DNA of 64,000 bases from Clostridia bacterium (lineage in GTDB: Bacteria; Bacillota; Clostridia; Oscillospirales; CAG-272): assembly GCA_017399305.1 (NCBI GenBank), contig JAFQDK010000031.1, forward strand, positions 1-64,000, given 5' to 3'. Below are positions 1 through 64,000 of the stretch, one piece after another. Position 1 is the stretch's first letter; each line of letters begins with the position of its first letter. The notes beneath the pieces are model-generated. The model was not told the DNA's origin. It ran no database searches and was given only the letters and a program-made list of their open reading frames with translations. The position numbers and the translations under genes are program-made.

Positions 1-201
1 AAGACAGCGATATCGCCAGAAGATATACTTGACATACCTAATAAGGTCGGTACATATACAAAGAAAGTTTCGCTTGATGATGACCTTGCGGTTCTTGTAA
101 AGCACAAGGTTATTACAACACCTGAGTATTGGAAGCAAAATTCAGGCAAGCTTCAGTATTTGCCCGAGCTTATCCACAACATGTCGGAGGTGTTGCGATG
201 A
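1..201 (+). CDS. C-terminal end of an unrecognised, probably phage-derived protein (5' truncated)
   Basis: An open frame runs from the window edge to a TGA at 199-201 and gives the last 66 residues of a protein. The final ~40 residues (containing VKHKVITTPEYW and ending in a short helix) resemble the short C-terminal module that closes some Firmicutes phage endolysins and tail-associated proteins; this is from memory of the family style and is not certain. It overlaps the next gene by 4 bases (ATGA), so the two are translationally coupled. The following genes (small membrane protein, holin-like protein, cell-wall hydrolase) make a phage lysis or host-recognition context likely. The main domain lies outside the window, so no function is assigned. 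Confidence 0.55.
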   Translation, partial: KTAISPEDILDIPNKVGTYTKKVSLDDDLAVLVKHKVITTPEYWKQNSGKLQYLPELIHNMSEVLR

Positions 202-497
202 TAAAGATATCTTTTGAAAAAAAGACCAACAAGAAAAGCTTTGTGCGTTTTTCAAAAAAGTGCATAACCGCAATGATTATTCTGTGGTTTGTTGCCGCGC
301 TCACCTGTATATGTGTGGTAACTACACAACTTGTACGCGGTGATGTGAGCGTAAACACCTCTGACCTTGTTACATGTGTAGGTATGCCACTCACCGGCGG
401 TGTGCTTGGTTATATGATTAAATCCGCTTTAGAGGATAATGCAAAGAAAAAGGAGAATACGCATGAAAACATTGAAACAGAAATTGACAAGCCGTAA
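198..497 (+). CDS. Small prophage-type membrane protein
   Basis: Encodes 99 residues. I chose the ATG at 198 because it overlaps the stop of the upstream gene (ATGA) and follows GGAGGTG; an in-frame upstream ATG at 129 lies inside the preceding gene. A basic N-terminus (residues 1-22, many Lys and Arg) is followed by a strong membrane span at about 22-46 and a second weakly hydrophobic Gly-rich stretch at about 57-75, then a charged tail. It overlaps the next gene by 35 bases. I do not recognise the family. Its place directly before a holin-like gene suggests an accessory lysis or membrane protein of a prophage, which is inference. Confidence 0.6.
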   Translation: MIKISFEKKTNKKSFVRFSKKCITAMIILWFVAALTCICVVTTQLVRGDVSVNTSDLVTCVGMPLTGGVLGYMIKSALEDNAKKKENTHENIETEIDKP

Positions 498-678
498 GTT
501 TCTTGTAGCTGTTGCAGGAATTGTGAGCGGTGTTGCACTTATCTCGGGCGGCGCAACAAATGAGGGGGTTACCGCTATTATCACTTCGGTTGTTGCATAT
601 CTCGCTGCAGAGGGACTTATAGATATGGCGGCGGTAAAAAACGCCACCGATGATGACGGGTACGGATTCACCGACTGA
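463..678 (+). CDS. Holin-like phage protein
   Basis: Encodes 71 residues starting at the ATG at 463, which follows AAAGGAG at the right distance. A basic N-terminus (LTSRKF) precedes a continuous hydrophobic stretch from about residue 11 to 52 that can make two membrane spans with a short polar turn (GGATNEG), followed by an acidic tail. Small size, two spans, and the position between a small membrane protein and a cell-wall hydrolase are typical for holins of Firmicutes prophages, which form membrane lesions that release or trigger the lysin. The gene starts inside the end of the previous one, a usual lysis-cassette arrangement. Assignment rests on topology and context rather than a diagnostic motif. 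Confidence 0.6.
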   Translation: MKTLKQKLTSRKFLVAVAGIVSGVALISGGATNEGVTAIITSVVAYLAAEGLIDMAAVKNATDDDGYGFTD

Positions 679-715
679 CGGCACTTGCATATACTGCCGT
701 TAGGGGGTGTATTGA

Positions 716-1267
716 ATGCTTGTTGAAAGGCGATATAACCGAGAGAATGCACTTGCATATGCGCGGCGGTGGGCGCTTGAGCGCAATCCGTTGTTTTATA
801 ACTATACAGGGCAGGGTGGAGATTGCACAAACTTTATTTCACAATGTTTGTTTGCCGGGAGCTGTGAGATGAATTTCACACCTGTTTTTGGGTGGTTTTA
901 TCTTGACTCGGAAACACGCACAGCGTCATGGACAGGGGTGGAATTTTTCTATAATTTCATTACTTCTAATAGCGGCACAGGTCCGTTTGCAGTTGAAGTT
1001 GGTGAGAACATGATAGATATAGGTGATGTTGTGCAGCTTTCAAACCGTGATGGCGATTGGTATCACACGCTGTTTGTCACCGATGTTTCGCCAACCGATG
1101 GTATTCTTATAGCAGCACATTCAGATGATGCACTTGACCGACCACTGGCAAGTTACAATTATGCAAGTGCAAGATTCTTACATATTGTAGGCGTAAGATT
1201 CAATCTTGAATTTGAGTCCGGAGGATGCTTTGACGCACTGATAAACGGAGAACGCATTGAGCCATAA
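716..1267 (+). CDS. Amidase_6-type (NlpC/P60-like fold) putative cell-wall hydrolase
   Basis: Encodes 183 residues; the ATG at 716 follows AGGGGGTG. The motif GGDCTNFISQC places the probable catalytic Cys at 37, and WYHTLF places the probable catalytic His at 117. This Cys/His spacing is the pattern of the amidase_6 family (putative amidase domain), related to the papain-like NlpC/P60 and CHAP hydrolases. There is no signal peptide, so export would have to rely on the preceding holin-like protein or the enzyme acts on other substrates. A strong terminator follows 2 bases after the stop. Together with the three upstream small genes it forms the end of a lysis-type module. Enzyme class is fairly clear; use as a phage lysin is inferred from context. 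Confidence 0.72.
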   Translation: MLVERRYNRENALAYARRWALERNPLFYNYTGQGGDCTNFISQCLFAGSCEMNFTPVFGWFYLDSETRTASWTGVEFFYNFITSNSGTGPFAVEVGENMIDIGDVVQLSNRDGDWYHTLFVTDVSPTDGILIAAHSDDALDRPLASYNYASARFLHIVGVRFNLEFESGGCFDALINGERIEP

Positions 1268-1269
1268 CA

Positions 1270-1297
1270 AAAAAAGCAGCCGAATGGCTGCTTTTTT
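1270..1297. terminator. Bidirectional intrinsic terminator
   Basis: A perfect 12-bp stem (AAAAAAGCAGCC / GGCTGCTTTTTT) with a GAAT loop lies between the converging hydrolase gene at 716-1267 and the serine hydrolase gene that ends at 1299. A-tracts and T-tracts on both sides let it work in both directions. Confidence 0.9.
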
Positions 1298-1298
1298 A

Positions 1299-2354
1299 TT
1301 AAATCCCAAGGTCGTCTGCGATAGCGTTATGAAGCCCTTCGCGGAAGGCTGCACATTCTGCTGAACAGTCCTTGCCGTTTTTTGCCGCATAGTATGCAGT
1401 GTTTGAAAGAGATACAACGTACAAATCCTTTTCAAAGTCGGCGTAGCATTCTGTTCCGCTAAATCCGGTGTGTCCGACAGAGCCTTTTGAAAACAGTCTG
1501 CCGCCTTGCTTATAACGCTCATCGGTATAAACGTATCCAAGCGCTCTTCCAAATGTGAGGTGAGGGCCAAAGTCCTTTGTTCCCTTTGCAAATGTTTCTT
1601 CACTGATAATAGTGTTATGACGGTTTAAGAGCGACTGTGCAAAAATCGCCATATCGTCAATACATGAGAACACGCCGGCATTACCCGCGACACCGTAAAG
1701 TCGACGGCAGTTGTCATCGGAGCACTTGTTGTTGCCCTCATATGCTTTTCGTGTACAACGTACAATGTTTTCGTCCTCAGGATGATTGAACATTGTGTTT
1801 TTAAGCCCGAGCGGTCTTGCAATTCTGTCATCAAACAAGAGATTAAGTGGCTTGTTGTAAATGCGCTCAAGCAAGAATCCGAGAATTATAAATGCACTGC
1901 AGGAATAAAAGTAGTCGGTAGTCGGCTCAAACATCAGAGGATGCGAAAGCTGAAAAGCTATTGCATCGGCACGGCGGAAAGGTCCGAAGTATTCGGGATT
2001 TACATATCTGCCCATGCCGCTCTGGTGAGAAAGGAGCATCCAAAGCTTTAAATCCTTTTTGTCTTCGGGTGCTTCGGGAAAATACTTCCCGAGAGTATCG
2101 TCGGGAGAAACGAGTCCCTCATCCATAGCCATATAGAACAGCGGTGTTGTCGCCATTATTTTTGATACCGACATCATATCGTAAACCGTCTTGCCACTCA
2201 ACACGTCGCCGCGATCTGAAGAGAAGAAGCGGTATGCTTCTCCCTCCCTATCGCCGAGTACTATCGAAATGTCGCCCGAACGACCGCTTTCGATAAATTC
2301 TTTAATGTATTTTTCTGTGTTTGTAAATTTTGTGTTTCTGAGTTTTGCGTTCAT
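1299..2354 (-). CDS. Serine hydrolase, class C beta-lactamase/penicillin-binding-protein fold
   Basis: Encodes 351 residues. The SxxK motif is SVSK (Ser62, Lys65), the second motif is Tyr150-Ser-Cys152 where most family members have YxN, and the third is HTG (His295-Gly297). These three motifs in order, with about 350 residues, define the beta-lactamase (class C, EstB/PBP4*) superfamily, which hydrolyses beta-lactams, D-amino-acid peptides or esters. No signal peptide is visible, so a cytoplasmic esterase or peptidase role is more likely than resistance. Cys instead of Asn at the YxN position is unusual and argues against efficient beta-lactamase activity. The gene is monocistronic, about 13 bases downstream of the stop of the M14 peptidase gene on the same strand, and may be read through from it. 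Confidence 0.8.
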   Translation of the reverse strand: MNAKLRNTKFTNTEKYIKEFIESGRSGDISIVLGDREGEAYRFFSSDRGDVLSGKTVYDMMSVSKIMATTPLFYMAMDEGLVSPDDTLGKYFPEAPEDKKDLKLWMLLSHQSGMGRYVNPEYFGPFRRADAIAFQLSHPLMFEPTTDYFYSCSAFIILGFLLERIYNKPLNLLFDDRIARPLGLKNTMFNHPEDENIVRCTRKAYEGNNKCSDDNCRRLYGVAGNAGVFSCIDDMAIFAQSLLNRHNTIISEETFAKGTKDFGPHLTFGRALGYVYTDERYKQGGRLFSKGSVGHTGFSGTECYADFEKDLYVVSLSNTAYYAAKNGKDCSAECAAFREGLHNAIADDLGI

Positions 2355-2367
2355 GGTTATTTCTTTC

Positions 2368-5300
2368 TTATTTTACTGTCAGTTTTAAAATCTTAAGTAC
2401 ATCAAGGAGAGTGTATTCGCCGCTATTGACTGACTTTTTAAGTGCGGTCATAACGTCCATAATATCAACGTCACCATCATAGTCCGTGTCACCCTCAACA
2501 TAAACCATATCTGCAATTACTGTAGGCATATCGTCAACCTCGGAGCGATAAATGTCGCCCTCGGTGATATAACCCATGTGAGTCATGCTTACAGCGGTTT
2601 CTTCGGCGCTTGTAAATTTGCATGAGTCGGGTTCGAGGAGATATGCGATGAGGTAAGCACTCGAGTTATTCATGGTAATAACATATGCACCGTTTTCAAA
2701 TGTTATCTCTGCAGCTTCTGCCATTGTAACTGCCGAAGCAGAGGTGAGTGCTGTTGCAACACCCTCATACTTGCGGAGTGTGAGAGTTGAACCGTCACGA
2801 ATCTTTGCATATGAAATACCGTGCATATCGAGAAGTGCAAGCACCTTGTCGATATTCTCTGCATTTGCATCTACAACATATGCAGTGGGAAGAGTGCGAA
2901 GGTTCGAAACAGTATCAAAGAAACTATAGTTCTTAGTATTGTTTTCATCCTTAAATGTACCGTCAACGTAGATAGTCGGACGAGGCATGGTGAGCAGTGC
3001 GGTTCCACTCTTTGAGGTTTTTGTAGCAAATGCCAAGCTGTCATCAAACTTTGTGTTAGACTCCAGTTTTTCACGTGCGGCATATACGTCAGCAGCTATT
3101 GCACCGTCAGCCTTGATAAACTCGGCAACCATTGACTTAAGCGCGGTCTTCATTGCAAATACTGCACGCTCATGTCTTGGCTTGCCCGACCAGAGACGCA
3201 TAGTTTCGATGATAAAGCCGTATGAACCGCGGGTAGACGGGTAATTTGTTGAGCTTACAGGAGCTGTTTGCTCAGAGTAATAAATGCTTGAACGGAGACC
3301 GTATGTTCGTGTAGCCTCAATTGCATCAAGCATAATCTCAATTCCTCTTTGATTAAGAAGGCTGTCGGTCTTATCAGCAAAAGCGTTCACATCATAAAGA
3401 GGAGAGTTTTGCATTCCCGAATAGCGGATGCAGATATCATCCATATTCTCAACTGAATAGTCGCTCTCATCTGCGGCAAGCGTGCCGCTGTCTTCGTGAC
3501 AGTCAATTGTTATCGTAGGCATAAAGCTCTTATAAACATAAACCTGATGCTGAGTCGATGGGAGATAGAGTGCCACAAGGTCACGGTTGGGGTTGATGCC
3601 GTCGGCAGTCATTCTCGTGAAGCGCTGAGCATTGTCAACACTTACAACAGGCATAATTACTATTGCGCCGAAGTGGTCAAGCACCTCGTCACCGTACTCT
3701 GTGCAAAGTTCACTTGCGAAGAAAAGTACGCCCTCGGGACCTGCAGGCTCGTTACCGTGAACGCCGCCTGTGATCATCAGTATCTCGCGCTCGCCGCCCG
3801 CACGGATAGCCGCCGCTACGGTATCGAAATCTGCATTTTCGTCAACTTCATCCTTGGTGAATACCATTACGGGCCATTCGTTGCCCATTTCGCTTGTTTC
3901 AAAGGGATAGAACACATGGAGATATTCGCTTCTTGTATCTAACGTTTCAACATAATCGCAAATTTCATCATTGGTGAGGAATGCGCGTCTCGACATATGT
4001 GTTGCAAGTGTTTCAGCCTCGGTGTAGCCGACAAGGTTGTCCAGTGACAGGTGCGCCAATACTTCATCTGTAGTGATTGCGGTTACATTTTCCATGTAGG
4101 AGTTTGCCACAAAAGGCTCTAAAGCGCACTCAAACGTAAGACTTGCGATTTTGCCGCTTACATAGAAGTATTTGAGGTCATAGTCACTGCCGCCGTTGCC
4201 GTAGTAGACCTTGTAATAATAAAGTCCGGGGGTAAGGTCTGCCTCTGCAACTCCTTTTCCGTCCTCGGTGGTTTTGGCAAGCGTCATCGGGACACGGTCT
4301 GCTTCGGTGGAGAGCCCTTTTGTAACAACGATATTCGGCTGAGTCTTATCTGTGCCAAGAGGATTGTAATAGTATATCTTTACGTGAGTTGTGTCATATC
4401 TGTCAGTATATCTTAAAGTATATGTAACAGTGTCACCCACTGCCTTTTCAAGAATGTCAGCATCAATGGGAGTATAGTTTACGATTGCTTCTGTTGTGGT
4501 ATCATTTACTGTAATATAGGTCTGCTTATGAACGGGAGTACCGTCAATAACAAGAGTGGTTTCGCCGCTCATCTTGTCAGTTACTACATTTCCGTCAACT
4601 GCAATAGTAAGTGTGCCGCCGCCAACAAAATCGCTTGCGGTAACTGTACCGCTTACCTTAAGCGACTTGCCGCCGTCGAGATTGATTTTCACGGTGTCCG
4701 AAACGCTTCCGACAGTACCACTCTTAAGTGTAATGTCATACTTTTCGGTATTTGCCGCTACCGCACCTGCAACGGATGCGCCGTCAACAGTGATATATGC
4801 GGTGCCGCTTACTGTTCCGCTTGTGCCGCCGTTACCGTTAATGCCGTATGAAGCTGTTGAAGAATAATAGCCGATTTCGCCGCCGTATGCATTTGCCACA
4901 GTGTCACCGCTTACGTTGCCTGTGCGTGAACCCGCAGTAAAGACAGCGGTTACCGTACCGCCGTATATTTCCGCAGTGGAATTACCTGCAACACTGCCGC
5001 TATAACCGCCGCCGTAAACATTACCTGCAACATGCACATTGTCCTTAAGAACAACCTTGACATTACCCGTTACTGTACCGCTTTGTGAGCCTGCGCACAC
5101 ATAAACAGAGCCGCCCGGGTTGGTGAATTTTGCATTCTCTCGGAGAGTGAGAGTAATTCCGTTTTCGGTAGTTGTTTTGCCAAGCCAACCGCCAGCGTAA
5201 ACATTGCGGTTGATGTGAGCGTTGCCGAAGATGTCGATATTTACATCTGCGGTGGTGGTGATGTTGTTCATTATCGAAGTGCCGATTACAAGCGAATGAA

Positions 5301-6057
5301 CTGTAGCATCTCCGCCGATATTGATATTAATTTTGCCCTTGAATGTGCGTGCGTTGCCGTTTGCAACGCCTACGTTACCGCCGACAACGCCGAGTGATGT
5401 GCCGCTTATCTGGTTGAATTCAACGGTAGCATCTCCGCCGATGTTGATAGTGGCTGTTCCCTCATAGTCACCGGAATATGAGCCGCCCGAAAGGGTCACG
5501 AGCACTGTGCCGCCTGTGAAATCAACGGTGGAATTACCCTTGAAAGAACCGTTGTAGTTTGCACCGTAGATATTTCTCCATGTGCCGCCTTTTACGGTGA
5601 TATGGCTGCCTTTAGTGCAAGCGGTATTATAGTTACCGCCGACAATTGCAGGATAAACAAGTGCTGTACCGTTTGTAGTACATACAACGCCCTCTCCAAA
5701 GGTTACGGGATTACCTGCCGCAACAATAAGCTGATAAGAGGTCGATGCGTTGTTGATTGTGATATTATCAAAGGTCGTTTCGCCGCCAAGAGTGAGTCTT
5801 GCGCCAAGGTTAAGCACTACGCCCTTCTGTGCGGTGATATTGAGTGCTACTCCCTCAGGAAGAACGGTTGCCGCGGTAATGTCCGTGTCGCCGACAATGA
5901 TTATGTCGCCGCCGTTTTCGAGCGCCGCTGCCGCTGCTGTAAGAGTGGTGTAAGCGCCCTCAGTATTGCCTGTACCGTCAAGATAGACGGTGTCGGCTGC
6001 CGATACAGCAACTGTAAAAACAAAAACAAGTAAGAATAATGTTAACAGTTTTTTCAT
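2368..6057 (-). CDS. Large secreted M14-family zinc carboxypeptidase with N-terminal Gly-rich beta-helix region and C-terminal dockerin
   Basis: Encodes 1229 residues from the ATG at 6057, preceded by GGAGG; an in-frame ATG 18 bases upstream lacks a site. Residues 1-20 are a signal peptide. Residues ~25-560 are Gly/Thr/Asn-rich repeats (many GG-x-V-x-G turns) typical of a right-handed beta-helix adhesive or polysaccharide-binding domain. The peptidase domain has the M14 zinc motif His767-Gly-Asn-Glu770, the third ligand in DCHED (His854) and the catalytic Glu in FIIET (Glu951). Residues ~1185-1229 form a dockerin: a canonical calcium loop (DTDYDGDVD) followed by a degenerate second half. A secreted exopeptidase, perhaps on peptidoglycan or mucin peptides, attached through a cohesin is inferred. 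Divergent AraC regulator at 6210 and direct repeats at 6122-6152 suggest its control. Confidence 0.85.
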   Translation of the reverse strand: MKKLLTLFLLVFVFTVAVSAADTVYLDGTGNTEGAYTTLTAAAAALENGGDIIIVGDTDITAATVLPEGVALNITAQKGVVLNLGARLTLGGETTFDNITINNASTSYQLIVAAGNPVTFGEGVVCTTNGTALVYPAIVGGNYNTACTKGSHITVKGGTWRNIYGANYNGSFKGNSTVDFTGGTVLVTLSGGSYSGDYEGTATINIGGDATVEFNQISGTSLGVVGGNVGVANGNARTFKGKININIGGDATVHSLVIGTSIMNNITTTADVNIDIFGNAHINRNVYAGGWLGKTTTENGITLTLRENAKFTNPGGSVYVCAGSQSGTVTGNVKVVLKDNVHVAGNVYGGGYSGSVAGNSTAEIYGGTVTAVFTAGSRTGNVSGDTVANAYGGEIGYYSSTASYGINGNGGTSGTVSGTAYITVDGASVAGAVAANTEKYDITLKSGTVGSVSDTVKINLDGGKSLKVSGTVTASDFVGGGTLTIAVDGNVVTDKMSGETTLVIDGTPVHKQTYITVNDTTTEAIVNYTPIDADILEKAVGDTVTYTLRYTDRYDTTHVKIYYYNPLGTDKTQPNIVVTKGLSTEADRVPMTLAKTTEDGKGVAEADLTPGLYYYKVYYGNGGSDYDLKYFYVSGKIASLTFECALEPFVANSYMENVTAITTDEVLAHLSLDNLVGYTEAETLATHMSRRAFLTNDEICDYVETLDTRSEYLHVFYPFETSEMGNEWPVMVFTKDEVDENADFDTVAAAIRAGGEREILMITGGVHGNEPAGPEGVLFFASELCTEYGDEVLDHFGAIVIMPVVSVDNAQRFTRMTADGINPNRDLVALYLPSTQHQVYVYKSFMPTITIDCHEDSGTLAADESDYSVENMDDICIRYSGMQNSPLYDVNAFADKTDSLLNQRGIEIMLDAIEATRTYGLRSSIYYSEQTAPVSSTNYPSTRGSYGFIIETMRLWSGKPRHERAVFAMKTALKSMVAEFIKADGAIAADVYAAREKLESNTKFDDSLAFATKTSKSGTALLTMPRPTIYVDGTFKDENNTKNYSFFDTVSNLRTLPTAYVVDANAENIDKVLALLDMHGISYAKIRDGSTLTLRKYEGVATALTSASAVTMAEAAEITFENGAYVITMNNSSAYLIAYLLEPDSCKFTSAEETAVSMTHMGYITEGDIYRSEVDDMPTVIADMVYVEGDTDYDGDVDIMDVMTALKKSVNSGEYTLLDVLKILKLTVK

Positions 6058-6093
6058 TTTTGCCTCCAATAACAAAAATAGTTTTACAAAGCA

Positions 6094-6122
6094 ATTATAA
6101 CATTGCTATTATATACTGTCGA
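6094..6122 (-). promoter_or_regulatory. Promoter of the M14-dockerin gene
   Basis: On the minus strand, TCGACA (6117-6122) and TATAAT (6094-6099) are separated by exactly 17 bases and lie about 40 bases upstream of the start codon at 6057. A second TATAAT-like sequence sits further upstream without a good -35. Confidence 0.65.
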
Positions 6123-6152
6123 GGTATTTTTCTTATGAAAAAGGTATTTTTC
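6122..6152. promoter_or_regulatory. Candidate AraC-type operator: two 11-bp direct repeats
   Basis: AGGTATTTTTC occurs at 6122-6132 and again at 6142-6152, a centre-to-centre distance of 20 bp, about two helical turns. The first copy touches the -35 box of the M14-dockerin promoter. Tandem half-sites about 20-21 bp apart next to the -35 box are the classic layout for activators of the AraC/XylS family, and an AraC-family gene starts 58 bp away in the opposite direction. Binding is inferred. Confidence 0.55.
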
Positions 6153-6163
6153 GGCAAAATATA

Positions 6164-6192
6164 TTGAAATGAATGACCGGCTTTGATAGAAT
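6164..6192 (+). promoter_or_regulatory. Promoter of the AraC-family gene at 6210
   Basis: TTGAAA (6164-6169) and TAGAAT (6187-6192) with 17-bp spacing lie directly upstream of the ribosome-binding site of the regulator gene, back to back with the M14-dockerin promoter. Confidence 0.6.
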
Positions 6193-6209
6193 GATAAAGA
6201 GGTGAGCTT

Positions 6210-7028
6210 ATGGCTAAAAAATACTATTCCTTGCAAAAAATGACGCGCGGATTGGCTTTTTTCTATGTTACAGGCTTTATAAAGTATGAAATGCGCGATT
6301 TTTTGACCGCTCCCAGGAAGAGTCACTGCTTTATATACGTGTCCTGTGAGCGCATAGTTTTAACACTTGATGACGGCAAAGAATACGAATTCAAAAAAGG
6401 TAGTTTTTTGTATCTGCCTGTTGGTATACGCTACAGTGCAAAAGCATACGGCGTAGAAAAAGACGGTTATGCCTACCTGAGTGTGAGTTTCAGACTCATG
6501 AACGAACAAGGCGATGAATACTATATCTCCGATGTTCCCACCATATTGCTTGAAAAAACTCCAGACAGCATTATTAAGAATATACTTGACATTGCCGATG
6601 CATCGGTAAACCTTGTTTATCCTACTTTTCCTATCGCAAAGGCATTTGCCGAAATGCTTGAAACCGTATCAAAGCAAATGTGGTTGCCGGATATAAAAAA
6701 CGATAGCAGTAAAAAGGTGTTCCCTGCTATATATTACCTTGACAAGCATCTGAATGACGAAATTTCAATTTCATCTCTTGCAAAAATGTGCATGATGAGT
6801 GAAACCGCATTCCGTCGCGCTTTTACAGAAACTACGGGCTTTTCGCCAGTGCAGTATAAAATACAGTTGCGCATAAAAAAAGCAAAAGAGCTTATCCGTT
6901 ATTCTCCTGATATTTCAACAGATATGTTGGTTGAAGAACTTGGATTTACCGATTCATCATACTTTTATAAGATGTTTGAAAAAGTAAGCGGCGAAACACT
7001 GAAGCAATACAGAAAAAGATACAAGTAA
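6210..7028 (+). CDS. AraC-family transcriptional regulator
   Basis: Encodes 272 residues; the ATG at 6210 follows AGAGGTG. Residues ~15-150 form an AraC-type cupin-like sensor domain, and residues ~170-272 hold the two helix-turn-helix motifs of the family (first around ISSLAKMCMMSETAFRRAF, second around LGFTDSSYFYKMFEK). The family senses sugars or other small ligands and usually activates a neighbouring operon. The divergent M14-dockerin gene and the tandem 11-bp repeats between the two promoters make that gene the likely target. Ligand unknown. Confidence 0.88.
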   Translation: MAKKYYSLQKMTRGLAFFYVTGFIKYEMRDFLTAPRKSHCFIYVSCERIVLTLDDGKEYEFKKGSFLYLPVGIRYSAKAYGVEKDGYAYLSVSFRLMNEQGDEYYISDVPTILLEKTPDSIIKNILDIADASVNLVYPTFPIAKAFAEMLETVSKQMWLPDIKNDSSKKVFPAIYYLDKHLNDEISISSLAKMCMMSETAFRRAFTETTGFSPVQYKIQLRIKKAKELIRYSPDISTDMLVEELGFTDSSYFYKMFEKVSGETLKQYRKRYK

Positions 7029-7049
7029 AACACTTGTATCACAAACTTA

Positions 7050-7078
7050 TTGACAAATTTTTTGCTTAAAGTTATAAT
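7050..7078 (+). promoter_or_regulatory. Promoter of mscL (perfect sigma-A consensus)
   Basis: TTGACA (7050-7055) and TATAAT (7073-7078) with 17-bp spacing, 43 bp upstream of the mscL start codon. Both hexamers match the consensus exactly, which suggests strong constitutive expression. Confidence 0.85.
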
Positions 7079-7121
7079 AAATCTATCTTAATTGACTTTT
7101 TTCGTCAGGAAGGGAATAAAA

Positions 7122-7466
7122 ATGGGAAAGTTTTCTGAAGATTTCAAGGCATTTATCGCTAAAGGCAATGTAATTGATATGGCTGTCGGCGTTGTTATCG
7201 GCGGCGCGTTCAACAAGATAGTTACTTCGCTTGTCAATGATATTATCATGCCTCTTGTCGGTCTTGCAGTTGGCGGTCTCAACGTCAAAGACTGGAAATG
7301 GGTTATCAAGGCGGCAGAGTATGATGCTGCAGGCAATGTAGTTACTGCTGAGAATGCTGTTAATTACGGCAACTTTATTCAGGCAGGCATTGACTTTTTG
7401 ATCGTTGCACTCACTCTCTTTGTAATTCTCAAAGTCTTCACAGGACTTAAGGATAAAAAGAAATAA
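7122..7466 (+). CDS. mscL: Large-conductance mechanosensitive channel MscL
   Basis: Encodes 114 residues; the ATG at 7122 follows AGGAAGGG. The N-terminal helix and first span carry the family signature FKAFIAKGNVIDMAVGVVIGGAF, seen here at residues ~8-30 (conserved NVIDMAVGV-IGGAF core), followed by a periplasmic-type loop, a second span (about 80-105) and a Lys-rich C-terminus (KDKKK). MscL forms a homopentameric pore in the cytoplasmic membrane that opens on hypo-osmotic shock. The length is slightly short of the usual 125-150 residues because the C-terminal helical bundle is reduced, common in Clostridia. It is monocistronic with its own consensus promoter and terminator. Confidence 0.95.
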   Translation: MGKFSEDFKAFIAKGNVIDMAVGVVIGGAFNKIVTSLVNDIIMPLVGLAVGGLNVKDWKWVIKAAEYDAAGNVVTAENAVNYGNFIQAGIDFLIVALTLFVILKVFTGLKDKKK

Positions 7467-7468
7467 TT

Positions 7469-7492
7469 AAAAGCCTCCTGAGGGAGGCTTTT
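7469..7492 (+). terminator. Terminator of mscL
   Basis: A 10-bp stem (AAAAGCCTCC / GGAGGCTTTT) with a TGAG loop followed by TTT directly after the mscL stop codon. Confidence 0.88.
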
Positions 7493-7511
7493 TTACAAAG
7501 CAGGAGACATT

Positions 7512-8423
7512 ATGCAACATATTTTCCCGGATTATTATAAGGATTTTAAGTGTATTGCGTCCAGATGCAAGTATAATTGTTGTATCGGATGGGAGATTGA
7601 TATTGACGACGATACTGCCGCGTTTTATAAAACCGTTGGCGGAGATATAGGCAAAAGGCTTTGCGAAAATATTGCAAATGAAGGTACGGAACATTTTATT
7701 CTCGGTGAAAACGAGAGATGCCCATTTTTGAATAAGAATAACCTTTGTGATATCATTATTGAACTTGGCGAGGAGCATATCTGCACAATTTGCCAAAAGC
7801 ATCCGCGATTTGAAAATGAGTTGCCCGGACGTGTTGAAACAGGGCTTGGCATGGCGTGTGAAGAGGCGGCAAGGCTGATTCTTTCAAAAAAGACCCCGAC
7901 AAGGCTTATCGGCGGCGGTGAAAGTGACGATGAGATAATCAATTTGCGTGATGAAATCATTGTTGCTCTACAGAATAGGTGTGATGATATAGATACACGT
8001 GTTTGCAGAATGCTTGATATGTGCAACACCTCACTTCCCCAAAAAAACTGGGTAGAAATATTACTCGGACTTGAACGACTTGATGAAAAGTGGACAGAGT
8101 GGCTTGTTTCACTGCGTGATGCAAAGAGCATAGATTTCAAGGGCTTTGATAGGTATATGGCAGACCGACAAACCGAATATGAGCAGTTGCTTGTATATCT
8201 CATTTACCGATATTTTGCAAATGCATCGAATATGTATGATGCGGCGGCACGTGCCGCATTTGCCGCGTTGGGATATAAGATAATACGCGCACTTGGCGCA
8301 TTGCATTTTGCGAGTGAAGGCGAGTTCACTATGGCAGACCAGGTTGAGCTTTGCCGCCTGTTCTCATCTGAGATAGAATACTCGGACGAAAACGTATATA
8401 TTTTACTTGATGAATTACTATAG
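7512..8423 (+). CDS. FliB-like (flagellin lysine-N-methylase family) cysteine-rich protein
   Basis: Encodes 303 residues; the ATG at 7512 follows CAGGAG. The N-terminal half has the cysteine pattern of the FliB family: CxxxCxxxCC near residues 17-25 (SRCKYNCCIGW), then CPFL, then CDII and CTICQKHPRF, which probably bind a metal or iron-sulfur centre. FliB methylates flagellin lysines in Salmonella, but most homologues in Clostridia stand alone with no flagellar neighbours, as here, so the real substrate is unknown. The C-terminal half is alpha-helical with no recognised motif. The stop codon lies inside the long palindrome shared with the converging spoVAC gene. Confidence 0.75.
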   Translation: MQHIFPDYYKDFKCIASRCKYNCCIGWEIDIDDDTAAFYKTVGGDIGKRLCENIANEGTEHFILGENERCPFLNKNNLCDIIIELGEEHICTICQKHPRFENELPGRVETGLGMACEEAARLILSKKTPTRLIGGGESDDEIINLRDEIIVALQNRCDDIDTRVCRMLDMCNTSLPQKNWVEILLGLERLDEKWTEWLVSLRDAKSIDFKGFDRYMADRQTEYEQLLVYLIYRYFANASNMYDAAARAAFAALGYKIIRALGALHFASEGEFTMADQVELCRLFSSEIEYSDENVYILLDELL

Positions 8424-8463
8424 AGAAAGCGGACAGCATTGCTGTCCGCTTTCTCTATAGTAA
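8415..8463. terminator. 49-bp palindromic convergent terminator that contains both stop codons
   Basis: The two 24-bp arms (8415-8438 and 8440-8463) are exact reverse complements around a single T at 8439. The TAG of the FliB-like gene (8421-8423) is in the left arm and the TAG of spoVAC (8455-8457 on the minus strand) is in the right arm, so both proteins end in Leu-Leu-stop. The GC core (GCGGACAGCA / TGCTGTCCGC) is flanked by A/T-rich ends and should terminate transcription from both sides. Confidence 0.85.
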
Positions 8464-8901
8464 GGATATGATCCATATTATCACGCCGTAAATAGTGCCG
8501 GAGAGTATACCGTACAGTATTACAGGACCGGCAACGGTAAATATTTTAGCACCGACGCCAAGTACAAGCCCTTCCGCTTTTGTGTCTATAGCGGGTGACA
8601 CAACCGCGTTCGCAAATCCTGTTACAGGAACAAGTGTTCCTGCTCCTGCGATCTTTGCAATGTTGTCAAACACACCGATACCTGTGAGAAGCGCCGCAAT
8701 AAATATCAGCGAGATGCATACAAGCATGTATACGCTGTCCTCATCGTAGGCTGTGATGTTGCTGTACAAATCAAAAAGAAGTTGCCCCAGTACACAGATG
8801 CCACCGCCGAAAACAAAAGCCAAACAGCAGTTTTTTAAAATAGGTGACTTGGGCGCTGTGTCTTTTACGTATTTTTTATAGGCTTCTTTGTTAATATCCA
8901 T
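8455..8901 (-). CDS. spoVAC: SpoVAC-family stage V sporulation membrane protein
   Basis: Encodes 148 residues from the ATG at 8901, which follows GAGGTGG; an in-frame ATG 15 bases earlier would include that site. After a soluble basic N-terminus (residues 1-24, with TAPKSPILKN) come four to five hydrophobic spans with Gly-rich helices (FGGGICVLGQLLFD; GAGTLVPVTGFANAV), the SpoVAC/SpoVAE signature. SpoVA proteins move dipicolinic acid into and out of spores, and SpoVAC is a mechanosensitive channel in Bacillus. Normally spoVAC is followed by spoVAD and spoVAE; here it stands alone after an AraC gene and a HAD phosphatase gene. Membership is clear; the sporulation role of an orphan copy is an inference. 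Confidence 0.85.
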   Translation of the reverse strand: MDINKEAYKKYVKDTAPKSPILKNCCLAFVFGGGICVLGQLLFDLYSNITAYDEDSVYMLVCISLIFIAALLTGIGVFDNIAKIAGAGTLVPVTGFANAVVSPAIDTKAEGLVLGVGAKIFTVAGPVILYGILSGTIYGVIIWIISLL

Positions 8902-8934
8902 AATACCACCTCGCAAAGGGTAGTATTGGCATTT

Positions 8935-9741
8935 TTAAACTGTAATATTCTCTTTCAGCCATTTGGCAACGCCGTTTTCGTCATTTGAACGAATAACGTC
9001 GGTTGCAATGCTTTTCAGTTCTTTTACTGCGTTTTCAACAGCGTAGCATTCGTCTGCGACCTCAAACATGGAAATGTCGTTTTTACCGTCGCCAAAGCAC
9101 ACCAGCCTGTCGCATCCGAGCAGGGTTTTCAGTTCAAGTGCGGCATTGGCTTTTGTCACATTTTTCGGATGTACCTCAAGCCACTGCTCACCACTGTAAA
9201 TGTCGCGGTTGTATACGCATGGAAAAATATCTTTTAAAGTCTCATACGCAGGGAAGAGATGCTCCGGTGAATCGATGCATGAAAAGTGAAAAACATCGCC
9301 GTCGAGAATATGCGATATATTCGTGGGGCGGTCACGTCCGTCACCGCGGCGCGTGTTTAAAAAGTCCTCGGTGGAGCTGTGCGGTACGTATGAGAACTTT
9401 TCTTTGCCGTCTATAAAAGAATAAACTATCGGATGCACATCGTTTTTGATAAGCGTGGCAAAAATCAACTTTGCTTCACTTTTATCAAAATAGTGTTCAA
9501 GTAAATGTTTTTTCGTTCCACTTTCTAAAATAAACGTGCCGTTATAGACTATCACAGGGATATTGCTACAAAGCTTTTCTGTAATCAAGCCTGCGGTGTA
9601 AAAAGAGCGCGCAGTGGCATATGAGAACAGCATACCATGACCGACAAGTGAGTTTATAGTGTCGGCGGTAAAGTGTGAAAGTGTTTGTTCTTTTGTTAAA
9701 AGAGTTCCGTCAAGATCGGAAACGTAAAGAGTTTTAGTCAT
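8935..9741 (-). CDS. HAD-superfamily (Cof-type, IIB) sugar-phosphate phosphatase
   Basis: Encodes 268 residues. The N-terminal DLDGTLL (Asp9 nucleophile, Asp11 acid/base) and the C-terminal FGDGKNDISMFEVAD motif are the first and last HAD motifs; the inserted cap between them is of the IIB (Cof) type. Such enzymes dephosphorylate sugar phosphates or other small phosphorylated metabolites in the cytoplasm; substrate cannot be read from sequence. It starts 2 bases after the stop codon of the AraC gene and has no strong ribosome-binding site, so translation is probably coupled. spoVAC follows 33 bases downstream on the same strand. Confidence 0.88.
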   Translation of the reverse strand: MTKTLYVSDLDGTLLTKEQTLSHFTADTINSLVGHGMLFSYATARSFYTAGLITEKLCSNIPVIVYNGTFILESGTKKHLLEHYFDKSEAKLIFATLIKNDVHPIVYSFIDGKEKFSYVPHSSTEDFLNTRRGDGRDRPTNISHILDGDVFHFSCIDSPEHLFPAYETLKDIFPCVYNRDIYSGEQWLEVHPKNVTKANAALELKTLLGCDRLVCFGDGKNDISMFEVADECYAVENAVKELKSIATDVIRSNDENGVAKWLKENITV

Positions 9742-9743
9742 AT

Positions 9744-10610
9744 TTATGATTCTGTATAATCCGATGGCGCAATGCCGTAATACTTTTTGAATACTCGTGA
9801 GAAATAGCTCGTGCCCGAAAAGCCGAGGTAGTCGGCAGTCTGGCTTACGTTCATTGATGTTGATGAAAGGAGATATGCTGCGTGCCTCATACGAAGGTCG
9901 AGAATGTAGTCGTTTATCGTCGTATGCATGTGCTTTTTAAAAATTCGCATGCAGTATTGCTTTGACATATTCATGTTCTTGCATATATCGTCAAGCGTTA
10001 TGGGACCTGTATAGTTTTCATTGATATATGCAAGTATCTTGTTTATCTGCGGCGGAAGTGAGTCGTCTGAGCGGAACCGCTCACAGTATGCCTGCGAAAT
10101 GTGAAACATTATTTCTGAGAACTGAATAGCCAATAAAAGCTGTTGTTTACTTTCATAATTTATACGTGTGCTAAGACATTTGCGTATAAGCGTGTCCACG
10201 TTCTGAGCCTGAGCGCCGAGTGAAATTTTATAGTCGAAAAACAAGAGGGTATCATCCCCTTTTATTTTTGTAAGACCGTATGTAGGTCTGCCATACGGTA
10301 CAACATCAAAAGGGACTATTTCTTCTGTGCTTTTCTCACTTTCGGATAAAGCACCGTCAAAGTGGAAAAAAGTATATTCGCAAGGCTCCTGTGCGATAGG
10401 AGAATACATAGTGTTTGCAGGGACAAGCGCAATGTCGCCTTTTTTGTATGTGTACTCTTCGCCGCCTATTATAAAACGGCAGTTTCCGCGGTGAAAAAAC
10501 ACAAGTATATTTACAGGCAGACGTCTGCCGCTGTGACTCCATCCGAGTTTTTCGTTCACTTTGCCTGTCATGCTGACAAACGGAAGCTTGGAAAATTTGT
10601 ATGCGAGCAT
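9744..10610 (-). CDS. AraC-family transcriptional regulator, divergent from the surface-protein operon
   Basis: Encodes 288 residues from the ATG at 10610, which has AAGGGAG upstream; a longer frame to 10655 has no such site. Residues ~20-150 form the cupin-like ligand-binding domain (including HRGNCRFIIGG) and residues ~185-288 carry two helix-turn-helix units (around ITLDDICKNMNMSKQYCMR and DYLGFSGTSYFSRVFKKYYG). It lies head to head with the operon that starts at 10835, so it is the obvious candidate regulator for that 15-kb unit. Co-transcribed with the HAD phosphatase 2 bases downstream. Ligand is unknown but likely the oligosaccharide handled by the operon. Confidence 0.88.
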   Translation of the reverse strand: MLAYKFSKLPFVSMTGKVNEKLGWSHSGRRLPVNILVFFHRGNCRFIIGGEEYTYKKGDIALVPANTMYSPIAQEPCEYTFFHFDGALSESEKSTEEIVPFDVVPYGRPTYGLTKIKGDDTLLFFDYKISLGAQAQNVDTLIRKCLSTRINYESKQQLLLAIQFSEIMFHISQAYCERFRSDDSLPPQINKILAYINENYTGPITLDDICKNMNMSKQYCMRIFKKHMHTTINDYILDLRMRHAAYLLSSTSMNVSQTADYLGFSGTSYFSRVFKKYYGIAPSDYTES

Positions 10611-10727
10611 AGCTATGTTCTCCCTTCGGTATTTTATACAAATATTATTATACATATTGCTTTATAAAACGCAACAGAAAAATCGAAATTAGTTTCATAT
10701 TTTAAAACAATTTTACACCATAGTGTA

Positions 10728-10757
10728 TTGCAGTGCGGTAGTAGCGTGTATTATAAT
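10728..10757 (+). promoter_or_regulatory. Promoter of the 10835-26039 operon
   Basis: TTGCAG (10728-10733) and TATAAT (10752-10757) with 18-bp spacing. GTGTATT occurs twice, at 10723-10729 and 10746-10752, overlapping the -35 and the -10 region with a 23-bp period. The rest of the 10611-10834 gap is AT-rich and holds no gene. Confidence 0.55.
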
Positions 10758-10834
10758 AATATTGTAAAACATTTGCAAAAAAAGATTTTGTTTTTAAAAA
10801 TAATTGACAATTTTGACAAGGAAGGGTGCATATT

Positions 10835-12805
10835 ATGGTACTTCAGACTAAAAATTTGAGTTTTGCTGTTGATGAAAACGGTCAGAATGCAGGTTTCATT
10901 ATTACCGACAAAGAAGATGCGGCTGTCCGCACGTCAGACTATTTCCGTCTTATTCTCGACGACGGTCTTCGCACCGAGATCCCGATTATGTCAAGCAAGC
11001 AGACAGGCGTTGCCAAAATGGTTGGTGACAAACTTGTAATTACATATGATAAACTCGTAAGCGAGTATGGCGACACTTATGACGTTAAGTTCACTGTTAC
11101 GGTTGAAATTGAGAATGGTATGCTTAAATTTACCCCCGCGGTAAAGAACAATACCAAGGATGTACGCATTAATGAGTGCTTCTGTCCTCTTGCAGACTTC
11201 AATGAGCTTTACGGAGAAGAGAAGGATGATATCGTTTACTTCCCCAACGGTCTTGGTACAAGAGTTGAGAACCCCTGGAAGTTCATGAAAGATATGACTT
11301 CTGTATGGTATCAGCATGATGAGTATGAAATCTTCTGGCACTATCACTACCCCCGCGCAACAATGGGTTGGTTCGGTATTGAGTCAAACGGTCACTTCCT
11401 CTATGTAGGCAGACATGACGAAAAGGCGCGTCACTGCTTTATGACTATGAAACAGCGCATCCATGCAGAGCCGCTCAACCTTATGGTTGGTATCGACCAT
11501 TTCCCGATGGCTCGCCCCGGCGAAGAACTTGAAATGCCTCCCACCGTGCTTGGCATTCTCGATGGCGACTGGAGAGCCGGTGCAGACTTCTACCGTGCAT
11601 GGGCTGACAAGACCTTCTTCAAGGTTACCAAGAAGCACGATTGGGTTAAGAACATGACCGGCTGGCAGAGAATCATCATGCGTTCTCAGTACGGCGAGGA
11701 CTACTATAAGGCAAGCGACCTTCCCAAGATTTATGCAGCGGGTGCAAAGCACGGTATTCACACAATCTTCCTCTTCGCATGGTGGAAGGAAGGTATGGAT
11801 AGAAACTATCCTACGTATCAGGAGCCGTATCCGGGCGCATTCAAAGAGCTTTCCGACAATATCAAGAAGGTTCAGGATATGGGCGGTCACATCATTCTCG
11901 AATGTAACTGTCACTTCCTTGATCCTAAGAATCCCTATTACAAGGAATTCGGCGATGAGGTTAAGATCATTGACATCAACGGCAACGAGATCCGCCCTGC
12001 ATTCGTATACCCTGGCAGAGGCGAGTTCCGTGCAACCTATGGCAAGCATCAGTTCCCGATTTGCTGTTCAGGTACAGAGCGTTGGAGAAATCAGGTTCTT
12101 TCACAGCTTAAACAGATGGGTGACCTCGGTGCAGACTGCGTATTTGCAGACTGCTTCTGCGGCTGTCCTTATCAGCCTTGCTTCAATGACCGCCACGAGC
12201 ACGGCGCACGTGTAGACGAGGAGTGGGTTGGTCACCGCAAGTTCTTTGAGTCGGCTGTTGAGTATTGTGATAGCGTGGACAAGGTGTTTGCAGGTGAGGT
12301 CGTAACAGACGTTGCTGCGGCTTACACTCAGTTTATTCACGGCCTTGTAAACGTTGACTTTGCTATTAAGAGCAATCAGTTCCCGGCACTCTTCCGTTAT
12401 ACATTCCCAGAGGTTATCACAACCGAGCGCGGTATCCGTGATGCAGAGGGCTCATCACCTAAGCAGATGAGAGCAGCTCTCACCACCGGCGTCCGTCTTG
12501 ACTGTGAACTTTATGTTTGCCGCCGCGACATCGGCTGTGACGAGGGTTATGCAAAGATGTGTGAGGAGTATTCACATTATCTCAATAAATATTCCGAATT
12601 CTACTTTGACGGTTTGTTCACTGTTATTGATACTTCAAAGCTTCCTTACTACGTAAAGCGCGGCGAGTTCTACAATGCTGATAAGACAAAGGTTCTCCGC
12701 GTGCTTTACAATGCTTCAAACGATGCAGTTGATGCATGTGGCGTAACTCTTGACGGCGATTCACTTCGCTTTGATGTGTTTGACGTAAACGAGTATAATA
12801 AATAA
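10835..12805 (+). CDS. Cytoplasmic glycoside-hydrolase-like protein (DUF6259 type)
   Basis: Encodes 656 residues from the ATG at 10835 (GAAGGG upstream). There is no signal peptide. The N-terminal ~200 residues look like a beta-sandwich of the type found before alpha-galactosidase-like barrels; the middle (~240-520) has the alternating strand/helix pattern of a TIM barrel with conserved Trp/Asp/Glu positions (FLFAWWKEGMDRNYP, HIILECNCHF, GADCVFADCFCG, FAGEVV). A small C-terminal beta domain ends the protein. This layout resembles DUF6259/GH-clan-D-like proteins; Asp in FADC and Glu in AGEV are candidate catalytic acids. It probably cleaves a sugar imported with help of the binding protein encoded 13 bases downstream. 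First gene of the operon; exact substrate unknown. Confidence 0.7.
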   Translation: MVLQTKNLSFAVDENGQNAGFIITDKEDAAVRTSDYFRLILDDGLRTEIPIMSSKQTGVAKMVGDKLVITYDKLVSEYGDTYDVKFTVTVEIENGMLKFTPAVKNNTKDVRINECFCPLADFNELYGEEKDDIVYFPNGLGTRVENPWKFMKDMTSVWYQHDEYEIFWHYHYPRATMGWFGIESNGHFLYVGRHDEKARHCFMTMKQRIHAEPLNLMVGIDHFPMARPGEELEMPPTVLGILDGDWRAGADFYRAWADKTFFKVTKKHDWVKNMTGWQRIIMRSQYGEDYYKASDLPKIYAAGAKHGIHTIFLFAWWKEGMDRNYPTYQEPYPGAFKELSDNIKKVQDMGGHIILECNCHFLDPKNPYYKEFGDEVKIIDINGNEIRPAFVYPGRGEFRATYGKHQFPICCSGTERWRNQVLSQLKQMGDLGADCVFADCFCGCPYQPCFNDRHEHGARVDEEWVGHRKFFESAVEYCDSVDKVFAGEVVTDVAAAYTQFIHGLVNVDFAIKSNQFPALFRYTFPEVITTERGIRDAEGSSPKQMRAALTTGVRLDCELYVCRRDIGCDEGYAKMCEEYSHYLNKYSEFYFDGLFTVIDTSKLPYYVKRGEFYNADKTKVLRVLYNASNDAVDACGVTLDGDSLRFDVFDVNEYNK

Positions 12806-12818
12806 GAGAGGTAAAAAT

Positions 12819-14315
12819 ATGAAAAAAGCATTAGCTTTACTCCTCGCGTGCCTTATGATATTGCCGCTGATGATGGCGTGCAACAACGACTCTCCCGATG
12901 TTACGGGCCAAGGTGCAGAGACTACAGCTTCTGTTGCAGAAGATGAGAACAAGCCCGACCTTCCCACTCCTGAGGAAATCGGCGATATCTCGGGCGATTT
13001 TCACATTCTTGTTGCAGGTAACTGGGCGTGGAATGACTATGAGTCAGACGGAACCGAGGGCACAGTTATTGACTCTGCAATCTATCGCCGCAATCAGTAC
13101 ATTAAGGAAAAGTACAATGTAGATATCACAAATGAGGATATTGTAAAGTACTCTTCTGCGATGGGCTCCGGCGATGGATACAAGAAGATATACAACTACT
13201 ATATGTCCGGCGACGATATGTACGGTGCCGCAATGATTGGTACCTATGACGTTGCAACTCTTGCATACAATGGATATATTCACGACCTCAATGATATTCC
13301 TTATCTTGACCTTAGCAAGCCGTACTGGGACCAGCGTGCAAACGAAGACCTCTCCATGAACGGCAAGATGTATTACACCACCGGTGATATATCTGTTTCG
13401 GATAACCGTTCCACATACGTTATGTTCTTCAGCAAGAACATGGTCGATATGTACGATCTTGATAATCCCTATGACCTTGTTCGCGAGAATAAATGGACAT
13501 TTGACAAGTTTGCCGAGATGGTAAAGACCGTTGGCACAGACGAGAATCAGGACGGTATCTATGATAAGAATGATACCTTTGGTCTTATCACTCCTACCGA
13601 TACACACCTTGCTATTCTGTCTGCTGCTGATGAGCGTATCAGCGCAATCAACGAGAATGGCGAAATAGAGCTTACGTTCTACAACGAGAGAATCGTAAAT
13701 CTTTATGACAGGTATCTCCAGGTTGTAGGTGACCATTCTCACACATATAACTATCAGTACAGCTATGTTACTGGCAAGAACGGCCTTGATTCTACCAATG
13801 AAGAGCGTGTAAGCATGTTCAACAACAATCATGTGTTGTTCTATTCTCACACTATGTTCTATATGGACTATCTTCGTGATATTGAGAGCGATTTTGGCAT
13901 TATTCCTTATCCTAAGTATGATGAGGCTCAGGAGAAATACGGCAACCTTGTTTCTGCATGGCATTCACAGTTCCTCTGCGTGCCTGAGAGCGTGCAGAAC
14001 CTTGAGCGCACAGGTATCATTCTTGAGGAACTTGCATATCAAGGCAAACAGCTCCTCACTCCTGCATACTACGAAAAGACTCTCCACGGTCAGTATGTAC
14101 GTGATGAAGAAAGCTCTGAAATGCTCGATATCATCTTTGCAAATCTTGTATACGACATTGGTATTTATTACAATATCGGTACTTACAAGGATCAGCTTAC
14201 ATCGATTGTAAGAAACAATCAGAATTTCACTACCATATATGAGACATACCGCCTTGTGGCAGAATCCAAGATCAAGGCAATCAATGAGTTCTTTGCAAAG
14301 AACAATGCTCAGTAA
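12819..14315 (+). CDS. Extracellular solute-binding lipoprotein (carbohydrate ABC-type)
   Basis: Encodes 498 residues; ATG at 12819 follows AGAGGT. The N-terminus is a lipoprotein signal with the lipobox LMMAC, lipidated Cys21, followed by an acidic, Thr/Glu-rich linker. The remainder shows the two-lobe pattern of family 1 substrate-binding proteins (for example NKWTFDKFAEMVK after a loop, DENQDGIYDKND resembling a calcium loop, then aromatic-rich segments). Such proteins capture oligosaccharides at the membrane for an ABC importer. No permease or ATPase gene is nearby, so it must share a transporter encoded elsewhere or serve as sensor. Lies 13 bases after the glycosidase-like gene and 22 bases before the SGNH gene. 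Confidence 0.82.
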   Translation: MKKALALLLACLMILPLMMACNNDSPDVTGQGAETTASVAEDENKPDLPTPEEIGDISGDFHILVAGNWAWNDYESDGTEGTVIDSAIYRRNQYIKEKYNVDITNEDIVKYSSAMGSGDGYKKIYNYYMSGDDMYGAAMIGTYDVATLAYNGYIHDLNDIPYLDLSKPYWDQRANEDLSMNGKMYYTTGDISVSDNRSTYVMFFSKNMVDMYDLDNPYDLVRENKWTFDKFAEMVKTVGTDENQDGIYDKNDTFGLITPTDTHLAILSAADERISAINENGEIELTFYNERIVNLYDRYLQVVGDHSHTYNYQYSYVTGKNGLDSTNEERVSMFNNNHVLFYSHTMFYMDYLRDIESDFGIIPYPKYDEAQEKYGNLVSAWHSQFLCVPESVQNLERTGIILEELAYQGKQLLTPAYYEKTLHGQYVRDEESSEMLDIIFANLVYDIGIYYNIGTYKDQLTSIVRNNQNFTTIYETYRLVAESKIKAINEFFAKNNAQ

Positions 14316-14337
14316 TTTAAAATCAAGGAGATAGCTT

Positions 14338-17070
14338 ATGAAAAAGTTTTTCACTTTAGCACTGGTGCTCCTGTTTGCATTTTCCCTTGTTTTTGCGGTA
14401 TCTGCCGCAAACAACACTGTATACGTAAAAGACGGAGGAACCGGAAACGGTTCTTCCGCATCTGCACCGGTCGGCACCCTAACAGCGGCTGCTAAGGCAC
14501 TTTCAGGCAAGGGCGGTACAATAGTGCTTTGCGGCGATACTACAATTTCCGCAATCACTACTATCCCTGAGCAGTCCGGCGATGTTATAATCACCGCTCA
14601 GAACGGAGCAAAGCTTGTTGTCAAGAGCCGTTTGCAGTTTGCAAAGAATACAAATGCAAACACTGTTACACTTGACGTTCCCATGGACGTGCCCACCGAG
14701 GCATCGTGGTATATGTTCGGCGGATATAACAACATCGTGTTCACCGAAAACAGTGTGATGACACAGAGCGGCGGAGGCGGCATCCACTTCTATGGCGGTG
14801 TCAACGCAAAGGATGCGGCATCCATTGATGACTGCATTGCCACGCTTCCTTTTTCCATTACTGTAAATAACGGTAACTTCCTCACCTTCAACGGCGGTTC
14901 ATTCCGTAGCGCAGGAGACATTTACATCGGCTCTATCGCCGCTCCTGTAACAGTTACCATAAACGGCGGTACATTTGGTACCGTAGGCGATTACAGTGAT
15001 GCGCTTTCAGCTATTAAAACATTTGTTTGTCCTTTCTCAATAAGTGGTATGGGATTTGTAGCTGATGATGTTAACCTTACCATAAACGGCGGTACATTCA
15101 ATGCACCTCTTTACATCTCCGGCAGAATAGGCACTACTCATTCTCCAGCACAGAATGTTTCAAAGAAAATTGCAACCGATGCAAAGTATTACGCTCAGGA
15201 CGGTGATGTTAATATCACCATCGCAGGCGGTACGTTCAACGGCGGTGCAGTCTGCGATACTTATGTTGACGCAGGTTATTCCCGTCTTATGCGCGGTGAC
15301 TATACCGTAAATGTTACAGGCGGTACATTCAAGGACGGCACAGTATTTGATGCAACACAGGTTAAGGCATATACAGGTGAGAACAAAAAAGCGACCATCA
15401 CATATACCGAAAATCTTGGCATCACTGCAAAGCGTTTTGATGTAGTAAACGGTAAGACTGCTACATATAAAGAGCCTACCCGTGTAGCGTTCATCGGTGA
15501 CTCTATCACAGAGGGACATTCATCGGGTAATCCTTTGCTTTACTCTTATCCTGCACAGTATCTCGCACTTGAACTTGCGGCAGGAAATGATGTTATCGTT
15601 TCTGACCTCGGTGTAAGTGCGTCGGGTATGCTTCCTTCCACTAAGTATTATTATCCCGAAATGCTTCCCGCACCGCTTGCACTTGGCGAAGTGGATGCTG
15701 ACATCTATTTCTTTGCGCTTGGTACAAATGATGCTTTTTCAGCAGGTGCTTCAAACGGTACTTATGAACATTTCTACGATGAGTACAAGACTTTTATCAA
15801 GGCTTGTGGCGACAATGCCGATACCGATGCAGTATATGTATCATCTGCACTCTTCCGCGGTCGCGGAGTTGGTCCATACAGCATGCGTGCTGCAAACGTT
15901 ATGCGTCCTTTGCAGGAGAGAATTGCAACCGAGCTTGCCGCACTTGATGCGACTAAGTATTACTTTGTAGACCTATACGCACTTACTATTGATGAAGTTT
16001 TTGCTGAAAAACTCTTCACAACGGATAATCTTCATCCTCATGCAGACGGCTATGCGATAATGGCACAGGATGTATACAATGCAGTTCACAAGGATGTGTA
16101 CGGCGTTGACAACTTTGAAATGAGCGATGTTTACATCTCTTCAAGCGGAGCAGAGTACGGCTCAGGTACAAAGAATGACCCTGCAAGCTCGCTTTCACTT
16201 GCACTGTCCAAGTGCGCACCCGGTGCAACTATTCATGTAGTTGGCGTTTTCAACCATGATACCACAGTGGCTATCCCCGAAGAACTCGGAACTATTACTC
16301 TCAAGGGCGAGGGTACGGGTGCTGCTATCAACTTCACTGCTGACGCAACCTTCCGCATTGCAAGCAACCTTAAGGTTGACAATCTTGCTATTACGACTGC
16401 AAGCGGCAAATATGTTGCGATATTCGGCGAGTACCACAACGTGACTTTCACTGAGAGCGTTACCACAAGCGGCGACGTACAGTTCTATGCAGGTCGCCTC
16501 GTTCGTGAAGACAGAAATCAAATGGATGTGTACACCACTGCTACCTATGACACTGTAGAAACCGCTTCAAGCGATGCTGATGTAACAGTAAACATCCTCG
16601 GCGGCACTTTCACGGCACTTGCCGGCGGCAACCGTCGTTATGCATCTCATTCTCCTTATGGCACATACAGCGGCAACATGGTGTTTAATGTAGGCAAGAA
16701 TGTTACCGTTACATCTGCTACAAATTCAGGCATTGTAGGCATGAACTACCTTACAGGCAGTGTCACGGCTAATATTAACGGCTGGGGAACAGTTGCTATT
16801 AAGGAAAATATGCGTCTTGGCTCAATGCTTGGCGATATTACCTATAACCGTAGAGAGAACGCAGGTAAAGTAACTCTCAATATCGCAAGCGATGTTACCG
16901 CAGATGTTGTATATACCTGTGATATCAACGCAGATGATGTAGTGAATGTAAAGGATGTGCTTTCTGTTCTTACATGTCTTGTGGACGATGAAAGTGTATC
17001 CACCTTCTACGAGGCGGAGAAGCTTTCGCTTCTTGATGCACTCTTTATACTAAAGAAACTCGCAGCGTAA
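14338..17070 (+). CDS. Secreted SGNH/GDSL esterase with beta-helix domains and C-terminal dockerin
   Basis: Encodes 910 residues; ATG at 14338 after AAGGAG. Residues 1-23 are a signal peptide. Residues ~25-375 and ~585-860 are Thr/Asn/Gly-rich beta-helix-like domains that begin with VYVKDGGTGNGSS. Between them sits an SGNH hydrolase: block I GDSITEG (catalytic Ser389), block III GTND (Asn464), block V DNLHP (Asp563, His566). The last ~50 residues (from Asp862) form a dockerin with one clear calcium loop (DINADDVVNVKD) and a degenerate second half. SGNH enzymes deacetylate or de-esterify polysaccharides, so an accessory carbohydrate esterase in a cohesin-dockerin complex is likely. Third gene of the operon. 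Confidence 0.88.
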   Translation: MKKFFTLALVLLFAFSLVFAVSAANNTVYVKDGGTGNGSSASAPVGTLTAAAKALSGKGGTIVLCGDTTISAITTIPEQSGDVIITAQNGAKLVVKSRLQFAKNTNANTVTLDVPMDVPTEASWYMFGGYNNIVFTENSVMTQSGGGGIHFYGGVNAKDAASIDDCIATLPFSITVNNGNFLTFNGGSFRSAGDIYIGSIAAPVTVTINGGTFGTVGDYSDALSAIKTFVCPFSISGMGFVADDVNLTINGGTFNAPLYISGRIGTTHSPAQNVSKKIATDAKYYAQDGDVNITIAGGTFNGGAVCDTYVDAGYSRLMRGDYTVNVTGGTFKDGTVFDATQVKAYTGENKKATITYTENLGITAKRFDVVNGKTATYKEPTRVAFIGDSITEGHSSGNPLLYSYPAQYLALELAAGNDVIVSDLGVSASGMLPSTKYYYPEMLPAPLALGEVDADIYFFALGTNDAFSAGASNGTYEHFYDEYKTFIKACGDNADTDAVYVSSALFRGRGVGPYSMRAANVMRPLQERIATELAALDATKYYFVDLYALTIDEVFAEKLFTTDNLHPHADGYAIMAQDVYNAVHKDVYGVDNFEMSDVYISSSGAEYGSGTKNDPASSLSLALSKCAPGATIHVVGVFNHDTTVAIPEELGTITLKGEGTGAAINFTADATFRIASNLKVDNLAITTASGKYVAIFGEYHNVTFTESVTTSGDVQFYAGRLVREDRNQMDVYTTATYDTVETASSDADVTVNILGGTFTALAGGNRRYASHSPYGTYSGNMVFNVGKNVTVTSATNSGIVGMNYLTGSVTANINGWGTVAIKENMRLGSMLGDITYNRRENAGKVTLNIASDVTADVVYTCDINADDVVNVKDVLSVLTCLVDDESVSTFYEAEKLSLLDALFILKKLAA
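14434..14457 (+). repeat. Coding-region hairpin with GNRA loop (copy 1)
   Basis: GGAGGAACCG / CGGTTCTTCC form a 10-bp stem (one G-T pair) around a GAAA loop, 97 bases into the SGNH-dockerin gene, within the codons for the DGGTGNGSS motif. A related, perfect hairpin lies at 21768-21791. Confidence 0.5.
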
Positions 17071-17079
17071 AATAAATTG

Positions 17080-17103
17080 GCAGAAGCCGATATCGGCTTC
17101 TGC
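17080..17103. repeat. 24-bp perfect palindrome between operon genes
   Basis: GCAGAAGCCGA and TCGGCTTCTGC pair perfectly around TA, 10 bases after the SGNH gene. It is followed by TATTTCCCCC, not a T-run, so it is at best a partial terminator; an mRNA-stabilising or processing element is equally possible. Confidence 0.55.
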
Positions 17104-17138
17104 TATTTCCCCCTTATTTAAGAAAGGAAAGCAATTAT

Positions 17139-20100
17139 ATGAAAAGACGTTTTAGCATAATGCTTGGTCTTATCCTTGCATTTACACTTATGCTTGCACT
17201 TGTTGCTTTTGCGGCTGATAATACCGTTGTTTACATCAAGGATGGCGGCACTGGCGACGGTTCAAGTCCCGAAGAGGCAACAAGCACTCTTACTGCAGCG
17301 CACTCATATCTTGACCTCAGTCAGGATTGTACAGTAGTAGTGTGCGGTCCCTATACTCAAAAGGTTACTTGGGTATGGAAGGGCGGCAACTATGACGGAA
17401 GTGTAACATACACATCCGTTTATGACGGTGTTGACTACCGCAAGACTGCGGGTGCTGTTTACCAGTTCAATGCGGCTCGCTTTGTATGCTTCGGCGAAAC
17501 AAAGTTTGAAAATATGGACTTTGTTGCGCTTGGAACCAATCTTCTTGTTGTAGGTCAGTTTAACCCCATAACTGTCGGTGAGGGTGTTACAATGACCGGC
17601 TCGCAGATGAAAGGCGGCAATATCAGTACAGCCTTTTGTCTCCTCGGCGGATATCAGAGCGGTCAGAGCTCTCCTCCTACCTCTGGCACTGAAGAGGCAA
17701 ACATTACGGTGCTTTCCGGCTCAAAGATGTATATTGTGCCTTTCAGCCGCAGCATAAATGGCGACTTTACAGGCACAGCCAATATTAAAATCGGCGGCAA
17801 TGCAAATGTAAGCGTTCTTCACCTTTCTGCCGCAGGTCCTGCAGGCGTTACGACCGGCGATGTGAATGTTGAGATTACCGATAATGCGTATATCGACGTT
17901 GTTTACGGCGTTACAAGTGTAACAAAGGTTGGTGCAATTGATATTACATGGAAATCCGGTACCATAAACGATTTTCAGTGGGTATGTAAGTATACACCTG
18001 CGGCAACGATTGAGCATCTTAAAGAAACTTCACTAAACGTCACTCCCAAGGCAAAGGCACAGGACAACTACAACATCATTGCGGCAAACTTTGATAAGGT
18101 GACTGATATCAAAGATGATCCCACGCTTATTAAGGACAAGCTTTCAAACCAGACTGTTATCTATGTCAAGGATGGCGGTAACGGCAACGGTGCATCTGCA
18201 GATAAGGCACTCGGAAGCCTTGACGATGCATTTGATTCGCTTGACCTCACAAAGGATTGTACAATTGTAATTTGCGGTCCTTATACCCAGAATGGCACAT
18301 TCAATTATGAAAAGCCGTATACAGGCTCTGTAACATATACATCTGTTTACGGCGGCACCGACTATCGCACCACCGGTGCTGTATATCAGTTTGCGGCAGT
18401 TCGCTTTATCTGTAACGGTGCAACAAAGTTTGAAAACATAAAGTTCTCCGCAACAGGCAACTATTTCCTCGTAGTAGGTAACTTCAATCCTGTTACAGTA
18501 GGTGAGGGCGTTGTAGTTGACGCTCCCAAGTTTACAGGTACAAGCATTGCAAAGTCATTTGCAATTATCGGCGGTTATCAGGATAACGTAAACGATCCTC
18601 TGATCGCAGATGACCGTGATACAAACATCACCGTTCTTTCGGGTTCAAAGATTTATATTATTCCTTTCACCCGTGAGATGCTTGGTGACTTTATGGGTAC
18701 AGCAAACATTAAAATCGGCGGCACTGCTGAGATAGGCGTGCTTCACGGCTCTTCGGCATATCCCGATGGAATCAAGGTCGGCAAAGTAAAGATTGAAATT
18801 GCCGACAATGCAAAGATTGCTAATTTCTACGGTTGTACTCAGGTTACCACTGCAGATTCATATGAGTTTATCTGGAATGGTGGCGATATTACAAACTTCC
18901 AGTGGAATTGCTCCTCTACTCCTGCAGCATACCTCACCGTTATGAACGGTACAGTTCTTCGTGCTTCTGATGCAGTAAAGGCAAAGGCAAATTATGCTAC
19001 AATCGCTGCAAACTTTGACAAGGTCGTCGGCTTAACAGAAGCTGTTACTTTCGGCAACAGACTCGTATCTCCTACAGTTACAAGCGACTATGCGGCTGCA
19101 AGAGGACTTTTCCTTGCGGGACTTGCACAGGGCTATGACACCACAGGTACAAACTTCGGTCTTGAGGATAATCTCACAAGAGTGCAGACCGTTGTTCAGG
19201 TAATCCGCTTCCTCGGCGTTGAAGACGAGGTTAAAGCAGGCAACTTCCCGCATCCTTTCACTGACGTTCCTGCGTGGGCAAACAACTATGTTGGCTACGC
19301 ATATGCAAATAACATCACATCGGGACGCAGCGCAACCAAGTTTGATCCCGACGGCGTTGTTGATGAGATGCAGTTCCTTACCTTTATGCTTCGTGCAATA
19401 GGATACAGCGACAAAGACGGCGACTTTGTATGGAATGATCCCTTCGCTTTTGCATACAGAGTAGGACTTTCCAACGCACAGATCGAGCATCGCACTTTCA
19501 ACCGCGGTGACGCGTTCCGCACATCATGGCGCGCAATTTTTGCAACTGCAAAGAATAAGAAAGCAGTTTATGACAACCTTATCGCTGACGGCGTATTCAC
19601 AATGGATACTCTCAAGGCGGCAATGACAGAGGCTGATACCGTGGCAGCTCCCGCAAAGACAAGCTCTGCTGTTATTGAAAACGGCTATTATGTAATAAGC
19701 GTTGAGGATTATAAGGACAAGACAATGGCAGGCTTTATGGCGCAGTTCACAGGCTTCCTTTCCGGCTATGAGTTTGCAAGAAACTCAGACGGTTCACCTA
19801 AGATTGCAATGCCCGACTCATGGTTTGACCTCTGTAACGGACCTTACGCGGCGCATAACCCCAACAATGTTCACGGCGACAAGCTTCTCCTCAATGAGGA
19901 GACAGGTATCTGGGAAGTATGGAATGATGACGACTTCTCAATAGACATTCTCAATCAGTATATTCTTAAGAATACCTACGCACAGTACGGCACCGTAACC
20001 TCAAAGGCTATTACCGATGGTTGGGTTAAGTACAACGTATACGACATGGGCGGCGGCCATCGCCGTCAGGGTGCATACGGTCTCATGAGTAAATACGGCT

Positions 20101-21644
20101 ATCTCCCGATTTACACAGGTAACAAGGAGTTTGGCGGTCTTTACAACGTAAACGGCGAACCTTATATCGCAAACGAAACTCTCGGTATGAGCGCGGCTGC
20201 AATGCCCTCACTTGCAATTGATCAGGCTGAGCTTTTCGGCGGTGCAACTTCTGACCGTGACCCTATTCGCTGGCTCAAGTTCTTCACTGCACTCATCTCC
20301 ATGGCATACGTTGAAGATGATATTCCCACTATGATGCGTGAGGCACAGAAGATTCTTCCCGAAGATTCATGGCAGTATCAGTGTATTGACGAAGCTTTCC
20401 GTCTGCATGAGGAATTCCCCGATGACTGGCGCCGCGCAGTTGCACACATTGAGCGCAACAACCGCCAGAAGCATTATGACCTTGACAATTACAACGGTGA
20501 AACCTCGGTTAACTGTTCAATGATTCTTGTCGGACTTCTCTACGGCGAGGGCGACTTCTACGAAACATGTAAGATCATCTCTCTTGCAGGTCACGGCGGC
20601 GACTCCACCACTCCCGTAGGACTCAGCGCAGTTGCAATTGCTTGCGGCTGGGAAGGAATTGATGCAAAGACCAGAGCAACCGTAAACGAAAAGGTATGGA
20701 AGGACGGCAAGGGCGTAGTAGTAAACCGTCCTATTAATGACGATCAGGACACATGGATGTACATGGCGGCACTTCCTGAGCGCATCTACATGGCAGATAC
20801 TCTCCAGATGTTCCAGGATAACTTTGAAAGCAACCTTATTGCAAACGGCGGTAAGATTGAAAACGGCAATTACTATATTCCTGTGACAAAGCTTGGCGAA
20901 GTAGAACAGATTTTTGTTGACGAGTTTGAGCATGCTTCGCTTGACGGCTATAAGACAAGCGGAACAGTAGAGATTTCCGACGGCTTCTCCGGCGAGTACG
21001 GTGTAAAGGTGAGCGGCGCAACTGCTGAAAGCGCACTCACAAAGACACTTACAGGTCTTACTGTCGGTGAGGATTACCGCGTAACCGCATTTATCAGCAC
21101 TGCCGCAGGCGCAACCGCAAACCTCTCTGTAAAGAGCGGCGATGAAAGCGTGCTTGTAACTGTTTATAACGAAACTATCTACGGCAAGCGTGAATTTGTA
21201 TTTACAGCAGGCGCAACCACTGCAGAGCTTAAATTCTATGTTCCTGCCGGAACTCCCTCTCACAGATATGGCATTATCGACGAGATCTGGGTTCTCCATG
21301 CAGATGAAAAGAGCGAGGGCACAGCGGCTATCGCGGCACCTACAGCTAACAATGCATACACCGGCAGATTTGATATTAATGTTGCTTCTAACGAAAACAA
21401 GGAAGTCATTCTCAAGCTTACATTTGCTAATAAGAATGCAGAAATACTCAATACCACTGTCAGAGTAAATGGCAGCTACTACGCAGGCGTTCCTTTCTAT
21501 AAGACCGGTGACAACGGTATGGGTATTGCGTATATTCCTGTGATTGCAAAGGATGCCACAAATTATACTGTTAATATCGACACAGGTAGTAAGACACTCT
21601 ATATCTACGGTGCAGAGCTTGTTACCGTAAGCGAAAGATGGTAA
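17139..21644 (+). CDS. Giant secreted SLH-anchored protein with ADP-ribosylglycohydrolase-like domain
   Basis: Encodes 1501 residues; ATG at 17139 after GAAAGGA. Order: signal peptide (1-25); two copies of a ~310-residue beta-helix-like domain, each starting with VYxKDGGxGxG (from ~residue 28 and ~346); SLH modules (~649-835, with FTDVPAWANNYVGYAYANN); an ADP-ribosylglycohydrolase-like all-helical domain (~850-1220); and C-terminal beta-sandwich domains (~1260-1501) like carbohydrate-binding modules. In the ARH-like domain the first metal motif appears as NDDD (929-932) and the second as GHGGDSTTP (Asp1155), lacking the usual second Asp of GGDxD. SLH modules bind pyruvylated secondary wall polymer, so the protein should sit on the cell surface. 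Paralogous to the next gene. Confidence 0.85.
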   Translation: MKRRFSIMLGLILAFTLMLALVAFAADNTVVYIKDGGTGDGSSPEEATSTLTAAHSYLDLSQDCTVVVCGPYTQKVTWVWKGGNYDGSVTYTSVYDGVDYRKTAGAVYQFNAARFVCFGETKFENMDFVALGTNLLVVGQFNPITVGEGVTMTGSQMKGGNISTAFCLLGGYQSGQSSPPTSGTEEANITVLSGSKMYIVPFSRSINGDFTGTANIKIGGNANVSVLHLSAAGPAGVTTGDVNVEITDNAYIDVVYGVTSVTKVGAIDITWKSGTINDFQWVCKYTPAATIEHLKETSLNVTPKAKAQDNYNIIAANFDKVTDIKDDPTLIKDKLSNQTVIYVKDGGNGNGASADKALGSLDDAFDSLDLTKDCTIVICGPYTQNGTFNYEKPYTGSVTYTSVYGGTDYRTTGAVYQFAAVRFICNGATKFENIKFSATGNYFLVVGNFNPVTVGEGVVVDAPKFTGTSIAKSFAIIGGYQDNVNDPLIADDRDTNITVLSGSKIYIIPFTREMLGDFMGTANIKIGGTAEIGVLHGSSAYPDGIKVGKVKIEIADNAKIANFYGCTQVTTADSYEFIWNGGDITNFQWNCSSTPAAYLTVMNGTVLRASDAVKAKANYATIAANFDKVVGLTEAVTFGNRLVSPTVTSDYAAARGLFLAGLAQGYDTTGTNFGLEDNLTRVQTVVQVIRFLGVEDEVKAGNFPHPFTDVPAWANNYVGYAYANNITSGRSATKFDPDGVVDEMQFLTFMLRAIGYSDKDGDFVWNDPFAFAYRVGLSNAQIEHRTFNRGDAFRTSWRAIFATAKNKKAVYDNLIADGVFTMDTLKAAMTEADTVAAPAKTSSAVIENGYYVISVEDYKDKTMAGFMAQFTGFLSGYEFARNSDGSPKIAMPDSWFDLCNGPYAAHNPNNVHGDKLLLNEETGIWEVWNDDDFSIDILNQYILKNTYAQYGTVTSKAITDGWVKYNVYDMGGGHRRQGAYGLMSKYGYLPIYTGNKEFGGLYNVNGEPYIANETLGMSAAAMPSLAIDQAELFGGATSDRDPIRWLKFFTALISMAYVEDDIPTMMREAQKILPEDSWQYQCIDEAFRLHEEFPDDWRRAVAHIERNNRQKHYDLDNYNGETSVNCSMILVGLLYGEGDFYETCKIISLAGHGGDSTTPVGLSAVAIACGWEGIDAKTRATVNEKVWKDGKGVVVNRPINDDQDTWMYMAALPERIYMADTLQMFQDNFESNLIANGGKIENGNYYIPVTKLGEVEQIFVDEFEHASLDGYKTSGTVEISDGFSGEYGVKVSGATAESALTKTLTGLTVGEDYRVTAFISTAAGATANLSVKSGDESVLVTVYNETIYGKREFVFTAGATTAELKFYVPAGTPSHRYGIIDEIWVLHADEKSEGTAAIAAPTANNAYTGRFDINVASNENKEVILKLTFANKNAEILNTTVRVNGSYYAGVPFYKTGDNGMGIAYIPVIAKDATNYTVNIDTGSKTLYIYGAELVTVSERW

Positions 21645-21659
21645 TTTCAAGGGGGATAT

Positions 21660-24600
21660 ATGATAAGTAATACCCTTCGCACGCTCAGGTTTATTGTTTT
21701 AACGGCAATCATTTCAGCACTCATGCTCTTCGCGGTATCGGCTGAAAACGTTGTATATCTTAAGGACGGAGGAACCGGTAACGGTTCCTCCCCTGACAGC
21801 GCTGTGGATACTCTTACTAAAGCGCATAATGCACTTGATCTCACCGCAGACGATGCAACTATCGTTGTTTGCGGACCGTATACTCAGTCCGTAAACTGGA
21901 TTTACGGTGCAGGTGAGTATACAGGCACTGTTACATTCACCTCAGTTTACGGCGGTGTTGACTACCGTGAGAGCGCAGATGCAGTATATAACATAGGTAA
22001 ATGCCGCTTTATGTGCCTTGGCAACAACAAATTCGAAAACATGAACATCAATTGTACAGGCGAGTACTGTCTGCTTGTCGGTCAGCATTATGATGTGACT
22101 ATCGGCGAAGGTGTTGTTATTACAGGAGAAAGTCTTCTCGGTACAGCAATTGCCAATTCCTTTACAATTGTCGGCGGATATCAGGAAGGCGTCAGCCTTG
22201 CTACTGCCGAAAGCACTGCCAACACTAATGTAACTGTACTTTCGGGTTCGTATCTTTACATAGTGCCGTTCTCACGCGGAATTGAAAACGGTAAGTTTAC
22301 AGGCACTGCAAATATCACTGTCGGCGGCAACGCAAATGTAAGCGTGCTTCACGGTTCTTCGGCAAATTCCGACGGTGTTACCCTCGGTAATGTTAAGGTT
22401 ACATTAAAAGACAGCGCAATAGTGGATAAGTTTTACGGTTGCACTGATAATGTCACTGTCAATTCTTATACTTTCAATTACAGCGGCGGCACAATCAATG
22501 AGTTTGATTGGGTTTGCCCACATACTCCTGATAAGGAACTCACCGTTACCGGCACAAAGAAACTCGTTGTTGGCGGCGATGTTGGCTACCATGCCCTGAT
22601 GGATGAGTTTGATACCATTTCGGGCGGTGACGTTGCATTTCTTAAGGATGGCGGCACAGGCGACGGCTCTAATCTTGCAAATGCGGCAGATACACTCAAA
22701 GAAGCACTTGCAAAGCTTGACCTTACAAAGGATTGCACAGTAGTGATCTGCGGTCCGTTTACGCAGACCTCGGATTTTGCATACGGTAAATTCTTTACAG
22801 GCAAGCTCACCTTTACCTCGGTTTGGAACGGTGTAGACTATCGCACTGTGGCAGGGGCAAACTGGCAGTTTGACGGCGAGAGATTTGCCTGCTATGGTGA
22901 CACAACCTTTGAAAATATAGACTTTGTTTCGCTTGGCGACAACTATACTGTTGCGGCTCAGCACCAGAAGTTTACCATCGGCGAGGGTGTAACCGTTAGC
23001 GGTGACAACCTCAGCGCTACCACACTTGCAACATCATTTTGTATCTTCGGTAGCTATGTAGGCGGATTCGGCAACCCGGTAGCCCTTAATAAGAATGATA
23101 TAAATGTAACAGTTCTTTCGGGCTCAAAAATTTATATCGTTCCATTCTCATATAATGTGCAGGGCACATACAAAGGCACTGCAAATATCACTATAGGCGG
23201 CAGTGCCAATATCGGAGTGCTTCATGGCTCATGCGTGGGCGCAACAGACAGAAAGCTCGGCGATCTTCGTGTTACTGTAAAGGATGATGCAATAGTTAAC
23301 CGTTTTTACGGTGCTACAAGTGAGAAAAATATAGTAAACTCTGTTGAGTTCTTTTTCGAGTCCGGCAGAATTTATAACTTCAAGTGGTCTACTTCCACAA
23401 GCACCGTGCCGAGCATAACAAATCCCACAGTGATGCGCGTAAGCGACAAGGCAATGGCATCGCAGTATTATGCGGCAATTGCCGGCAACTTTGATGTTGT
23501 GATAAGCTCGGCCGATGTTGACACCGATGTTGTACCGTCTGCCACTGCGGAAGAAGAAAAAGCAAGGCTTGATGCAATTGCAGGCTCAAGAGCATATACC
23601 GCTATAAGCTTTGCAAGCGGTGATGACAAGCCGCAGGTTTCGCTTAAACTCCCCACAAGCGGCGCAACAAACGGTAATCTTTATCGCATTGACGGGGACT
23701 ATATCATCACTTTACAGGCTGACGCAATCGGCAACGGACATATGGGCTTCGACCTCACCGAGGACGGAACATATATCTGCTCCGACACCGATTTTATCAC
23801 CTACGGTGATGTTGACAACAACGGCAGTATAAATGTTGTCGACACATTGCTTACGCTTAAGATAGTTCTTGGCGACAATACTATTGAAAAGGCGGCGGCA
23901 GATGTTGATGATAACCAGCAGATTACATTTATCGATGTGCTCAGACAGCTCAAGATGGTTGCGGCGGCTGATAAACCTGCTGAGGAGTTTACATTCAACC
24001 CCGACGACTACAATATCATCTCGGTAGACTCATATCTCGACAAGACAAAGCTCGGCTTTCTTTCTCAGATGGTCGGCTTCCTCTCAGGCTATGAGTTTGC
24101 AAGAGATCCCGTAACAAATCTCCCGATGCTTGCGATGGCTGACAGCTATTTTGAGATGTGTAACGGCGCATATGCAGATCCCAAGGAAATCAATTTGCAT
24201 GGCGACAAGCATCTTCTCAATGAGGAAACTGGCATATGGGAAGTATGGAACGACGATGACTTTTCAATAGATATTCTTGACCAGTATATTCTCCGCGACT
24301 CGTTTGCACAGTACGGTACACTTAATACCAAGGTCATCACCGATGACTGGTTAAAATATGATGTTTATGACATGGGCGGCGGTAACCGAGACATAGGTGC
24401 ATACGGTCTTATGAAGAATTACCGTTATCTCTCGGTATTCTCCGGCAACACTGAAATGTGCAACAATTTCAATGTAAACGGCGAGCCTTATATCGGTAAT
24501 GAAACTCTCGGTATGAACGCTGCCGGAATGCCTGACCTTGCGGTAGACCTTGCACACAATTTCGGTATGACCACATCTGACCGTGACCCTGTCGAGTGGC

Positions 24601-26039
24601 TCAGAATGTTTGCGGCGATGTACTCAATGGCGTACTTTGAAAATGATATACCCACACTTATCCGTACCGCACAAGAAGCGACAATGACAAAGGGTTCATG
24701 GCCTTATGAAGTAGTTGATGCTTGCTTTGAGCTTTATGAAAAACATCCTGACGATTGGCGTGCGGCTATAATTGAGGCAGATAAGATATTCCGCAGCTAT
24801 AACTATGATAATCCCAGCTACATGGGATGCACTTCAATAAACTGCTCGTTTATAATTCTCGGTCTGCTTTACGGTGACGGTGACTATTATGATACATGTA
24901 AGATTATTTCTCTTGCAGGTCACGGCGGCGACTCCACCACACCTACTGCACTTGGCGTAGTTGGTGTAATCACTGGCTGGGAAAACCTTGATACAACCTC
25001 AAAGAATATCATCAATACAAAGGTATGGCAGGATGGCAAGGGCATTATAGTAAACCGTCCGCTTGATCCTGACGGCTCATATGGCACATGGATGCACATG
25101 CAGGGCGCAGAGGAAAGATTTAAAATAAGTGACCTCATTGATATGTATCAGGCTAACTTCGAAAATCTGCTTTATGAGAATGGCGGCTTCAAGCTTAACG
25201 GAAATTATTATATTCCCAAGCAGACTATATCAAAGGTAGATACTGTTTACACCGAGCATTTTGAAAATGACGGAATTGCTGACTACAAAGTAAGCGGAGG
25301 CACTATTGCAAATGCTGCTGATCCGTTCATGGGTGCAAATGCACTTGAGCTTACCGCCGGCAACGGCGCAAGCACAGCATACAGAACCGTAAGTGGACTG
25401 ACTGTTGGTACAACTTATAAACTCAGCGCGTTTATTCGCACAGCCGATGGCGTTACCGCGCATCTGTTTGTAAGGGAGAGTGGCGATGACATTGCTGATT
25501 ATGTAACTGTACATGATTCCAATGTATACGTAAAACGCTTTACTGTAGGTGTAGGTGAAAACGATATGTGTTCGTATGTTAAGCGCGAGCTTGTATTTAC
25601 CGCAACTGCAGAAACCATGGAGATAGGTCTTATGCTTCCGACCGGTACAGTATCGGGCGGCAGTGCGGCTATGGATGCGATTGAGGTTATCCGATTCGAG
25701 GAAACTCAGGTTGCTGACGTTACGGTAAACGGTGCAAAGGATGAAAACGGCGCATACAGCGGACTTGTACGCTTCGACATTGACGGAGGCAGCAAAAAGG
25801 AAGCATGGCTCAAACTCACATATGCAAGTAATGCAACCGCACTTGAAAAGGCGTTCACTTGTGTGAACCGCTCGTGGCAGTCGAGAACCCCCATAGTTCC
25901 TACAAACGGCGGAAAGGTTACAATTTATATTCCTGTTCTTGTAAATAACGATACAAGCAATCTCATAACAATGTATTTTGACGGATATGATGTAACTATT
26001 CACGAGGCAGAACTCGTAATGCCACAAAGTCGATTTTAA
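21660..26039 (+). CDS. Giant secreted dockerin protein with ADP-ribosylglycohydrolase-like domain
   Basis: Encodes 1459 residues; the ATG at 21660 follows AAGGGGG. Order: signal peptide (1-28); two beta-helix-like domains (from ~30 and ~327, both starting near KDGGTGxGS); a short spacer; a complete two-loop dockerin (~715-768: DVDNNGSINVVD and DVDDNQQITFID); an ARH-like domain (~780-1150) with NDDD at 864-867 and GHGGDSTTP (Asp1091); and C-terminal beta-sandwich domains (~1180-1459). Collinear with the preceding gene except that the SLH block is replaced by the dockerin. A dockerin in the middle of a protein is uncommon. It probably docks to a cohesin scaffold; none is encoded here. Last gene of the operon, 15 bases after its paralog. 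Confidence 0.87.
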   Translation: MISNTLRTLRFIVLTAIISALMLFAVSAENVVYLKDGGTGNGSSPDSAVDTLTKAHNALDLTADDATIVVCGPYTQSVNWIYGAGEYTGTVTFTSVYGGVDYRESADAVYNIGKCRFMCLGNNKFENMNINCTGEYCLLVGQHYDVTIGEGVVITGESLLGTAIANSFTIVGGYQEGVSLATAESTANTNVTVLSGSYLYIVPFSRGIENGKFTGTANITVGGNANVSVLHGSSANSDGVTLGNVKVTLKDSAIVDKFYGCTDNVTVNSYTFNYSGGTINEFDWVCPHTPDKELTVTGTKKLVVGGDVGYHALMDEFDTISGGDVAFLKDGGTGDGSNLANAADTLKEALAKLDLTKDCTVVICGPFTQTSDFAYGKFFTGKLTFTSVWNGVDYRTVAGANWQFDGERFACYGDTTFENIDFVSLGDNYTVAAQHQKFTIGEGVTVSGDNLSATTLATSFCIFGSYVGGFGNPVALNKNDINVTVLSGSKIYIVPFSYNVQGTYKGTANITIGGSANIGVLHGSCVGATDRKLGDLRVTVKDDAIVNRFYGATSEKNIVNSVEFFFESGRIYNFKWSTSTSTVPSITNPTVMRVSDKAMASQYYAAIAGNFDVVISSADVDTDVVPSATAEEEKARLDAIAGSRAYTAISFASGDDKPQVSLKLPTSGATNGNLYRIDGDYIITLQADAIGNGHMGFDLTEDGTYICSDTDFITYGDVDNNGSINVVDTLLTLKIVLGDNTIEKAAADVDDNQQITFIDVLRQLKMVAAADKPAEEFTFNPDDYNIISVDSYLDKTKLGFLSQMVGFLSGYEFARDPVTNLPMLAMADSYFEMCNGAYADPKEINLHGDKHLLNEETGIWEVWNDDDFSIDILDQYILRDSFAQYGTLNTKVITDDWLKYDVYDMGGGNRDIGAYGLMKNYRYLSVFSGNTEMCNNFNVNGEPYIGNETLGMNAAGMPDLAVDLAHNFGMTTSDRDPVEWLRMFAAMYSMAYFENDIPTLIRTAQEATMTKGSWPYEVVDACFELYEKHPDDWRAAIIEADKIFRSYNYDNPSYMGCTSINCSFIILGLLYGDGDYYDTCKIISLAGHGGDSTTPTALGVVGVITGWENLDTTSKNIINTKVWQDGKGIIVNRPLDPDGSYGTWMHMQGAEERFKISDLIDMYQANFENLLYENGGFKLNGNYYIPKQTISKVDTVYTEHFENDGIADYKVSGGTIANAADPFMGANALELTAGNGASTAYRTVSGLTVGTTYKLSAFIRTADGVTAHLFVRESGDDIADYVTVHDSNVYVKRFTVGVGENDMCSYVKRELVFTATAETMEIGLMLPTGTVSGGSAAMDAIEVIRFEETQVADVTVNGAKDENGAYSGLVRFDIDGGSKKEAWLKLTYASNATALEKAFTCVNRSWQSRTPIVPTNGGKVTIYIPVLVNNDTSNLITMYFDGYDVTIHEAELVMPQSRF
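21768..21791 (+). repeat. Coding-region hairpin with GNRA loop (copy 2)
   Basis: GGAGGAACCG / CGGTTCCTCC make a perfect 10-bp stem around GTAA (a GNRA loop in RNA), 109 bases into the gene, over the same DGGTGNGSS codons as the hairpin at 14434. Confidence 0.55.
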
Positions 26040-26046
26040 TAAAAAA

Positions 26047-26105
26047 CAGCACCCGTATGGGTGCTGTCAGAATGTATAAAACTCGCCTTTTTAAAGGCGA
26101 GTTTT
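26047..26105. terminator. Double hairpin terminator at the end of the surface-protein operon, shared with lgt
   Basis: The first hairpin is CAGCACCC-GTAT-GGGTGCTG (26047-26066). The second (26078-26105), AAAACTCGCCTTT-TT-AAAGGCGAGTTTT, has A and T tracts on both sides and can terminate the plus-strand operon and the converging lgt gene. Confidence 0.85.
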
Positions 26106-26881
26106 TATATATTTGAGCGCTTTTTATGCTTTATTAATAATCTTATAGTAATACTTGTTGCCAATAGACCAATGCTTATCCATTGAGAAGTAGATAAAGC
26201 ACCGAAAATACCTCTTACACTATCGCCACGGAAGAATTCTGTGCAAAACCGCATTATTGCATATAATGATATGTATTTGCAGAGAATGAAAAATGGAGGG
26301 CGCTTGCGTTTGGCGTAGTGGAAAAGAAAAAGAGCAATTGCAATATCTAAGAGCGCTTCAAGCGGTTGAACAGGGAAGTGTCCAATATTACTTGCAAGTC
26401 CAAAAACAGAGTTTTTATAATAAATAGAAAAAGGACCGTAATACTCCATTCCATAGCAACATCCGGCAAGCAAACAACCAACGCGTCCAATCGCGTGACA
26501 TAATGGTAAGCATGGAACAACTATATCGTCAAACTCTGCTAATTTTGTACCGGCAACTTTTGCTCCGATAAATGCACCGCCGATTCCACCAATAAGTCCA
26601 CCGTAGAATACGATACCGCCGCTTGTAATAAACGAAAAATCACCGCTTTTGATAAACGATATAATCTGTGAAAAAGAAAAAGTAACGGCAATGTATAGCA
26701 AATTACCGCATAATATAGCTGATCCCAATGCAAATGCAGCGACAATTAAAACGTCTTCAAAACAAATTCCTTTTTTTCTAGCTTTTAAAGACGAGTATAT
26801 GATGGCTATCAATATCGCAAAAAACATGCAAAGACCGTACATCGGTATTGACAACCCGAATAGTGATAAAAACGGATACAT
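26105..26881 (-). CDS. lgt: Prolipoprotein diacylglyceryl transferase
   Basis: Encodes 258 residues from the ATG at 26881 (GAAAGGAT upstream). Seven hydrophobic spans and the family signatures are present: HAIGRVGCLLAGCCYG (residues ~128-143), the GG-I-FYGGL segment, and RFCTEFFRGD near the C-terminus. Lgt transfers diacylglycerol from phosphatidylglycerol to the lipobox Cys of prolipoproteins in the membrane, the first step of lipoprotein maturation; substrates in this window include the binding protein at 12819 and the Ltp-like protein at 46786. The protein is shorter than E. coli Lgt (291), as in other Clostridia. A DUF4190-like gene lies 63 bases upstream on the same strand. Confidence 0.9.
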   Translation of the reverse strand: MYPFLSLFGLSIPMYGLCMFFAILIAIIYSSLKARKKGICFEDVLIVAAFALGSAILCGNLLYIAVTFSFSQIISFIKSGDFSFITSGGIVFYGGLIGGIGGAFIGAKVAGTKLAEFDDIVVPCLPLCHAIGRVGCLLAGCCYGMEYYGPFSIYYKNSVFGLASNIGHFPVQPLEALLDIAIALFLFHYAKRKRPPFFILCKYISLYAIMRFCTEFFRGDSVRGIFGALSTSQWISIGLLATSITIRLLIKHKKRSNI

Positions 26882-26944
26882 GTTTATCCTTTCATATTGA
26901 AACTTGCCGATGCGGTATTCCACATCGGCAAGTTCGGTATTGAG

Positions 26945-27202
26945 TTAAGCGAGTGAATTAATTGCACTGTTTGCAGCACTTACGCATGCCATACAAGCAA
27001 TGTATGTGATAAGGGCGAGAGCTACAGCGATGATTGAAAGAACCAAACCTGCAGTTGCCATGCCTTTCTTCTCAGGTGTGCGCTTTCTTCCCAGTGCACC
27101 GAGGATGATACCAACTACACCAATAATTGCAGCGGGCAAATACAAACCGATGAAAGAGAATACAACACCGACAATACCAAGAACTAATGAAGCGATGCCC
27201 AT
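26945..27202 (-). CDS. Small DUF4190-like membrane protein
   Basis: Encodes 85 residues from the ATG at 27202, preceded by AAAGGAGG. Two hydrophobic Gly/Ile-rich helices (residues ~4-38 and ~50-75) are joined by a basic loop (GRKRTPEKKGMA), the arrangement of DUF4190 proteins, whose function is unknown. It lies upstream of lgt on the same strand and could be co-transcribed. Confidence 0.7.
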   Translation of the reverse strand: MGIASLVLGIVGVVFSFIGLYLPAAIIGVVGIILGALGRKRTPEKKGMATAGLVLSIIAVALALITYIACMACVSAANSAINSLA

Positions 27203-27395
27203 ATACGGACCTCCTTTCTGCTTTTTGAAAAGTAAACACTTAACAAAAAACTTTTCATGAACTAATATATTAACTATAGTATACATCTAATTCACAATGT
27301 TGTCAATAATTTTTCAACAAAAAAACACATAATTCGCGATTATACTTTGTTTCTAAATGTTTTCTGCTTTGGTACATGGTGTAAACATACATACG

Positions 27396-27490
27396 AAAAA
27401 AGCAATCCACCGCTAAAGCGATGGATTGCTTTTTGGTGTCGGTGAAAATGTCTTGCTACGCAAGCCATGATCTGTTTGCTTTGCAAACAG
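27396..27490. repeat. Cluster of three hairpins in an otherwise gene-free gap
   Basis: The 341-base gap between the DUF4190-like gene and tRNA-Leu holds, in order, a long stem (AAAAAGCAATCCA...TGGATTGCTTTTT, 27396-27434) that also looks like a terminator, CTTGC-TAC-GCAAG (27452-27464) and CTGTTTGC-TTT-GCAAACAG (27472-27490). Stacked short hairpins of this kind resemble dispersed intergenic repeats of gut Clostridia. No coding potential seen. Confidence 0.5.
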
Positions 27491-27511
27491 AACTTCACGC
27501 TGCACATACAA

Positions 27512-27542
27512 CAAAAGAGGTACTCAACGAGTACCTCTTTTG
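27512..27542 (-). terminator. Terminator of tRNA-Leu(CAG)
   Basis: A 14-bp perfect stem (CAAAAGAGGTACTC / GAGTACCTCTTTTG) with an AAC loop begins 2 bases beyond the CCA end of the tRNA on the minus strand. Confidence 0.88.
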
Positions 27543-27543
27543 T

Positions 27544-27630
27544 TGGTGCAGGTGAAGGGACTTGAACCCATATGAAGTTGCCCTCACTAGAACCTGAATC
27601 TAGCGCGTCTGCCAATTCCGCCACACCTGC
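27544..27630 (-). tRNA. tRNA-Leu (anticodon CAG)
   Basis: The minus strand folds into a class II tRNA: acceptor GCAGGTG/CACCTGC, D arm, anticodon loop TTCAGGT (anticodon CAG at 27594-27596), long variable arm, T arm GGGTTCAAGTCCC, and an encoded CCA end (27544-27546). It reads CUG codons. It begins 3 bases after the stop codon of the small membrane protein gene, so it is likely cut from a shared transcript. Confidence 0.93.
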
Positions 27631-27633
27631 GTA

Positions 27634-27873
27634 TTATTTTTCTTTTTTCTCTAAAAGCTCACATGCATTGAGTATCGCAATGACGATGCCGCTTGCAGAG
27701 TAGAGAAGAACAAGCTGTTTTATAATATTGATGACAATGCCGAGCGTGCCGCTCCAGTCAAAGCAACCCATAACGACAGCAACAACAAAGAAAATCAATG
27801 TATAAATAAGAGTGCTGAGAATAACCGCTTTAAAGTTTTTGCCTTTAAAACTAAGTGGAAAAACTTTACGCAT
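27634..27873 (-). CDS. Small membrane protein between two tRNA-Leu genes
   Basis: Encodes 79 residues; the ATG at 27873 follows CGGAGGG. Two hydrophobic helices (about 15-38 and 45-68) with a basic N-terminus (RKVFPLSFKGKNFK) and charged C-terminus (ELLEKKEK). I do not recognise the family. A terminator separates it from the upstream tRNA-Leu(GAG), and the downstream tRNA-Leu(CAG) begins 3 bases after its stop, so mRNA and tRNA probably share one primary transcript. The good ribosome-binding site and membrane pattern support a real gene. Confidence 0.65.
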   Translation of the reverse strand: MRKVFPLSFKGKNFKAVILSTLIYTLIFFVVAVVMGCFDWSGTLGIVINIIKQLVLLYSASGIVIAILNACELLEKKEK

Positions 27874-27897
27874 CTCAGCCCTCCGAATTTAAAATAA

Positions 27898-27921
27898 AAG
27901 GCAAGCCTTGCGGCTTGCCTT
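27898..27921 (-). terminator. Terminator of tRNA-Leu(GAG)
   Basis: AAGGCAAGCC-GCAA-GGCTTGCCTT (minus strand) followed by TTATTTT. The stem shares its first base with the CCA end of the tRNA. Confidence 0.82.
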
Positions 27922-28005
27922 GGTGCGAGAAACGGGACTTGAACCCGTACGGTGTGAACCACACGCCCCTCAAACGTGCGCGTCTGCCAGTTCCGCCACT
28001 CTCGC
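27921..28005 (-). tRNA. tRNA-Leu (anticodon GAG)
   Basis: Class II tRNA on the minus strand with acceptor GCGAGAG/TTCTCGC, anticodon loop TTGAGGG (anticodon GAG at 27969-27971), long variable arm, T arm GGGTTCAAGTCCC and encoded CCA (27921-27923). It reads CUU and CUC codons. Confidence 0.93.
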
Positions 28006-28028
28006 GTCATGCCCTTAGGCACTCCTAT

Positions 28029-28057
28029 ATTATACGCATTGCAAAGATGATTGTCAA
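28029..28057 (-). promoter_or_regulatory. Promoter of tRNA-Leu(GAG) (perfect consensus)
   Basis: On the minus strand TTGACA (28052-28057) and TATAAT (28029-28034) with 17-bp spacing, 24 bases before the tRNA 5' end. Confidence 0.88.
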
Positions 28058-28125
28058 TACCTTTTTTGAAAAAATTAAAAAAAGTTTTTTGGTGTCGATT
28101 TTTTTGTAAAGAATAAGAATGTTGC

Positions 28126-28154
28126 TTGATTTAATAAAGTATATATGTTATACT
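28126..28154 (+). promoter_or_regulatory. Promoter of the asnB operon
   Basis: TTGATT (28126-28131) and TATACT (28149-28154) with 17-bp spacing, 54 bases upstream of the asnB start. Promoters here and for tRNA-Leu point away from each other. Confidence 0.75.
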
Positions 28155-28207
28155 AAATCTGTATTGCTATCAGTATTTATGACTGTAAAAAAGAAAGAGG
28201 AATCAAT

Positions 28208-30064
28208 ATGTGTGGAATTGTCGGCTTTAGCGGCGGCATTACTTACAAACAGGAAATAGTGAATAATATGATGGATCTTATGATCCATCGCGGACCGAAC
28301 AGCGCAGGTAGTTACACCGATGATGAAATGGCGCTCGGTTTCCGCCGTCTTTCTATCATCGACCTTGCAGACGGCTCTCAGCCTATGTATAACGAGGATA
28401 AGAGCATCGTGCTTGTTTTCAACGGTGAAATATATAATTTTATGGAACTTCGCGAGGAGCTCGTGGCGGCAGGTCACACCTTTATTTCGCACGCCGACTC
28501 TGAAGTGCTTGTTCACGGATATGAGCAGTTTGGTGGAGTAGAGCTTGTGAAAAAGCTTCGCGGTATGTTTGCTTTTGTTATCTGGGACAAGAATGAGAAA
28601 AAGCTTTTTGGCGCACGTGATATGTTTGGTATCAAGCCGTTCTATTATTCTATCCTTGGTGAGGATGAGTTTATTTTTGCATCCGAGATCAAGAGTATGC
28701 TTGCACATCCGCATTTCAAGCGCAAGGTGAATAAGGATGCTTTGCTTCCTTACCTCACATTCCAGTACAGTGCAACCGAGGAGACTTTCTTTGAGGGAGT
28801 GTATAAACTTCCCCCTGCACATTATTTTGAGTATAAGAACGGTGAGCTTACCAAAGAGCGTTATTGGGATGTAAACTTTGACGGTAAAGAAGGTACTTTT
28901 GAGGAGTATTCTGATTTGCTTGACAAGTGTGTAAACGAATCAGTAAAGGCACACAAGATAAGTGATGTTCCTGTTGGCGCATTCCTTTCCGGCGGTGTTG
29001 ACTCGAGTTATATCACCGCATGTCTTATGCCTGATAAGACCTTCTCTGTAGGCTTTGAGGGAGAGAACGATAAATTCAACGAAACAAATGAGGCGGCAGA
29101 ACTTTCAAAGATTCTCGGCATACAGAATATCCGCCGAATTATCACTGCTGATGAGTGCTTTGATGCTTTCCCGACGATTCAGTATCATATGGACGAGCCG
29201 CAGTCAAACCCGTCAAGCGTTCCGCTTTACTTCCTTGCGGAGCTTGCTGCCCGTGACGTCACTGTAGTTCTTTCGGGCGAGGGCGCAGACGAGATTTTTG
29301 CAGGCTATGAATGGTATGACGAAACTCCGATGATGCGCAAGTATAAAAAACTTCCGCAGTTCATTCGCGTTGCGGCTGCAAAAATTGCAAAGGCGTTGCC
29401 TTATTTCAAGGGACATGACTTTATCATTAAGTCAAGCGGTCGACCTGAGGATTATTTCATCGGACAGGCGCAGATCTTCCTTGAAAAAGATGCAAAGAAG
29501 ATACTCAGCGATGAGTATAGAAACGGTGAGCGCGTAAAGGATATTACCGGCCGTATTTACGATCGTGTTAAGAACCGTGACGAGCTTACCAAAAAGCAGT
29601 ATCTTGATATTATGTGCTGGCTCCCCGGCGATATTCTGCTTAAGGCAGATAAGATGAGCATGGCTCATTCGCTTGAGCTGCGCGTACCTTTCCTTGACAA
29701 AAAGGTTATGAAGATGGCGGAGGATATTCCTTCAAAGTACAAGATAACCGCAGAGAATACCAAGTATGTGCTTCGCCATGCGGCAAACCGCACGCTTCCC
29801 GATGAATGGGCAAACCGTCAGAAAAAGGGCTTCCCCGTGCCGATCAGACTTTGGCTTCGCGAGGAAAAATATGTGCAGATCGTTCGCCGCTATTTTGAGA
29901 GCGAGTTTGCATCTGAGTTCTTTGATGCGGACAAGCTTATCAAGATGCTTGAAGATCACGCAAGCGGCAAGGTGAACAATGCCCGCAAGATTTGGACAGT
30001 GTTTATATTCCTTGTATGGTACAAGCGTTTCTTCATTGACTTTATTCTTCCCGTATATAACTAA
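28208..30064 (+). CDS. asnB: Glutamine-hydrolysing asparagine synthetase family amidotransferase
   Basis: Encodes 618 residues; ATG at 28208 after GAAAGAGG. The mature N-terminus starts with the catalytic Cys2 (MCGIVGFSG), followed by a class II glutaminase domain (~2-190) and a synthetase domain with the PP-loop FLSGGVDSS and the downstream GEGADEIFAGY motif. The enzyme uses glutamine and ATP to amidate an Asp-like carboxylate. Homologues next to cell-wall genes amidate D-Asp cross-bridges or diaminopimelate of peptidoglycan instead of free Asp. Here it is followed after 11 bases by an ATP-grasp ligase and then a MurE-like ligase, so a cell-wall role is a reasonable inference beside asparagine synthesis. 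Confidence 0.9.
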   Translation: MCGIVGFSGGITYKQEIVNNMMDLMIHRGPNSAGSYTDDEMALGFRRLSIIDLADGSQPMYNEDKSIVLVFNGEIYNFMELREELVAAGHTFISHADSEVLVHGYEQFGGVELVKKLRGMFAFVIWDKNEKKLFGARDMFGIKPFYYSILGEDEFIFASEIKSMLAHPHFKRKVNKDALLPYLTFQYSATEETFFEGVYKLPPAHYFEYKNGELTKERYWDVNFDGKEGTFEEYSDLLDKCVNESVKAHKISDVPVGAFLSGGVDSSYITACLMPDKTFSVGFEGENDKFNETNEAAELSKILGIQNIRRIITADECFDAFPTIQYHMDEPQSNPSSVPLYFLAELAARDVTVVLSGEGADEIFAGYEWYDETPMMRKYKKLPQFIRVAAAKIAKALPYFKGHDFIIKSSGRPEDYFIGQAQIFLEKDAKKILSDEYRNGERVKDITGRIYDRVKNRDELTKKQYLDIMCWLPGDILLKADKMSMAHSLELRVPFLDKKVMKMAEDIPSKYKITAENTKYVLRHAANRTLPDEWANRQKKGFPVPIRLWLREEKYVQIVRRYFESEFASEFFDADKLIKMLEDHASGKVNNARKIWTVFIFLVWYKRFFIDFILPVYN

Positions 30065-30075
30065 TCGAGGTCAAA

Positions 30076-31314
30076 ATGGAAAATCTAAATATGAACATTA
30101 TTCCCGTGCTTATCGGTGCGGATCAGAATTGCTATAACGTTGCGCGTGCTTTTCACGAGCAGTACGGACTTGTTTCACATGCGATGGGACGTTATCCCAT
30201 CGGTATTACCCAGCACACAAGCATTGTAAAGTTCCATGCCGTTGAGAACATCAATACCGATGATACTTTTATGATGGCTATGGACGATTTTGCAAAGCAG
30301 CACGAGGGCGCAACGCTTATCGCGCTTGGCTGTACCGATGAGTATGCCGCAATGCTTATCCGTCATCGTGAAGAGCTTGAGGATAGATACATTATACCGT
30401 ATATTAACGAGCCGCTTATGGAAAAGCTTGTCGATAAGGCTGACTTTTATGAGATGTGCGATAAATACGGCATTAAATATCCAAAGACCAAGGTTCTTGA
30501 CGGAATTACTGCCGCAAGTGAGCTTACCGCGGACAAGCTTGGTTTTGAGTATCCTATAATTTTAAAACCTTCTTCAAGCATTGATTATTGGCATCATCCC
30601 TTTGACGGTATGAAAAAGGTTTATACTATTAAGAATGCCGATGAGGCGGCAAAGGTGACCGAAACTATCTATAATTCCGGCTATACCAAGCGCATTATTC
30701 TGCAGGACCGCATCATGGGCAATGACTCCAATATGCGCGTGCTTACCGCATATGTTGGCAAGGATCACAAGGTTAAGATGATGTGTCTTGGCCATGTTCT
30801 TCTTGAAGAGCATACCCCCAAGGGGCTGGGAAATCACGCCGCTATTATCACAGAGTATAACCCCGATCTCACAGCGCCTTTCCGCGCATTGCTTGAGGAT
30901 ATCGGATATCGCGGTTTTGCAAACTTTGATATCAAGTATGATGACCGTGACGGTTCGCTCAATGCATTTGAGATAAATCTCCGCCAGGGACGTAGCAATT
31001 ATTATGTTACTTCCAGCGGATTCAACATTGCAAAGTACATTGTTGAGGACTACGTTCTTTGCCGCGACATTCCGTTTGAGGAGGCAAAGGAGCCTCACTT
31101 CTGGCACTATGTGCCCAAGGGAGTCGTATGGCGTCATGCTAACAAAGAAACTGTTAAGGAAGCAAAGAAGCTTGTCAAGGCGAAGAAAGAGTCTTCTTCG
31201 ATGTGGTACAAGTATGATTGCTTACGTAACCCCATGCGTATACTCTATCTTATGGAGCATGGCAGAAGATTTTACGAAAAGTATAAGACATATTGTCCAG
31301 ATCAGAATAACTAA
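30076..31314 (+). CDS. ATP-grasp carboxylate-amine ligase (D-aspartate-ligase-like)
   Basis: Encodes 412 residues; the ATG at 30076 follows TCGAGG. An N-terminal Rossmann-like pre-ATP domain (~10-120) is followed by an ATP-grasp fold: KPSSSIDYW (phosphate loop region, ~178), LQDRIMGND, and the metal-binding ending FEINLRQGRSNYY. The size and layout match the family that contains the Enterococcus D-aspartate ligase (Aslfm, ~409 residues), which adds D-Asp to the Lys side chain of peptidoglycan precursors. Position between an asparagine-synthetase-like amidotransferase and a MurE-like ligase supports such a role. The substrate is inferred only. Confidence 0.75.
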   Translation: MENLNMNIIPVLIGADQNCYNVARAFHEQYGLVSHAMGRYPIGITQHTSIVKFHAVENINTDDTFMMAMDDFAKQHEGATLIALGCTDEYAAMLIRHREELEDRYIIPYINEPLMEKLVDKADFYEMCDKYGIKYPKTKVLDGITAASELTADKLGFEYPIILKPSSSIDYWHHPFDGMKKVYTIKNADEAAKVTETIYNSGYTKRIILQDRIMGNDSNMRVLTAYVGKDHKVKMMCLGHVLLEEHTPKGLGNHAAIITEYNPDLTAPFRALLEDIGYRGFANFDIKYDDRDGSLNAFEINLRQGRSNYYVTSSGFNIAKYIVEDYVLCRDIPFEEAKEPHFWHYVPKGVVWRHANKETVKEAKKLVKAKKESSSMWYKYDCLRNPMRILYLMEHGRRFYEKYKTYCPDQNN

Positions 31315-31325
31315 GAGGTAAAAAA

Positions 31326-32795
31326 ATGCTTTTATCCGCGCTTTTAAGCAAAGCGAAAATTGAATATAGCGGCGCGGACTGTGAGGTCAGCCGCGTTATC
31401 TGCGATTCGCGTCAGGCAGAAGAGGGAACTCTTTTTGTATGTATTACAGGCTTTGCCAGTGACGGTCATACATATGCGCGTCGCGCATATGAAAGCGGTT
31501 GTCGTGTGTTTGTTGTAGAAAAAGCGGTAGAGCTTCCTGATGATGCAATTGTAATTATGCATCCCAACACCCGTGTTTCGCTTGCAAAGCTTGCAGCTGC
31601 ATATTATGATTTTCCCGCTGAAAAACTTGCGGTTGTCGGTCTTACCGGCACCAAGGGCAAGACTACAACGGCGCTTATGATAGCGTCTATTCTCAATCAG
31701 AACGGTATTTCGGCAGGCTATATCGGCTCAAACGGAATAGAATTTGCAGGCAATCGTTACGAAACAAATAATACAACTCCTGAGAGTCTGGATCTGCATT
31801 ACTATTTTGATAAAATGGTTAAAGCCGGTGTCAAGGTGGTGGTTCTTGAAGTATCTTCGCAGGCGCTGTATCTTGACCGCGTTTACGGCATTAAGTTCTT
31901 TGTTACTGCATTTACAAATCTCGCGCCCGACCATATCGGCGGTGCCGAGCATCCTACTTTTGAGCATTATCGCGATTGCAAGAAAAAGCTGTTTTGTGAG
32001 TATACTTCCGAGTACACCATATATAATGCAGAGGATGTGGAAACCGATTATATGCTCACAGGTTGTCCTTCGTTACTGTCTTCGTTCGGTGTCGAAAAGG
32101 GCGATTTTCATGCATCGGATGCAAAACCGTTTATGAAGGACGGCGTGCTTGGTATATCTTTTACCGCGCATATGTTTAACCAGACTTGCGATGCTGTGCT
32201 CCCGATGCCGGGTATGTTCAGTGTGGCGAATGCGATGTGTGCAATTGCAATTGCTTTTCGCCTTAACGTTGAGCTTAAGCAGAGTGTAGCTGCACTTGCA
32301 AAGGTGTATGTGCCGGGTAGATTTGAGATAGTTCAGACCGAGATGCCGGCGGTATTTGTAATAGATTATGCTCACAACGGCTTCAGCCTTACAAATGCGC
32401 TTGAAACACTAAAGGCGTATTCACCAAATCGTCTTTGGTGTGTGGTTGGCTCTGTAGGCGGCAGAACAAAAGGCCGTCGCGCCGAGCTTGGTGCTGTTGC
32501 AAGCAAGTATTGTGATATGGTTGTACTCACTGCAGATAATCCTGATTTTGAGGATACACTTGCGATATGTGAGGAGATGCATGCAGCGTTTGAACGCGAT
32601 ACCGCGTACAAGATGTTTGAAGACCGCAAGGATGCCATTAGATATGTAATTGAAAATGTGCAAAAAGATGATATCGTGCTGTTTGCCGGTAAAGGACATG
32701 AGAATTATCAGCTTGTCCGCGGCGATAAACTTGAGTTTAACGAGCGCAGAATCATTGAAACATTTGCAAAAGAAACAGCAGTAGAGCTTGTATAA
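31326..32795 (+). CDS. murE: MurE-like UDP-MurNAc-tripeptide ligase
   Basis: Encodes 489 residues; ATG at 31326 after AAGAGGT. Shows the Mur ligase order: N-terminal UDP-binding domain, ATP loop TGTKGKT (~110), TTPESLDL and EVSSQAL motifs, FTNLAPDHIGG, and the C-terminal domain with VIDYAHN. The residue-3 amino-acid selectivity motif reads DNPD (404-407). meso-DAP-adding MurE has DNPR, in which Arg binds the DAP carboxylate; Lys-adding enzymes have DNPA or DDPN-like variants. DNPD therefore argues against meso-DAP as substrate, although another MurE could exist elsewhere in the genome. Third gene of the asnB operon (11 bases after the ATP-grasp gene). Confidence 0.82.
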   Translation: MLLSALLSKAKIEYSGADCEVSRVICDSRQAEEGTLFVCITGFASDGHTYARRAYESGCRVFVVEKAVELPDDAIVIMHPNTRVSLAKLAAAYYDFPAEKLAVVGLTGTKGKTTTALMIASILNQNGISAGYIGSNGIEFAGNRYETNNTTPESLDLHYYFDKMVKAGVKVVVLEVSSQALYLDRVYGIKFFVTAFTNLAPDHIGGAEHPTFEHYRDCKKKLFCEYTSEYTIYNAEDVETDYMLTGCPSLLSSFGVEKGDFHASDAKPFMKDGVLGISFTAHMFNQTCDAVLPMPGMFSVANAMCAIAIAFRLNVELKQSVAALAKVYVPGRFEIVQTEMPAVFVIDYAHNGFSLTNALETLKAYSPNRLWCVVGSVGGRTKGRRAELGAVASKYCDMVVLTADNPDFEDTLAICEEMHAAFERDTAYKMFEDRKDAIRYVIENVQKDDIVLFAGKGHENYQLVRGDKLEFNERRIIETFAKETAVELV

Positions 32796-32848
32796 ATAAA
32801 AGCTGTTATCCTGAGATTTGTCAAGAATGACATACGATAATAATAAAT

Positions 32849-32879
32849 AAAAACACCTCCGTTATACGGAGGTGTTTTT
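32849..32879. terminator. Bidirectional terminator between murE-like gene and XRE gene
   Basis: AAAAACACCTCCGT-TAT-ACGGAGGTGTTTTT, an almost perfect stem flanked by A and T tracts, ends the asnB operon and the converging XRE gene. Just upstream (~32806-32835) a short stretch with CTGTTATCCTGAG...CAAGAATGACAT looks like a fragment of a dispersed intergenic repeat. Confidence 0.88.
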
Positions 32880-33093
32880 ATTTATTTGGTTTTGGATTGT
32901 CGGTAATTCCTAAAATATAGTCTGTAGAGGTGTTGTATAATTCCGCAAGCTTTATTACCATTGAAACAGGTATTTCGCGTTCGCCGCGCTCGTATCTGCT
33001 GTAAACTCGTCTGTTGCATATTAAATAGTCTGCAACACGTTGCTGAGTAAAGTCATGGTCTGTTCGCAAATCACCAATCCGCTTAAAATACAT
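32878..33093 (-). CDS. Small XRE-family (Cro/CI-type HTH) regulator
   Basis: Encodes 71 residues from the ATG at 33093 (AAGAGGTG upstream with 8-base spacing); a GTG nine bases upstream overlaps that site and is less likely. Residues ~2-60 are a single HTH_3 domain: LRTDHDFTQQRVADYL, RRVYSRYERGEREIP and LAELYNTSTDYILG, the standard Cro/CI helices. No sensor domain follows. It is divergent from a 110-residue gene of unknown function, and the intergenic region holds a palindrome on the -10 box, suggesting that it represses its neighbour and possibly itself. Confidence 0.87.
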   Translation of the reverse strand: MYFKRIGDLRTDHDFTQQRVADYLICNRRVYSRYERGEREIPVSMVIKLAELYNTSTDYILGITDNPKPNK

Positions 33094-33105
33094 TAAAATC
33101 ACCTC

Positions 33106-33134
33106 TTGACTTTAATGTAACCGAATGGTACCAT
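33106..33134 (+). promoter_or_regulatory. Promoter and candidate XRE operator upstream of the 110-residue gene
   Basis: TTGACT (33106-33111) and TACCAT (33129-33134) are 17 bp apart. The perfect 10-bp palindrome ATGGTACCAT (33125-33134) covers the -10 box and would fit a dimeric Cro/CI-type repressor. Confidence 0.55.
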
Positions 33135-33147
33135 ATTAATGTGCCAT

Positions 33148-33178
33148 TTCCACCATACGGTGGAAGCTTTTGTGCTTC
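33148..33178 (+). promoter_or_regulatory. Two mutually exclusive leader hairpins before the 110-residue gene
   Basis: TTCCACC-ATAC-GGTGGAA (33148-33165) and GAAGC-N6-GCTTC (33163-33178) share bases 33163-33165, so only one can form. The second ends directly before the AGAGGTG ribosome-binding site. Regulatory use is speculative. Confidence 0.35.
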
Positions 33179-33192
33179 AAGAGGTGACTAAT

Positions 33193-33525
33193 ATGTTTGA
33201 AAAGAATGACGAATTTGGTTTTGCCGAGAAACCGCCGCTTGCGCTTTATTCACTGATTAAAAAAGGCATATCGGATGATGACTATATCTCTTTGATGCTC
33301 AGATTTGCAACTCAGTGTTGTGCCAAGTTTACAATCGATGAATCACCGGATAGTTATCATTTTCATCTTTATCTCAAGGGTAGTTTTCTCTTGGGGGATT
33401 ATGCGTATAATTGGGTGCAGTTGATTCAGGAAAGTGATGCTCATGAGTTGTCAGTATTCTGCAGTTCACCACAGATAATAAAAGCGACGTTTATTCGCTC
33501 AAAGTATGAAAAAAGCGACAGTTAA
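33193..33525 (+). CDS. Protein of unknown function paired with XRE regulator
   Basis: Encodes 110 residues; the ATG at 33193 follows AAGAGGTGA, and an in-frame ATG at 33139 lies in the leader. The protein is soluble, slightly acidic, without signal peptide or clear motif; secondary structure looks mixed alpha/beta (central FHLYLKGSFLLGDYAYNWVQLI). I do not recognise it. It is divergent from the small XRE regulator. The terminator at 33511-33539 includes its stop codon. Confidence 0.6.
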   Translation: MFEKNDEFGFAEKPPLALYSLIKKGISDDDYISLMLRFATQCCAKFTIDESPDSYHFHLYLKGSFLLGDYAYNWVQLIQESDAHELSVFCSSPQIIKATFIRSKYEKSDS

Positions 33526-33539
33526 AAACTGTCGCTTTT
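33511..33539. terminator. Bidirectional terminator between the unknown gene and thrS
   Basis: AAAAGCGACAGTT-AAA-AACTGTCGCTTTT, a perfect 13-bp stem; the TAA stop of the plus-strand gene lies in the loop. thrS ends 6 bases beyond on the other strand. Confidence 0.9.
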
Positions 33540-33544
33540 AATTC

Positions 33545-35485
33545 TTATACAGTCAGATCTCTTCTTGCGATTTCGTCTGCAGCTTTATTGATAAAGTCTG
33601 CAACAGACATATCAACCGTTTCCTGCTTGCGGTTACGAACAGAAACTGTATTGTTTGCAACTTCGTTGTCGCCGATGATGAGCATGTAGGGGATTCTCTG
33701 CATTCTTGCATCTCTTATCTTGTAGCCGATAGTTTCGTTTCTTGCGTCCATTTCTACGCGCATACCCAGTGCTTCAAGCTTTGCTTTGAGGTTGTTGGAG
33801 TACTCAACATGATTGTCGGTAATGGGGAGAATACGAATCTGTGTAGGAGCCATCCAGAGGGGAAGTGCGCCTGCATACTTCTCAAGGATAAGCGCAAGGG
33901 TACGCTCATAGCAGCCGAGGGAGGTACGGTGAATAATGTATGGGATCTTCTGCTGTCCATCGGAGTCTGTGTATTCCATACCGAACTTCTGTGCGAGAAG
34001 CATATCAATCTGAATTGTGATAAGAGTATCTTCCTTGCCGTGAACGTTCTTTATCTGAATGTCAAGCTTAGGACCGTAGAAAGCAGCCTCGTCAATACCA
34101 ATCTTGTAGTCAAGACCGATGTTGTCGAGAATGTTCTTCATTACGCTCTGAGCCTCTTCCCACTGCTCTGCAGTGCCCTCGTACTTGTCGGTACGCTTGG
34201 GATCCCACTGTGAGAAACGGAAGGAGCAGTCTTCCTTAAGACCAACTGCTTCAAGCATGAACATAGCGAGGTCAAGACAGCCGCGGAACTCTTCTTCAAG
34301 CTGTTCGGGGCGGAGAATGTAGTGGCCCTCGGAAATGGTGAACTGACGAACGCGGATAAGACCGTGCATTTCGCCGGAATCTTCATTGCGGAAGAGGGTG
34401 GATGTTTCGGTAAGTCGCATAGGAAGGTCACGGTAGGAGCGCTTCTTGTTGAGGAATACCTGATACTGGAAAGGACAGGTCATAGGACGGAGTGCAAAGC
34501 ATTCCTTTTCCTCATCGTGGGGGTCGCCGAGGATGAACATACCGTCAAGGTAGTGATCCCAGTGACCGGAGATTCTGTAAAGGTCACGCTTAGCCATAAG
34601 GGGAGTCTTTGTTAAGAGACAACCGCGGCGCTGTTCCTCGTCTTCAACAAAACGCTGGAGAAGCTGAATTGTGCGTGCACCCTTGGGGAGAAGAATCGGG
34701 AGGCCCTGACCTACATAGTCCACAGTGGTGAAGTATTCAAGCTCACGGCCAATCTTGTTGTGGTCGCGCTTTTTAGCTTCTTCAAGTGCCTCAAGGTGAG
34801 CATTGAGCATCTCTTTCTTGGGGAAAGCGGTACCGTAAACGCGCTTGAGCATCTTGTTGTCACGGTTGCCTTCCCAGTATGCGCCTGTGCACTGGAGAAG
34901 CTTGAATGCCTTTATAGCGCCTGTTGCAAAGAGGTGAGGTCCTGCACAAAGGTCAACGAAATCGCCCTGCTTATAGAAGGAGATGTCCTCGCCCTCGGGA
35001 ACGCGGTCGATAAGAAGAACTTTGTAGGGCTCGTCCTTTTCTTCCATGAGCTTTTTAGCCTCATCGCGAGGAAGAGTAAATCTTTCCATCTTAAGGTTTT
35101 CTTTAACGATCTTCTTCATTTCGCCTTCGATAGCGGTCATCATTTCAGCATCAAAGGGAAGCTCAGAGTCAAAGTCATAGTAGAAACCGTTTGCAACAGA
35201 AGGACCGATAGTGAGCTTGGTTTCGGGATAAAGGCGCTTTACAGCCTGTGCAAGAACGTGAGATGCGGTGTGCCAGAAGGTCTTTTTGCCCTCCTCGTCC
35301 TCAAATGTGTGAAGTGTAACGTCGCAGTCAGCGTTAAGAGGAGTGGTAAGGTCTTTTACCTCACCGTCAACTGTTGCACACAGTACCTCGCGGCTGATAA
35401 TGCCTGCGGCTGCGGCAGCATCATAAACAGTTGTGCCGTTTTCTACAGACACGGATGCGCCGCATGAAAATTTAACATTAATCAT
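33545..35485 (-). CDS. thrS: Threonyl-tRNA synthetase
   Basis: Encodes 646 residues; the ATG at 35485 follows AAGGAGG. Domain order: N-terminal TGS domain (1-62), editing domain with HTASHVLA (~72-79) and later zinc-like His/Cys motif, class II catalytic core (RTSLGCYERTLALILE as motif 3, FRNEDSGEMHGLIRVRQF as motif 2), and C-terminal anticodon-binding domain. It charges tRNA-Thr and edits mis-charged Ser-tRNA-Thr. It is the second gene after a T-box leader (36704-36902) with a DUF362/ferredoxin gene inserted between; only 25 bases separate the two genes, so thrS expression should respond to uncharged tRNA-Thr. Confidence 0.97.
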   Translation of the reverse strand: MINVKFSCGASVSVENGTTVYDAAAAAGIISREVLCATVDGEVKDLTTPLNADCDVTLHTFEDEEGKKTFWHTASHVLAQAVKRLYPETKLTIGPSVANGFYYDFDSELPFDAEMMTAIEGEMKKIVKENLKMERFTLPRDEAKKLMEEKDEPYKVLLIDRVPEGEDISFYKQGDFVDLCAGPHLFATGAIKAFKLLQCTGAYWEGNRDNKMLKRVYGTAFPKKEMLNAHLEALEEAKKRDHNKIGRELEYFTTVDYVGQGLPILLPKGARTIQLLQRFVEDEEQRRGCLLTKTPLMAKRDLYRISGHWDHYLDGMFILGDPHDEEKECFALRPMTCPFQYQVFLNKKRSYRDLPMRLTETSTLFRNEDSGEMHGLIRVRQFTISEGHYILRPEQLEEEFRGCLDLAMFMLEAVGLKEDCSFRFSQWDPKRTDKYEGTAEQWEEAQSVMKNILDNIGLDYKIGIDEAAFYGPKLDIQIKNVHGKEDTLITIQIDMLLAQKFGMEYTDSDGQQKIPYIIHRTSLGCYERTLALILEKYAGALPLWMAPTQIRILPITDNHVEYSNNLKAKLEALGMRVEMDARNETIGYKIRDARMQRIPYMLIIGDNEVANNTVSVRNRKQETVDMSVADFINKAADEIARRDLTV

Positions 35486-35510
35486 GTTAGTTCCTCCTTA
35501 AAGGTATATA

Positions 35511-36671
35511 TTAAAATTTAATTTTTGATATCGTTTTTACAATTGGGTTCTGATATGCGTAGATTGCCTTTTTGGGACACATTTCTTGGCAGCAGTAGCA
35601 CTCAATGCACTTTTTATAATCATATACAGGCGGCTTGCCATTCTTCTTGAAGTGCAGTGCGCCGCCCGGCACAGGGCAGCTTTTTACGCAAATGCCGCAT
35701 GCTACGCACAGTTCTTTTTTTATCTTTGGTTTTCGCTTTATCAGGTTTTTAAACGGCTTGAGATATGATATCTCGCCCTTGTCCTCCATGCCGCGGTAAA
35801 CATCAAAATCCTTGATGCCGTATTGAGCCTGTGCCTCGGCAACAGTCAGTGTTTTGCTCGGAGTGATTACTTCAATTTTGTTAATATCGCTTTCTCCCAC
35901 GCCGCGCTCACCTCCGATAACATTTGTCGGCACGAGCTTTGGGTCAAGGTATACAAGCGATGCAAACAGTGTGTCAAGCGCGATAGAGTCGGTTGAGGCC
36001 AGAATAACACCGACATTTCGCGGTGTGCCGGACTGCGGACCGTTACCCTCCATTGCGACAACACCGTCCATGATATGCAGGCGAGGTCTAAGCATTAAAT
36101 TAAGGTCAGCCAACATCTTGGCAAACTCGGTTGCATTTGGATATTTTACATGTGAAGCGCCTTTGTTAAGCCCAAAAACGCAACCAAAGATATTCTTTTG
36201 CGCGCCTGTTATGCGTTCCAGCATATGTGACTTCATCTTGCAGATGTTTACTATGCCGTCACATTCCAGCACGCCGTTTGAAATAACAAATTCATTGGCT
36301 GAAATTCCGTCGGGATACGGGGTGCTTTTTCCTGCGGTGAAGTCTGCAAGTGGAATTTTAAGCTCATCTGCCACTGCACCTACGCCACATTCTTTTGCAA
36401 TTGCGCGCGTGTCGCCATGCCCGGGTGAATCACCGTAGGAAAGGTTGTTGTATCCTTTTTCCTGTAGGTATTTTGCAACTCCGCGAAATACCTCCGGGTG
36501 AGTTGTGCAAGCCTTTTCAGGCGGACACTTCGCAAGAAAATTAGGTTTCAATAGGAGTTTTTCTTCTTTGCCTAAAATAGTGTCAACTCCGCCGATAAGG
36601 TCAAGTGCGGTTTTGACTGCATTCACAGCATCATCATAACTGCCGCAAGGCACAAGCGCTACTTTTGACAT
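35511..36671 (-). CDS. DUF362 protein with C-terminal 2x[4Fe-4S] ferredoxin domain
   Basis: Encodes 386 residues from the ATG at 36671 (AAGGAAG upstream); a longer open frame to 36740 runs into the T-box terminator and is not coding. Residues ~1-310 are the DUF362 domain (KPNFLAKCPPEKACTTHP, IVNICKMKSHMLERITGAQKN, GVVAMEGNGPQSGTPRNVGV). Residues ~318-375 hold two CxxCxxCxxxCP clusters (CVACGICVKSCP and CIECYCCQEMCP), enough for two [4Fe-4S] centres. DUF362 proteins are common in anaerobes and of unknown function, probably redox-linked. It is the first gene after a threonine-type T-box and precedes thrS by 25 bases, an unusual partner for a tRNA synthetase. Confidence 0.88.
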   Translation of the reverse strand: MSKVALVPCGSYDDAVNAVKTALDLIGGVDTILGKEEKLLLKPNFLAKCPPEKACTTHPEVFRGVAKYLQEKGYNNLSYGDSPGHGDTRAIAKECGVGAVADELKIPLADFTAGKSTPYPDGISANEFVISNGVLECDGIVNICKMKSHMLERITGAQKNIFGCVFGLNKGASHVKYPNATEFAKMLADLNLMLRPRLHIMDGVVAMEGNGPQSGTPRNVGVILASTDSIALDTLFASLVYLDPKLVPTNVIGGERGVGESDINKIEVITPSKTLTVAEAQAQYGIKDFDVYRGMEDKGEISYLKPFKNLIKRKPKIKKELCVACGICVKSCPVPGGALHFKKNGKPPVYDYKKCIECYCCQEMCPKKAIYAYQNPIVKTISKIKF

Positions 36672-36703
36672 AAGAAAACTTCCTTTAATGTGATAAAAAA
36701 TAA

Positions 36704-36902
36704 ACCCCGACGGCATTTGCCGTCGGGGTGCAAAATTCATTTTTGCACGGTTCCACCCGCGTTTTTAACTCTTAAAAAGATAAATTGTCTCGGACTTTCA
36801 CCGAAAGAGAAGTGGTACCCGTTAGTTTTTCCCGAAGAGCCTTTCAGCCGGTGAGCTCTCTCTCTGAACGGTGATTTCAAAAACGGACATGTCTTTTCTT
36901 AT
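36704..36902 (-). promoter_or_regulatory. T-box riboswitch leader, probably threonine-specific (ACC)
   Basis: On the minus strand the leader contains the T-box sequence GCGGGTGGAACCGTG (forward 36747-36761), which pairs with the tRNA acceptor end. It is followed by a terminator of 11 GC-rich pairs, ACCCCGACGGC/GCCGTCGGGGT (36704-36729), and TTTATTTTTT. The upstream Stem I region (about 36790-36895) contains GGTACCAC; its ACC (forward 36814-36816) is the best specifier candidate, fitting Thr and the downstream thrS. Uncharged tRNA-Thr should stabilise the antiterminator. Confidence 0.9.
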
Positions 36903-36908
36903 GTTTGA

Positions 36909-36937
36909 ATTATAAAACGGCTTTGCCGTTTTGTCAA
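36909..36937 (-). promoter_or_regulatory. Consensus promoter of the T-box operon, overlapping a hairpin after mgsA
   Basis: On the minus strand TTGACA (36932-36937), 17-bp spacer, TATAAT (36909-36914), both perfect. The -35 begins one base after the mgsA stop codon. The spacer is itself a palindrome, AAACGGC-AAA-GCCGTTT, part of the 36914-36932 hairpin. Confidence 0.88.
36914..36932 (-). terminator. Possible mgsA terminator formed by the promoter spacer
   Basis: AAAACGGC-AAA-GCCGTTTT followed by ATAATT on the minus strand lies 6 bases past the mgsA stop codon. The U-run is short (four), so termination is probably partial; the same bases are the spacer of the next promoter. Confidence 0.5.
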
Positions 36938-36938
36938 G

Positions 36939-37373
36939 TTAAATTTGAGCCTTTTTACGGCGGTTGTAATCCGAACGGGGATTTACAAATTCGCGCCAGT
37001 TGAGGTCGCCTCTGTCAAGCGCGCAAATAAGCACCTCGGCAGTTGCGATATTTGTGGCAACGGGCACGTTGTGAACGTCGCAAAGACGGAGCAACTGATG
37101 CTCGTTCTCGTCGTATTCAGCTTTCGGAACAGTATCGCGGAAGTAGAGCAGAATATCTATCTCGTCATAAGCGACGCGGGAAGCTATCTGCTGTTCGCCG
37201 CCGGTCTCGCCTGGGAGCATTTTTTCAATTTCAAGGCCAGTAGCCTCGGAAATATATTTTCCGGTAGTCTGTGTAGCACAAAGGTTATGCTTAGAGAGGA
37301 TGCCGCAGTATGCGATGCAAAACTGAGTCATAAGTTCTTTTTTGGTGTCGCTTGCAATGATTGCTATGTCCAT
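36939..37373 (-). CDS. mgsA: Methylglyoxal synthase
   Basis: Encodes 144 residues; ATG at 37373 with AAGGTAGG upstream. Family motifs: IASDTKKELM (phosphate site and catalytic Lys region), ATQTTGKYI, and LPGETGGEQQIASR, where most homologues have LPGPLGGDQQIG; Asp in the YDEIDILLYFRD strand is the usual catalytic Asp region. It converts dihydroxyacetone phosphate to methylglyoxal and phosphate, relieving sugar-phosphate stress. It follows minD by 23 bases, an arrangement often seen in Clostridia. The variations in the LPG motif (ETGGE) are conservative but notable. Confidence 0.92.
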   Translation of the reverse strand: MDIAIIASDTKKELMTQFCIAYCGILSKHNLCATQTTGKYISEATGLEIEKMLPGETGGEQQIASRVAYDEIDILLYFRDTVPKAEYDENEHQLLRLCDVHNVPVATNIATAEVLICALDRGDLNWREFVNPRSDYNRRKKAQI

Positions 37374-37396
37374 TGTCTACCTACCTTCTTTCTTGA

Positions 37397-38167
37397 TTAT
37401 TTAAACAAAATCTTGTTGCGGTTGATGCCGACAAAGCCATTTAACAGCGGTGTGCTCTCGCCTGAGAGTCGCTTTGCAATGTTAACAAAAGCTGTGCGGC
37501 TGTTACTTTTTTTACAGTCAAAAATGTTTTTGCCCTCTTCGTTTAAAAGTGAGAGCTTTATATCCATTGGCACGATACCGCCGAGAGGGGTACGTGTGCG
37601 GTCTATCATTTCAAGCACGCCGGCGCGATTTTTTGCGCTCATGTCAAATCCGTTGATGATAAGATACTGAGTTTCAACATTGTTTTCGTCGAGAATCAGT
37701 CCGGATTTTTCAGCAGCGCGGATTGCGATAGGGGATTGCGATGAAACGATAAGAGCTGTGTCACATGCGGGTGCAGACAGCGAAACCGATTCGTGCGCAC
37801 CTCCGGATGTGTCAACAAAGATATACTCAAAGTCGTATGCTTCTTCAAGCCTTTCAAGTGCTTTTGAAAAAGCTTCGGCATTCATTTCGTCATCATAGCG
37901 GAACGGCGCACCGATGAAAGCCAGATTAGGATATGTATGATGCAGTTTTACAGCGTCTTCACACTCGCATCTACCGGTTACAAGGTCGCAAATGTCATAT
38001 ATAATATCATCCTGCATACCAAGCATCAGGTCAAGCGAGCGATTGCCGAGGTCAAAGTCGATAAGCAGCACGCGATGCCCCGCATTTGCAAGCGCGGTCG
38101 CAACGCCGATTGCGACTGTTGATTTTCCGACACCGCCCTTGCAGGATGTAACAAGAATTCTGCTCAA
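37397..38167 (-). CDS. minD: MinD-family ATPase (TTG start)
   Basis: Encodes 256 residues. I chose the TTG at 38167 because GGAGGTGA lies 5-8 bases upstream and the protein then starts MSRILVTSCKGGVGKST like other MinD proteins; upstream TTG at 38185 would start before the ribosome-binding site. The deviant Walker A is CKGGVGKST (Lys10, Lys15), and the Walker B region is YIFVDTSGG. MinD places the division septum with MinC. The C-terminus (VGINRNKILFK) lacks the usual longer amphipathic membrane helix. No minC or minE is present; mgsA follows. MinD-like rather than ParA is suggested by length and the GGVGKST/LIDFDLG pattern. Confidence 0.82.
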   Translation of the reverse strand: MSRILVTSCKGGVGKSTVAIGVATALANAGHRVLLIDFDLGNRSLDLMLGMQDDIIYDICDLVTGRCECEDAVKLHHTYPNLAFIGAPFRYDDEMNAEAFSKALERLEEAYDFEYIFVDTSGGAHESVSLSAPACDTALIVSSQSPIAIRAAEKSGLILDENNVETQYLIINGFDMSAKNRAGVLEMIDRTRTPLGGIVPMDIKLSLLNEEGKNIFDCKKSNSRTAFVNIAKRLSGESTPLLNGFVGINRNKILFK

Positions 38168-38215
38168 GCGTGTCACCTCCGACAAGCGGTTTGTAAATTA
38201 CAGTACTACAGGGAC

Positions 38216-38245
38216 AGTATATCACAATTTTCAAACTAATGTCAA
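38216..38245 (-). promoter_or_regulatory. Promoter of minD-mgsA
   Basis: On the minus strand TTGACA (38240-38245) and TATACT (38216-38221) with 18-bp spacing, about 50 bases before the TTG start. Confidence 0.7.
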
Positions 38246-38347
38246 TAAAAAATACATAATATCATTGTCAATTTGTACAGTTATAAACCAATCATTTGCA
38301 ATAAATACAATTATTGTTAAAAAAATTACGATTATTTTTGACTTGCA

Positions 38348-38376
38348 TTGTAAAATTAAAAAGTATAGTGTATAAT
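38348..38376 (+). promoter_or_regulatory. Promoter of glyA
   Basis: TTGTAA (38348-38353) and TATAAT (38371-38376) with 17-bp spacing, 38 bases upstream of the glyA start. Confidence 0.65.
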
Positions 38377-38414
38377 AGTAAAGATGAATTCTACAACAAG
38401 CGAGGTGCTTTGCA

Positions 38415-39659
38415 ATGATTAGAGAAAATATTGAAAAACTGATTGCTGCCGATAAAGAGGTTGGCGAGGCTATACTTAATGAGTATAACAGACAGCGTGA
38501 CGGAATTGAGCTTATCGCATCTGAGAATGTTGTGTCTGAGGCGGTTCTGCTTGCGGCAGGTTCTATACTCACCAATAAGTATGCTGAGGGATATCCGGCA
38601 CACCGTTATTATGGTGGTTGTCAGTGCGTTGATGTTGCAGAAAATCTCGCAATTGAGCGTGCAAAAAAACTGTTTGGAGCAGAGCATGTAAATGTTCAGC
38701 CTCACAGTGGTGCACAGGCTAATACGGCTGTTTATTTTGCACTTCTTGAGCATGGCGATACCGTTATGGGTATGAATCTTGCTCACGGTGGTCACCTTAC
38801 CCACGGCAGCCCCGTAAACTATTCAGGTAAGAGCTACAACTTTGTACCTTACGGCGTTGATGCCGAAACAGGCAGAATCGACTATGAGGAGTTTGAGCGA
38901 CTTGCAAAAGAGTGCAAGCCTAAGCTCATCGTTGCCGGTGCTTCTGCATATCCGAGAATAATTGATTTTGAGAGAATGGCAAAGGTTGCGCACGAGGTTG
39001 GCGCATATTTCATGGTAGATATGGCGCACATTGCAGGTCTTGTTGCTGCAGGACTTCATCCCTCGCCCGTTCCTCATGCCGATATTGTTACAACAACCAC
39101 TCACAAGACCTTGCGTGGACCTCGCGGTGGCATGATTATGTGCCGCGAAGAGCTTGGCAAGGCTATTGACAAGGCGATTTTCCCCGGCACGCAGGGCGGT
39201 CCTCTTATGCACATCATTGCGGCAAAGGCTATCTGCTTTGGCGAGGCGCTTACCGATGACTTCAAGGCATATCAGAAGCGTATTGTTGAAAACGCAGCTA
39301 CACTTGCTGAGTCGCTTAAGGCTGAGGGACTTAACATGGTTTCGGGCGGCACAGACAATCACCTTATCCTTCTTGATCTTCGCAACATTGGCATTACAGG
39401 TAAGGAGCTTGAAGCGCGCCTTGACAGTGTTCATATTACCGCTAATAAGAACGCTATCCCCAATGACCCCGAAAAGCCGTTTGTTACAAGCGGTGTGCGT
39501 CTTGGTACTCCTGCGGCGACAAGCCGAGGCTTTGGCGTAGAGGAGTTCAAAACTATCGGTCATCTCATCGGTCTTTGTGCAAAGGATTATGAAAACAGTG
39601 CAGAGTACATCCGCGCTGAGGTTGCAAAGCTTTGTGCAAAGTTCCCGCTTTTTGAATAA
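38415..39659 (+). CDS. glyA: Serine hydroxymethyltransferase
   Basis: Encodes 414 residues; ATG at 38415 after GCGAGGTG. Motifs of the PLP enzyme: [13 protein letters not shown] near the N-terminus, [27 protein letters not shown], and the PLP-binding lysine in [13 protein letters not shown] (Lys231). It converts serine and tetrahydrofolate to glycine and 5,10-methylene-tetrahydrofolate in the cytoplasm, feeding one-carbon metabolism. Length is standard. pfkA starts 35 bases downstream, likely in the same transcript. No glycine or THF riboswitch was seen upstream. Confidence 0.97.
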
Positions 39660-39694
39660 TAGATAATATTTACCTTTAAGAGAGGAAGATAATA

Positions 39695-40762
39695 ATGGCT
39701 ACTGAATTTAAGAGAATAGGTATTCTTACATCGGGCGGTGACGCTCCCGGTATGAATGCGGCTATCCGAAGCGTTGTACGTACTGCTATCGCGCGCGGCG
39801 TTGAGGTAATGGGTATTTACCGCGGTTATCGCGGACTTATCGAGGGTGACATCAAGCCCCTTGATATGCGTAGTGTTTCAAACATTATGAACCACGGCGG
39901 AACTATGCTTTATTCTGACCGTTGCCCTGAGTTCAAGACCGAAGCGGGCATGAATGCAGCTATCGCAAATTGCCGTAGATTCGGCATTGACGGCATTGTT
40001 GCTATCGGCGGTGACGGCACTTTCCGCGGTGCTACCGACCTTACCGAGCATGGCATCCCCTGTGTTGCACTTCCCGGTACAATTGACAACGATATCACTT
40101 CAACCGATTATTCTATCGGCTTTGATACCGCTGTAAATACAACTATCGAGATGGTTGACCGTCTTAGAGATACATGCGAATCCCATGCAAGATGTAATGT
40201 CGTTGAGGTTATGGGACGTGATGCTGGTGACATCGCTTTGCAGACCGCTATTGCAGTTGGTGCAAGCGCAGTTGCCATCAAGGAAATTGCATTTGATGAG
40301 GAAGCGGTTATCGTAGACCTCAAGAAATCCCGTGAGAGCGGCAAGCGTAACTTTATTATTATGGTTGCCGAGGGCGCCGGTGACGGCTTGGGCGAAAGAC
40401 TTACCAAGACCGTTGAGGAGAGAACTGGCATTGAGACCCGTTTTGCACGTCTTGCACACGTTGTAAGAGGTGGTAGCCCCACACTGCGTGACCGTCTGCT
40501 CGGCTCCAAGGTCGGTGCATATGCCGTTGAAAGACTTCTTGCCGGTGAGAGCAATCTCGTAATCTGTGAACGCAAGGGCGACATCACATCAATGGATATC
40601 GGCGAGGCACTTATCCTTGACCGTATGTACAAGGATAAGCTTAAAGACGGCGACCTTGAAAAGTTCTCCAAGGAGACCGTTGCATGGATGCGCGATTTCT
40701 GCCAGCGCAAGTTTGAAAAGTTCAAGAAACTTTACGACCTCGCAAACGAAATTTCCAGGTAA
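39695..40762 (+). CDS. pfkA: ATP-dependent 6-phosphofructokinase
   Basis: Encodes 355 residues; ATG at 39695 after AAGAGAGGA. Shows ILTSGGDAPGMNAAIR (ATP site), GGDGTFRGA and PGTIDNDI with the catalytic Asp. A Gly at the GGDG position and PGTIDND (not GGDD and PKTIDND) indicate an ATP rather than a pyrophosphate-dependent enzyme. It phosphorylates fructose-6-phosphate in glycolysis. The protein is about 35 residues longer than the E. coli enzyme through a C-terminal extension (WMRDFCQRKFEKFKKLYDL) common in Clostridia. Follows glyA by 35 bases and ends in a strong terminator. Confidence 0.95.
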   Translation: MATEFKRIGILTSGGDAPGMNAAIRSVVRTAIARGVEVMGIYRGYRGLIEGDIKPLDMRSVSNIMNHGGTMLYSDRCPEFKTEAGMNAAIANCRRFGIDGIVAIGGDGTFRGATDLTEHGIPCVALPGTIDNDITSTDYSIGFDTAVNTTIEMVDRLRDTCESHARCNVVEVMGRDAGDIALQTAIAVGASAVAIKEIAFDEEAVIVDLKKSRESGKRNFIIMVAEGAGDGLGERLTKTVEERTGIETRFARLAHVVRGGSPTLRDRLLGSKVGAYAVERLLAGESNLVICERKGDITSMDIGEALILDRMYKDKLKDGDLEKFSKETVAWMRDFCQRKFEKFKKLYDLANEISR

Positions 40763-40782
40763 TCTTATTTTTAGCATATATA

Positions 40783-40813
40783 AAAGCCGTCGGATTACTT
40801 TCCGACGGTTTTT
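40783..40813 (+). terminator. Terminator of glyA-pfkA
   Basis: CCGTCGGA / TCCGACGG stem with A-tract before and TTTTT after, 20 bases past the pfkA stop. Confidence 0.88.
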
Positions 40814-40840
40814 CATATAAATATAATGGAGGGGTAAAAT

Positions 40841-41374
40841 ATGAATGCAGTTGTGATATACAGAACCAAATACGGTTCTACAAAGACATATGCCGAGTGG
40901 ATAAGCGAAGAACTTGATTGTCCTGTGTTTGATTATAAAAATATTTCTGTTTCGGATCTTTTGAATTATGATACCATTATATATGGTGGCGGACTGTATG
41001 CCGAGGTTATAAATGGCGTACACTTGCTCACTAAGAGTTTAAGTCGTCTTGCAGGAAAGAAAATTGTGGTTTATTCAACAGGTATTACACCTCTTGATTG
41101 CCGTGATTATTATGACAAGCTGGTGATTGAAAAGAATTTTAAACCTGATATGCTGGATCAGATAAAGGTGTTCAATTTTCTTGGCAAGATGAAACTTGAT
41201 GAGCTGTCACTTGTACATAGAACAGCACTTAAAACGCTGAAAAAGATAATGAGTGGCAAGACCAATCCGTCAGAGATGGAAAAACTGCTGATAGATCTCT
41301 GTGATGCCGACGGAGATTTCAGCGACAGAGCAGCCATAAAAGAGCTTGTCGATTACGTAAAAAACGAGGGATAA
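40841..41374 (+). CDS. Flavodoxin-domain protein
   Basis: Encodes 177 residues; the ATG at 40841 follows GGAGGGG. The N-terminus VIYRTKYGSTKTYAEWI is a classic FMN phosphate-binding loop, followed by the flavodoxin alternation and YGGGLYAEVIN for the isoalloxazine ring. The C-terminal ~60 residues are helical. Related proteins include HemG-like and other flavodoxin-domain reductases of anaerobes; the partner cannot be told. Ribosome-binding site only 27 bases after the pfkA terminator; a separate promoter was not resolved. Confidence 0.85.
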   Translation: MNAVVIYRTKYGSTKTYAEWISEELDCPVFDYKNISVSDLLNYDTIIYGGGLYAEVINGVHLLTKSLSRLAGKKIVVYSTGITPLDCRDYYDKLVIEKNFKPDMLDQIKVFNFLGKMKLDELSLVHRTALKTLKKIMSGKTNPSEMEKLLIDLCDADGDFSDRAAIKELVDYVKNEG

Positions 41375-41391
41375 ATTAATGATTATATAAT

Positions 41392-41571
41392 CACTTTAAA
41401 ATGCTTGCATTTTAAAGTGTAGAGGGGCGTACATTCGCATGTCGCTCACCGCGACCGCCCCTTTAAGGAGTAAAAAAGCCGGGGAACCCGTCTTTTTTAC
41501 AGATTATTAGGCTTCCCCTTGAGGGGAAGCTGTCAGCGTAGCTGACTGATGAGGTGTAGCCGCATCGCGGC
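41392..41571. repeat. Train of intergenic hairpins (dispersed-repeat-like)
   Basis: The gap between the flavodoxin and noc genes holds six consecutive inverted repeats: CACTTTAAAATGC/GCATTTTAAAGTG (41392-41419), AGGGGCG/CGCCCCT (41423-41462) with nested GTCGC/GCGAC, an AAAAAAG...CTTTTTT stem (~41473-41498), GCTTCCCC/GGGGAAGC (41511-41530), GTCAGC/GCTGAC (41532-41546) and GCCGC/GCGGC (41559-41571). No open frame of note. The GCTTCCCC...CTGATGAGGTG section resembles a repeat I recall from gut Clostridia genomes. Confidence 0.65.
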
Positions 41572-41600
41572 GTTAATCGCGTAAACATTAGTTTATTCTC

Positions 41601-42461
41601 TTATTCTTCTTTGCACTTCGGAATTCTTACCGTTATTTCAAACATGTCGCCAAGGTCTTTTTTGTGAGTTTTGGCATTTATGCCGGCGCGGTTCATAATG
41701 TCCACGGCACGGTCAAGTGTGTTGTAGAAAATACGAATATCTTTTACAAGCGCACTTCTGATTTTCTTTGGTTCTTTATCCGCCGAGGTTTCGTCCACTA
41801 ATTTTGACACAAATCCCTCAGTATCAGCCACATTGTAGCCTCGCTCGATTATTGTTTCTAGCGTGGCTTTTCTCATTTTCAAATCGCTGATGCGAAGAAG
41901 TGCTCGTGCATGGCGCTCGGTAAGGTGCTTTTCAATAATCATCTTTTGCTCAAATTCATCAAATCGTAAAAGGCGTAACTTGTTTGCTACATACGATTGA
42001 CTTGACGATAGCTTTGCCGCAACTTCTTCTTGCGTCAAACCGTAGAGGTTTATTAAGGCCGCTATTGCCGAGGCCTCTTCAAAGATGTTGAGGTCTTCGC
42101 GTTGCAGATTTTCTATTATTGCAAGCTCGGCACTTTTTAAGCTGTCGGCTTCAATGATAATGCAGGGCACTTCCGAAAGACCAAGTAATTTCGCCGCGCG
42201 AAGTCTTCGTTCGCCGGAGATAAGCTCATATATGCCGTTGAAGCTTTCTATATCTTCTTCGCTGACCGGCTTTCGAACGCAAAGAGGTTGCAATATCCCG
42301 TGAATACGGATGCTGTCTGCCAAACGCAATGTTTCATTAGAGTCAAAATACTTTCTCGGTTGCGCCGGATTTGGCAGTATGCGGCAGACAGGAATTTTAT
42401 GTACTCTGTCAAGTGAGTCATTTTTATTTAACTTTGGTAAAACGGTTTGTAGAATATTCAT
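41601..42461 (-). CDS. noc: ParB-family nucleoid occlusion protein Noc
   Basis: Encodes 286 residues; ATG at 42461 with AAAGGAAG upstream. ParB N-terminal domain with ILPNPAQPRKYF, HGILQPLCVR and the CTP-binding ERR motif (GERRLRAAKL), then ENLQREDLN, and an HTH (LTQEEVAAKLSSSQSYVANKLRLL). The ANKLRLL form and the position after mnmG-rsmG are those of Noc rather than Spo0J. Noc binds NBS sites with CTP and keeps the division machinery off the nucleoid. The N-terminus (MNILQTVLPKL) could be the membrane-binding amphipathic peptide. soj and spo0J, which usually follow, are absent; the next genes are the hairpin train and a flavodoxin gene on the other strand. Confidence 0.85.
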   Translation of the reverse strand: MNILQTVLPKLNKNDSLDRVHKIPVCRILPNPAQPRKYFDSNETLRLADSIRIHGILQPLCVRKPVSEEDIESFNGIYELISGERRLRAAKLLGLSEVPCIIIEADSLKSAELAIIENLQREDLNIFEEASAIAALINLYGLTQEEVAAKLSSSQSYVANKLRLLRFDEFEQKMIIEKHLTERHARALLRISDLKMRKATLETIIERGYNVADTEGFVSKLVDETSADKEPKKIRSALVKDIRIFYNTLDRAVDIMNRAGINAKTHKKDLGDMFEITVRIPKCKEE

Positions 42462-42609
42462 TTTTTCTTCCTTTCTTTTGAGTCGTGGTTATATCCTACA
42501 ACTTTCAAGATGGAAATAAAAAGGAAAATTCGGATGTCCTTTTCCTTGGTGAATTGTTGAAAAAACGGCAAAGGACGCCGCAAATGCGGCATTTGCCTTG
42601 AAAAATAGA

Positions 42610-42637
42610 AAAAAGCCGCTGTTTAAAGCGGCTTTTT
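42610..42637 (-). terminator. Terminator overlapping the end of rsmG
   Basis: AAAAAGCCGCT / AGCGGCTTTTT on either side of a loop that contains the rsmG stop codon (42623-42625); the last codons (KKPL) are part of the stem. A second stem (GCCGCAAATGCGGC, around 42579-42592) follows in the gap before noc, so noc may need its own promoter. Confidence 0.8.
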
Positions 42638-43381
42638 CTTGATTTGTGAGTTATTTCTTGGATAAGTTTTTTCGGTTGGAGCGCATTTTTTGATTCCTGC
42701 AATGAAGCGCGACTGAGGTTCGCCATCGTTTTTTGTGTCGGTGAGGAAAAATTCATTGGAAAATAGCACTTCGGCACGAAGAGTGGAGAATGCATTTTTC
42801 GCCTCTTCCATTTCCTCTGCGCCGCTTTTTGCCTTCATCGGCAAAAATACGCCGCCGACCTTTAAAAGCGGTATGCAATACTCAGCCAAAATATTAAGAC
42901 GGGCAACGGCACGCGCCGTCGCATAGTCGTATTTTCCGCGCATTTCGCCTGCGGCGGCATCTTCAGCACGAGCAGTGACGGCAGTCAGGTTTGAAAGTCC
43001 AAGCTTTTTTGCACATTCGCGTACATAGACAATTCGTTTGTCAGTGGAATCAATGGCAGTGACATTTACATCCGCTCTCGCAATTGCAAGCGGCAGTGAT
43101 GGAAAGCCTGCACCGCAACCTACATCAATTACAGTTTTGCCGCCTTCGATATACTCGGATACTTTCAAGCTGTCGGCATAGTGCTTGAGTATTACCTCAC
43201 TCGGCTCTGTTATTGCGGTGAGATTCATCACTGCATTTTGTGCGAGCATATATTCTGTCAGTGAAAAGAATTTGTCGATGAGCTCATCGTTTATAAATTC
43301 ATCAAGTGCGTTTCCACTAAATATGCGGCGGTATTCTGCAGCGAATTCTTCTTTATTTAATATTATTTCAGTTTTATTCAT
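42623..43381 (-). CDS. rsmG: 16S rRNA (guanine-527-N7)-methyltransferase
   Basis: Encodes 252 residues. SAM-binding motif [15 protein letters not shown] and the family sequence [20 protein letters not shown] near the N-terminus, [21 protein letters not shown] in the middle. It methylates N7 of G527 in 16S rRNA. The start overlaps the end of mnmG by 8 bases, the typical gidA-gidB coupling. The end of the coding region is built into a terminator hairpin. Confidence 0.95.
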
Positions 43382-45260
43382 GTTTTTCTCCAGAAAGTCT
43401 TATCAGCAGTACCGAAATGTCGGCAGGATTTACTCCTGAGATTCGCATTGCCTGACCGATAGAAAGGGGGCGTATTTTCTGTAGCTTTTGTCTTGCCTCG
43501 ATACGAAGTCCGCCTATCTTATCATAGTCAATGTCGGCAGGAATAAGTTTTTCTTCAAGCTTTGCAAGCTTTTGAACCTCGGAAAGTTCACGGCGGATGT
43601 AGCCCTCGTATTTAATGCGTATCTCGGCACTCTTTGCAACTGCACGTGAGAGTACAGGACGCTTTTCGTCAACCGATGCAAGTATTTCATACGAAAGCTC
43701 AGGACGGCGAAGCAAATCGGCAAGTTTAACACCGTTTGTGATCTCGGTAGAACCATGCTCGCGCAGAAGGGCGTTCAGCTTTTCACTCGGCCCTAAATTA
43801 GTGGAGTTTATGCGGTCAATTTCGGCTTGAATTTGTTTTTGCTTTTCGAGAAAAGCGGCATACCGTTCATCTGATACAAGACCAACTCTGTGACCGAAAG
43901 GAGTAAGGCGCTCGTCAGCGTTGTCCTGACGTAAGATCAGACGGTATTCGCTTCGCGAGGTCATAATGCGGTATGGCTCGTTTGTTCCCTTGGTCACAAG
44001 GTCGTCGATAAGCGTGCCGATATATGAGCTTGCACGTGTGAGCACAAGCGGTTCTTTGCCAAGCAGCTTCATTGCCGCGTTGATGCCTGCGACAAGACCT
44101 TGCGCTGCGGCTTCTTCATATCCGCTTGTGCCGTTGAACTGACCTGCGCCGTAAAGCCCCGAAATGTTTTTAAATTCCAGTGTGGGGTACAGCTCGGTGG
44201 GGTCAACACAGTCGTATTCTATCGCATATGCATAGCGCATGATTTCGGCTTTTTCAAAGCCCTCAAGTGAGCGAAGCATCTGATACTGCACATCTGTCGG
44301 TAGAGATGTCGAAAAGCCTTGAATATACATTTCTTCGGTGTTTTCGCCCATCGGTTCAACAAAAAGCTGATGACGCTCCTTGTCGGCAAAGCGTGTGAGC
44401 TTGTCCTCAATTGACGGGCAATAACGCGGGCCGGTGCCGTGGATCTTGCCGGAGTACATTGCACTGCGCGTAATGTTGGACTTTATGATATCATGCGTAT
44501 TCTGGTTGGTGTATACGATATGGCATGGAATCTGCTCAATACCGTCAAAAAGATGTTCGTCTGTTTCAACAGAGTAGGGGGTTATTTCGTCTTCCCCGGG
44601 CTGAACCTCAAGGCGTGAAAGATCTATGGTGGCGCGCTTTACTCTCGCAGGCGTTCCTGTTTTAAAACGCATAAGTGTGACACCCTTTTCACGGAGTGAA
44701 GCGGAAAGCCCTTTAGCACCCATAAGCCCGTCGGGGCCGCTTGCATATGATATGTCGCCAACAAAAATTTCACTTTCAAGGTAAGTTCCTGTGCAGATTA
44801 TAGCTGCATCGACTTCCCATTTTTCACCAAGTGAAGTGATAAGTGCGGATATTTTTTGTTTACCGTCTGTTTCCACGGTTTCCACTTTGACGATCTCACT
44901 TTGTATCAATCGTAGGCGGTCTGTGGTTTCAAGCGTGTGCTTCATTATTGCGCGATATTTTGCGCGGTCTGCCTGTATGCGCTTTGAATGTACCGCGGCA
45001 CCTTTGCCGAGATTCAGTGTTCGGCTTTGAAGGGTTACTTTGTCAGCGGCTTTACCCATTTCACCGCCGAGCGCATCTATCTCGAAAACAAGATGCCCCT
45101 TGCCTGTACCGCCGATAGACGGATTGCAGGGGAGGTTTGCCACAGAGTCAAGATTAATAGTGAAAAGCACAGTGTCAAGACCAAGTCTTGCACAAGCAAG
45201 CGCAGCTTCAATGCCTGCGTGTCCGGCGCCGATAACGCCAACCTGTGTCTTGTGTATCAT
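43374..45260 (-). CDS. mnmG: tRNA uridine-5-carboxymethylaminomethyl modification enzyme MnmG (GidA)
   Basis: Encodes 628 residues; ATG at 45260 with AAGGAGG upstream. FAD-binding [13 protein letters not shown] at the N-terminus, [27 protein letters not shown] and [20 protein letters not shown], all hallmarks of MnmG. With MnmE it forms the cmnm5U modification at wobble U34 of tRNAs. Length is as expected. Second-last gene of the near-origin cluster (YycJ-like, rlmH, mnmG, rsmG, noc); mnmE is not in the window. Confidence 0.97.
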
Positions 45261-45312
45261 GTGGTTTCCTCCTTAAAGTAAATAATTATAATAAGTTTCG
45301 TTTTAAAGTGAT

Positions 45313-45789
45313 TTATTTGTGATATTTACCGCCGTTTGCAATAGAAAGCGCGCGATAAATCGCTTCGGTTAAGATTACTCTCATCAGTCTGTGCGGAAAT
45401 GTCAGCGCCGATACTGAGAGTCTGTAGTCGCACGCTGCTTTTACCTTAGGCGAAAGCCCGTGGCTTGAGCCGATGATAAAACATATCTCTCCCTGAGTGT
45501 CCTTTGCGGCGGTGACAAGCTCTGCAAGTTTTTCACTTGAGAGCGACTTGCCCTCAACACAGAGTGCAATCTTGTATGCGCGCTGCGGTATGGCATCGAG
45601 AATGGCTTTGCCTTCTTTTTCAAGAGCTGCGGCAATGTCGCCATCACGTAAGTTATCAAGGTTTTCTTCTTTCAGATTTATATCGCGTATTTCTGCGTAT
45701 GCAGAAATACGTTTTTCGTATTCTCTTATAGCCTCGGCAAAGTATTTTTCTTTCATCGAGCCTACGGAAATGATTGTTATTTTGAACAT
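45313..45789 (-). CDS. rlmH: 23S rRNA (pseudouridine-1915-N3)-methyltransferase RlmH
   Basis: Encodes 158 residues. SPOUT-class knot motifs: FIIGSSHGLSPKV (SAM loop) and the invariant C-terminus SALTFPHRLMRVILTEAIYRA...GKYHK. It methylates pseudouridine 1915 in helix 69 of 23S rRNA in the assembled ribosome. One base separates its start from the stop of the upstream YycJ-like gene, so the two are coupled. mnmG follows 52 bases later. Confidence 0.95.
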   Translation of the reverse strand: MFKITIISVGSMKEKYFAEAIREYEKRISAYAEIRDINLKEENLDNLRDGDIAAALEKEGKAILDAIPQRAYKIALCVEGKSLSSEKLAELVTAAKDTQGEICFIIGSSHGLSPKVKAACDYRLSVSALTFPHRLMRVILTEAIYRALSIANGGKYHK

Positions 45790-45790
45790 T

Positions 45791-46558
45791 TTATATCAAC
45801 CTCGTCGGTTCGCTTTCTCTTGCAATGCATACATTACAGTCGCCGCAAACGCATTTTGCACACTCAAGTGCTACATCCGGCGCATTATTCTCTGCCGAGA
45901 GGTGGGCAAGCATAATGTCCTTTGCACCGCTTGCGATAAGCTCCGGGATAAATGATGCGCAATCCGTGTTTGAAAGGTGCCCACGCGGAGAGCCTATACG
46001 CATTTTTAGCCAGGCTGGGTATGGACCGCTTTTGAGCATGCCCATATCGTGATTTGATTCAATTACCACTGCCGAAGAACCAAGCAGGTTTTCACGAATT
46101 TCGGATGTGATATGTCCGATATCGGTGGCATAGCCGATTTTATCACCGTTTGGAAGACTTATTGTGTATCCCACGCTCATGTCGCTGTCGTGCGGAGTGG
46201 GGAAAGAGCGCACCGTAATTCCTCCAATTTGTTCTTCAAACAGTGGAGAATGGCACACAATATTATTCTTTACATACGAAGTGGTGGCAAGTACCTTCTT
46301 TGCCGAATCCTCGGTAATATGTATCGGTATGCGATATTTTTTAGATAGCATTTCAAGTGCGCTTACATGGTCGGAGTGTTCATGCGTAATAAAGATAGCT
46401 TTAATACGGTCAAGGTCACCGCCGATACTACCAAGTGCACTTGTCAATGCGCGCAGGCTGCGTCCTGCATCAATAAGAATCTCATCAGCGCCGACACGGA
46501 TATATGTGCAGTTGCCCTTTGAACCTGAATAAAGCGATATAAGCGATACGTTTTCCAT
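45791..46558 (-). CDS. Metallo-beta-lactamase-fold hydrolase (YycJ/WalJ-like)
   Basis: Encodes 255 residues from the ATG at 46558 (AAAGGAG upstream). The MBL zinc motif THEHSDH, then ESNHDMGML and HLS.ENN near the C-terminus, and the N-terminal YSGSKGNCTYI are the features of the YycJ/WalJ family. In Bacillus the protein is linked to the WalKR locus and to DNA replication/cell-wall coordination; it is probably a 5'-3' exonuclease. WalKR is not in this window. First gene of the cluster leading into rlmH. Confidence 0.88.
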   Translation of the reverse strand: MENVSLISLYSGSKGNCTYIRVGADEILIDAGRSLRALTSALGSIGGDLDRIKAIFITHEHSDHVSALEMLSKKYRIPIHITEDSAKKVLATTSYVKNNIVCHSPLFEEQIGGITVRSFPTPHDSDMSVGYTISLPNGDKIGYATDIGHITSEIRENLLGSSAVVIESNHDMGMLKSGPYPAWLKMRIGSPRGHLSNTDCASFIPELIASGAKDIMLAHLSAENNAPDVALECAKCVCGDCNVCIARESEPTRLI

Positions 46559-46710
46559 GCGGCACTCCTTTCTCAAAAAAAATCCTACGGATTTTCGCAG
46601 GATACTTAGTCTTTATATATTATATCGCTTGAAGTCGAATATTGCAAGTGCTAAGATTAAATTGTAGTTTGCCCATGAAATCACTTTATGTAAAAATTTG
46701 TCGGGTATAG

Positions 46711-46739
46711 TTGACCTTTTGTGCTTTTTGTGTTACCAT
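46711..46739 (+). promoter_or_regulatory. Promoter of the Ltp-like lipoprotein gene
   Basis: TTGACC (46711-46716) and TACCAT (46734-46739) with 17-bp spacing, 47 bases before the start codon. The -10 sequence equals that of the XRE-linked promoter at 33129. Confidence 0.7.
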
Positions 46740-46785
46740 ACAGTAAGCGGGAGTCCGCTAATTTATTCTATCGGAGGAATTTATA

Positions 46786-47613
46786 ATGTCAAAGAAGATA
46801 ATCAGCAGTATAATGCTTGCAGTCCTTATGGTTGTTGTATCTGTTTTTGCAACATCTTGCGAGGACGTTACAGATGGCACAGGTGTTTCTACAAATGTAG
46901 CTTCAGATAATCAGGTAAGCAATTCTGAAATTGAGAGCACCTTTGCAGATGTGACCGTTGCCGAAGAAGTTGAAGTGGTTACAACCGCTAAAAAAGATAA
47001 CATGACTCTCGGTCAGAAGAATGCACTTGCTTCTGCAAAGAATTATCTTTCATTCACCGCTTTTTCATATGAGGGATTGATAGAGCAGCTTGAATTTGAA
47101 GATTATTCACACGAGGATGCTGTGTTTGCGGCAGATAATTGTGGAGCGGATTGGAATGAGCAGGCGGCAAAGAGCGCAAAGAGCTATCTGTCATTTTCTT
47201 CATTTTCACGTCAGTCTTTGATAGATCAGCTTGAGTTTGAAGGATTTACTCATGAGCAAGCTGTGTACGGTGCAGAAGCTAACGGTTATTCCGAATCTGC
47301 ATCGGGAACGCAATCAGGCGGCATGACGATCGGACAAAAGAATGCACTTGAGTCGGCAAAAGATTATTTGGCATTCACTGCTTTTTCATATGAGGGATTG
47401 ATAGAGCAGCTTGAGTTTGAAGATTATTCACACGAGGATGCTGTATTTGCGGCAGACAATTGTGGAGCGGATTGGAATGAGCAGGCGGCAAAGAGCGCAA
47501 AGGACTATCTGTCATTTTCTTCATTTTCACGTCAGTCTTTGATAGAACAGCTTGAGTTTGAAGGATTCACTCATGCACAAGCGGTTTACGGCGTAGAGGC
47601 TAACGGATATTAA
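46786..47613 (+). CDS. Ltp-family surface lipoprotein with four helical repeats
   Basis: Encodes 275 residues; ATG at 46786 after CGGAGGA. Residues 1-25 are a lipoprotein signal (FATSC, Cys25), followed by an acidic linker to ~70. Then come four ~47-residue repeats (73-120, 121-168, 180-227, 228-275) with the pattern ...A..YL.F..FS...LI.QLEFE.. ..A..A, the host-cell surface-exposed lipoprotein (Ltp) domain. The founder, Ltp of Streptococcus thermophilus phage TP-J34, blocks DNA injection by related phages. The four repeats arise from a duplication of a two-repeat block (73-168 copied to 180-275). Monocistronic, with its own promoter and terminator. An anti-phage role is likely but not shown; many chromosomal homologues have no known task. 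Confidence 0.85.
   Translation: MSKKIISSIMLAVLMVVVSVFATSCEDVTDGTGVSTNVASDNQVSNSEIESTFADVTVAEEVEVVTTAKKDNMTLGQKNALASAKNYLSFTAFSYEGLIEQLEFEDYSHEDAVFAADNCGADWNEQAAKSAKSYLSFSSFSRQSLIDQLEFEGFTHEQAVYGAEANGYSESASGTQSGGMTIGQKNALESAKDYLAFTAFSYEGLIEQLEFEDYSHEDAVFAADNCGADWNEQAAKSAKDYLSFSSFSRQSLIEQLEFEGFTHAQAVYGVEANGY
47002..47289 (+). repeat. Internal duplication, copy 1 (288 bp)
   Basis: Encodes repeats 1-2 of the Ltp-like protein. Nearly identical in DNA to 47323-47610, with long exact runs such as that around the EQAAKSAK codons, so the duplication is recent or kept alike by gene conversion. Confidence 0.85.
47323..47610 (+). repeat. Internal duplication, copy 2 (288 bp)
   Basis: Second copy of the two-repeat block of the Ltp-like gene, ending at the stop codon. 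A 33-base linker coding for SGTQSGG-type residues separates the copies. Confidence 0.85.
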
Positions 47614-47617
47614 GATA

Positions 47618-47648
47618 AAAACGGTATGGAAACTCCATACCGTTTTTT
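47618..47648 (+). terminator. Terminator of the Ltp-like gene
   Basis: AAAACGGTATGGA-AAC-TCCATACCGTTTT, a perfect 13-bp stem followed by TT. Confidence 0.9.
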
Positions 47649-47681
47649 ATTGAAATCTGCATATAATAAATACGACAAATA

Positions 47682-47710
47682 TTGCATTTCTATTCATTTT
47701 GTGATATTAT
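47682..47710 (+). promoter_or_regulatory. Promoter of the esterase/esterase/ATP-grasp operon
   Basis: TTGCAT (47682-47687) and TATTAT (47705-47710) with 17-bp spacing, 30 bases before the first start codon. Confidence 0.65.
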
Positions 47711-47739
47711 ATATTAATATTTATTATAAGGAAATATTT

Positions 47740-48507
47740 ATGATAATCAAATGGCAACTTAATTATCCTTGCTTTACAGGTGATGAGCCTCGTAATGCAT
47801 ATGTATATTTACCCGCCGAGGCTCGAAAGAGAAACGGCAAGCGCTTTCCTGTACTCTATATGTTTGACGGACATAACGTCTTTTTTGATTATGATGCGAC
47901 ATACGGCAAATGCTGGGGTATGAAGGAGTATATGGATAAAACCAGAACTCCCATGATAATTGCGGCAGTAGAATGTAACCATTCTCCTTCGGGCGGCAGA
48001 CTTTCTGAGTATTCTCCGTTCAGCTTTAAAAATGCAACGCTTGGCAATGTGGTCGGGCGCGGAAAAGAAACGATGGAGTGGTTGATAAATGTGTTCAAGC
48101 CTGAAATAGACCGCCGTTTTCCGACTCTGCCTGACAGAGAGCATACATTTATCGGTGGCAGTTCGATGGGTGGACTGATGAGCCTTTACGGTGTGCTTGA
48201 ATACAATCATATTTTTTCTAAAGCGGCGGCACTTTCGCCATCTGTATGGGTGGCAACTAAAAAACTTGAGTCGCTTATCATCGGCGCGCATGTATCTCCC
48301 GATACCGAAGTATATATGGACTATGGCGCTGAGGAAATATGCAATCACAAAAACATGTTAGGATGCCTTAATAAAGTGGCATCAATGCTTTTTGAAAAAG
48401 AGATAATTCTCACTTTCCGTACTGTTCCCGGTGGCACACACAGTGAGGCAAGCTGGGAAAGACAGATACCTTTCTTTATGAATACATTATTATACAAGGA
48501 AAAATAA
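47740..48507 (+). CDS. Alpha/beta-hydrolase esterase (esterase D / IroE-like)
   Basis: Encodes 255 residues from the ATG at 47740 (AAGGAAA upstream); an open frame reaching 47626 runs through the promoter and is not used. It has the putative-esterase (PF00756-type) pattern: VLYMFDGHNVF near the N-terminus, nucleophile elbow GGSSMGG (Ser142), acidic DYGAEE and the catalytic His in GGTHSE. No signal peptide, so it is cytoplasmic. Family members cleave siderophore esters, S-formylglutathione or acylated sugars. It is followed after 2 bases by a second esterase and then an ATP-grasp ligase; see the separate finding on this trio. Confidence 0.85.
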   Translation: MIIKWQLNYPCFTGDEPRNAYVYLPAEARKRNGKRFPVLYMFDGHNVFFDYDATYGKCWGMKEYMDKTRTPMIIAAVECNHSPSGGRLSEYSPFSFKNATLGNVVGRGKETMEWLINVFKPEIDRRFPTLPDREHTFIGGSSMGGLMSLYGVLEYNHIFSKAAALSPSVWVATKKLESLIIGAHVSPDTEVYMDYGAEEICNHKNMLGCLNKVASMLFEKEIILTFRTVPGGTHSEASWERQIPFFMNTLLYKEK

Positions 48508-48509
48508 AA

Positions 48510-49256
48510 ATGGAAACACAGTATATCAAAACTTATTCGCACGCACTCGGACGGGATATGGAGTGCAAGGTTTACGGTCACGGTGGCAGACCGGTTCTCT
48601 TTATCCCATGTCAGGACGGAAGATTTTTCGATTTTGAAAACTTCAACATGACAGACACATGGTCACAATGGATTGAGTCCGGCGAGGTTATGGTTCTTGC
48701 AATTGACACAATTGACAAAGAAACATGGTCAGATACATTTGCACCGGCGTATGACCGTATTCGCCGCCATGAAGCATGGATAAGATACATCGTCGACGAG
48801 GCGGTGCCTATGATACAGGCGATTGCACATGAGCGCGGCAGTGCGGATACAGGTGTTATCGCGTTTGGATGCAGTCTCGGTGCAACCCATGCGGCAAACC
48901 TCTTTCTCCGCTTTCCCGATAAGTTTACAGGGCTTCTTGCGCTCAGTGGTATATATACCTCTCAGTATGGGTTTGGCGATTATATGGACGAGGTTGTTTA
49001 CCAGAATTCACCCGTACACTATATGGAAAATATGCCGTCAGATCATCCGTACGTCGGCATGTATAACAACAATCGCGGCATAATCTGCGTTGGTACAGGT
49101 GCGTGGGAGATGACCGAAACCACTCTTCGCCTAAAAGAGCTTTTTGAGCAGAAAGGCATCGGTATCTGGGTTGATGTGTGGGGCAGTGATGTTAATCATG
49201 ATTGGCCTTGGTGGCATAAGCAGGTCAGCTATTTTGTTCCGAAACTATTATACTAA
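48510..49256 (+). CDS. Second alpha/beta-hydrolase esterase
   Basis: Encodes 248 residues; the ATG at 48510 lies 2 bases after the preceding stop. Hydrolase signature: VLFIPCQDGRFFDFENF, the nucleophile elbow FGCSLGA (Ser122), and a C-terminal His in VNHDWPWW. Cytoplasmic. It is only distantly similar to the upstream esterase and has a different active-site surround (Cys before Ser). It probably acts on the same or a related ester as its neighbour. Confidence 0.83.
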   Translation: METQYIKTYSHALGRDMECKVYGHGGRPVLFIPCQDGRFFDFENFNMTDTWSQWIESGEVMVLAIDTIDKETWSDTFAPAYDRIRRHEAWIRYIVDEAVPMIQAIAHERGSADTGVIAFGCSLGATHAANLFLRFPDKFTGLLALSGIYTSQYGFGDYMDEVVYQNSPVHYMENMPSDHPYVGMYNNNRGIICVGTGAWEMTETTLRLKELFEQKGIGIWVDVWGSDVNHDWPWWHKQVSYFVPKLLY

Positions 49257-49271
49257 GAAAAGAGATATATC

Positions 49272-50465
49272 ATGAAAAACTTTATCTTTATTTCACCGAA
49301 CTTTCCGACAAACTATTGGCAGTTCTGCAAAGAACTCAAGAACAACGGTATGAATGTGCTTGGCATCGGCGATGCTCCGTTTGAAGAGCTTAAGCCCGAG
49401 CTTCAGGCAAGTCTCAACGATTACTACAAGGTTTCAAGTCTTGAGAACTATGACGAGGTTTATCGTGCAGTTGCTTTCTTCACACACAAGTATGGTCGCA
49501 TCGACTGGCTTGAATCCAACAACGAGTACTGGCTTGAGAAAGATGCCGCACTCCGTACTGACTTTAATATCCAGAGCGGTTTTCAGGTCAGCGACATGGA
49601 GCGCATTAAGCATAAGTCAAAGATGAAGCATTACTATGAAAAGGTTGGTATTCCGGTTGCAAGATACTATATGGTAAAGACTCTTGCCGGATGCCGTTCC
49701 TTTATTAAAAAAGTCGGCTTTCCTGTTGTTGTCAAGCCTGACAACGGCGTTGGTGCAGCCGCTACATACAAACTGACAAATGATGCAGAGCTCGTTGCTT
49801 TCTTTGAAAGCTATCCCAAGGATGTTCCCTATATAATGGAGGAATTCGTTAATGCTCAGGTAAACTCTTACGATGCAATTATCGACTCTGAGGGCAACCC
49901 CATTTTCGAAACAGGAAATATCACTGTTGACTCAATTATGGATATTGTAAACAACAATGATAACAGCATCTACTATATTCTCAAAGATCTGCCTGACGAT
50001 ACCCGCGAGGCGGGAAGAAAGACCGTAAAGAGCTTTGGTGTAAAGAGTCGTTTTGTTCATTTTGAGTTTTTCCGTCTTACTGAGGATCAGGAGGGGCTTG
50101 GAAAGCGCGGCGATGTTGTAGCACTTGAAGTAAATATGCGTCCTTGTGGCGGTTTTACCCCCGATATGATGAACTTTGCCAATTCCACAAATGTTTATAA
50201 GATCTGGGCAGATATGATAGCGTACAACAGCACTATGTATCCTGAGGGCGAGCATTATTACTGTGCATTTGCAGGGCGTCGTGACGGCAAGGATTTCGTA
50301 CTCAGCCACGAGGAGCTTATGGATAAGTACAATGCCAATATGAAGATGGTCGACCGCATCCCGGATGCACTTGCAGGTGCAATGGGCAACCAAATGTATG
50401 TCGCTACTTTCTCAACCAAAGAAGAGCTTGATGCATTTTATAAAGACGCTGTTTCATGTAAATAA
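49272..50465 (+). CDS. ATP-grasp domain carboxylate-amine ligase
   Basis: Encodes 397 residues; ATG at 49272 after AAAGAGA. N-terminal pre-ATP domain (~1-100), then an ATP-grasp fold: KHKSKMKHYYEKVGIPVARY, the Lys-containing FPVVVKPDNGVGAAATYK, PYIMEEFV, and the metal-binding EVNMRPCGGFTPDMMN. Such enzymes activate a carboxylate as acyl phosphate and join it to an amine or thiol. Substrate unknown; only weakly similar to the ATP-grasp protein at 30076. Last gene of the trio, followed by a strong terminator. Confidence 0.82.
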   Translation: MKNFIFISPNFPTNYWQFCKELKNNGMNVLGIGDAPFEELKPELQASLNDYYKVSSLENYDEVYRAVAFFTHKYGRIDWLESNNEYWLEKDAALRTDFNIQSGFQVSDMERIKHKSKMKHYYEKVGIPVARYYMVKTLAGCRSFIKKVGFPVVVKPDNGVGAAATYKLTNDAELVAFFESYPKDVPYIMEEFVNAQVNSYDAIIDSEGNPIFETGNITVDSIMDIVNNNDNSIYYILKDLPDDTREAGRKTVKSFGVKSRFVHFEFFRLTEDQEGLGKRGDVVALEVNMRPCGGFTPDMMNFANSTNVYKIWADMIAYNSTMYPEGEHYYCAFAGRRDGKDFVLSHEELMDKYNANMKMVDRIPDALAGAMGNQMYVATFSTKEELDAFYKDAVSCK

Positions 50466-50493
50466 AAAAATCGCCCTTTCGGACGATTTTTTT
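50464..50493. terminator. Bidirectional terminator after the ATP-grasp gene
   Basis: AAAAAAATCG(C)CC-TTTC-GG(A)CGATTTTTTT stem between converging genes. Confidence 0.85.
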
Positions 50494-50929
50494 ATTTATC
50501 GAAATCCGGTGGGATTCTCACAAAAAACGGCATTAATGCAGTAAAAGCAAAATATAAAAAGCTTATTACTGTTGCTGAAACAACTTTTATGGTTGACAGC
50601 TTAATGGTGAACACTTTAAAAGGGAAGAAAAGCCATGTGAACAGCGGTTCAATGTCGAGTGCCGCAAATGAGATGCTAAGCAATGCAAGAATTGCGACGA
50701 CAGTAAGGTTCACTGTAAAATACTTTTTCAAATTGCCGACTGACAAGAGGTATCCCTTGAGGCAAACAAACAGAAAAACAAAATTTATCAAAAGGCAAAG
50801 AACCATTGCCAAAGTGACTGTTCCGATTATCTGCGGAATAATGCCAAAATGGAACATAAGTGAGAATGCTACAGACAAAAGAATTTGCGAGCCAACGGTT
50901 TCTAAAAGACGTCTTGGGAAAAAAGGCAT
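50492..50929 (-). CDS. Integral membrane protein of unknown function
   Basis: Encodes 145 residues; ATG at 50929 with AGGAGGA upstream. Four hydrophobic spans (about 12-34, 38-60, 70-92, 105-135) with few charged residues. I do not recognise the family. It begins 10 bases after the stop of the stalk-domain gene on the same strand and is likely co-transcribed with it. Confidence 0.65.
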   Translation of the reverse strand: MPFFPRRLLETVGSQILLSVAFSLMFHFGIIPQIIGTVTLAMVLCLLINFVFLFVCLKGYLLSVGNLKKYFTVNLTVVAILALLSISFAALDIEPLFTWLFFPFKVFTIKLSTIKVVSATVISFLYFAFTALMPFFVRIPPDFDK

Positions 50930-50939
50930 GTCGTTCCTC

Positions 50940-51377
50940 CTAATCTGTAATTATGGCAGTTCTTGTTTCGCCTTGCCATTCAACATTCTTGCCAAGCGCC
51001 TCGGCAACTGCGCGAAGCGGAATCAAGGTTCGGTCATTAACAATCTGTGCAGGCACATCCAGCGGAATACTTTTTGCCGCATTTGTAACTACATCTGTTA
51101 CTGAAAAACTGTATTCGTTAATACGCATAGCTATTATACTTGTCTTGTATGTGGCTAAAGCGAGTTGCATTTCAGGGACCCACTCTACTTTAGCGCCGAG
51201 CATTTCAAACACCATTCGCATTGGAACCATAGTTCTGCTGTTAATTATCTGCGGTGGGACGTCAAACTGGGCTTTAACACCATTTATAAGCACAGTTATA
51301 TCATCTTCGGCGTTTACAGACATTATACAAGACAGCGTTATTAAAATAATCAGCGATAAGATAAATATTCTTTTCAT
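50940..51377 (-). CDS. Secreted copper-amine-oxidase N-terminal (stalk) domain protein
   Basis: Encodes 145 residues; ATG at 51377 after AAAGGA. Residues 1-23 are a signal peptide. Two copies of the stalk repeat follow: INGVKAQFDVPPQIINSRTMVPMRMVFEMLGAKVEW and the second with VPAQIVNDRTLIPLRAVAEALGKNVEW (residues ~31-66 and ~101-135). This domain (named after copper amine oxidase but with no catalytic role) is common in secreted Clostridia proteins and binds cell-surface components in several. It stands alone here. Lies downstream of the large InlB-repeat gene and a 48-residue peptide gene on the same strand. Confidence 0.85.
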   Translation of the reverse strand: MKRIFILSLIILITLSCIMSVNAEDDITVLINGVKAQFDVPPQIINSRTMVPMRMVFEMLGAKVEWVPEMQLALATYKTSIIAMRINEYSFSVTDVVTNAAKSIPLDVPAQIVNDRTLIPLRAVAEALGKNVEWQGETRTAIITD

Positions 51378-51396
51378 ATATATCCTTTTTGATAGT

Positions 51397-51421
51397 TGAG
51401 GAGTGCCTTTGGCACTCCTCA
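51397..51421. repeat. Stable hairpin between the peptide gene and the stalk-domain gene
   Basis: TGAGGAGTGCC-TTT-GGCACTCCTCA, an 11-bp perfect stem 6 bases after the 48-residue gene. On the minus strand no T-run follows (ACTATCAAAAAGG), so it is a poor intrinsic terminator in the gene direction and may protect or process the mRNA. Confidence 0.6.
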
Positions 51422-51426
51422 GACTT

Positions 51427-51573
51427 TTATTTAAACAAATCTGTTTTTACCGAGTCAACATCTGAGATGTTTTCGCCCCATGTCTTAAGCAATTCGGGCA
51501 CTTCAGATGTTGCGATAATATCAACAGTTTCAAAATCAACTTTGCACGCTTCAGGTGCACTGTAGAAATTCAT
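51427..51573 (-). CDS. 48-residue conserved-type small peptide
   Basis: An open frame too short for usual gene calling: ATG at 51573 (alternatively 51582, three codons longer) after GGGAGG, stop TAA at 51427-51429. The peptide is acidic, with YSAPEACKVDFETVDIIATSE at its N-terminal half (shown here only in part: APEACKVDFETVDIIATS). Short proteins with the pattern aromatic-x-x-PE...V...DII-TS are common beside large secreted proteins in Oscillospiraceae and are of unknown function; they could be precursor peptides or small chaperones. The ribosome-binding site and position 21 bases after the large gene support translation. Confidence 0.55.
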   Translation of the reverse strand: MNFYSAPEACKVDFETVDIIATSEVPELLKTWGENISDVDSVKTDLFK

Positions 51574-51594
51574 TTGTATCATTTCCTCCCAAAG

Positions 51595-54500
51595 CTATTC
51601 GCTTTTTTCGCCGAGCCACTTGTTTATATCGGATACGGATGTTGTCATGGTCTGCCCCATGATGATTTCACCGTCAATTACAACATACGGTACGGCAAGT
51701 ACCTTGTTTTCAAAGTAGGCAAGCGGAATCTTTGAAACAGTTACATGGAAGTATCCGCTGCTTTCTTCAAGCTGTGCATTGCCAACACTTGATGCATCTA
51801 CTTTGACAGTGACGCCGGTCGTATCATAAACAAATATGCCAAATGAATCAATGCTGTCTTTTACAGAGTCGTAGTTTGAGATAAAGGCATTCAGTGCGAT
51901 GATTCCTTCTTTATCCTCGGATTCACGTGTGGTTGAATAATAGCCTGCGTCAACCATTATTTCAAAGCTTACCTCAGGTAACCACTTTGCATAAATAGTG
52001 ATGTTCTCGGCACTGTCAGGCGATATAGTTGTCACCTTGTTACCGTTTTCGTCATACCAACCGAGGAAAGTGTATCCGTCAGCCTCAGGTGCTGCAGTGA
52101 CAGCATATCCGTGGCTCCAATAATACTCATCGGCAAATACCTTGTCGGTGGTTGCATACTGCGTCATGTTTTCAACGATTGTGCCCTCTTTGAGGTTACC
52201 CATGTCAAATGTGACAGTATACATTCTTGGGATAAGAGTTGCGGTGAGGAGTTGGGTCTGTTCCTTGGAAATATCGCTGTAACGGGCAGAGCCGTTATAT
52301 GCGATATAGAAAGGCAATTCATACTCATTATACAGAACTTTCTGGTCATGAATTGTCAGTGTGTTAGCTCTTATAGCATAATCATAAGAGCGACCGGTGC
52401 TTGACTGAGTTTTCCATACTGCCTCACTGCCTGTTGCTACGCCGTTTTCAAAATCGGAAATGTTTCCGATAAATTCGCCGCCGTGTACCATCTGGCTGAT
52501 AACATCCCAGTGCTGAGGATCAATGTGTGCTCCTGTGTCACAAAGCACAAGAACTTCTACATCGGTTGGGGCATAGCCATCACCGATATAAGCAGAGTTG
52601 ACCTCATATTTAATATCAAATGTTTCTGGCATGAAGTGGAGATATGCGTAGACATTTGAAACATTTACGTCTTCGTCATCGAGGAATGCCGCGAGATACA
52701 AAGCCTCTTCAGTTTCCTCTTTGTATTCCGTGTAATCATTTACCGGAATATCGGAAGTGTCGTTATTATAATGTGAGTGATAGTCTACGGCTGATACCTT
52801 GATTCTATACTGTTGTCCGTGGTCTTCGATGCCTGTAAACTCATATTCGGCAATACCGTAATCGCTTTCAAACAAGGTGGGGGCTTCAATATACTTTATA
52901 GTTTCGGTATATCCGTTTGCATCCACTCTTTGGAGAAATACAATTACACTACCGAGTCTGTCGTGGTCTGGGATTGTGTGAACAGTCTGTGCACCGTCTT
53001 CAACAACGCTGTAGGTTCCTGCGACAGCAACATGGCCTTTGATTGTAAGCGGTTCTTTCCACTTTGCAATAAGAGTTGTGTCTTTAAAGATAATTGTGTC
53101 TGATACTGCTGCTTCGTCGGTCATATTGCCGTTTTCATCGGCAATATACCAACCGTCAAATACATATCCACCGGCTCTTTGAGGAACGTAGCTGTCAAGA
53201 TTGGGAATACCTATCTGATAGTTAAGAACTGTATTTTCTTCAGTATCGTTAAGAGTTCCACCGTTAGGATTAAAGGTTACATCGAAAACTTCGATTGTCA
53301 CAACTGCATTAACAGTTCCGACCTGTGCGCCTTTTTCGCTGTCATAGTATGCACCGCTAAGTGTGCTGCCCGCAGGAGTTTCTCCGCCTTCAACGAACAT
53401 TTCAGCACTGTAACGGTTGAGCTCTGTGTGATATACGATATGCTCACCGTTTTTATTGATTGCGGGAATAACAGTACCGTCAGCGGTTTCGTAAGAAACA
53501 ACCTCTATGCGGTAGTGATATGGAGCATTTGAATCGGATGCTGCTACCCATACCGGATATGTGCCAACGCCTTTTCCGTTTTCGTCAAGGTCTATACGCT
53601 CATAGGTGTTGTAATGCTGAGTAATTGTAACCCATGTATCAGTATTTGCATCGTCATAAGGGGTATCGCCCCAAGAAATAACCTTGACATTTACTGCTGT
53701 GGGTTTTAGGTCGTCTGCAACCTTCATAGACTCCTTGTCAAGCTCTACAGTATATGTAAAGTCAAAATTGTTAGGGTCAAAAACAAGTGTTGCGGTTATA
53801 CGGTAGTCGCCGTTAGCATCGGTTTCTTTTGTAACAGAAACAAGGTCGTATCCCGATTTGTTGGATGTAAAGGTATACTCGGCATCCTTTGCAACATTGA
53901 CAAGTGCGGGGGCTTTCGCAATATAGGTAGTGGTATTTGCGCTGTACGATGCAATATAATCGTCTTCAAAATAATAGCTTGCACCATCCCACTCTACCGT
54001 TTTACTTACAAGCTCGGTATAGTCGCCCTCACTGCCGAATCTCTGGTCAACTGTGAAGATGATGTTATGCATACCGTCTTCATTGTTTACGCTGAGTCCA
54101 TCAGAAGCAAGATGGTTGATTACAATATCAACGTATACATCGTTTGCTTCAACATACTGTGCAACAAGGCTGTATTCCTCACCGATAGCTTCGGAGAGGA
54201 CATCGCCAGCTTTATGCTCATGTCCGCTCTGGCAAAGCCAGTGTGAGAACAGATAGCCCTCTTTGACAGGAACAATATCGCTGACCATTACCTTGCTGTT
54301 TACAAGGTGATATTCTGTGGGGATTTCAGCATCGCCGCCGTTTGAATCATAGGTAACACTGTTAAAGAACAGGTCTCTTGTTCTCGAAGCGCCGTTGATG
54401 GTAAGTATCTGGTCACCGAGCTGAATTTTTTCGTCCGAGCCGCTTGTTGAGTAGTAGAGAGTGTAGTTGCCGTCGGAAAGCGTTGAATAGTAAACGCCGG

Positions 54501-55761
54501 TCTCATCGCTCGTAAGCGGGAAGTATATCTCCGAGTCCTCATATCTGAGATAAAGTGTTTCGACCTCGGGCATCATCTGCTCAATATTTACAAGAGTACC
54601 GCTTGCCGTTGCGGTTGATGTATCGTATGTACCGTTAAGGAACACCTTTACAGTACCAATATGTGCAGGCTTTGTGGTTTCATATACGTAAGCATAAACC
54701 GGATCGGTATTTTCCGCCTGTCCTACAACCTCTATCTGATACTGTGTGTTTGGAGTGAGGTTTTCAAAAACAACATATTCCTTGCCGTCAACAGTTTTTC
54801 TCTCGCCCTTTGCGCCGCCGATGTAGTAGGTGCAATGGTCATCAAGATTGTCAAGCGTTATAACGGTAGCGGTAGAAGTAGTAGTAGGTTTTTTATAAAC
54901 GTAAACTTCTATTTCACGGGTTGCCGTATAGTCTTTATGGAACTTACAGTTGCTCTTCTGAATAGTAATCTCAACCTTGGCATCGCCGTATGAAGTGCCC
55001 TTGATGCTCTTGATATGCCATTCATTGGTTTCTGTGTCAACCTCAAGCTCGATTATATCTTCGCCTTGCGTTACAACAGGCTCGGAAATTGTACACTCAA
55101 CACAGGTAATATGAACTATGGAGCTTTCACCGAGAAGAATTTTTACGTTCTTTGTATCGCCCTCAAAAAGACCGAAAAGAACATGGCTGATATCATCCGA
55201 AAAGTCACTTGCAACTATTCCATAGTTGGTATATGTAGGTCTGAACCATGACCCGCCGGTACGTACTCTTGTACCTTGATGACTATCACTTGCAAGGAGA
55301 TTACCGTTTGTGTCATAAACCTCAACAGTGATCACACCTACAAGGTTTTCACTTGATACATCGGCGCCGTAAATTGCCGCCCATGCATAGCCGGTGCCGC
55401 TGAAGGTCTTATTATATGTACGGCCGGTCATGTTGGATAAACCGCTCATGTTTTTTGAGCTGTTATAAATCTCAATTTCGCCATCGGTATTGTTAATACC
55501 GTACATGTTGTGGTTGTTGTAAACATACAGATATGTACCGAGCGTGCTTGTCCACTTATATGTGAGCTCGCGCACATTTCCGTCATAGCCCTCGACTTTT
55601 GCTTCAAGCAATTCGCTTGAGCGTAGGTCAGCTTGCGCTCCGCGAGAGAAGCTGACAATGTCAACCGTCACTCCGTCAGCCGCCAAAGCGTTAACTGCCA
55701 ATGTTGTGGCTAAGACAATGAACACAAAAAGCATCAAGATACTCTTTCTGAACGCCGTCAT
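51595..55761 (-). CDS. Very large secreted protein with InlB-type (Flg_new) repeats
   Basis: Encodes 1388 residues; ATG at 55761 with AAGGGAG upstream. Residues 1-28 are a signal peptide. The protein is a chain of beta-sandwich-like domains rich in Thr, Tyr and Asp. At least three InlB B-repeat/Listeria-Bacteroides repeats are visible: VTYDSNGGDAEIP...GYLFSHWLCQ (~465-510), VTFNPNGGTLND...GYVFDGWYI...LIAKWKE (~840-915) and VTFDMGNLKEG...GYTFLGWYDENGN...IYAKWLP (~1225-1295). Between them are fibronectin-like segments. There is no LPxTG signal, SLH module or dockerin, so release or non-covalent wall binding is likely. An adhesin or matrix protein is inferred. The 48-residue peptide gene follows 21 bases downstream. 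Confidence 0.82.
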   Translation of the reverse strand: MTAFRKSILMLFVFIVLATTLAVNALAADGVTVDIVSFSRGAQADLRSSELLEAKVEGYDGNVRELTYKWTSTLGTYLYVYNNHNMYGINNTDGEIEIYNSSKNMSGLSNMTGRTYNKTFSGTGYAWAAIYGADVSSENLVGVITVEVYDTNGNLLASDSHQGTRVRTGGSWFRPTYTNYGIVASDFSDDISHVLFGLFEGDTKNVKILLGESSIVHITCVECTISEPVVTQGEDIIELEVDTETNEWHIKSIKGTSYGDAKVEITIQKSNCKFHKDYTATREIEVYVYKKPTTTSTATVITLDNLDDHCTYYIGGAKGERKTVDGKEYVVFENLTPNTQYQIEVVGQAENTDPVYAYVYETTKPAHIGTVKVFLNGTYDTSTATASGTLVNIEQMMPEVETLYLRYEDSEIYFPLTSDETGVYYSTLSDGNYTLYYSTSGSDEKIQLGDQILTINGASRTRDLFFNSVTYDSNGGDAEIPTEYHLVNSKVMVSDIVPVKEGYLFSHWLCQSGHEHKAGDVLSEAIGEEYSLVAQYVEANDVYVDIVINHLASDGLSVNNEDGMHNIIFTVDQRFGSEGDYTELVSKTVEWDGASYYFEDDYIASYSANTTTYIAKAPALVNVAKDAEYTFTSNKSGYDLVSVTKETDANGDYRITATLVFDPNNFDFTYTVELDKESMKVADDLKPTAVNVKVISWGDTPYDDANTDTWVTITQHYNTYERIDLDENGKGVGTYPVWVAASDSNAPYHYRIEVVSYETADGTVIPAINKNGEHIVYHTELNRYSAEMFVEGGETPAGSTLSGAYYDSEKGAQVGTVNAVVTIEVFDVTFNPNGGTLNDTEENTVLNYQIGIPNLDSYVPQRAGGYVFDGWYIADENGNMTDEAAVSDTIIFKDTTLIAKWKEPLTIKGHVAVAGTYSVVEDGAQTVHTIPDHDRLGSVIVFLQRVDANGYTETIKYIEAPTLFESDYGIAEYEFTGIEDHGQQYRIKVSAVDYHSHYNNDTSDIPVNDYTEYKEETEEALYLAAFLDDEDVNVSNVYAYLHFMPETFDIKYEVNSAYIGDGYAPTDVEVLVLCDTGAHIDPQHWDVISQMVHGGEFIGNISDFENGVATGSEAVWKTQSSTGRSYDYAIRANTLTIHDQKVLYNEYELPFYIAYNGSARYSDISKEQTQLLTATLIPRMYTVTFDMGNLKEGTIVENMTQYATTDKVFADEYYWSHGYAVTAAPEADGYTFLGWYDENGNKVTTISPDSAENITIYAKWLPEVSFEIMVDAGYYSTTRESEDKEGIIALNAFISNYDSVKDSIDSFGIFVYDTTGVTVKVDASSVGNAQLEESSGYFHVTVSKIPLAYFENKVLAVPYVVIDGEIIMGQTMTTSVSDINKWLGEKSE

Positions 55762-55820
55762 TTTAATGCATCTCCCTTTTAAAAAAGTTGTTTTAAACAG
55801 ACTTATATTGTGGAAACTTT

Positions 55821-55849
55821 ATTTTATCATATAATATCCTATAAAGCAA
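55821..55849 (-). promoter_or_regulatory. Promoter of the InlB-repeat protein gene
   Basis: On the minus strand TTGCTT (55844-55849) and TAAAAT (55821-55826) with 17-bp spacing, 60 bases before the start codon. The rest of the 55850-56027 gap is AT-rich with nothing recognised. Confidence 0.6.
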
Positions 55850-56027
55850 TACTTTTGAAAAAATTTCGTCATCAAATGCGTGGTGGATTCTTCTTTAATA
55901 AATATCTTTTATATTTAGTCGCTAAATGCCCCTCAAATTCCTTATTTACATCTGTTAAAATTTATGTTAAAATATAGAAAGTGTAAAAAAGTAGAATTTT
56001 TTGAGAAAATGTTTTAAAGTTTTAGTA

Positions 56028-56056
56028 TTGAGACTTTATTACATTGTAGCTATAAT
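56028..56056 (+). promoter_or_regulatory. Promoter of galK
   Basis: TTGAGA (56028-56033) and TATAAT (56051-56056) with 17-bp spacing, 43 bases before the galK start codon. Confidence 0.78.
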
Positions 56057-56099
56057 ATATACAAAGACAAAAAATTTGATTATACAAGGAGTTTTTATT

Positions 56100-57380
56100 A
56101 TGAAGACGACCGAACTTATCAAGAATATTGAAAGCGGCGCGCTTGACAGCATCTTCGCAAAGCTTTACGCTAAAGACAGCGATATGCAGAAGGCTCGCTA
56201 CATCCGCACTATCAAGAATTTTGAAGAAAACTACGGCGTAGACCGCGATGTTTCTCTCTTCTCCGTTCCCGGCAGAAGTGAGATCTCCGGCAACCACACT
56301 GACCATAACCACGGCTGTGTTCTTGCAGCTGCTATCAACCTCGACATCATCGCTGTTGCTGCAAAGAATGACGACGGACTCGTACGTCTCCGCAGCGAGG
56401 GCTACACCGAGGATAGAATGACCGTTGAAGATTGCAAGGAGCCTAACTCCGACTACTTCTTCAAGTCCCGTGCACTTATCGCAGGCATGGTTCAGGGCTT
56501 CCAGAACTACGGTCACAAGGCAGGCGGCTTTGACGCTTTCACTACCAATAACGTACATAAAGGCAGCGGTCTTTCTTCCTCCGCTGCATTTGAAGTAATG
56601 GTTGGTAACATCATCAATCACTTCTACAATGACGGTTCTGTTGACAATGCTGAGGTTGCTCGTATTGCCCAGTTCTCCGAGAACGTATACTTCGGCAAGC
56701 CTTGCGGTCTTATGGACCAGACAGCTTGTGCTGTTGGTGGCTTTGTTGCAATCGACTTCGCAGATCCTAAGGCTCCCGTAATTGAGCCTCTTGCATTTGA
56801 TATGAGCGCGGCTGGTTACAGCCTCTGTATCACCAACACAGGCGGCAACCACGCAGACCTCAACGATGACTATGCGTCTGTTCCCGCAGAGATGAAGGCT
56901 GTTGCTGCACACTTCGGCAAGGTTGCTCTCCGCGAGGTTACTAAGGAGCAGATTATCGGTGCAGTCCCCGTACTTCGCGAGACTGTTGGTGACCGTGCTA
57001 TTCTCCGTGCGCTTCACTTCGCAAACGAGAATGAGCGCGTTGCTGTACAGAAAAAGGCACTTGAAGACGGCGATCTCAACACCTTCTTTGAATACATGAA
57101 GGCTTCCGGCAATTCCTCTTACAAGTATCTCCAGAACGTATTTACCACTAAGAACGTTCGTGAGCAGGGCCTCTCTCTTGCACTTTGCCTCACCGATGAT
57201 GCTCTTTGTGGCAAGGGCGGCGCATACCGTGTACACGGCGGCGGATTTGCAGGTACAATTCAGGCATTTGTTCCTCATGCTGATGTTCCTGAATACTGCA
57301 AAGCTATGGATTCTGCATTCGGCTTTGGTTCATGCGTAGTTATGTCCATTCGTCCCGAAGGCGCAATCAAGGTATATTAA
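56100..57380 (+). CDS. galK: Galactokinase (GHMP kinase family)
   Basis: Encodes 426 residues from the ATG at 56100 (CAAGGAG upstream); an upstream ATG at 56001 overlaps the promoter. Galactokinase signature PGRSEISGNHTDHNHG (usual form PGRxNLIGEHTDYN), the ATP loop VHKGSGLSSSAA, QTACAVGGF and GGGFAGTIQAF near the C-terminus. Substitution of the usual Glu by Asn in GEHTD (GNHTD) is notable, since that residue contacts the sugar; a different aldose specificity is possible. The gene is monocistronic; no galT or galE is present. The codon use is strongly biased, suggesting high expression. Confidence 0.88.
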   Translation: MKTTELIKNIESGALDSIFAKLYAKDSDMQKARYIRTIKNFEENYGVDRDVSLFSVPGRSEISGNHTDHNHGCVLAAAINLDIIAVAAKNDDGLVRLRSEGYTEDRMTVEDCKEPNSDYFFKSRALIAGMVQGFQNYGHKAGGFDAFTTNNVHKGSGLSSSAAFEVMVGNIINHFYNDGSVDNAEVARIAQFSENVYFGKPCGLMDQTACAVGGFVAIDFADPKAPVIEPLAFDMSAAGYSLCITNTGGNHADLNDDYASVPAEMKAVAAHFGKVALREVTKEQIIGAVPVLRETVGDRAILRALHFANENERVAVQKKALEDGDLNTFFEYMKASGNSSYKYLQNVFTTKNVREQGLSLALCLTDDALCGKGGAYRVHGGGFAGTIQAFVPHADVPEYCKAMDSAFGFGSCVVMSIRPEGAIKVY

Positions 57381-57387
57381 TTAAAAC

Positions 57388-57417
57388 AAAAAAACGGCTC
57401 GAAAGAGCCGTTTTTTT
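57388..57417. terminator. Bidirectional terminator between galK and the SDR gene
   Basis: AAAAAAACGGCTC-GAAA-GAGCCGTTTTTTT, a 13-bp perfect stem with GNRA loop. Confidence 0.92.
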
Positions 57418-58153
57418 ATTGCTTTCTGCGGCAGCCGTCAATCTGTATGTTCTGGCATGATATGTAGGATGCTTCGTCACTCGCGAGAAAACAGATCAGA
57501 TTTGCATTTTCCATGTCAGAGCCGGTTCTACCCATAAATGCAAGATCACTTTTTTGTGTGAAATTGGGGTCGGGGTTTTCGGCGGGGCTGACGCTTCCGG
57601 GTGAAACGCAGTTTGCAGTGATGCCGAGGTGGGCGACTTCTTTTGCAAGTGCCTTGGTCATTGCAACAACAGCCGCTTTGCTTGCCGAATAGCAAGCCAT
57701 TTTTGCGTTGCCGTATACACCTGCAACAGAGCAAACGTTGATGATTTTGCCGTAGCTTTTCTCTTTCATGCCGGGGAGAACCGCATTTGTGAAATATACA
57801 ACGCTCATAACGTTGATATCGAACATCTTTTTCCAAAGGTCGATTGGAGTTTCCTCAAACAGCGACCAGTTTCTCCATATTGCTGCGTTGTTAACAAGAA
57901 TATCAATTTTGCCGAAATGCGCAATAGCATCGTCCATCACTTCTTTTACATTTGCTTCATCGCTGACATCGCATTTGTATATGCGCACATCATTGCCGTA
58001 TTTTTTGAGTTCTTCTTTTACTTCTACAAGCTTTTCGTAATTAATGTCGATAAGCACAAGGTCAGCGCCATTCTCAGAAAACTTAAGAGCGCATCCGTAT
58101 CCTATGCCGACGGCGGCACCTGTCACAACAGCTACTTTGTTTTTAAAATCCAT
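57416..58153 (-). CDS. Short-chain dehydrogenase/reductase
   Basis: Encodes 245 residues from the ATG at 58153 (CGGAGGA upstream); an in-frame ATG 39 bases before it lacks a site. Classical SDR motifs: TGAAVGIGYG (nucleotide binding), NNAA, catalytic Ser in INVCSVAGVYG and YSASK (Tyr, Lys), PGSVSP. Residue DI at the end of strand 2 favours NAD. It oxidises or reduces a sugar, polyol or steroid-like alcohol; the substrate cannot be told. Divergent AraC gene at 58321 is the likely regulator. Confidence 0.9.
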   Translation of the reverse strand: MDFKNKVAVVTGAAVGIGYGCALKFSENGADLVLIDINYEKLVEVKEELKKYGNDVRIYKCDVSDEANVKEVMDDAIAHFGKIDILVNNAAIWRNWSLFEETPIDLWKKMFDINVMSVVYFTNAVLPGMKEKSYGKIINVCSVAGVYGNAKMACYSASKAAVVAMTKALAKEVAHLGITANCVSPGSVSPAENPDPNFTQKSDLAFMGRTGSDMENANLICFLASDEASYISCQNIQIDGCRRKQ

Positions 58154-58231
58154 ATTGTTGTCCTCCGTTATCAGTTTTACTGATTTTAGCAAAAATAATG
58201 TAGGAAGTAAATGATTTTAATTATATATTTG

Positions 58232-58261
58232 TTTGCAGAAATTATACTAAAATTCCGCAAA
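58232..58261. promoter_or_regulatory. Candidate operator between SDR and AraC genes
   Basis: TTTGCAGAA (58232-58240) and TTCCGCAAA (58253-58261) are inverted repeats with one mismatch, 12 bases apart and 21 bp from centre to centre, overlapping a TATAAT on the SDR strand (58241-58246). Confidence 0.4.
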
Positions 58262-58274
58262 TATATTAATATAA

Positions 58275-58303
58275 TTGACTATTTCTATATGATATGCTAT
58301 CAT
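58275..58303 (+). promoter_or_regulatory. Promoter of the AraC gene at 58321
   Basis: TTGACT (58275-58280) and TATCAT (58298-58303) with 17-bp spacing, just before GAGGTGG and the start codon; very short leader. Confidence 0.65.
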
Positions 58304-58320
58304 GCTTTTGAGGTGGAACG

Positions 58321-59061
58321 ATGAAACTTAATGACTTTGTTATAACAAAATTTATAAACTGTTTTTATGCGCGTGACCCCCAAGGACGTAAAAAAGAGTT
58401 TGAAAACCGACGTTTTGCGTGCTTTATCATTACACTAAAGGGAAAGATAAGCTTTACTTCGGGGGGAAATCGTATATATTCTGACACAGAGCATGCTGTG
58501 TTCTTGCCACAGGGCTTTTGCTATACAAATGAGTGTATAGAGGATGCTGAGAGTATAGTTTTGAATTTTTCTACAGGACAGCTGTATGATGAGTCTGTAC
58601 AGCTTGCAACTGTGCCGCCCGCTGTTGCACGAGAGTATTATTCTTCAATAAAGCAGGCGTCGGCATCTCTGTCTGCGCAAGGGCAGATGCTTGTTTTTCG
58701 CGAGCTTTATTCACTTGCGCACCAGCTTTTTCAGGAGAAAACAAAATCGTCTGCCGCAGATAAGATATTGACAGATGCGATTGAATATATGATGTCAAAT
58801 TATTATGTGAGCACACTTACTGTATATCAGGTTGCTTCTCATTGCTTTGTCAGCGAGATATATCTTAGAAAACTTTTTGCAAAAAAATATGATACAACGC
58901 CGTTTAAAATGCTTACAGATATACGCATGAAAAAAGCGTATCTGCTCACAAAAGAAAAAAGACCTGTCAAAGAGATTGCCTTGGAGGTCGGATACAGCGC
59001 CGTTTGCCAGTTTAGCCGTGCATATAAAAAGTATTACGGCGTACCGCCGTCGGAGAATTAA
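58321..59061 (+). CDS. AraC-family transcriptional regulator
   Basis: Encodes 246 residues; ATG at 58321 after GAGGTGG. N-terminal cupin-like domain (FACFIITLKGKISFTSGGN, VFLPQGFCYTNE), then two HTH motifs from ~150 (TVYQVASHCFVSEIYLRKLFAKKY and KEIALEVGYSAVCQFSRAYKKYYGVPPSE). Typical sugar-responsive regulator. Head to head with the SDR gene, its probable target; the protease gene lies 78 bases downstream in the same direction. Confidence 0.87.
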   Translation: MKLNDFVITKFINCFYARDPQGRKKEFENRRFACFIITLKGKISFTSGGNRIYSDTEHAVFLPQGFCYTNECIEDAESIVLNFSTGQLYDESVQLATVPPAVAREYYSSIKQASASLSAQGQMLVFRELYSLAHQLFQEKTKSSAADKILTDAIEYMMSNYYVSTLTVYQVASHCFVSEIYLRKLFAKKYDTTPFKMLTDIRMKKAYLLTKEKRPVKEIALEVGYSAVCQFSRAYKKYYGVPPSEN

Positions 59062-59139
59062 AACAATCTTAAAACTGATTTGATTGACTTAACGGTATTC
59101 ATGTGATAAAATAATAATATTAATCTTTTGGAGGATAAC

Positions 59140-61491
59140 ATGAAGAGATACGGTTTACTGATAGTTGCACTTGTGCTTGCCTTTGCAATGTCTGTTACGG
59201 CGTTTGCAAGCGAGACCGAGACGCGCGATGTCAGCTTTGAAAATGCTCTCGCGGCAAATCTTAAAGAACTTGGACTTTTTAGCGGTGTGTCGGACACCGA
59301 TTTTGACCTTGAGCGTGCGCCTTCACGCACAGAGGTTCTTGTAATGCTTATTCGCGTGCTCGGCGAAGAAAAGACAGCGCTTGAGGGCGAATATTCACAT
59401 CCGTTTGACGATGTTCCAAAGTGGGCAGATCCATATGTGGGCTACGCATATGAAAGCGGACTTACCAAAGGCGTTTCGCAAACAAAATTCGGAAATGATA
59501 CGGCAAGTGCGGCAACCTATCTCACCTTCATGCTCCGCGCACTTGGTTATTCCGATGCTAAAGGTGATTTTAAGTGGGACGATCCTTATGCGTTCGCATG
59601 GGGACTCGGTATGCTCCCAAGCATAGTTGATACAGAGAATTTCTGGCGTGCAGATATCGTAACCATTTCATATGCGGCACTTTCTGTAGAGCTAAAGAAT
59701 TCAACTCAGCTTCTTTCGGACAAGCTAATAGAAAAAGGTGTGTTCTCCGCTGAAGTATTCAGCAAGAACTACACTGCATCAAAGCTTACCGATAAAGAAA
59801 ACGCTAGCAAGACCGTTCTCGATGCCGAGGACATTTATGCAAATTGTTCCTCTGCTGTATTCTATATTGAGATTCAAAATAAAAATGGCGTGGCACTTTC
59901 TTCCGGTAGCGGCTTCTTTATTGACGAAAGCGGTATCGCTGTTACTAACTGGCACGTTATGGACGGTGCAGAGAAGGCGGTTATTACACTTGCCGGCGGC
60001 AATGCTAAGTATGATGTTACCGGTGTGTACTACTACAGCTTTGAGCATGACATTGCAGTTATCCAGGTAGACGGCAGTGGCTTTGATGCGCTGGATATCA
60101 ACCCCATGCCTGTAAAGGGCGCGGCAAGCGTTTATGCTATCGGCAGTCCTCAGGGACTTCAGAATACCATTTCGCAGGGTATTATTTCAAATGTGCGTCG
60201 CATTGTCGGTGATGCTGTTTATATTCAGCTTACTGCGGCTATTTCAAATGGCTCAAGCGGCGGCGTGCTTCTTAACAGCTACGGTGAGGTAATCGGCATC
60301 ACAAGCGCAGGGTATTTAGAGGGACAGAATCTTAATTTTGCACGCTCAATTACTTATCTTGCACATGCAGATCTTGACACCGCAACGCCTTTGGAAGAGG
60401 TGAACTGGAACTCCGCAAGATATGAGCTAAGAGAAGATTCATACACCGTAAAAGCGGGCGAAACTATTACCTTTGAGTTTGATGTATATTTTTATACCGC
60501 TGATGGGATGATGCCTACATTCAAAGTAGAGAGTGACAATCCTGATGTTGTTGCTGCTGCAGTTAAGTTTAACGGCACGTTCATTCACCTTATCGGCGTT
60601 GCTCCCGGTACTGCAAATGTTACACTCAGCGACAGCAAGTCGTCTGACAGCGTAACATTCCCCGTCACAGTTACCGAGGGCGGAGAAGTGGCACCGCATA
60701 TCGAGTATATTACAAATGCTGAGTCGCTTTCGGTATATACCGGTGCTAAAAAGAGGTTGCTTGTAAATGCTGTTGGCATCATGTGCGAGGAGCCCGAAAC
60801 TCTTACCGTTACACTGGATAAAACAAATATCGTAAAAGCGTCTGTTGAAAAAGCAGAAGAGGGCGATTATTTCATCATAACTCTTGACGGTGCCCGTGCC
60901 GGTACAGTTGATCTTACAATTAAAAATGATGCTACCGATGATACAATGGTCGTTCCGATAAAGGTCGGTAATATCTTTTCTGAGTCTTTTGAAACTCTCA
61001 AAAATTATATTGTTGAAAACGGAGAGTTGAATGAGGACGAAGAGGGCGTGGAAAAGTGTTATTATCTTGAGGAAGTACAGTCAAGAGATGGTGTTACAAT
61101 GACGGTACTTCTGATTCATTTCCCAGACGATAATGTTACCGCTATCAGAATCGGTGTTGATACACTTGGTCTTATAATCGATCTTTCGTTTAACCACAAA
61201 GGTGCAGTATCTTTCTATGTTGAGATGCTTGGTGCAAACGGACATTGCCGAATCAATCCCAAAACCTTTGGTGACGGAATAGACGACGATATCAAATTTG
61301 ACGAATTTGAGGGCAGTGAACTGTATAGAACGGCACTTGAGAAGGCTGCAGGACCTTTTGCACTTGCAGCGGTTGCAACTCTTGAGGAGTGGCTTGCGGA
61401 GATTATCCCCGGCATGGCGGCAAGTGATTTCGGATTCATCAGATTCGATTATAATAAGGTTAAGGATCTGGTGTCCTCATCTTTGATTTAA
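59140..61491 (+). CDS. SLH-anchored secreted trypsin-like (HtrA-type) serine protease
   Basis: Encodes 783 residues from the ATG at 59140 (TGGAGGA upstream). Signal peptide 1-23; SLH modules ~25-205 (including FDDVPKWADPYVGYAYESG); an S1C protease domain ~225-415 with catalytic His272 (NWHVM), Asp304 (HDIAVI) and Ser373 (NGSSGG, where GNSGG is usual); then Ig-like domains (~420-610) and a C-terminal domain of unknown type (~610-783). It is attached to the wall through SLH modules and processes or degrades surface proteins. Its SLH block is closely similar in layout to that in the SLH-ARH protein at 17139. Own terminator follows. Confidence 0.9.
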   Translation: MKRYGLLIVALVLAFAMSVTAFASETETRDVSFENALAANLKELGLFSGVSDTDFDLERAPSRTEVLVMLIRVLGEEKTALEGEYSHPFDDVPKWADPYVGYAYESGLTKGVSQTKFGNDTASAATYLTFMLRALGYSDAKGDFKWDDPYAFAWGLGMLPSIVDTENFWRADIVTISYAALSVELKNSTQLLSDKLIEKGVFSAEVFSKNYTASKLTDKENASKTVLDAEDIYANCSSAVFYIEIQNKNGVALSSGSGFFIDESGIAVTNWHVMDGAEKAVITLAGGNAKYDVTGVYYYSFEHDIAVIQVDGSGFDALDINPMPVKGAASVYAIGSPQGLQNTISQGIISNVRRIVGDAVYIQLTAAISNGSSGGVLLNSYGEVIGITSAGYLEGQNLNFARSITYLAHADLDTATPLEEVNWNSARYELREDSYTVKAGETITFEFDVYFYTADGMMPTFKVESDNPDVVAAAVKFNGTFIHLIGVAPGTANVTLSDSKSSDSVTFPVTVTEGGEVAPHIEYITNAESLSVYTGAKKRLLVNAVGIMCEEPETLTVTLDKTNIVKASVEKAEEGDYFIITLDGARAGTVDLTIKNDATDDTMVVPIKVGNIFSESFETLKNYIVENGELNEDEEGVEKCYYLEEVQSRDGVTMTVLLIHFPDDNVTAIRIGVDTLGLIIDLSFNHKGAVSFYVEMLGANGHCRINPKTFGDGIDDDIKFDEFEGSELYRTALEKAAGPFALAAVATLEEWLAEIIPGMAASDFGFIRFDYNKVKDLVSSSLI

Positions 61492-61494
61492 AAC

Positions 61495-61524
61495 AAAAAT
61501 CCCACTCTTACGAGTGGGATTTTT
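61495..61524. terminator. Bidirectional terminator between protease and FakA-like genes
   Basis: AAAAATCCCACTC-TTAC-GAGTGGGATTTTT stem, 13 bp perfect, between converging genes. Confidence 0.92.
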
Positions 61525-61528
61525 TTGA

Positions 61529-63295
61529 TTATTCTGCAACGAAAATGTAAGGGTAGATATCCTGACCGCCCTCGATGAAGTATACTTCAGCATCGGGGTG
61601 CTTTTCGGATATAGCTGCCTGCAGCTTTTCCTGTTCGTCTGCGGTTGCATCCTTGCCGGTGAATACGGTGAGCATAAACTTGCCGTCTTCGCTGAGAAGC
61701 TTTGATGCAAGTGCGACCGATGCAGTAAGTCTGTCTGCATCAGAGATTACAATTTCCTTGTTTACGATACCGATTGTGTCGCCCTTTGTAACGTGTACAC
61801 CGTTCATATCTGCATCGCGGATAGATGGGGAGATGTGACCGGCAGTTACGCGCTGCATCGCCTCTGTTGCATCGGCAAGTATCGCCTCAGGCGATTCAGC
61901 CTCAAAGTTCATAGAGGAGAGGGCAACATAGCCTGTTCCAATGTTCTTTGACGGGATAACATGAACGGTTGCATCTTTGTAAAGCTCCGCGGCCTGTTGT
62001 GCCGCAAGCAAAATGTTGCCGTTGTTGGGGAGAGCAAAGATATGCTCCGCGTTCACTTTTTTGAATGCGTCAAGAAAATCGTTGGTAGATGGGTTCTGCG
62101 TCTGGCCACCCTGAACAATTGCATCGGTGCCGAATTCTTTGAACAGTGCTTCAAGTCCGTCACCGTTGGTGACTGCAACAACGCCATATTTCTTTTTGGG
62201 CTCCTCCGTTTTTTCAGGTTCAACTTCGGCTTCTTCTTTGTTTACTATCTCGGTGTGCTGAACCGACATATTTTCAATTTTTACAGTAAGGAATTCACCG
62301 AAAGTGCGGCAGTATTCAAGCACCTTTTCAGGGGTGAGAGTGTGCACATGAATCTTTACGATTGTGTCTACCTTGAATGCAACTATTGAGTCGCCGATCT
62401 TTGCAAGAAATTCCTTGAGAGGCGCAATGTCAAATGTATTAGCATCAACTTTGCTGTTTTGAACCTGAACAAGCAACTCTGTGCAGTAGCCGTATGTCAT
62501 CACACTGTCAGGACCGAAGCCCGATGCAGTGACATCTGTTTTCTTTTGTGCCGGAGCTTCGGCATACGAAGAAGTGTCAGCCACTTCCTCACCGTTGAGT
62601 ACACGATTGAATCCATCCATGATATAAAACAAACCTGCTCCGCCGCTGTCAACAACGCCGGCTTCCTTGAGAACTTTAAGTGCCTCTGGGGTACGTTCAA
62701 GCGAGTCGTGCATTTCTTTCACGAGGTCGGCGAAAAATGTGCGGATGGTACTTTCAGGAGTGATGTTCTTTACTGCGTATTCAACTGATTCTCTCGCAAC
62801 TGTGAGGATTGTACCCTCAGTAGGAGTCATAACTGAACCGTATGCTTGCTGCACGCCCATTTCAAGCGCTTTGCCAAGCGTTTCGGGATCGGCTTCGGTC
62901 GCATCCTTAAATCCTTTTGCAGTGCCTGCAAAGAACTGCGAAAGGATAACGCCCGAGTTGCCGCGAGCTCCCAGCAACATGCCGTGTGAGAGCGTATTCA
63001 TAACCTTTTCAAGGTTGTCTGTATCGAGGTTTTCGATAGCGGCGATACCGCTTTCAATAGTCATTCGCATGTTGTCGCCGGTGTCGCCGTCGGGAACAGG
63101 GAATACATTAAGCTTATTCACTTCGTCAGCATGTGAACGAAGCTGCTTTACGCCGCCGATCGCCATTTTTGCAAGAAGTGCACCGCCAAGAACTGTTGCT
63201 CCTGTAGAAAGGATAGTTGAAGAAAGTCCGCCTTTGGACTTCTTTGCGGTCTTCTTGATTGGCTTTTTCTTAGGCTTTTTTGTCTGATTGAACAT
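61529..63295 (-). CDS. FakA-like DAK2-domain kinase (YloV family)
   Basis: Encodes 588 residues from the ATG at 63295 (AGAAGG upstream); a GTG nine bases earlier overlaps the site. A Lys-rich N-terminal extension (~1-24) precedes a short hydrophobic Gly-rich stretch, then the DAK2 domain with PVPDGDTGDNM (Mg-ADP binding Asp), LLGARGNSGVILSQ and VDSGGAGLFYIMDG, and the C-terminal FakA-type domain. Family members phosphorylate fatty acids bound to FakB (DegV) proteins so that exogenous fatty acids enter phospholipid synthesis. A DegV gene lies 15 bases upstream on the same strand, supporting this pairing. The basic and hydrophobic N-terminal extension is not usual in FakA. Confidence 0.88.
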   Translation of the reverse strand: MFNQTKKPKKKPIKKTAKKSKGGLSSTILSTGATVLGGALLAKMAIGGVKQLRSHADEVNKLNVFPVPDGDTGDNMRMTIESGIAAIENLDTDNLEKVMNTLSHGMLLGARGNSGVILSQFFAGTAKGFKDATEADPETLGKALEMGVQQAYGSVMTPTEGTILTVARESVEYAVKNITPESTIRTFFADLVKEMHDSLERTPEALKVLKEAGVVDSGGAGLFYIMDGFNRVLNGEEVADTSSYAEAPAQKKTDVTASGFGPDSVMTYGYCTELLVQVQNSKVDANTFDIAPLKEFLAKIGDSIVAFKVDTIVKIHVHTLTPEKVLEYCRTFGEFLTVKIENMSVQHTEIVNKEEAEVEPEKTEEPKKKYGVVAVTNGDGLEALFKEFGTDAIVQGGQTQNPSTNDFLDAFKKVNAEHIFALPNNGNILLAAQQAAELYKDATVHVIPSKNIGTGYVALSSMNFEAESPEAILADATEAMQRVTAGHISPSIRDADMNGVHVTKGDTIGIVNKEIVISDADRLTASVALASKLLSEDGKFMLTVFTGKDATADEQEKLQAAISEKHPDAEVYFIEGGQDIYPYIFVAE

Positions 63296-63310
63296 AGTTA
63301 ACACCTTCTC

Positions 63311-64000
63311 TTATCTTTCTTTTCCTACAAAGAAGAGGGCAAGTGTACCCGGACCTGAGTGAGCGCCGATAACGGGACCTACATCGGTGATTATACTTAC
63401 GGTAGCGCCGTAGCGGTCATTGAGGATTTTGGCAAGCTCATTGGCATCATTTTCACAGTCGCCGTGAGAGATATATACCATATCACTGTCAAGCTTTTCT
63501 GCAAGTGCGCCGTATTTATCTGCAAGTGCGGTGATTGAAGTTTTTCTGCCACGCACTTTAGAAACATTTGTCAGGTGACCACCGTTATCAACGTGAAGCA
63601 CAGGCTTGATACCGAGCATATTGCCTACAAAAGCAACAGTCGGGCTGACTCTGCCGCCACGCTTTAAGTAAACAAGGTCGTCAACGGTGAACCAATGGCA
63701 AATTTTAAGCACAATGCTTTTTGTGTATTCAGCGGTTTCTTCGATAGAAGCACCGGATTCCTGTTTATTGAGTGCGAGGCGCACAAGCATACCTTCGCCA
63801 GCAGATGCACAAAGTGAATCTACGGTTAGTATTTTGCGATCCGGATATTCAGCTTTCAGATCTTCGGCTGCAATTCTTGCTGAATTGTAAGTGGTGCTGA
63901 GTGCTGAAGAAAAGCCGATGTAAAGAACATCTTTACCTGCTTTGAGTGAGTTTTCAAAGTCGGATTTGAATACTTCTGCGTTTACCGCTGCGGTTTTTGC
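63311..64000 (-). CDS. DegV-family (FakB-like) fatty-acid-binding protein, 5' truncated by the window end
   Basis: The last 229 residues of a DegV protein run from the window edge to the stop at 63311-63313. Visible motifs: GFSSALSTTYNSA (lipid head-group loop), TVDSLCASAGEGMLV, LVYLKRGGRVSP and the C-terminal IGAHSGPGTLALFFVG. The N-terminal third with the TS loop is outside the window. FakB proteins carry fatty acids to FakA for phosphorylation; the FakA-like gene follows 15 bases later. An internal ATG at 63790 is not the start since homology continues upstream. Confidence 0.92.
   Translation of the reverse strand, partial: AKTAAVNAEVFKSDFENSLKAGKDVLYIGFSSALSTTYNSARIAAEDLKAEYPDRKILTVDSLCASAGEGMLVRLALNKQESGASIEETAEYTKSIVLKICHWFTVDDLVYLKRGGRVSPTVAFVGNMLGIKPVLHVDNGGHLTNVSKVRGRKTSITALADKYGALAEKLDSDMVYISHGDCENDANELAKILNDRYGATVSIITDVGPVIGAHSGPGTLALFFVGKER

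Follow-up and report, generated by a model that had tools for sequence, protein, structure and literature searches.

In C. thermocellum, XynZ and XynY carry internal dockerins. Internal dockerins are also known, and active, in Ruminococcus flavefaciens, where the module lies between two other protein parts (PMC5301203). Pseudobacteroides cellulosolvens provides an example of one catalytic family with alternative means of attachment: in a single genome some GH10 members are cellulosomal, whilst others carry a triple SLH repeat (PMC5590126). OlpA and OlpC are described as monovalent anchoring scaffoldins (PMC3413522, PMC4045903).

The locus considered here lies in a window of 64,000 nucleotides from an uncultured bacterium of a genus known from herbivore guts, and encodes two tandem proteins, P1 and P2, with an ARH-like core. 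Like GH10 in P. cellulosolvens, they represent one family with dockerin and SLH members in one genome. They differ from it in being tandem and collinear with common helix and core domains and an internal anchor, in the ARH-like character of the core, and in that a third state, the lipoprotein, is found at the same place in relatives. The dockerin of P2 resembles those of R. flavefaciens in its internal location, but the paralogue has SLH repeats at this position, and relatives have a lipobox there. A literature search, with most subscription journals outside its reach, found no ADP-ribosylglycohydrolase with a dockerin and none with a glycoside hydrolase and polysaccharide utilization; within the same limits, no report of SLH/dockerin alternation was found among the matches listed. 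P1 and P2 probably present one ARH-like core at the cell surface in two forms, and their internal anchor is probably the fusion joint of two separately anchored neighbours.

Architecture of the P1–P2 tandem

17139..21644, plus strand: P1 (1501 aa), SLH form; a signal peptide is followed by two helix domains, the SLH unit, the ARH-like core and C-terminal sandwich domains
17217..18053, plus strand: P1 helix domain 1, from sequence ('helix' is the label of the earlier, sequence-only reading)
18147..18998, plus strand: P1 helix domain 2, from sequence
19029..19685, plus strand: P1 segment differing from P2 (residues ~631-849), three SLH repeats, the central one by Pfam (Pfam, alignment, profile)
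19686..20879, plus strand: P1 ARH-like core, PF03747 at 26.0 bits, cut-off 26.2 (Pfam, alignment)
20901..21641, plus strand: P1 C-terminal sandwich domains; GH101_dom-5 match below its cut-off (Pfam, profile)
21660..26039, plus strand: P2, dockerin form, 1459 aa (ORF, Pfam, BLASTP)
21738..22559, plus strand: P2 helix domain 1, from sequence
22620..23489, plus strand: P2 helix domain 2, in a group (96/95; tree) with the one helix that the orthologues in G001 and G004 each have
23505..24008, plus strand: P2 segment differing from P1 (residues ~616-783), X-like stretch and dockerin (alignment)
23565..23789, plus strand: X-like stretch, N-terminal of the P2 dockerin (match to a dockerin protein on G000:C41)
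23802..23963, plus strand: P2 type I dockerin; both of its calcium loops have Asp or Asn as ligand residues (Pfam, sequence)
24009..25220, plus strand: P2 ARH-like core, PF03747 at 30.8 bits (Pfam, alignment)
25221..26036, plus strand: P2 C-terminal sandwich domains (alignment, profile)

The two genes are separated by 15 nt, and P1 and P2 are therefore probably made together. BLASTP aligns the proteins over nearly their full length (650 of 1535 positions identical, 42%; E 0.0), with 57% identity in the core. This bears out the sequence-only reading, in which the two open reading frames were described as collinear paralogues differing in their attachment module at one place. Pairwise alignment, which that reading had proposed for finding the boundaries, places the SLH unit at P1 ~631-849 and the X-like stretch with the dockerin at P2 ~616-783: homology on the N-terminal side fades around P1 630 and P2 615, and returns at P1 Y850 and P2 Y784. 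The flanks are thus homologous on either side, and a Pfam search with E up to 1 gave no sign of a dockerin in P1 or of SLH repeats in P2, neither protein thus showing a remnant of the other's module. The same tandem, SLH form followed by dockerin form, occurs in G004 with a gap of 14 nt, and in G001 a dockerin form lies 7 nt downstream of an ARH-like gene, the N-terminal part of the latter being cut off by a contig end.

In P1, Pfam recognises the central SLH repeat (residues 706-746; 23.6 bits, cut-off 20.8), the two outer repeats being identified by alignment only. A helix-plus-SLH profile compared with solved structures matches the SLH region of Sap (E 2.3e-4) and that of an S-layer glycoprotein over 150 of 182 residues (E 7.8e-4). 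In P2, the X-like stretch and dockerin together (residues 639-767) are 31% identical to the dockerin protein on contig C41 of the window's own genome, G000. The two calcium loops read DVDNNGSINVVD and DVDDNQQITFID. The notion that this dockerin is a relic, leaving P2 effectively secreted, draws on a whole-protein Pfam score of 21.0 bits (residues 715-761), just below the Dockerin_1 cut-off of 22.9, the six-frame search giving 27.9 bits, above it. It is nevertheless very improbable, given that D/D/N/D is retained in each loop at positions 1, 3, 5 and 12, that the dockerins of the P2 orthologues score above the cut-off at 26.7 and 35.4 bits, and that a six-frame search of the genome finds 55 dockerin places. 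The spacing between the loops is 31-33 in P2 and in the dockerins of GH43 proteins on contigs C42 and C48, whereas most of the 55 have 28-30. A dockerin subtype common to the swapped pairs was considered and not adopted, the spacing class having been picked post hoc and the dockerin tree being without resolution; the spacing stands as an observation.

The ARH-like core and its flanking domains

Metal-site acidic motifs of ADP-ribosylglycohydrolases are TDD and GGDxDT. In the present family the first reads DDD in 30 of 33 core rows, counted by alignment columns, and the second reads GGDSTT in P1 and P2, with its second Asp replaced. Of the 39 members, 31 were scanned for the ADP-ribosylglycohydrolase family, PF03747 (ADP_ribosyl_GH), and 21 of these score at or over its cut-off; the eight remaining members, which are 700-723 aa long and have the core motif close to their N-terminus, were judged from sequence. 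The cut-off is reached by all four dockerin forms and by only two of the nine SLH forms, which indicates that the SLH forms have diverged from the Pfam model. The earlier description of P1 and P2 as the same enzyme therefore holds for the homology of their cores, and less well for their resemblance to the family. Going by sequence, the core is a putative enzyme. The present members differ further from the PF03747 family in being secreted or lipid-anchored, with a carbohydrate-binding-like domain at the C-terminus (CBM_4_9 in several).

The profile of the C-terminal-domain family matches the xylanase C structure 4xup, a CBM22, and a sequence search of solved structures gave matches for the C-terminal and SLH parts only. 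The helix domains, labelled 'beta-helix' by the sequence-only reading, have no match over cut-off in Pfam, NCBIfam or PDB sequences, and an NCBIfam scan for naming domains returned nothing above cut-off. In G001 and G004 the P2 orthologue has a single helix, and the tree places it with domain 2 of P2. The helix tree gives no resolution around the fused helices, with those of P1 and P2 falling within one such group, and placement of P1 and P2 by this tree was dropped.

Relatives of P1 and P2 and the position of the anchor

Further family members were sought, as the sequence-only reading had suggested, in 295 genomes forming an even draw from the larger family. The search yielded 39 strong members in 13 genomes, all incomplete MAGs (that of the window is 63.7% complete). 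Before the core, nine have SLH, four have a dockerin, one is cut and 25 have another state. A lipobox is found by pattern in 22 of these 25 (the other three were scored as the same state in the tree) and in none of the 13 SLH and dockerin forms, which served as a control. Of the 39 members, 38 extend to the end of the variable segment, and in all of these the same core motif follows it directly.

Among unfused members for which the neighbourhood could be determined, a minority (8 of 23) are followed immediately, on the same strand, by a gene that encodes the helix separately; in the remaining 15 no helix gene occupies that place. Seven of these eight helix partners end in a hydrophobic stretch and basic tail, a predicted C-terminal membrane anchor. 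Five are 52-59% identical to a P1 helix, with 43% as the upper value for the remaining helix proteins in the genome of the window; the other three (40-42% identical to P1) fall in a group (99/95) with five further helix proteins from that genome. In two members, G226_C211 and G250_C278, which retain the lipobox, the core is followed by a weak match to the helix (55-71 bits).

The operon has a conserved position; in the window the genes next to P1 and P2 are as follows:

9744..10655, minus strand: AraC-type regulator adjoining the operon, conserved (neighbourhood comparison)
10826..12805, plus strand: DUF6259 protein, conserved upstream gene (Pfam, neighbourhood comparison)
12819..14315, plus strand: solute-binding protein, SBP_bac_8 below cut-off, lipobox by reading; conserved upstream gene
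14338..17070, plus strand: GDSL esterase-like protein (Pfam, sequence comparison)

Near the AraC, DUF6259 and solute-binding protein genes lie an ARH-like lipoprotein and a helix–TM protein in G061, G194 and G113, and a helix–SLH–ARH protein in the window, G004 and G003, the AraC gene falling outside the G004 stretch. For the SLH forms of another genus (G226, G155, G250) no operon neighbours were found in the stretches examined. The GDSL esterase-like protein has an N-terminal stretch resembling the helix domain; its C-terminus, by reading, resembles a dockerin in which the second loop is degenerate.

Fusion or exchange in place

Gene fusion is the probable reason why the anchor is internal in P1 and P2. 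One ancestral neighbour would have been a helix protein with its anchor at the C-terminus, the other an ARH-like lipoprotein with its anchor at the N-terminus. Each of P1 and P2 would descend from a fusion (rather than a fission) involving such neighbours, after which one anchor at the joint could serve both halves. At the joint there is either an SLH unit, which would bind wall polysaccharide (with CsaB presumably adding the pyruvyl groups), or a dockerin, which would bind a cohesin carried on a wall protein or adaptor.

The sequence-only reading had instead spoken of an exchange of an internal module. The homologous flanks and different anchors on which it relied are confirmed, but exchange is one of two histories that would produce them, and the relatives point to fusion. 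In its explicit form, the exchange would have followed tandem duplication of an already fused helix–anchor–ARH gene, with recombination replacing the SLH unit of one copy by the X-dockerin. The homology on both sides of the segment fits this account, as do the conservation of the tandem in G004 and G001 and the location of the P1 and P2 helices within one group of the helix tree. An AU test, moreover, finds a P1+P2 clade compatible with the data (p 0.205), which leaves room for a swap between the two. The core tree, from which four short fragments were left out (G002:C44, G250:C170, G250:C120, G004:C58), is less favourable. In its free form, P1 is closer to three lipoproteins and one helix-free SLH form than it is to P2 (81/78), and the grouping of all N-terminally helix-fused forms in one clade is rejected (p 0.0025). 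The linkers also differ: P2-clade cores are preceded by F-N/D-P-D/N-D-Y-N in all three rows, resembling two g1 lipoproteins (FDPADYN, FNPDEYN), and unlike the ENGYYV present in four of the five P1-clade rows that reach the linker. Exchange in place thus seems unlikely. Across the 39 cores the tree requires five anchor changes, where shuffling gives 11.8 on average; the P2 clade is supported at 100/100, and the dockerin has been gained at least twice in the family.

Wall ligand, cohesins and the destination of the dockerin form

The presence of SLH forms in the family parallels that of PF04230 (CsaB), of which the window's genome has one match (E 4.7e-38). PF04230 is found in 9 of the 13 genomes, and family SLH forms occur in eight of these nine and in none of the four without it (Fisher p 0.007, kinship ignored, the four negative genomes belonging to two genera). 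SLH without CsaB appears possible, since two SLH places occur in G117, a genome that lacks PF04230. A broader version of the fusion account, in which the joint is fixed and lipobox, SLH and dockerin are interchanged by repeated fusion according to the ligand offered by the host (SLH only with CsaB), can be put forward tentatively. This rule would extend to a pair of GH43 proteins encoded on C42 (79% identity across 411 aa), one with SLH and one with a dockerin. Masked self-comparison of the genome at E 1e-8 gave 79 pairs with different anchors and 195 with the same; the best 40 of the 79 and the best 25 of the 195 were inspected and three pairs examined closely. Frames were placed for 55 dockerins and 39 SLH units, none carrying both, with one SLH place (C42:19885) lacking a frame and several frames cut by stretch or contig ends.

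The sequence-only reading had the protein placed either on the cell wall or on a scaffold. This opposition may not hold, as sister genomes encode cohesin–SLH anchors through which the dockerin form may also end on the wall. Cohesin proteins were read at 8 of 30 loci, those of other genera only in part. Proteins with a single cohesin and SLH (two or three stretches by Pfam) occur in four sister genomes, G001 (two), G002, G004 and G005, and resemble OlpA and OlpC in this respect. In the window's own genome, where Pfam Cohesin has one match over cut-off, the corresponding protein combines a cohesin with a Cu-amine-oxidase-like domain (Cu_amine_oxidN1), and differs from OlpA and OlpC in also having an N-terminal dockerin-like stretch (by reading; no Pfam match). 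Such a combination counts as a non-SLH anchoring scaffoldin (PMC11557425; for OlpC, PMC3413522). Against this, no cohesin–SLH protein was found in the 63.7% complete genome of the window, and on its contig C49 one frame combines a dockerin with two cohesin-like domains (by genus profile; no Pfam Cohesin match), so that P2 may instead bind a scaffold. The chance that P2 reaches the same wall as P1 through a monovalent, OlpA- or OlpC-like cohesin anchor, giving two routes to one place, is put at a little below even; this would be compatible with the fusion of two anchored neighbours.

Implications

P1 and P2 form a natural matched set, with a homologous core and different anchors in the same operon, in which to ask what a dockerin adds over direct binding to the wall. 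As a simple account, internal anchors may mark the joints between two anchored surface proteins. Furthermore, if the link to CsaB is true, the anchors would be predictable from the wall chemistry of the host.

A tandem pair with different internal anchors

Two adjacent paralogues of the window, here called P1 and P2, carry different attachment modules and are separated by an intergenic gap of 15 nt, apparently close enough for co-transcription. Their open reading frames are as follows.

17139–21644, + strand: P1, the 1501-residue SLH form
21660–26039, + strand: P2, the 1459-residue dockerin form

Pairwise protein alignment extends over nearly the full length of P1 and P2 with 42% identity, the figure for the ARH-like (ADP-ribosylglycohydrolase-like, PF03747) core being 57%, and the two proteins are thus collinear, as a sequence-only reading had proposed. 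That reading also placed the difference in anchoring at a single site, and this holds: an SLH unit in P1 and a dockerin in P2 lie between flanks that are homologous on both sides, with alignment and Pfam locating the non-homologous stretch at approximately residues 631–849 of P1 and 616–783 of P2. Remnants of the alternative module were looked for, and Pfam at E values up to 1 gives no trace of a dockerin in P1 or of SLH in P2. The P1 unit matches solved SLH regions in a profile search of structure sequences. The P2 dockerin attains a marginal Pfam score on the whole protein; both of its loops are intact and its two orthologues exceed the Pfam cut-off. Adjoining P2 on the opposite strand is lgt (prolipoprotein diacylglyceryl transferase; 26105–26923). 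A GDSL esterase-like protein (14338–17070) has a dockerin-like C-terminal stretch with a degenerate second loop, in which Pfam finds no dockerin at E values up to 1.

Three anchor states around a common core

Relatives were sought with a two-row core profile in 295 genomes that sample the larger bacterial family evenly. Matches above 300 bits numbered 39, from all six genomes of the window's genus and seven genomes in two other genera; these are drafts, the window's being an estimated 63.7% complete and the 13 together spanning 53–98%. In a second collection, a scan with two short patterns yielded 11 loci in MAGs titled Oscillospiraceae, Clostridia or Ruminococcus sp. Where a title gives a source, it is a sample from goat, dairy cattle, roe deer or Lapin (rabbit). 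Both modules recur among the 39 members: on the N-terminal side of the core there are nine SLH forms (one, G001_C34, scored under the Pfam cut-off), four dockerin forms, one member truncated at a contig end and a remaining 25. The lipobox test was passed by 22 of these 25, and all 13 SLH and dockerin forms failed it; lipobox and membrane-anchor calls are based on pattern and reading, and statements of fold on sequence.

Of 31 members scanned, 21 reach the PF03747 cut-off; these include 4/4 dockerin forms but only 2/9 SLH forms. Judged by sequence, the cores of the two forms are homologous, and because of this imbalance the SLH-form core may have drifted away from PF03747. The suggestion that P1 and P2 are the same enzyme stands as regards homologous cores, though a common reaction is no more than a possibility. 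The second acidic motif of the PF03747 family, GGDxDT, is altered in both proteins.

Exchange or separate events

The core tree comprises 39 rows, with 25 of 36 inner branches starred; it requires five changes of anchor, compared with 11.8 for shuffled labels. Dockerins occur at two places on it, in the P2 clade (three genomes, 100/100) and in G003_C4, whose dockerin precedes the core without a helix domain. A constraint uniting all N-terminally fused forms is rejected (AU p 0.0025), whilst one uniting P1 with P2, as exchange of the module in place would have it, is not (AU p 0.205). Two lipoproteins of the genus have a linker similar to the one preceding the P2-clade cores. Different modules do occupy one place, as had been claimed, but separate events for P1 and P2 seem somewhat likelier than exchange in place. 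Since three SLH forms of another genus (G226:C242, G155:C24 and G250:C139) are nested within the P1 clade (100/99), their position suggests transfer between genera; none of the operon neighbours accompanies them within the stretches examined. Two long rows, G001_C34 and G001_C52, meet on the tree, and their placement is unsure.

Origin of the internal anchor

Amongst the 23 unfused members which could be judged for a downstream gene (two others reach a contig end), eight have a helix domain as a separate next gene on the same strand and 15 have no adjacent helix gene. The C-terminus of seven of these helix proteins is a hydrophobic stretch plus a basic tail. The remaining one, truncated where its contig stops, bears a Cu-amine-oxidase-like domain. 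In G061, G194 and G113 a lipoprotein ARH and helix pair lies behind AraC, DUF6259 and SBP genes, and the matching operon position in the window, G004 and G003 is occupied by a helix–SLH–ARH fusion, with a GDSL gene inserted between SBP and P1 in the window. Five of the eight partner helices share 52–59% identity with a P1 helix; the other three, at only 40–42%, cluster in a helix tree with five further helix proteins encoded in the window's genome, and this tree does not single out the fused partner. In two members a weak helix match lies C-terminal to the core instead.

From these positions we infer that the internal anchor may derive from fusion of two anchored neighbours. The ancestral helix protein would have been anchored at its C-terminus and the ancestral enzyme at its N-terminus, so that joining the two head to tail, with the helix on the N-terminal side, would leave the anchor mid-protein.

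Alternation across the genome

In the window's genome 94 frames were placed, some cut at their ends: 55 have a dockerin, 39 have SLH, and none carries both modules. Simple thresholds class 48 of the dockerins as C-terminal, three as N-terminal and four, including that of P2, as internal. The internal dockerins on C42 and C12 are followed by a C-terminal GH43 domain (Pfam) and preceded by what read as repeat- or helix-like stretches; that on C5 (1970–5584, L211) reads as lying between GLUG-like repeats and a solute-binding-protein-like plus GH10-like part. When the genome's proteins were compared with anchors masked, the top three pairs with different anchors were GH43 proteins on C42 (79%, 411 aa), P1/P2, and GH43 proteins on C48 (43%, 607 aa). 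By sequence, anchor alternation is thus recurrent in this genome and not confined to P1/P2. The C42 dockerin–GH43 gene has a long GLUG- and helix-like N-terminal part and belongs to the following cluster.

G000:C42 5718–14024 (L175): GH43–SLH, helix–SLH and dockerin–GH43 genes side by side

Loop spacing in the 55 dockerins is mostly 28–30; a minority at 31–33, including P2 and two swapped-pair GH43 dockerins, possibly form a second specificity class. A single SLH match near residues 95–136 occurs in a trypsin-like protein of the window (59128–61491) and in proteins on contigs C13, C25, C32 and C36.

Relation to known systems

Same-family enzymes with a dockerin or with SLH in one genome are described in PMC5590126, internal dockerins in PMC5301203, and monovalent cohesin anchors in PMC3413522 and PMC4045903; PMC11557425 counts cohesins with a Cu-amine-oxidase-like domain among non-SLH anchoring scaffoldins. 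In contrast to the known same-family enzymes, the present case involves a tandem pair, an internal swap, a lipoprotein third state and an ARH-like core. A literature search, with most subscription journals outside its scope, found no tandem pair with an internal anchor swap, no lipoprotein as third state at the anchor joint, no link between an internal anchor and separate anchored neighbours, and no ARH-like core in such anchored proteins.

Destination of the two forms

SLH is thought to require a pyruvylated wall ligand. PF04230 (CsaB) is present in nine of the 13 genomes, and family SLH forms occur in eight of these nine and in none of the four PF04230-negative genomes, three of which have no SLH places of any kind. 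The fourth, G117 (94% complete, no PF04230 match), has two SLH places (best E 2.4e-5), which argues against a strict SLH–CsaB rule. One or more cohesins exceed the cut-off in each of the 13 genomes; that of the window's genome is located behind a Cu-amine-oxidase-like domain. Further cohesin-bearing proteins are the following.

G001:C75, G001:C100, G002:C12, G004:C65, G005:C5: proteins that combine a single cohesin with SLH repeats and are candidates for monovalent wall anchors
G000:C49 1–1650 (L168), frame cut by contig end: two cohesin-like domains (genus profile) and a C-terminal dockerin

The C49 domains match the genus profile and have no Pfam Cohesin match. The proposed choice between cell wall and scaffold needs qualification, since the dockerin form may also end on the wall. 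Given the cohesin–SLH proteins of sister genomes (G001, G002 and G004 among them) and the C49 frame, P2 may attach to the wall by an indirect route or enter a small complex.
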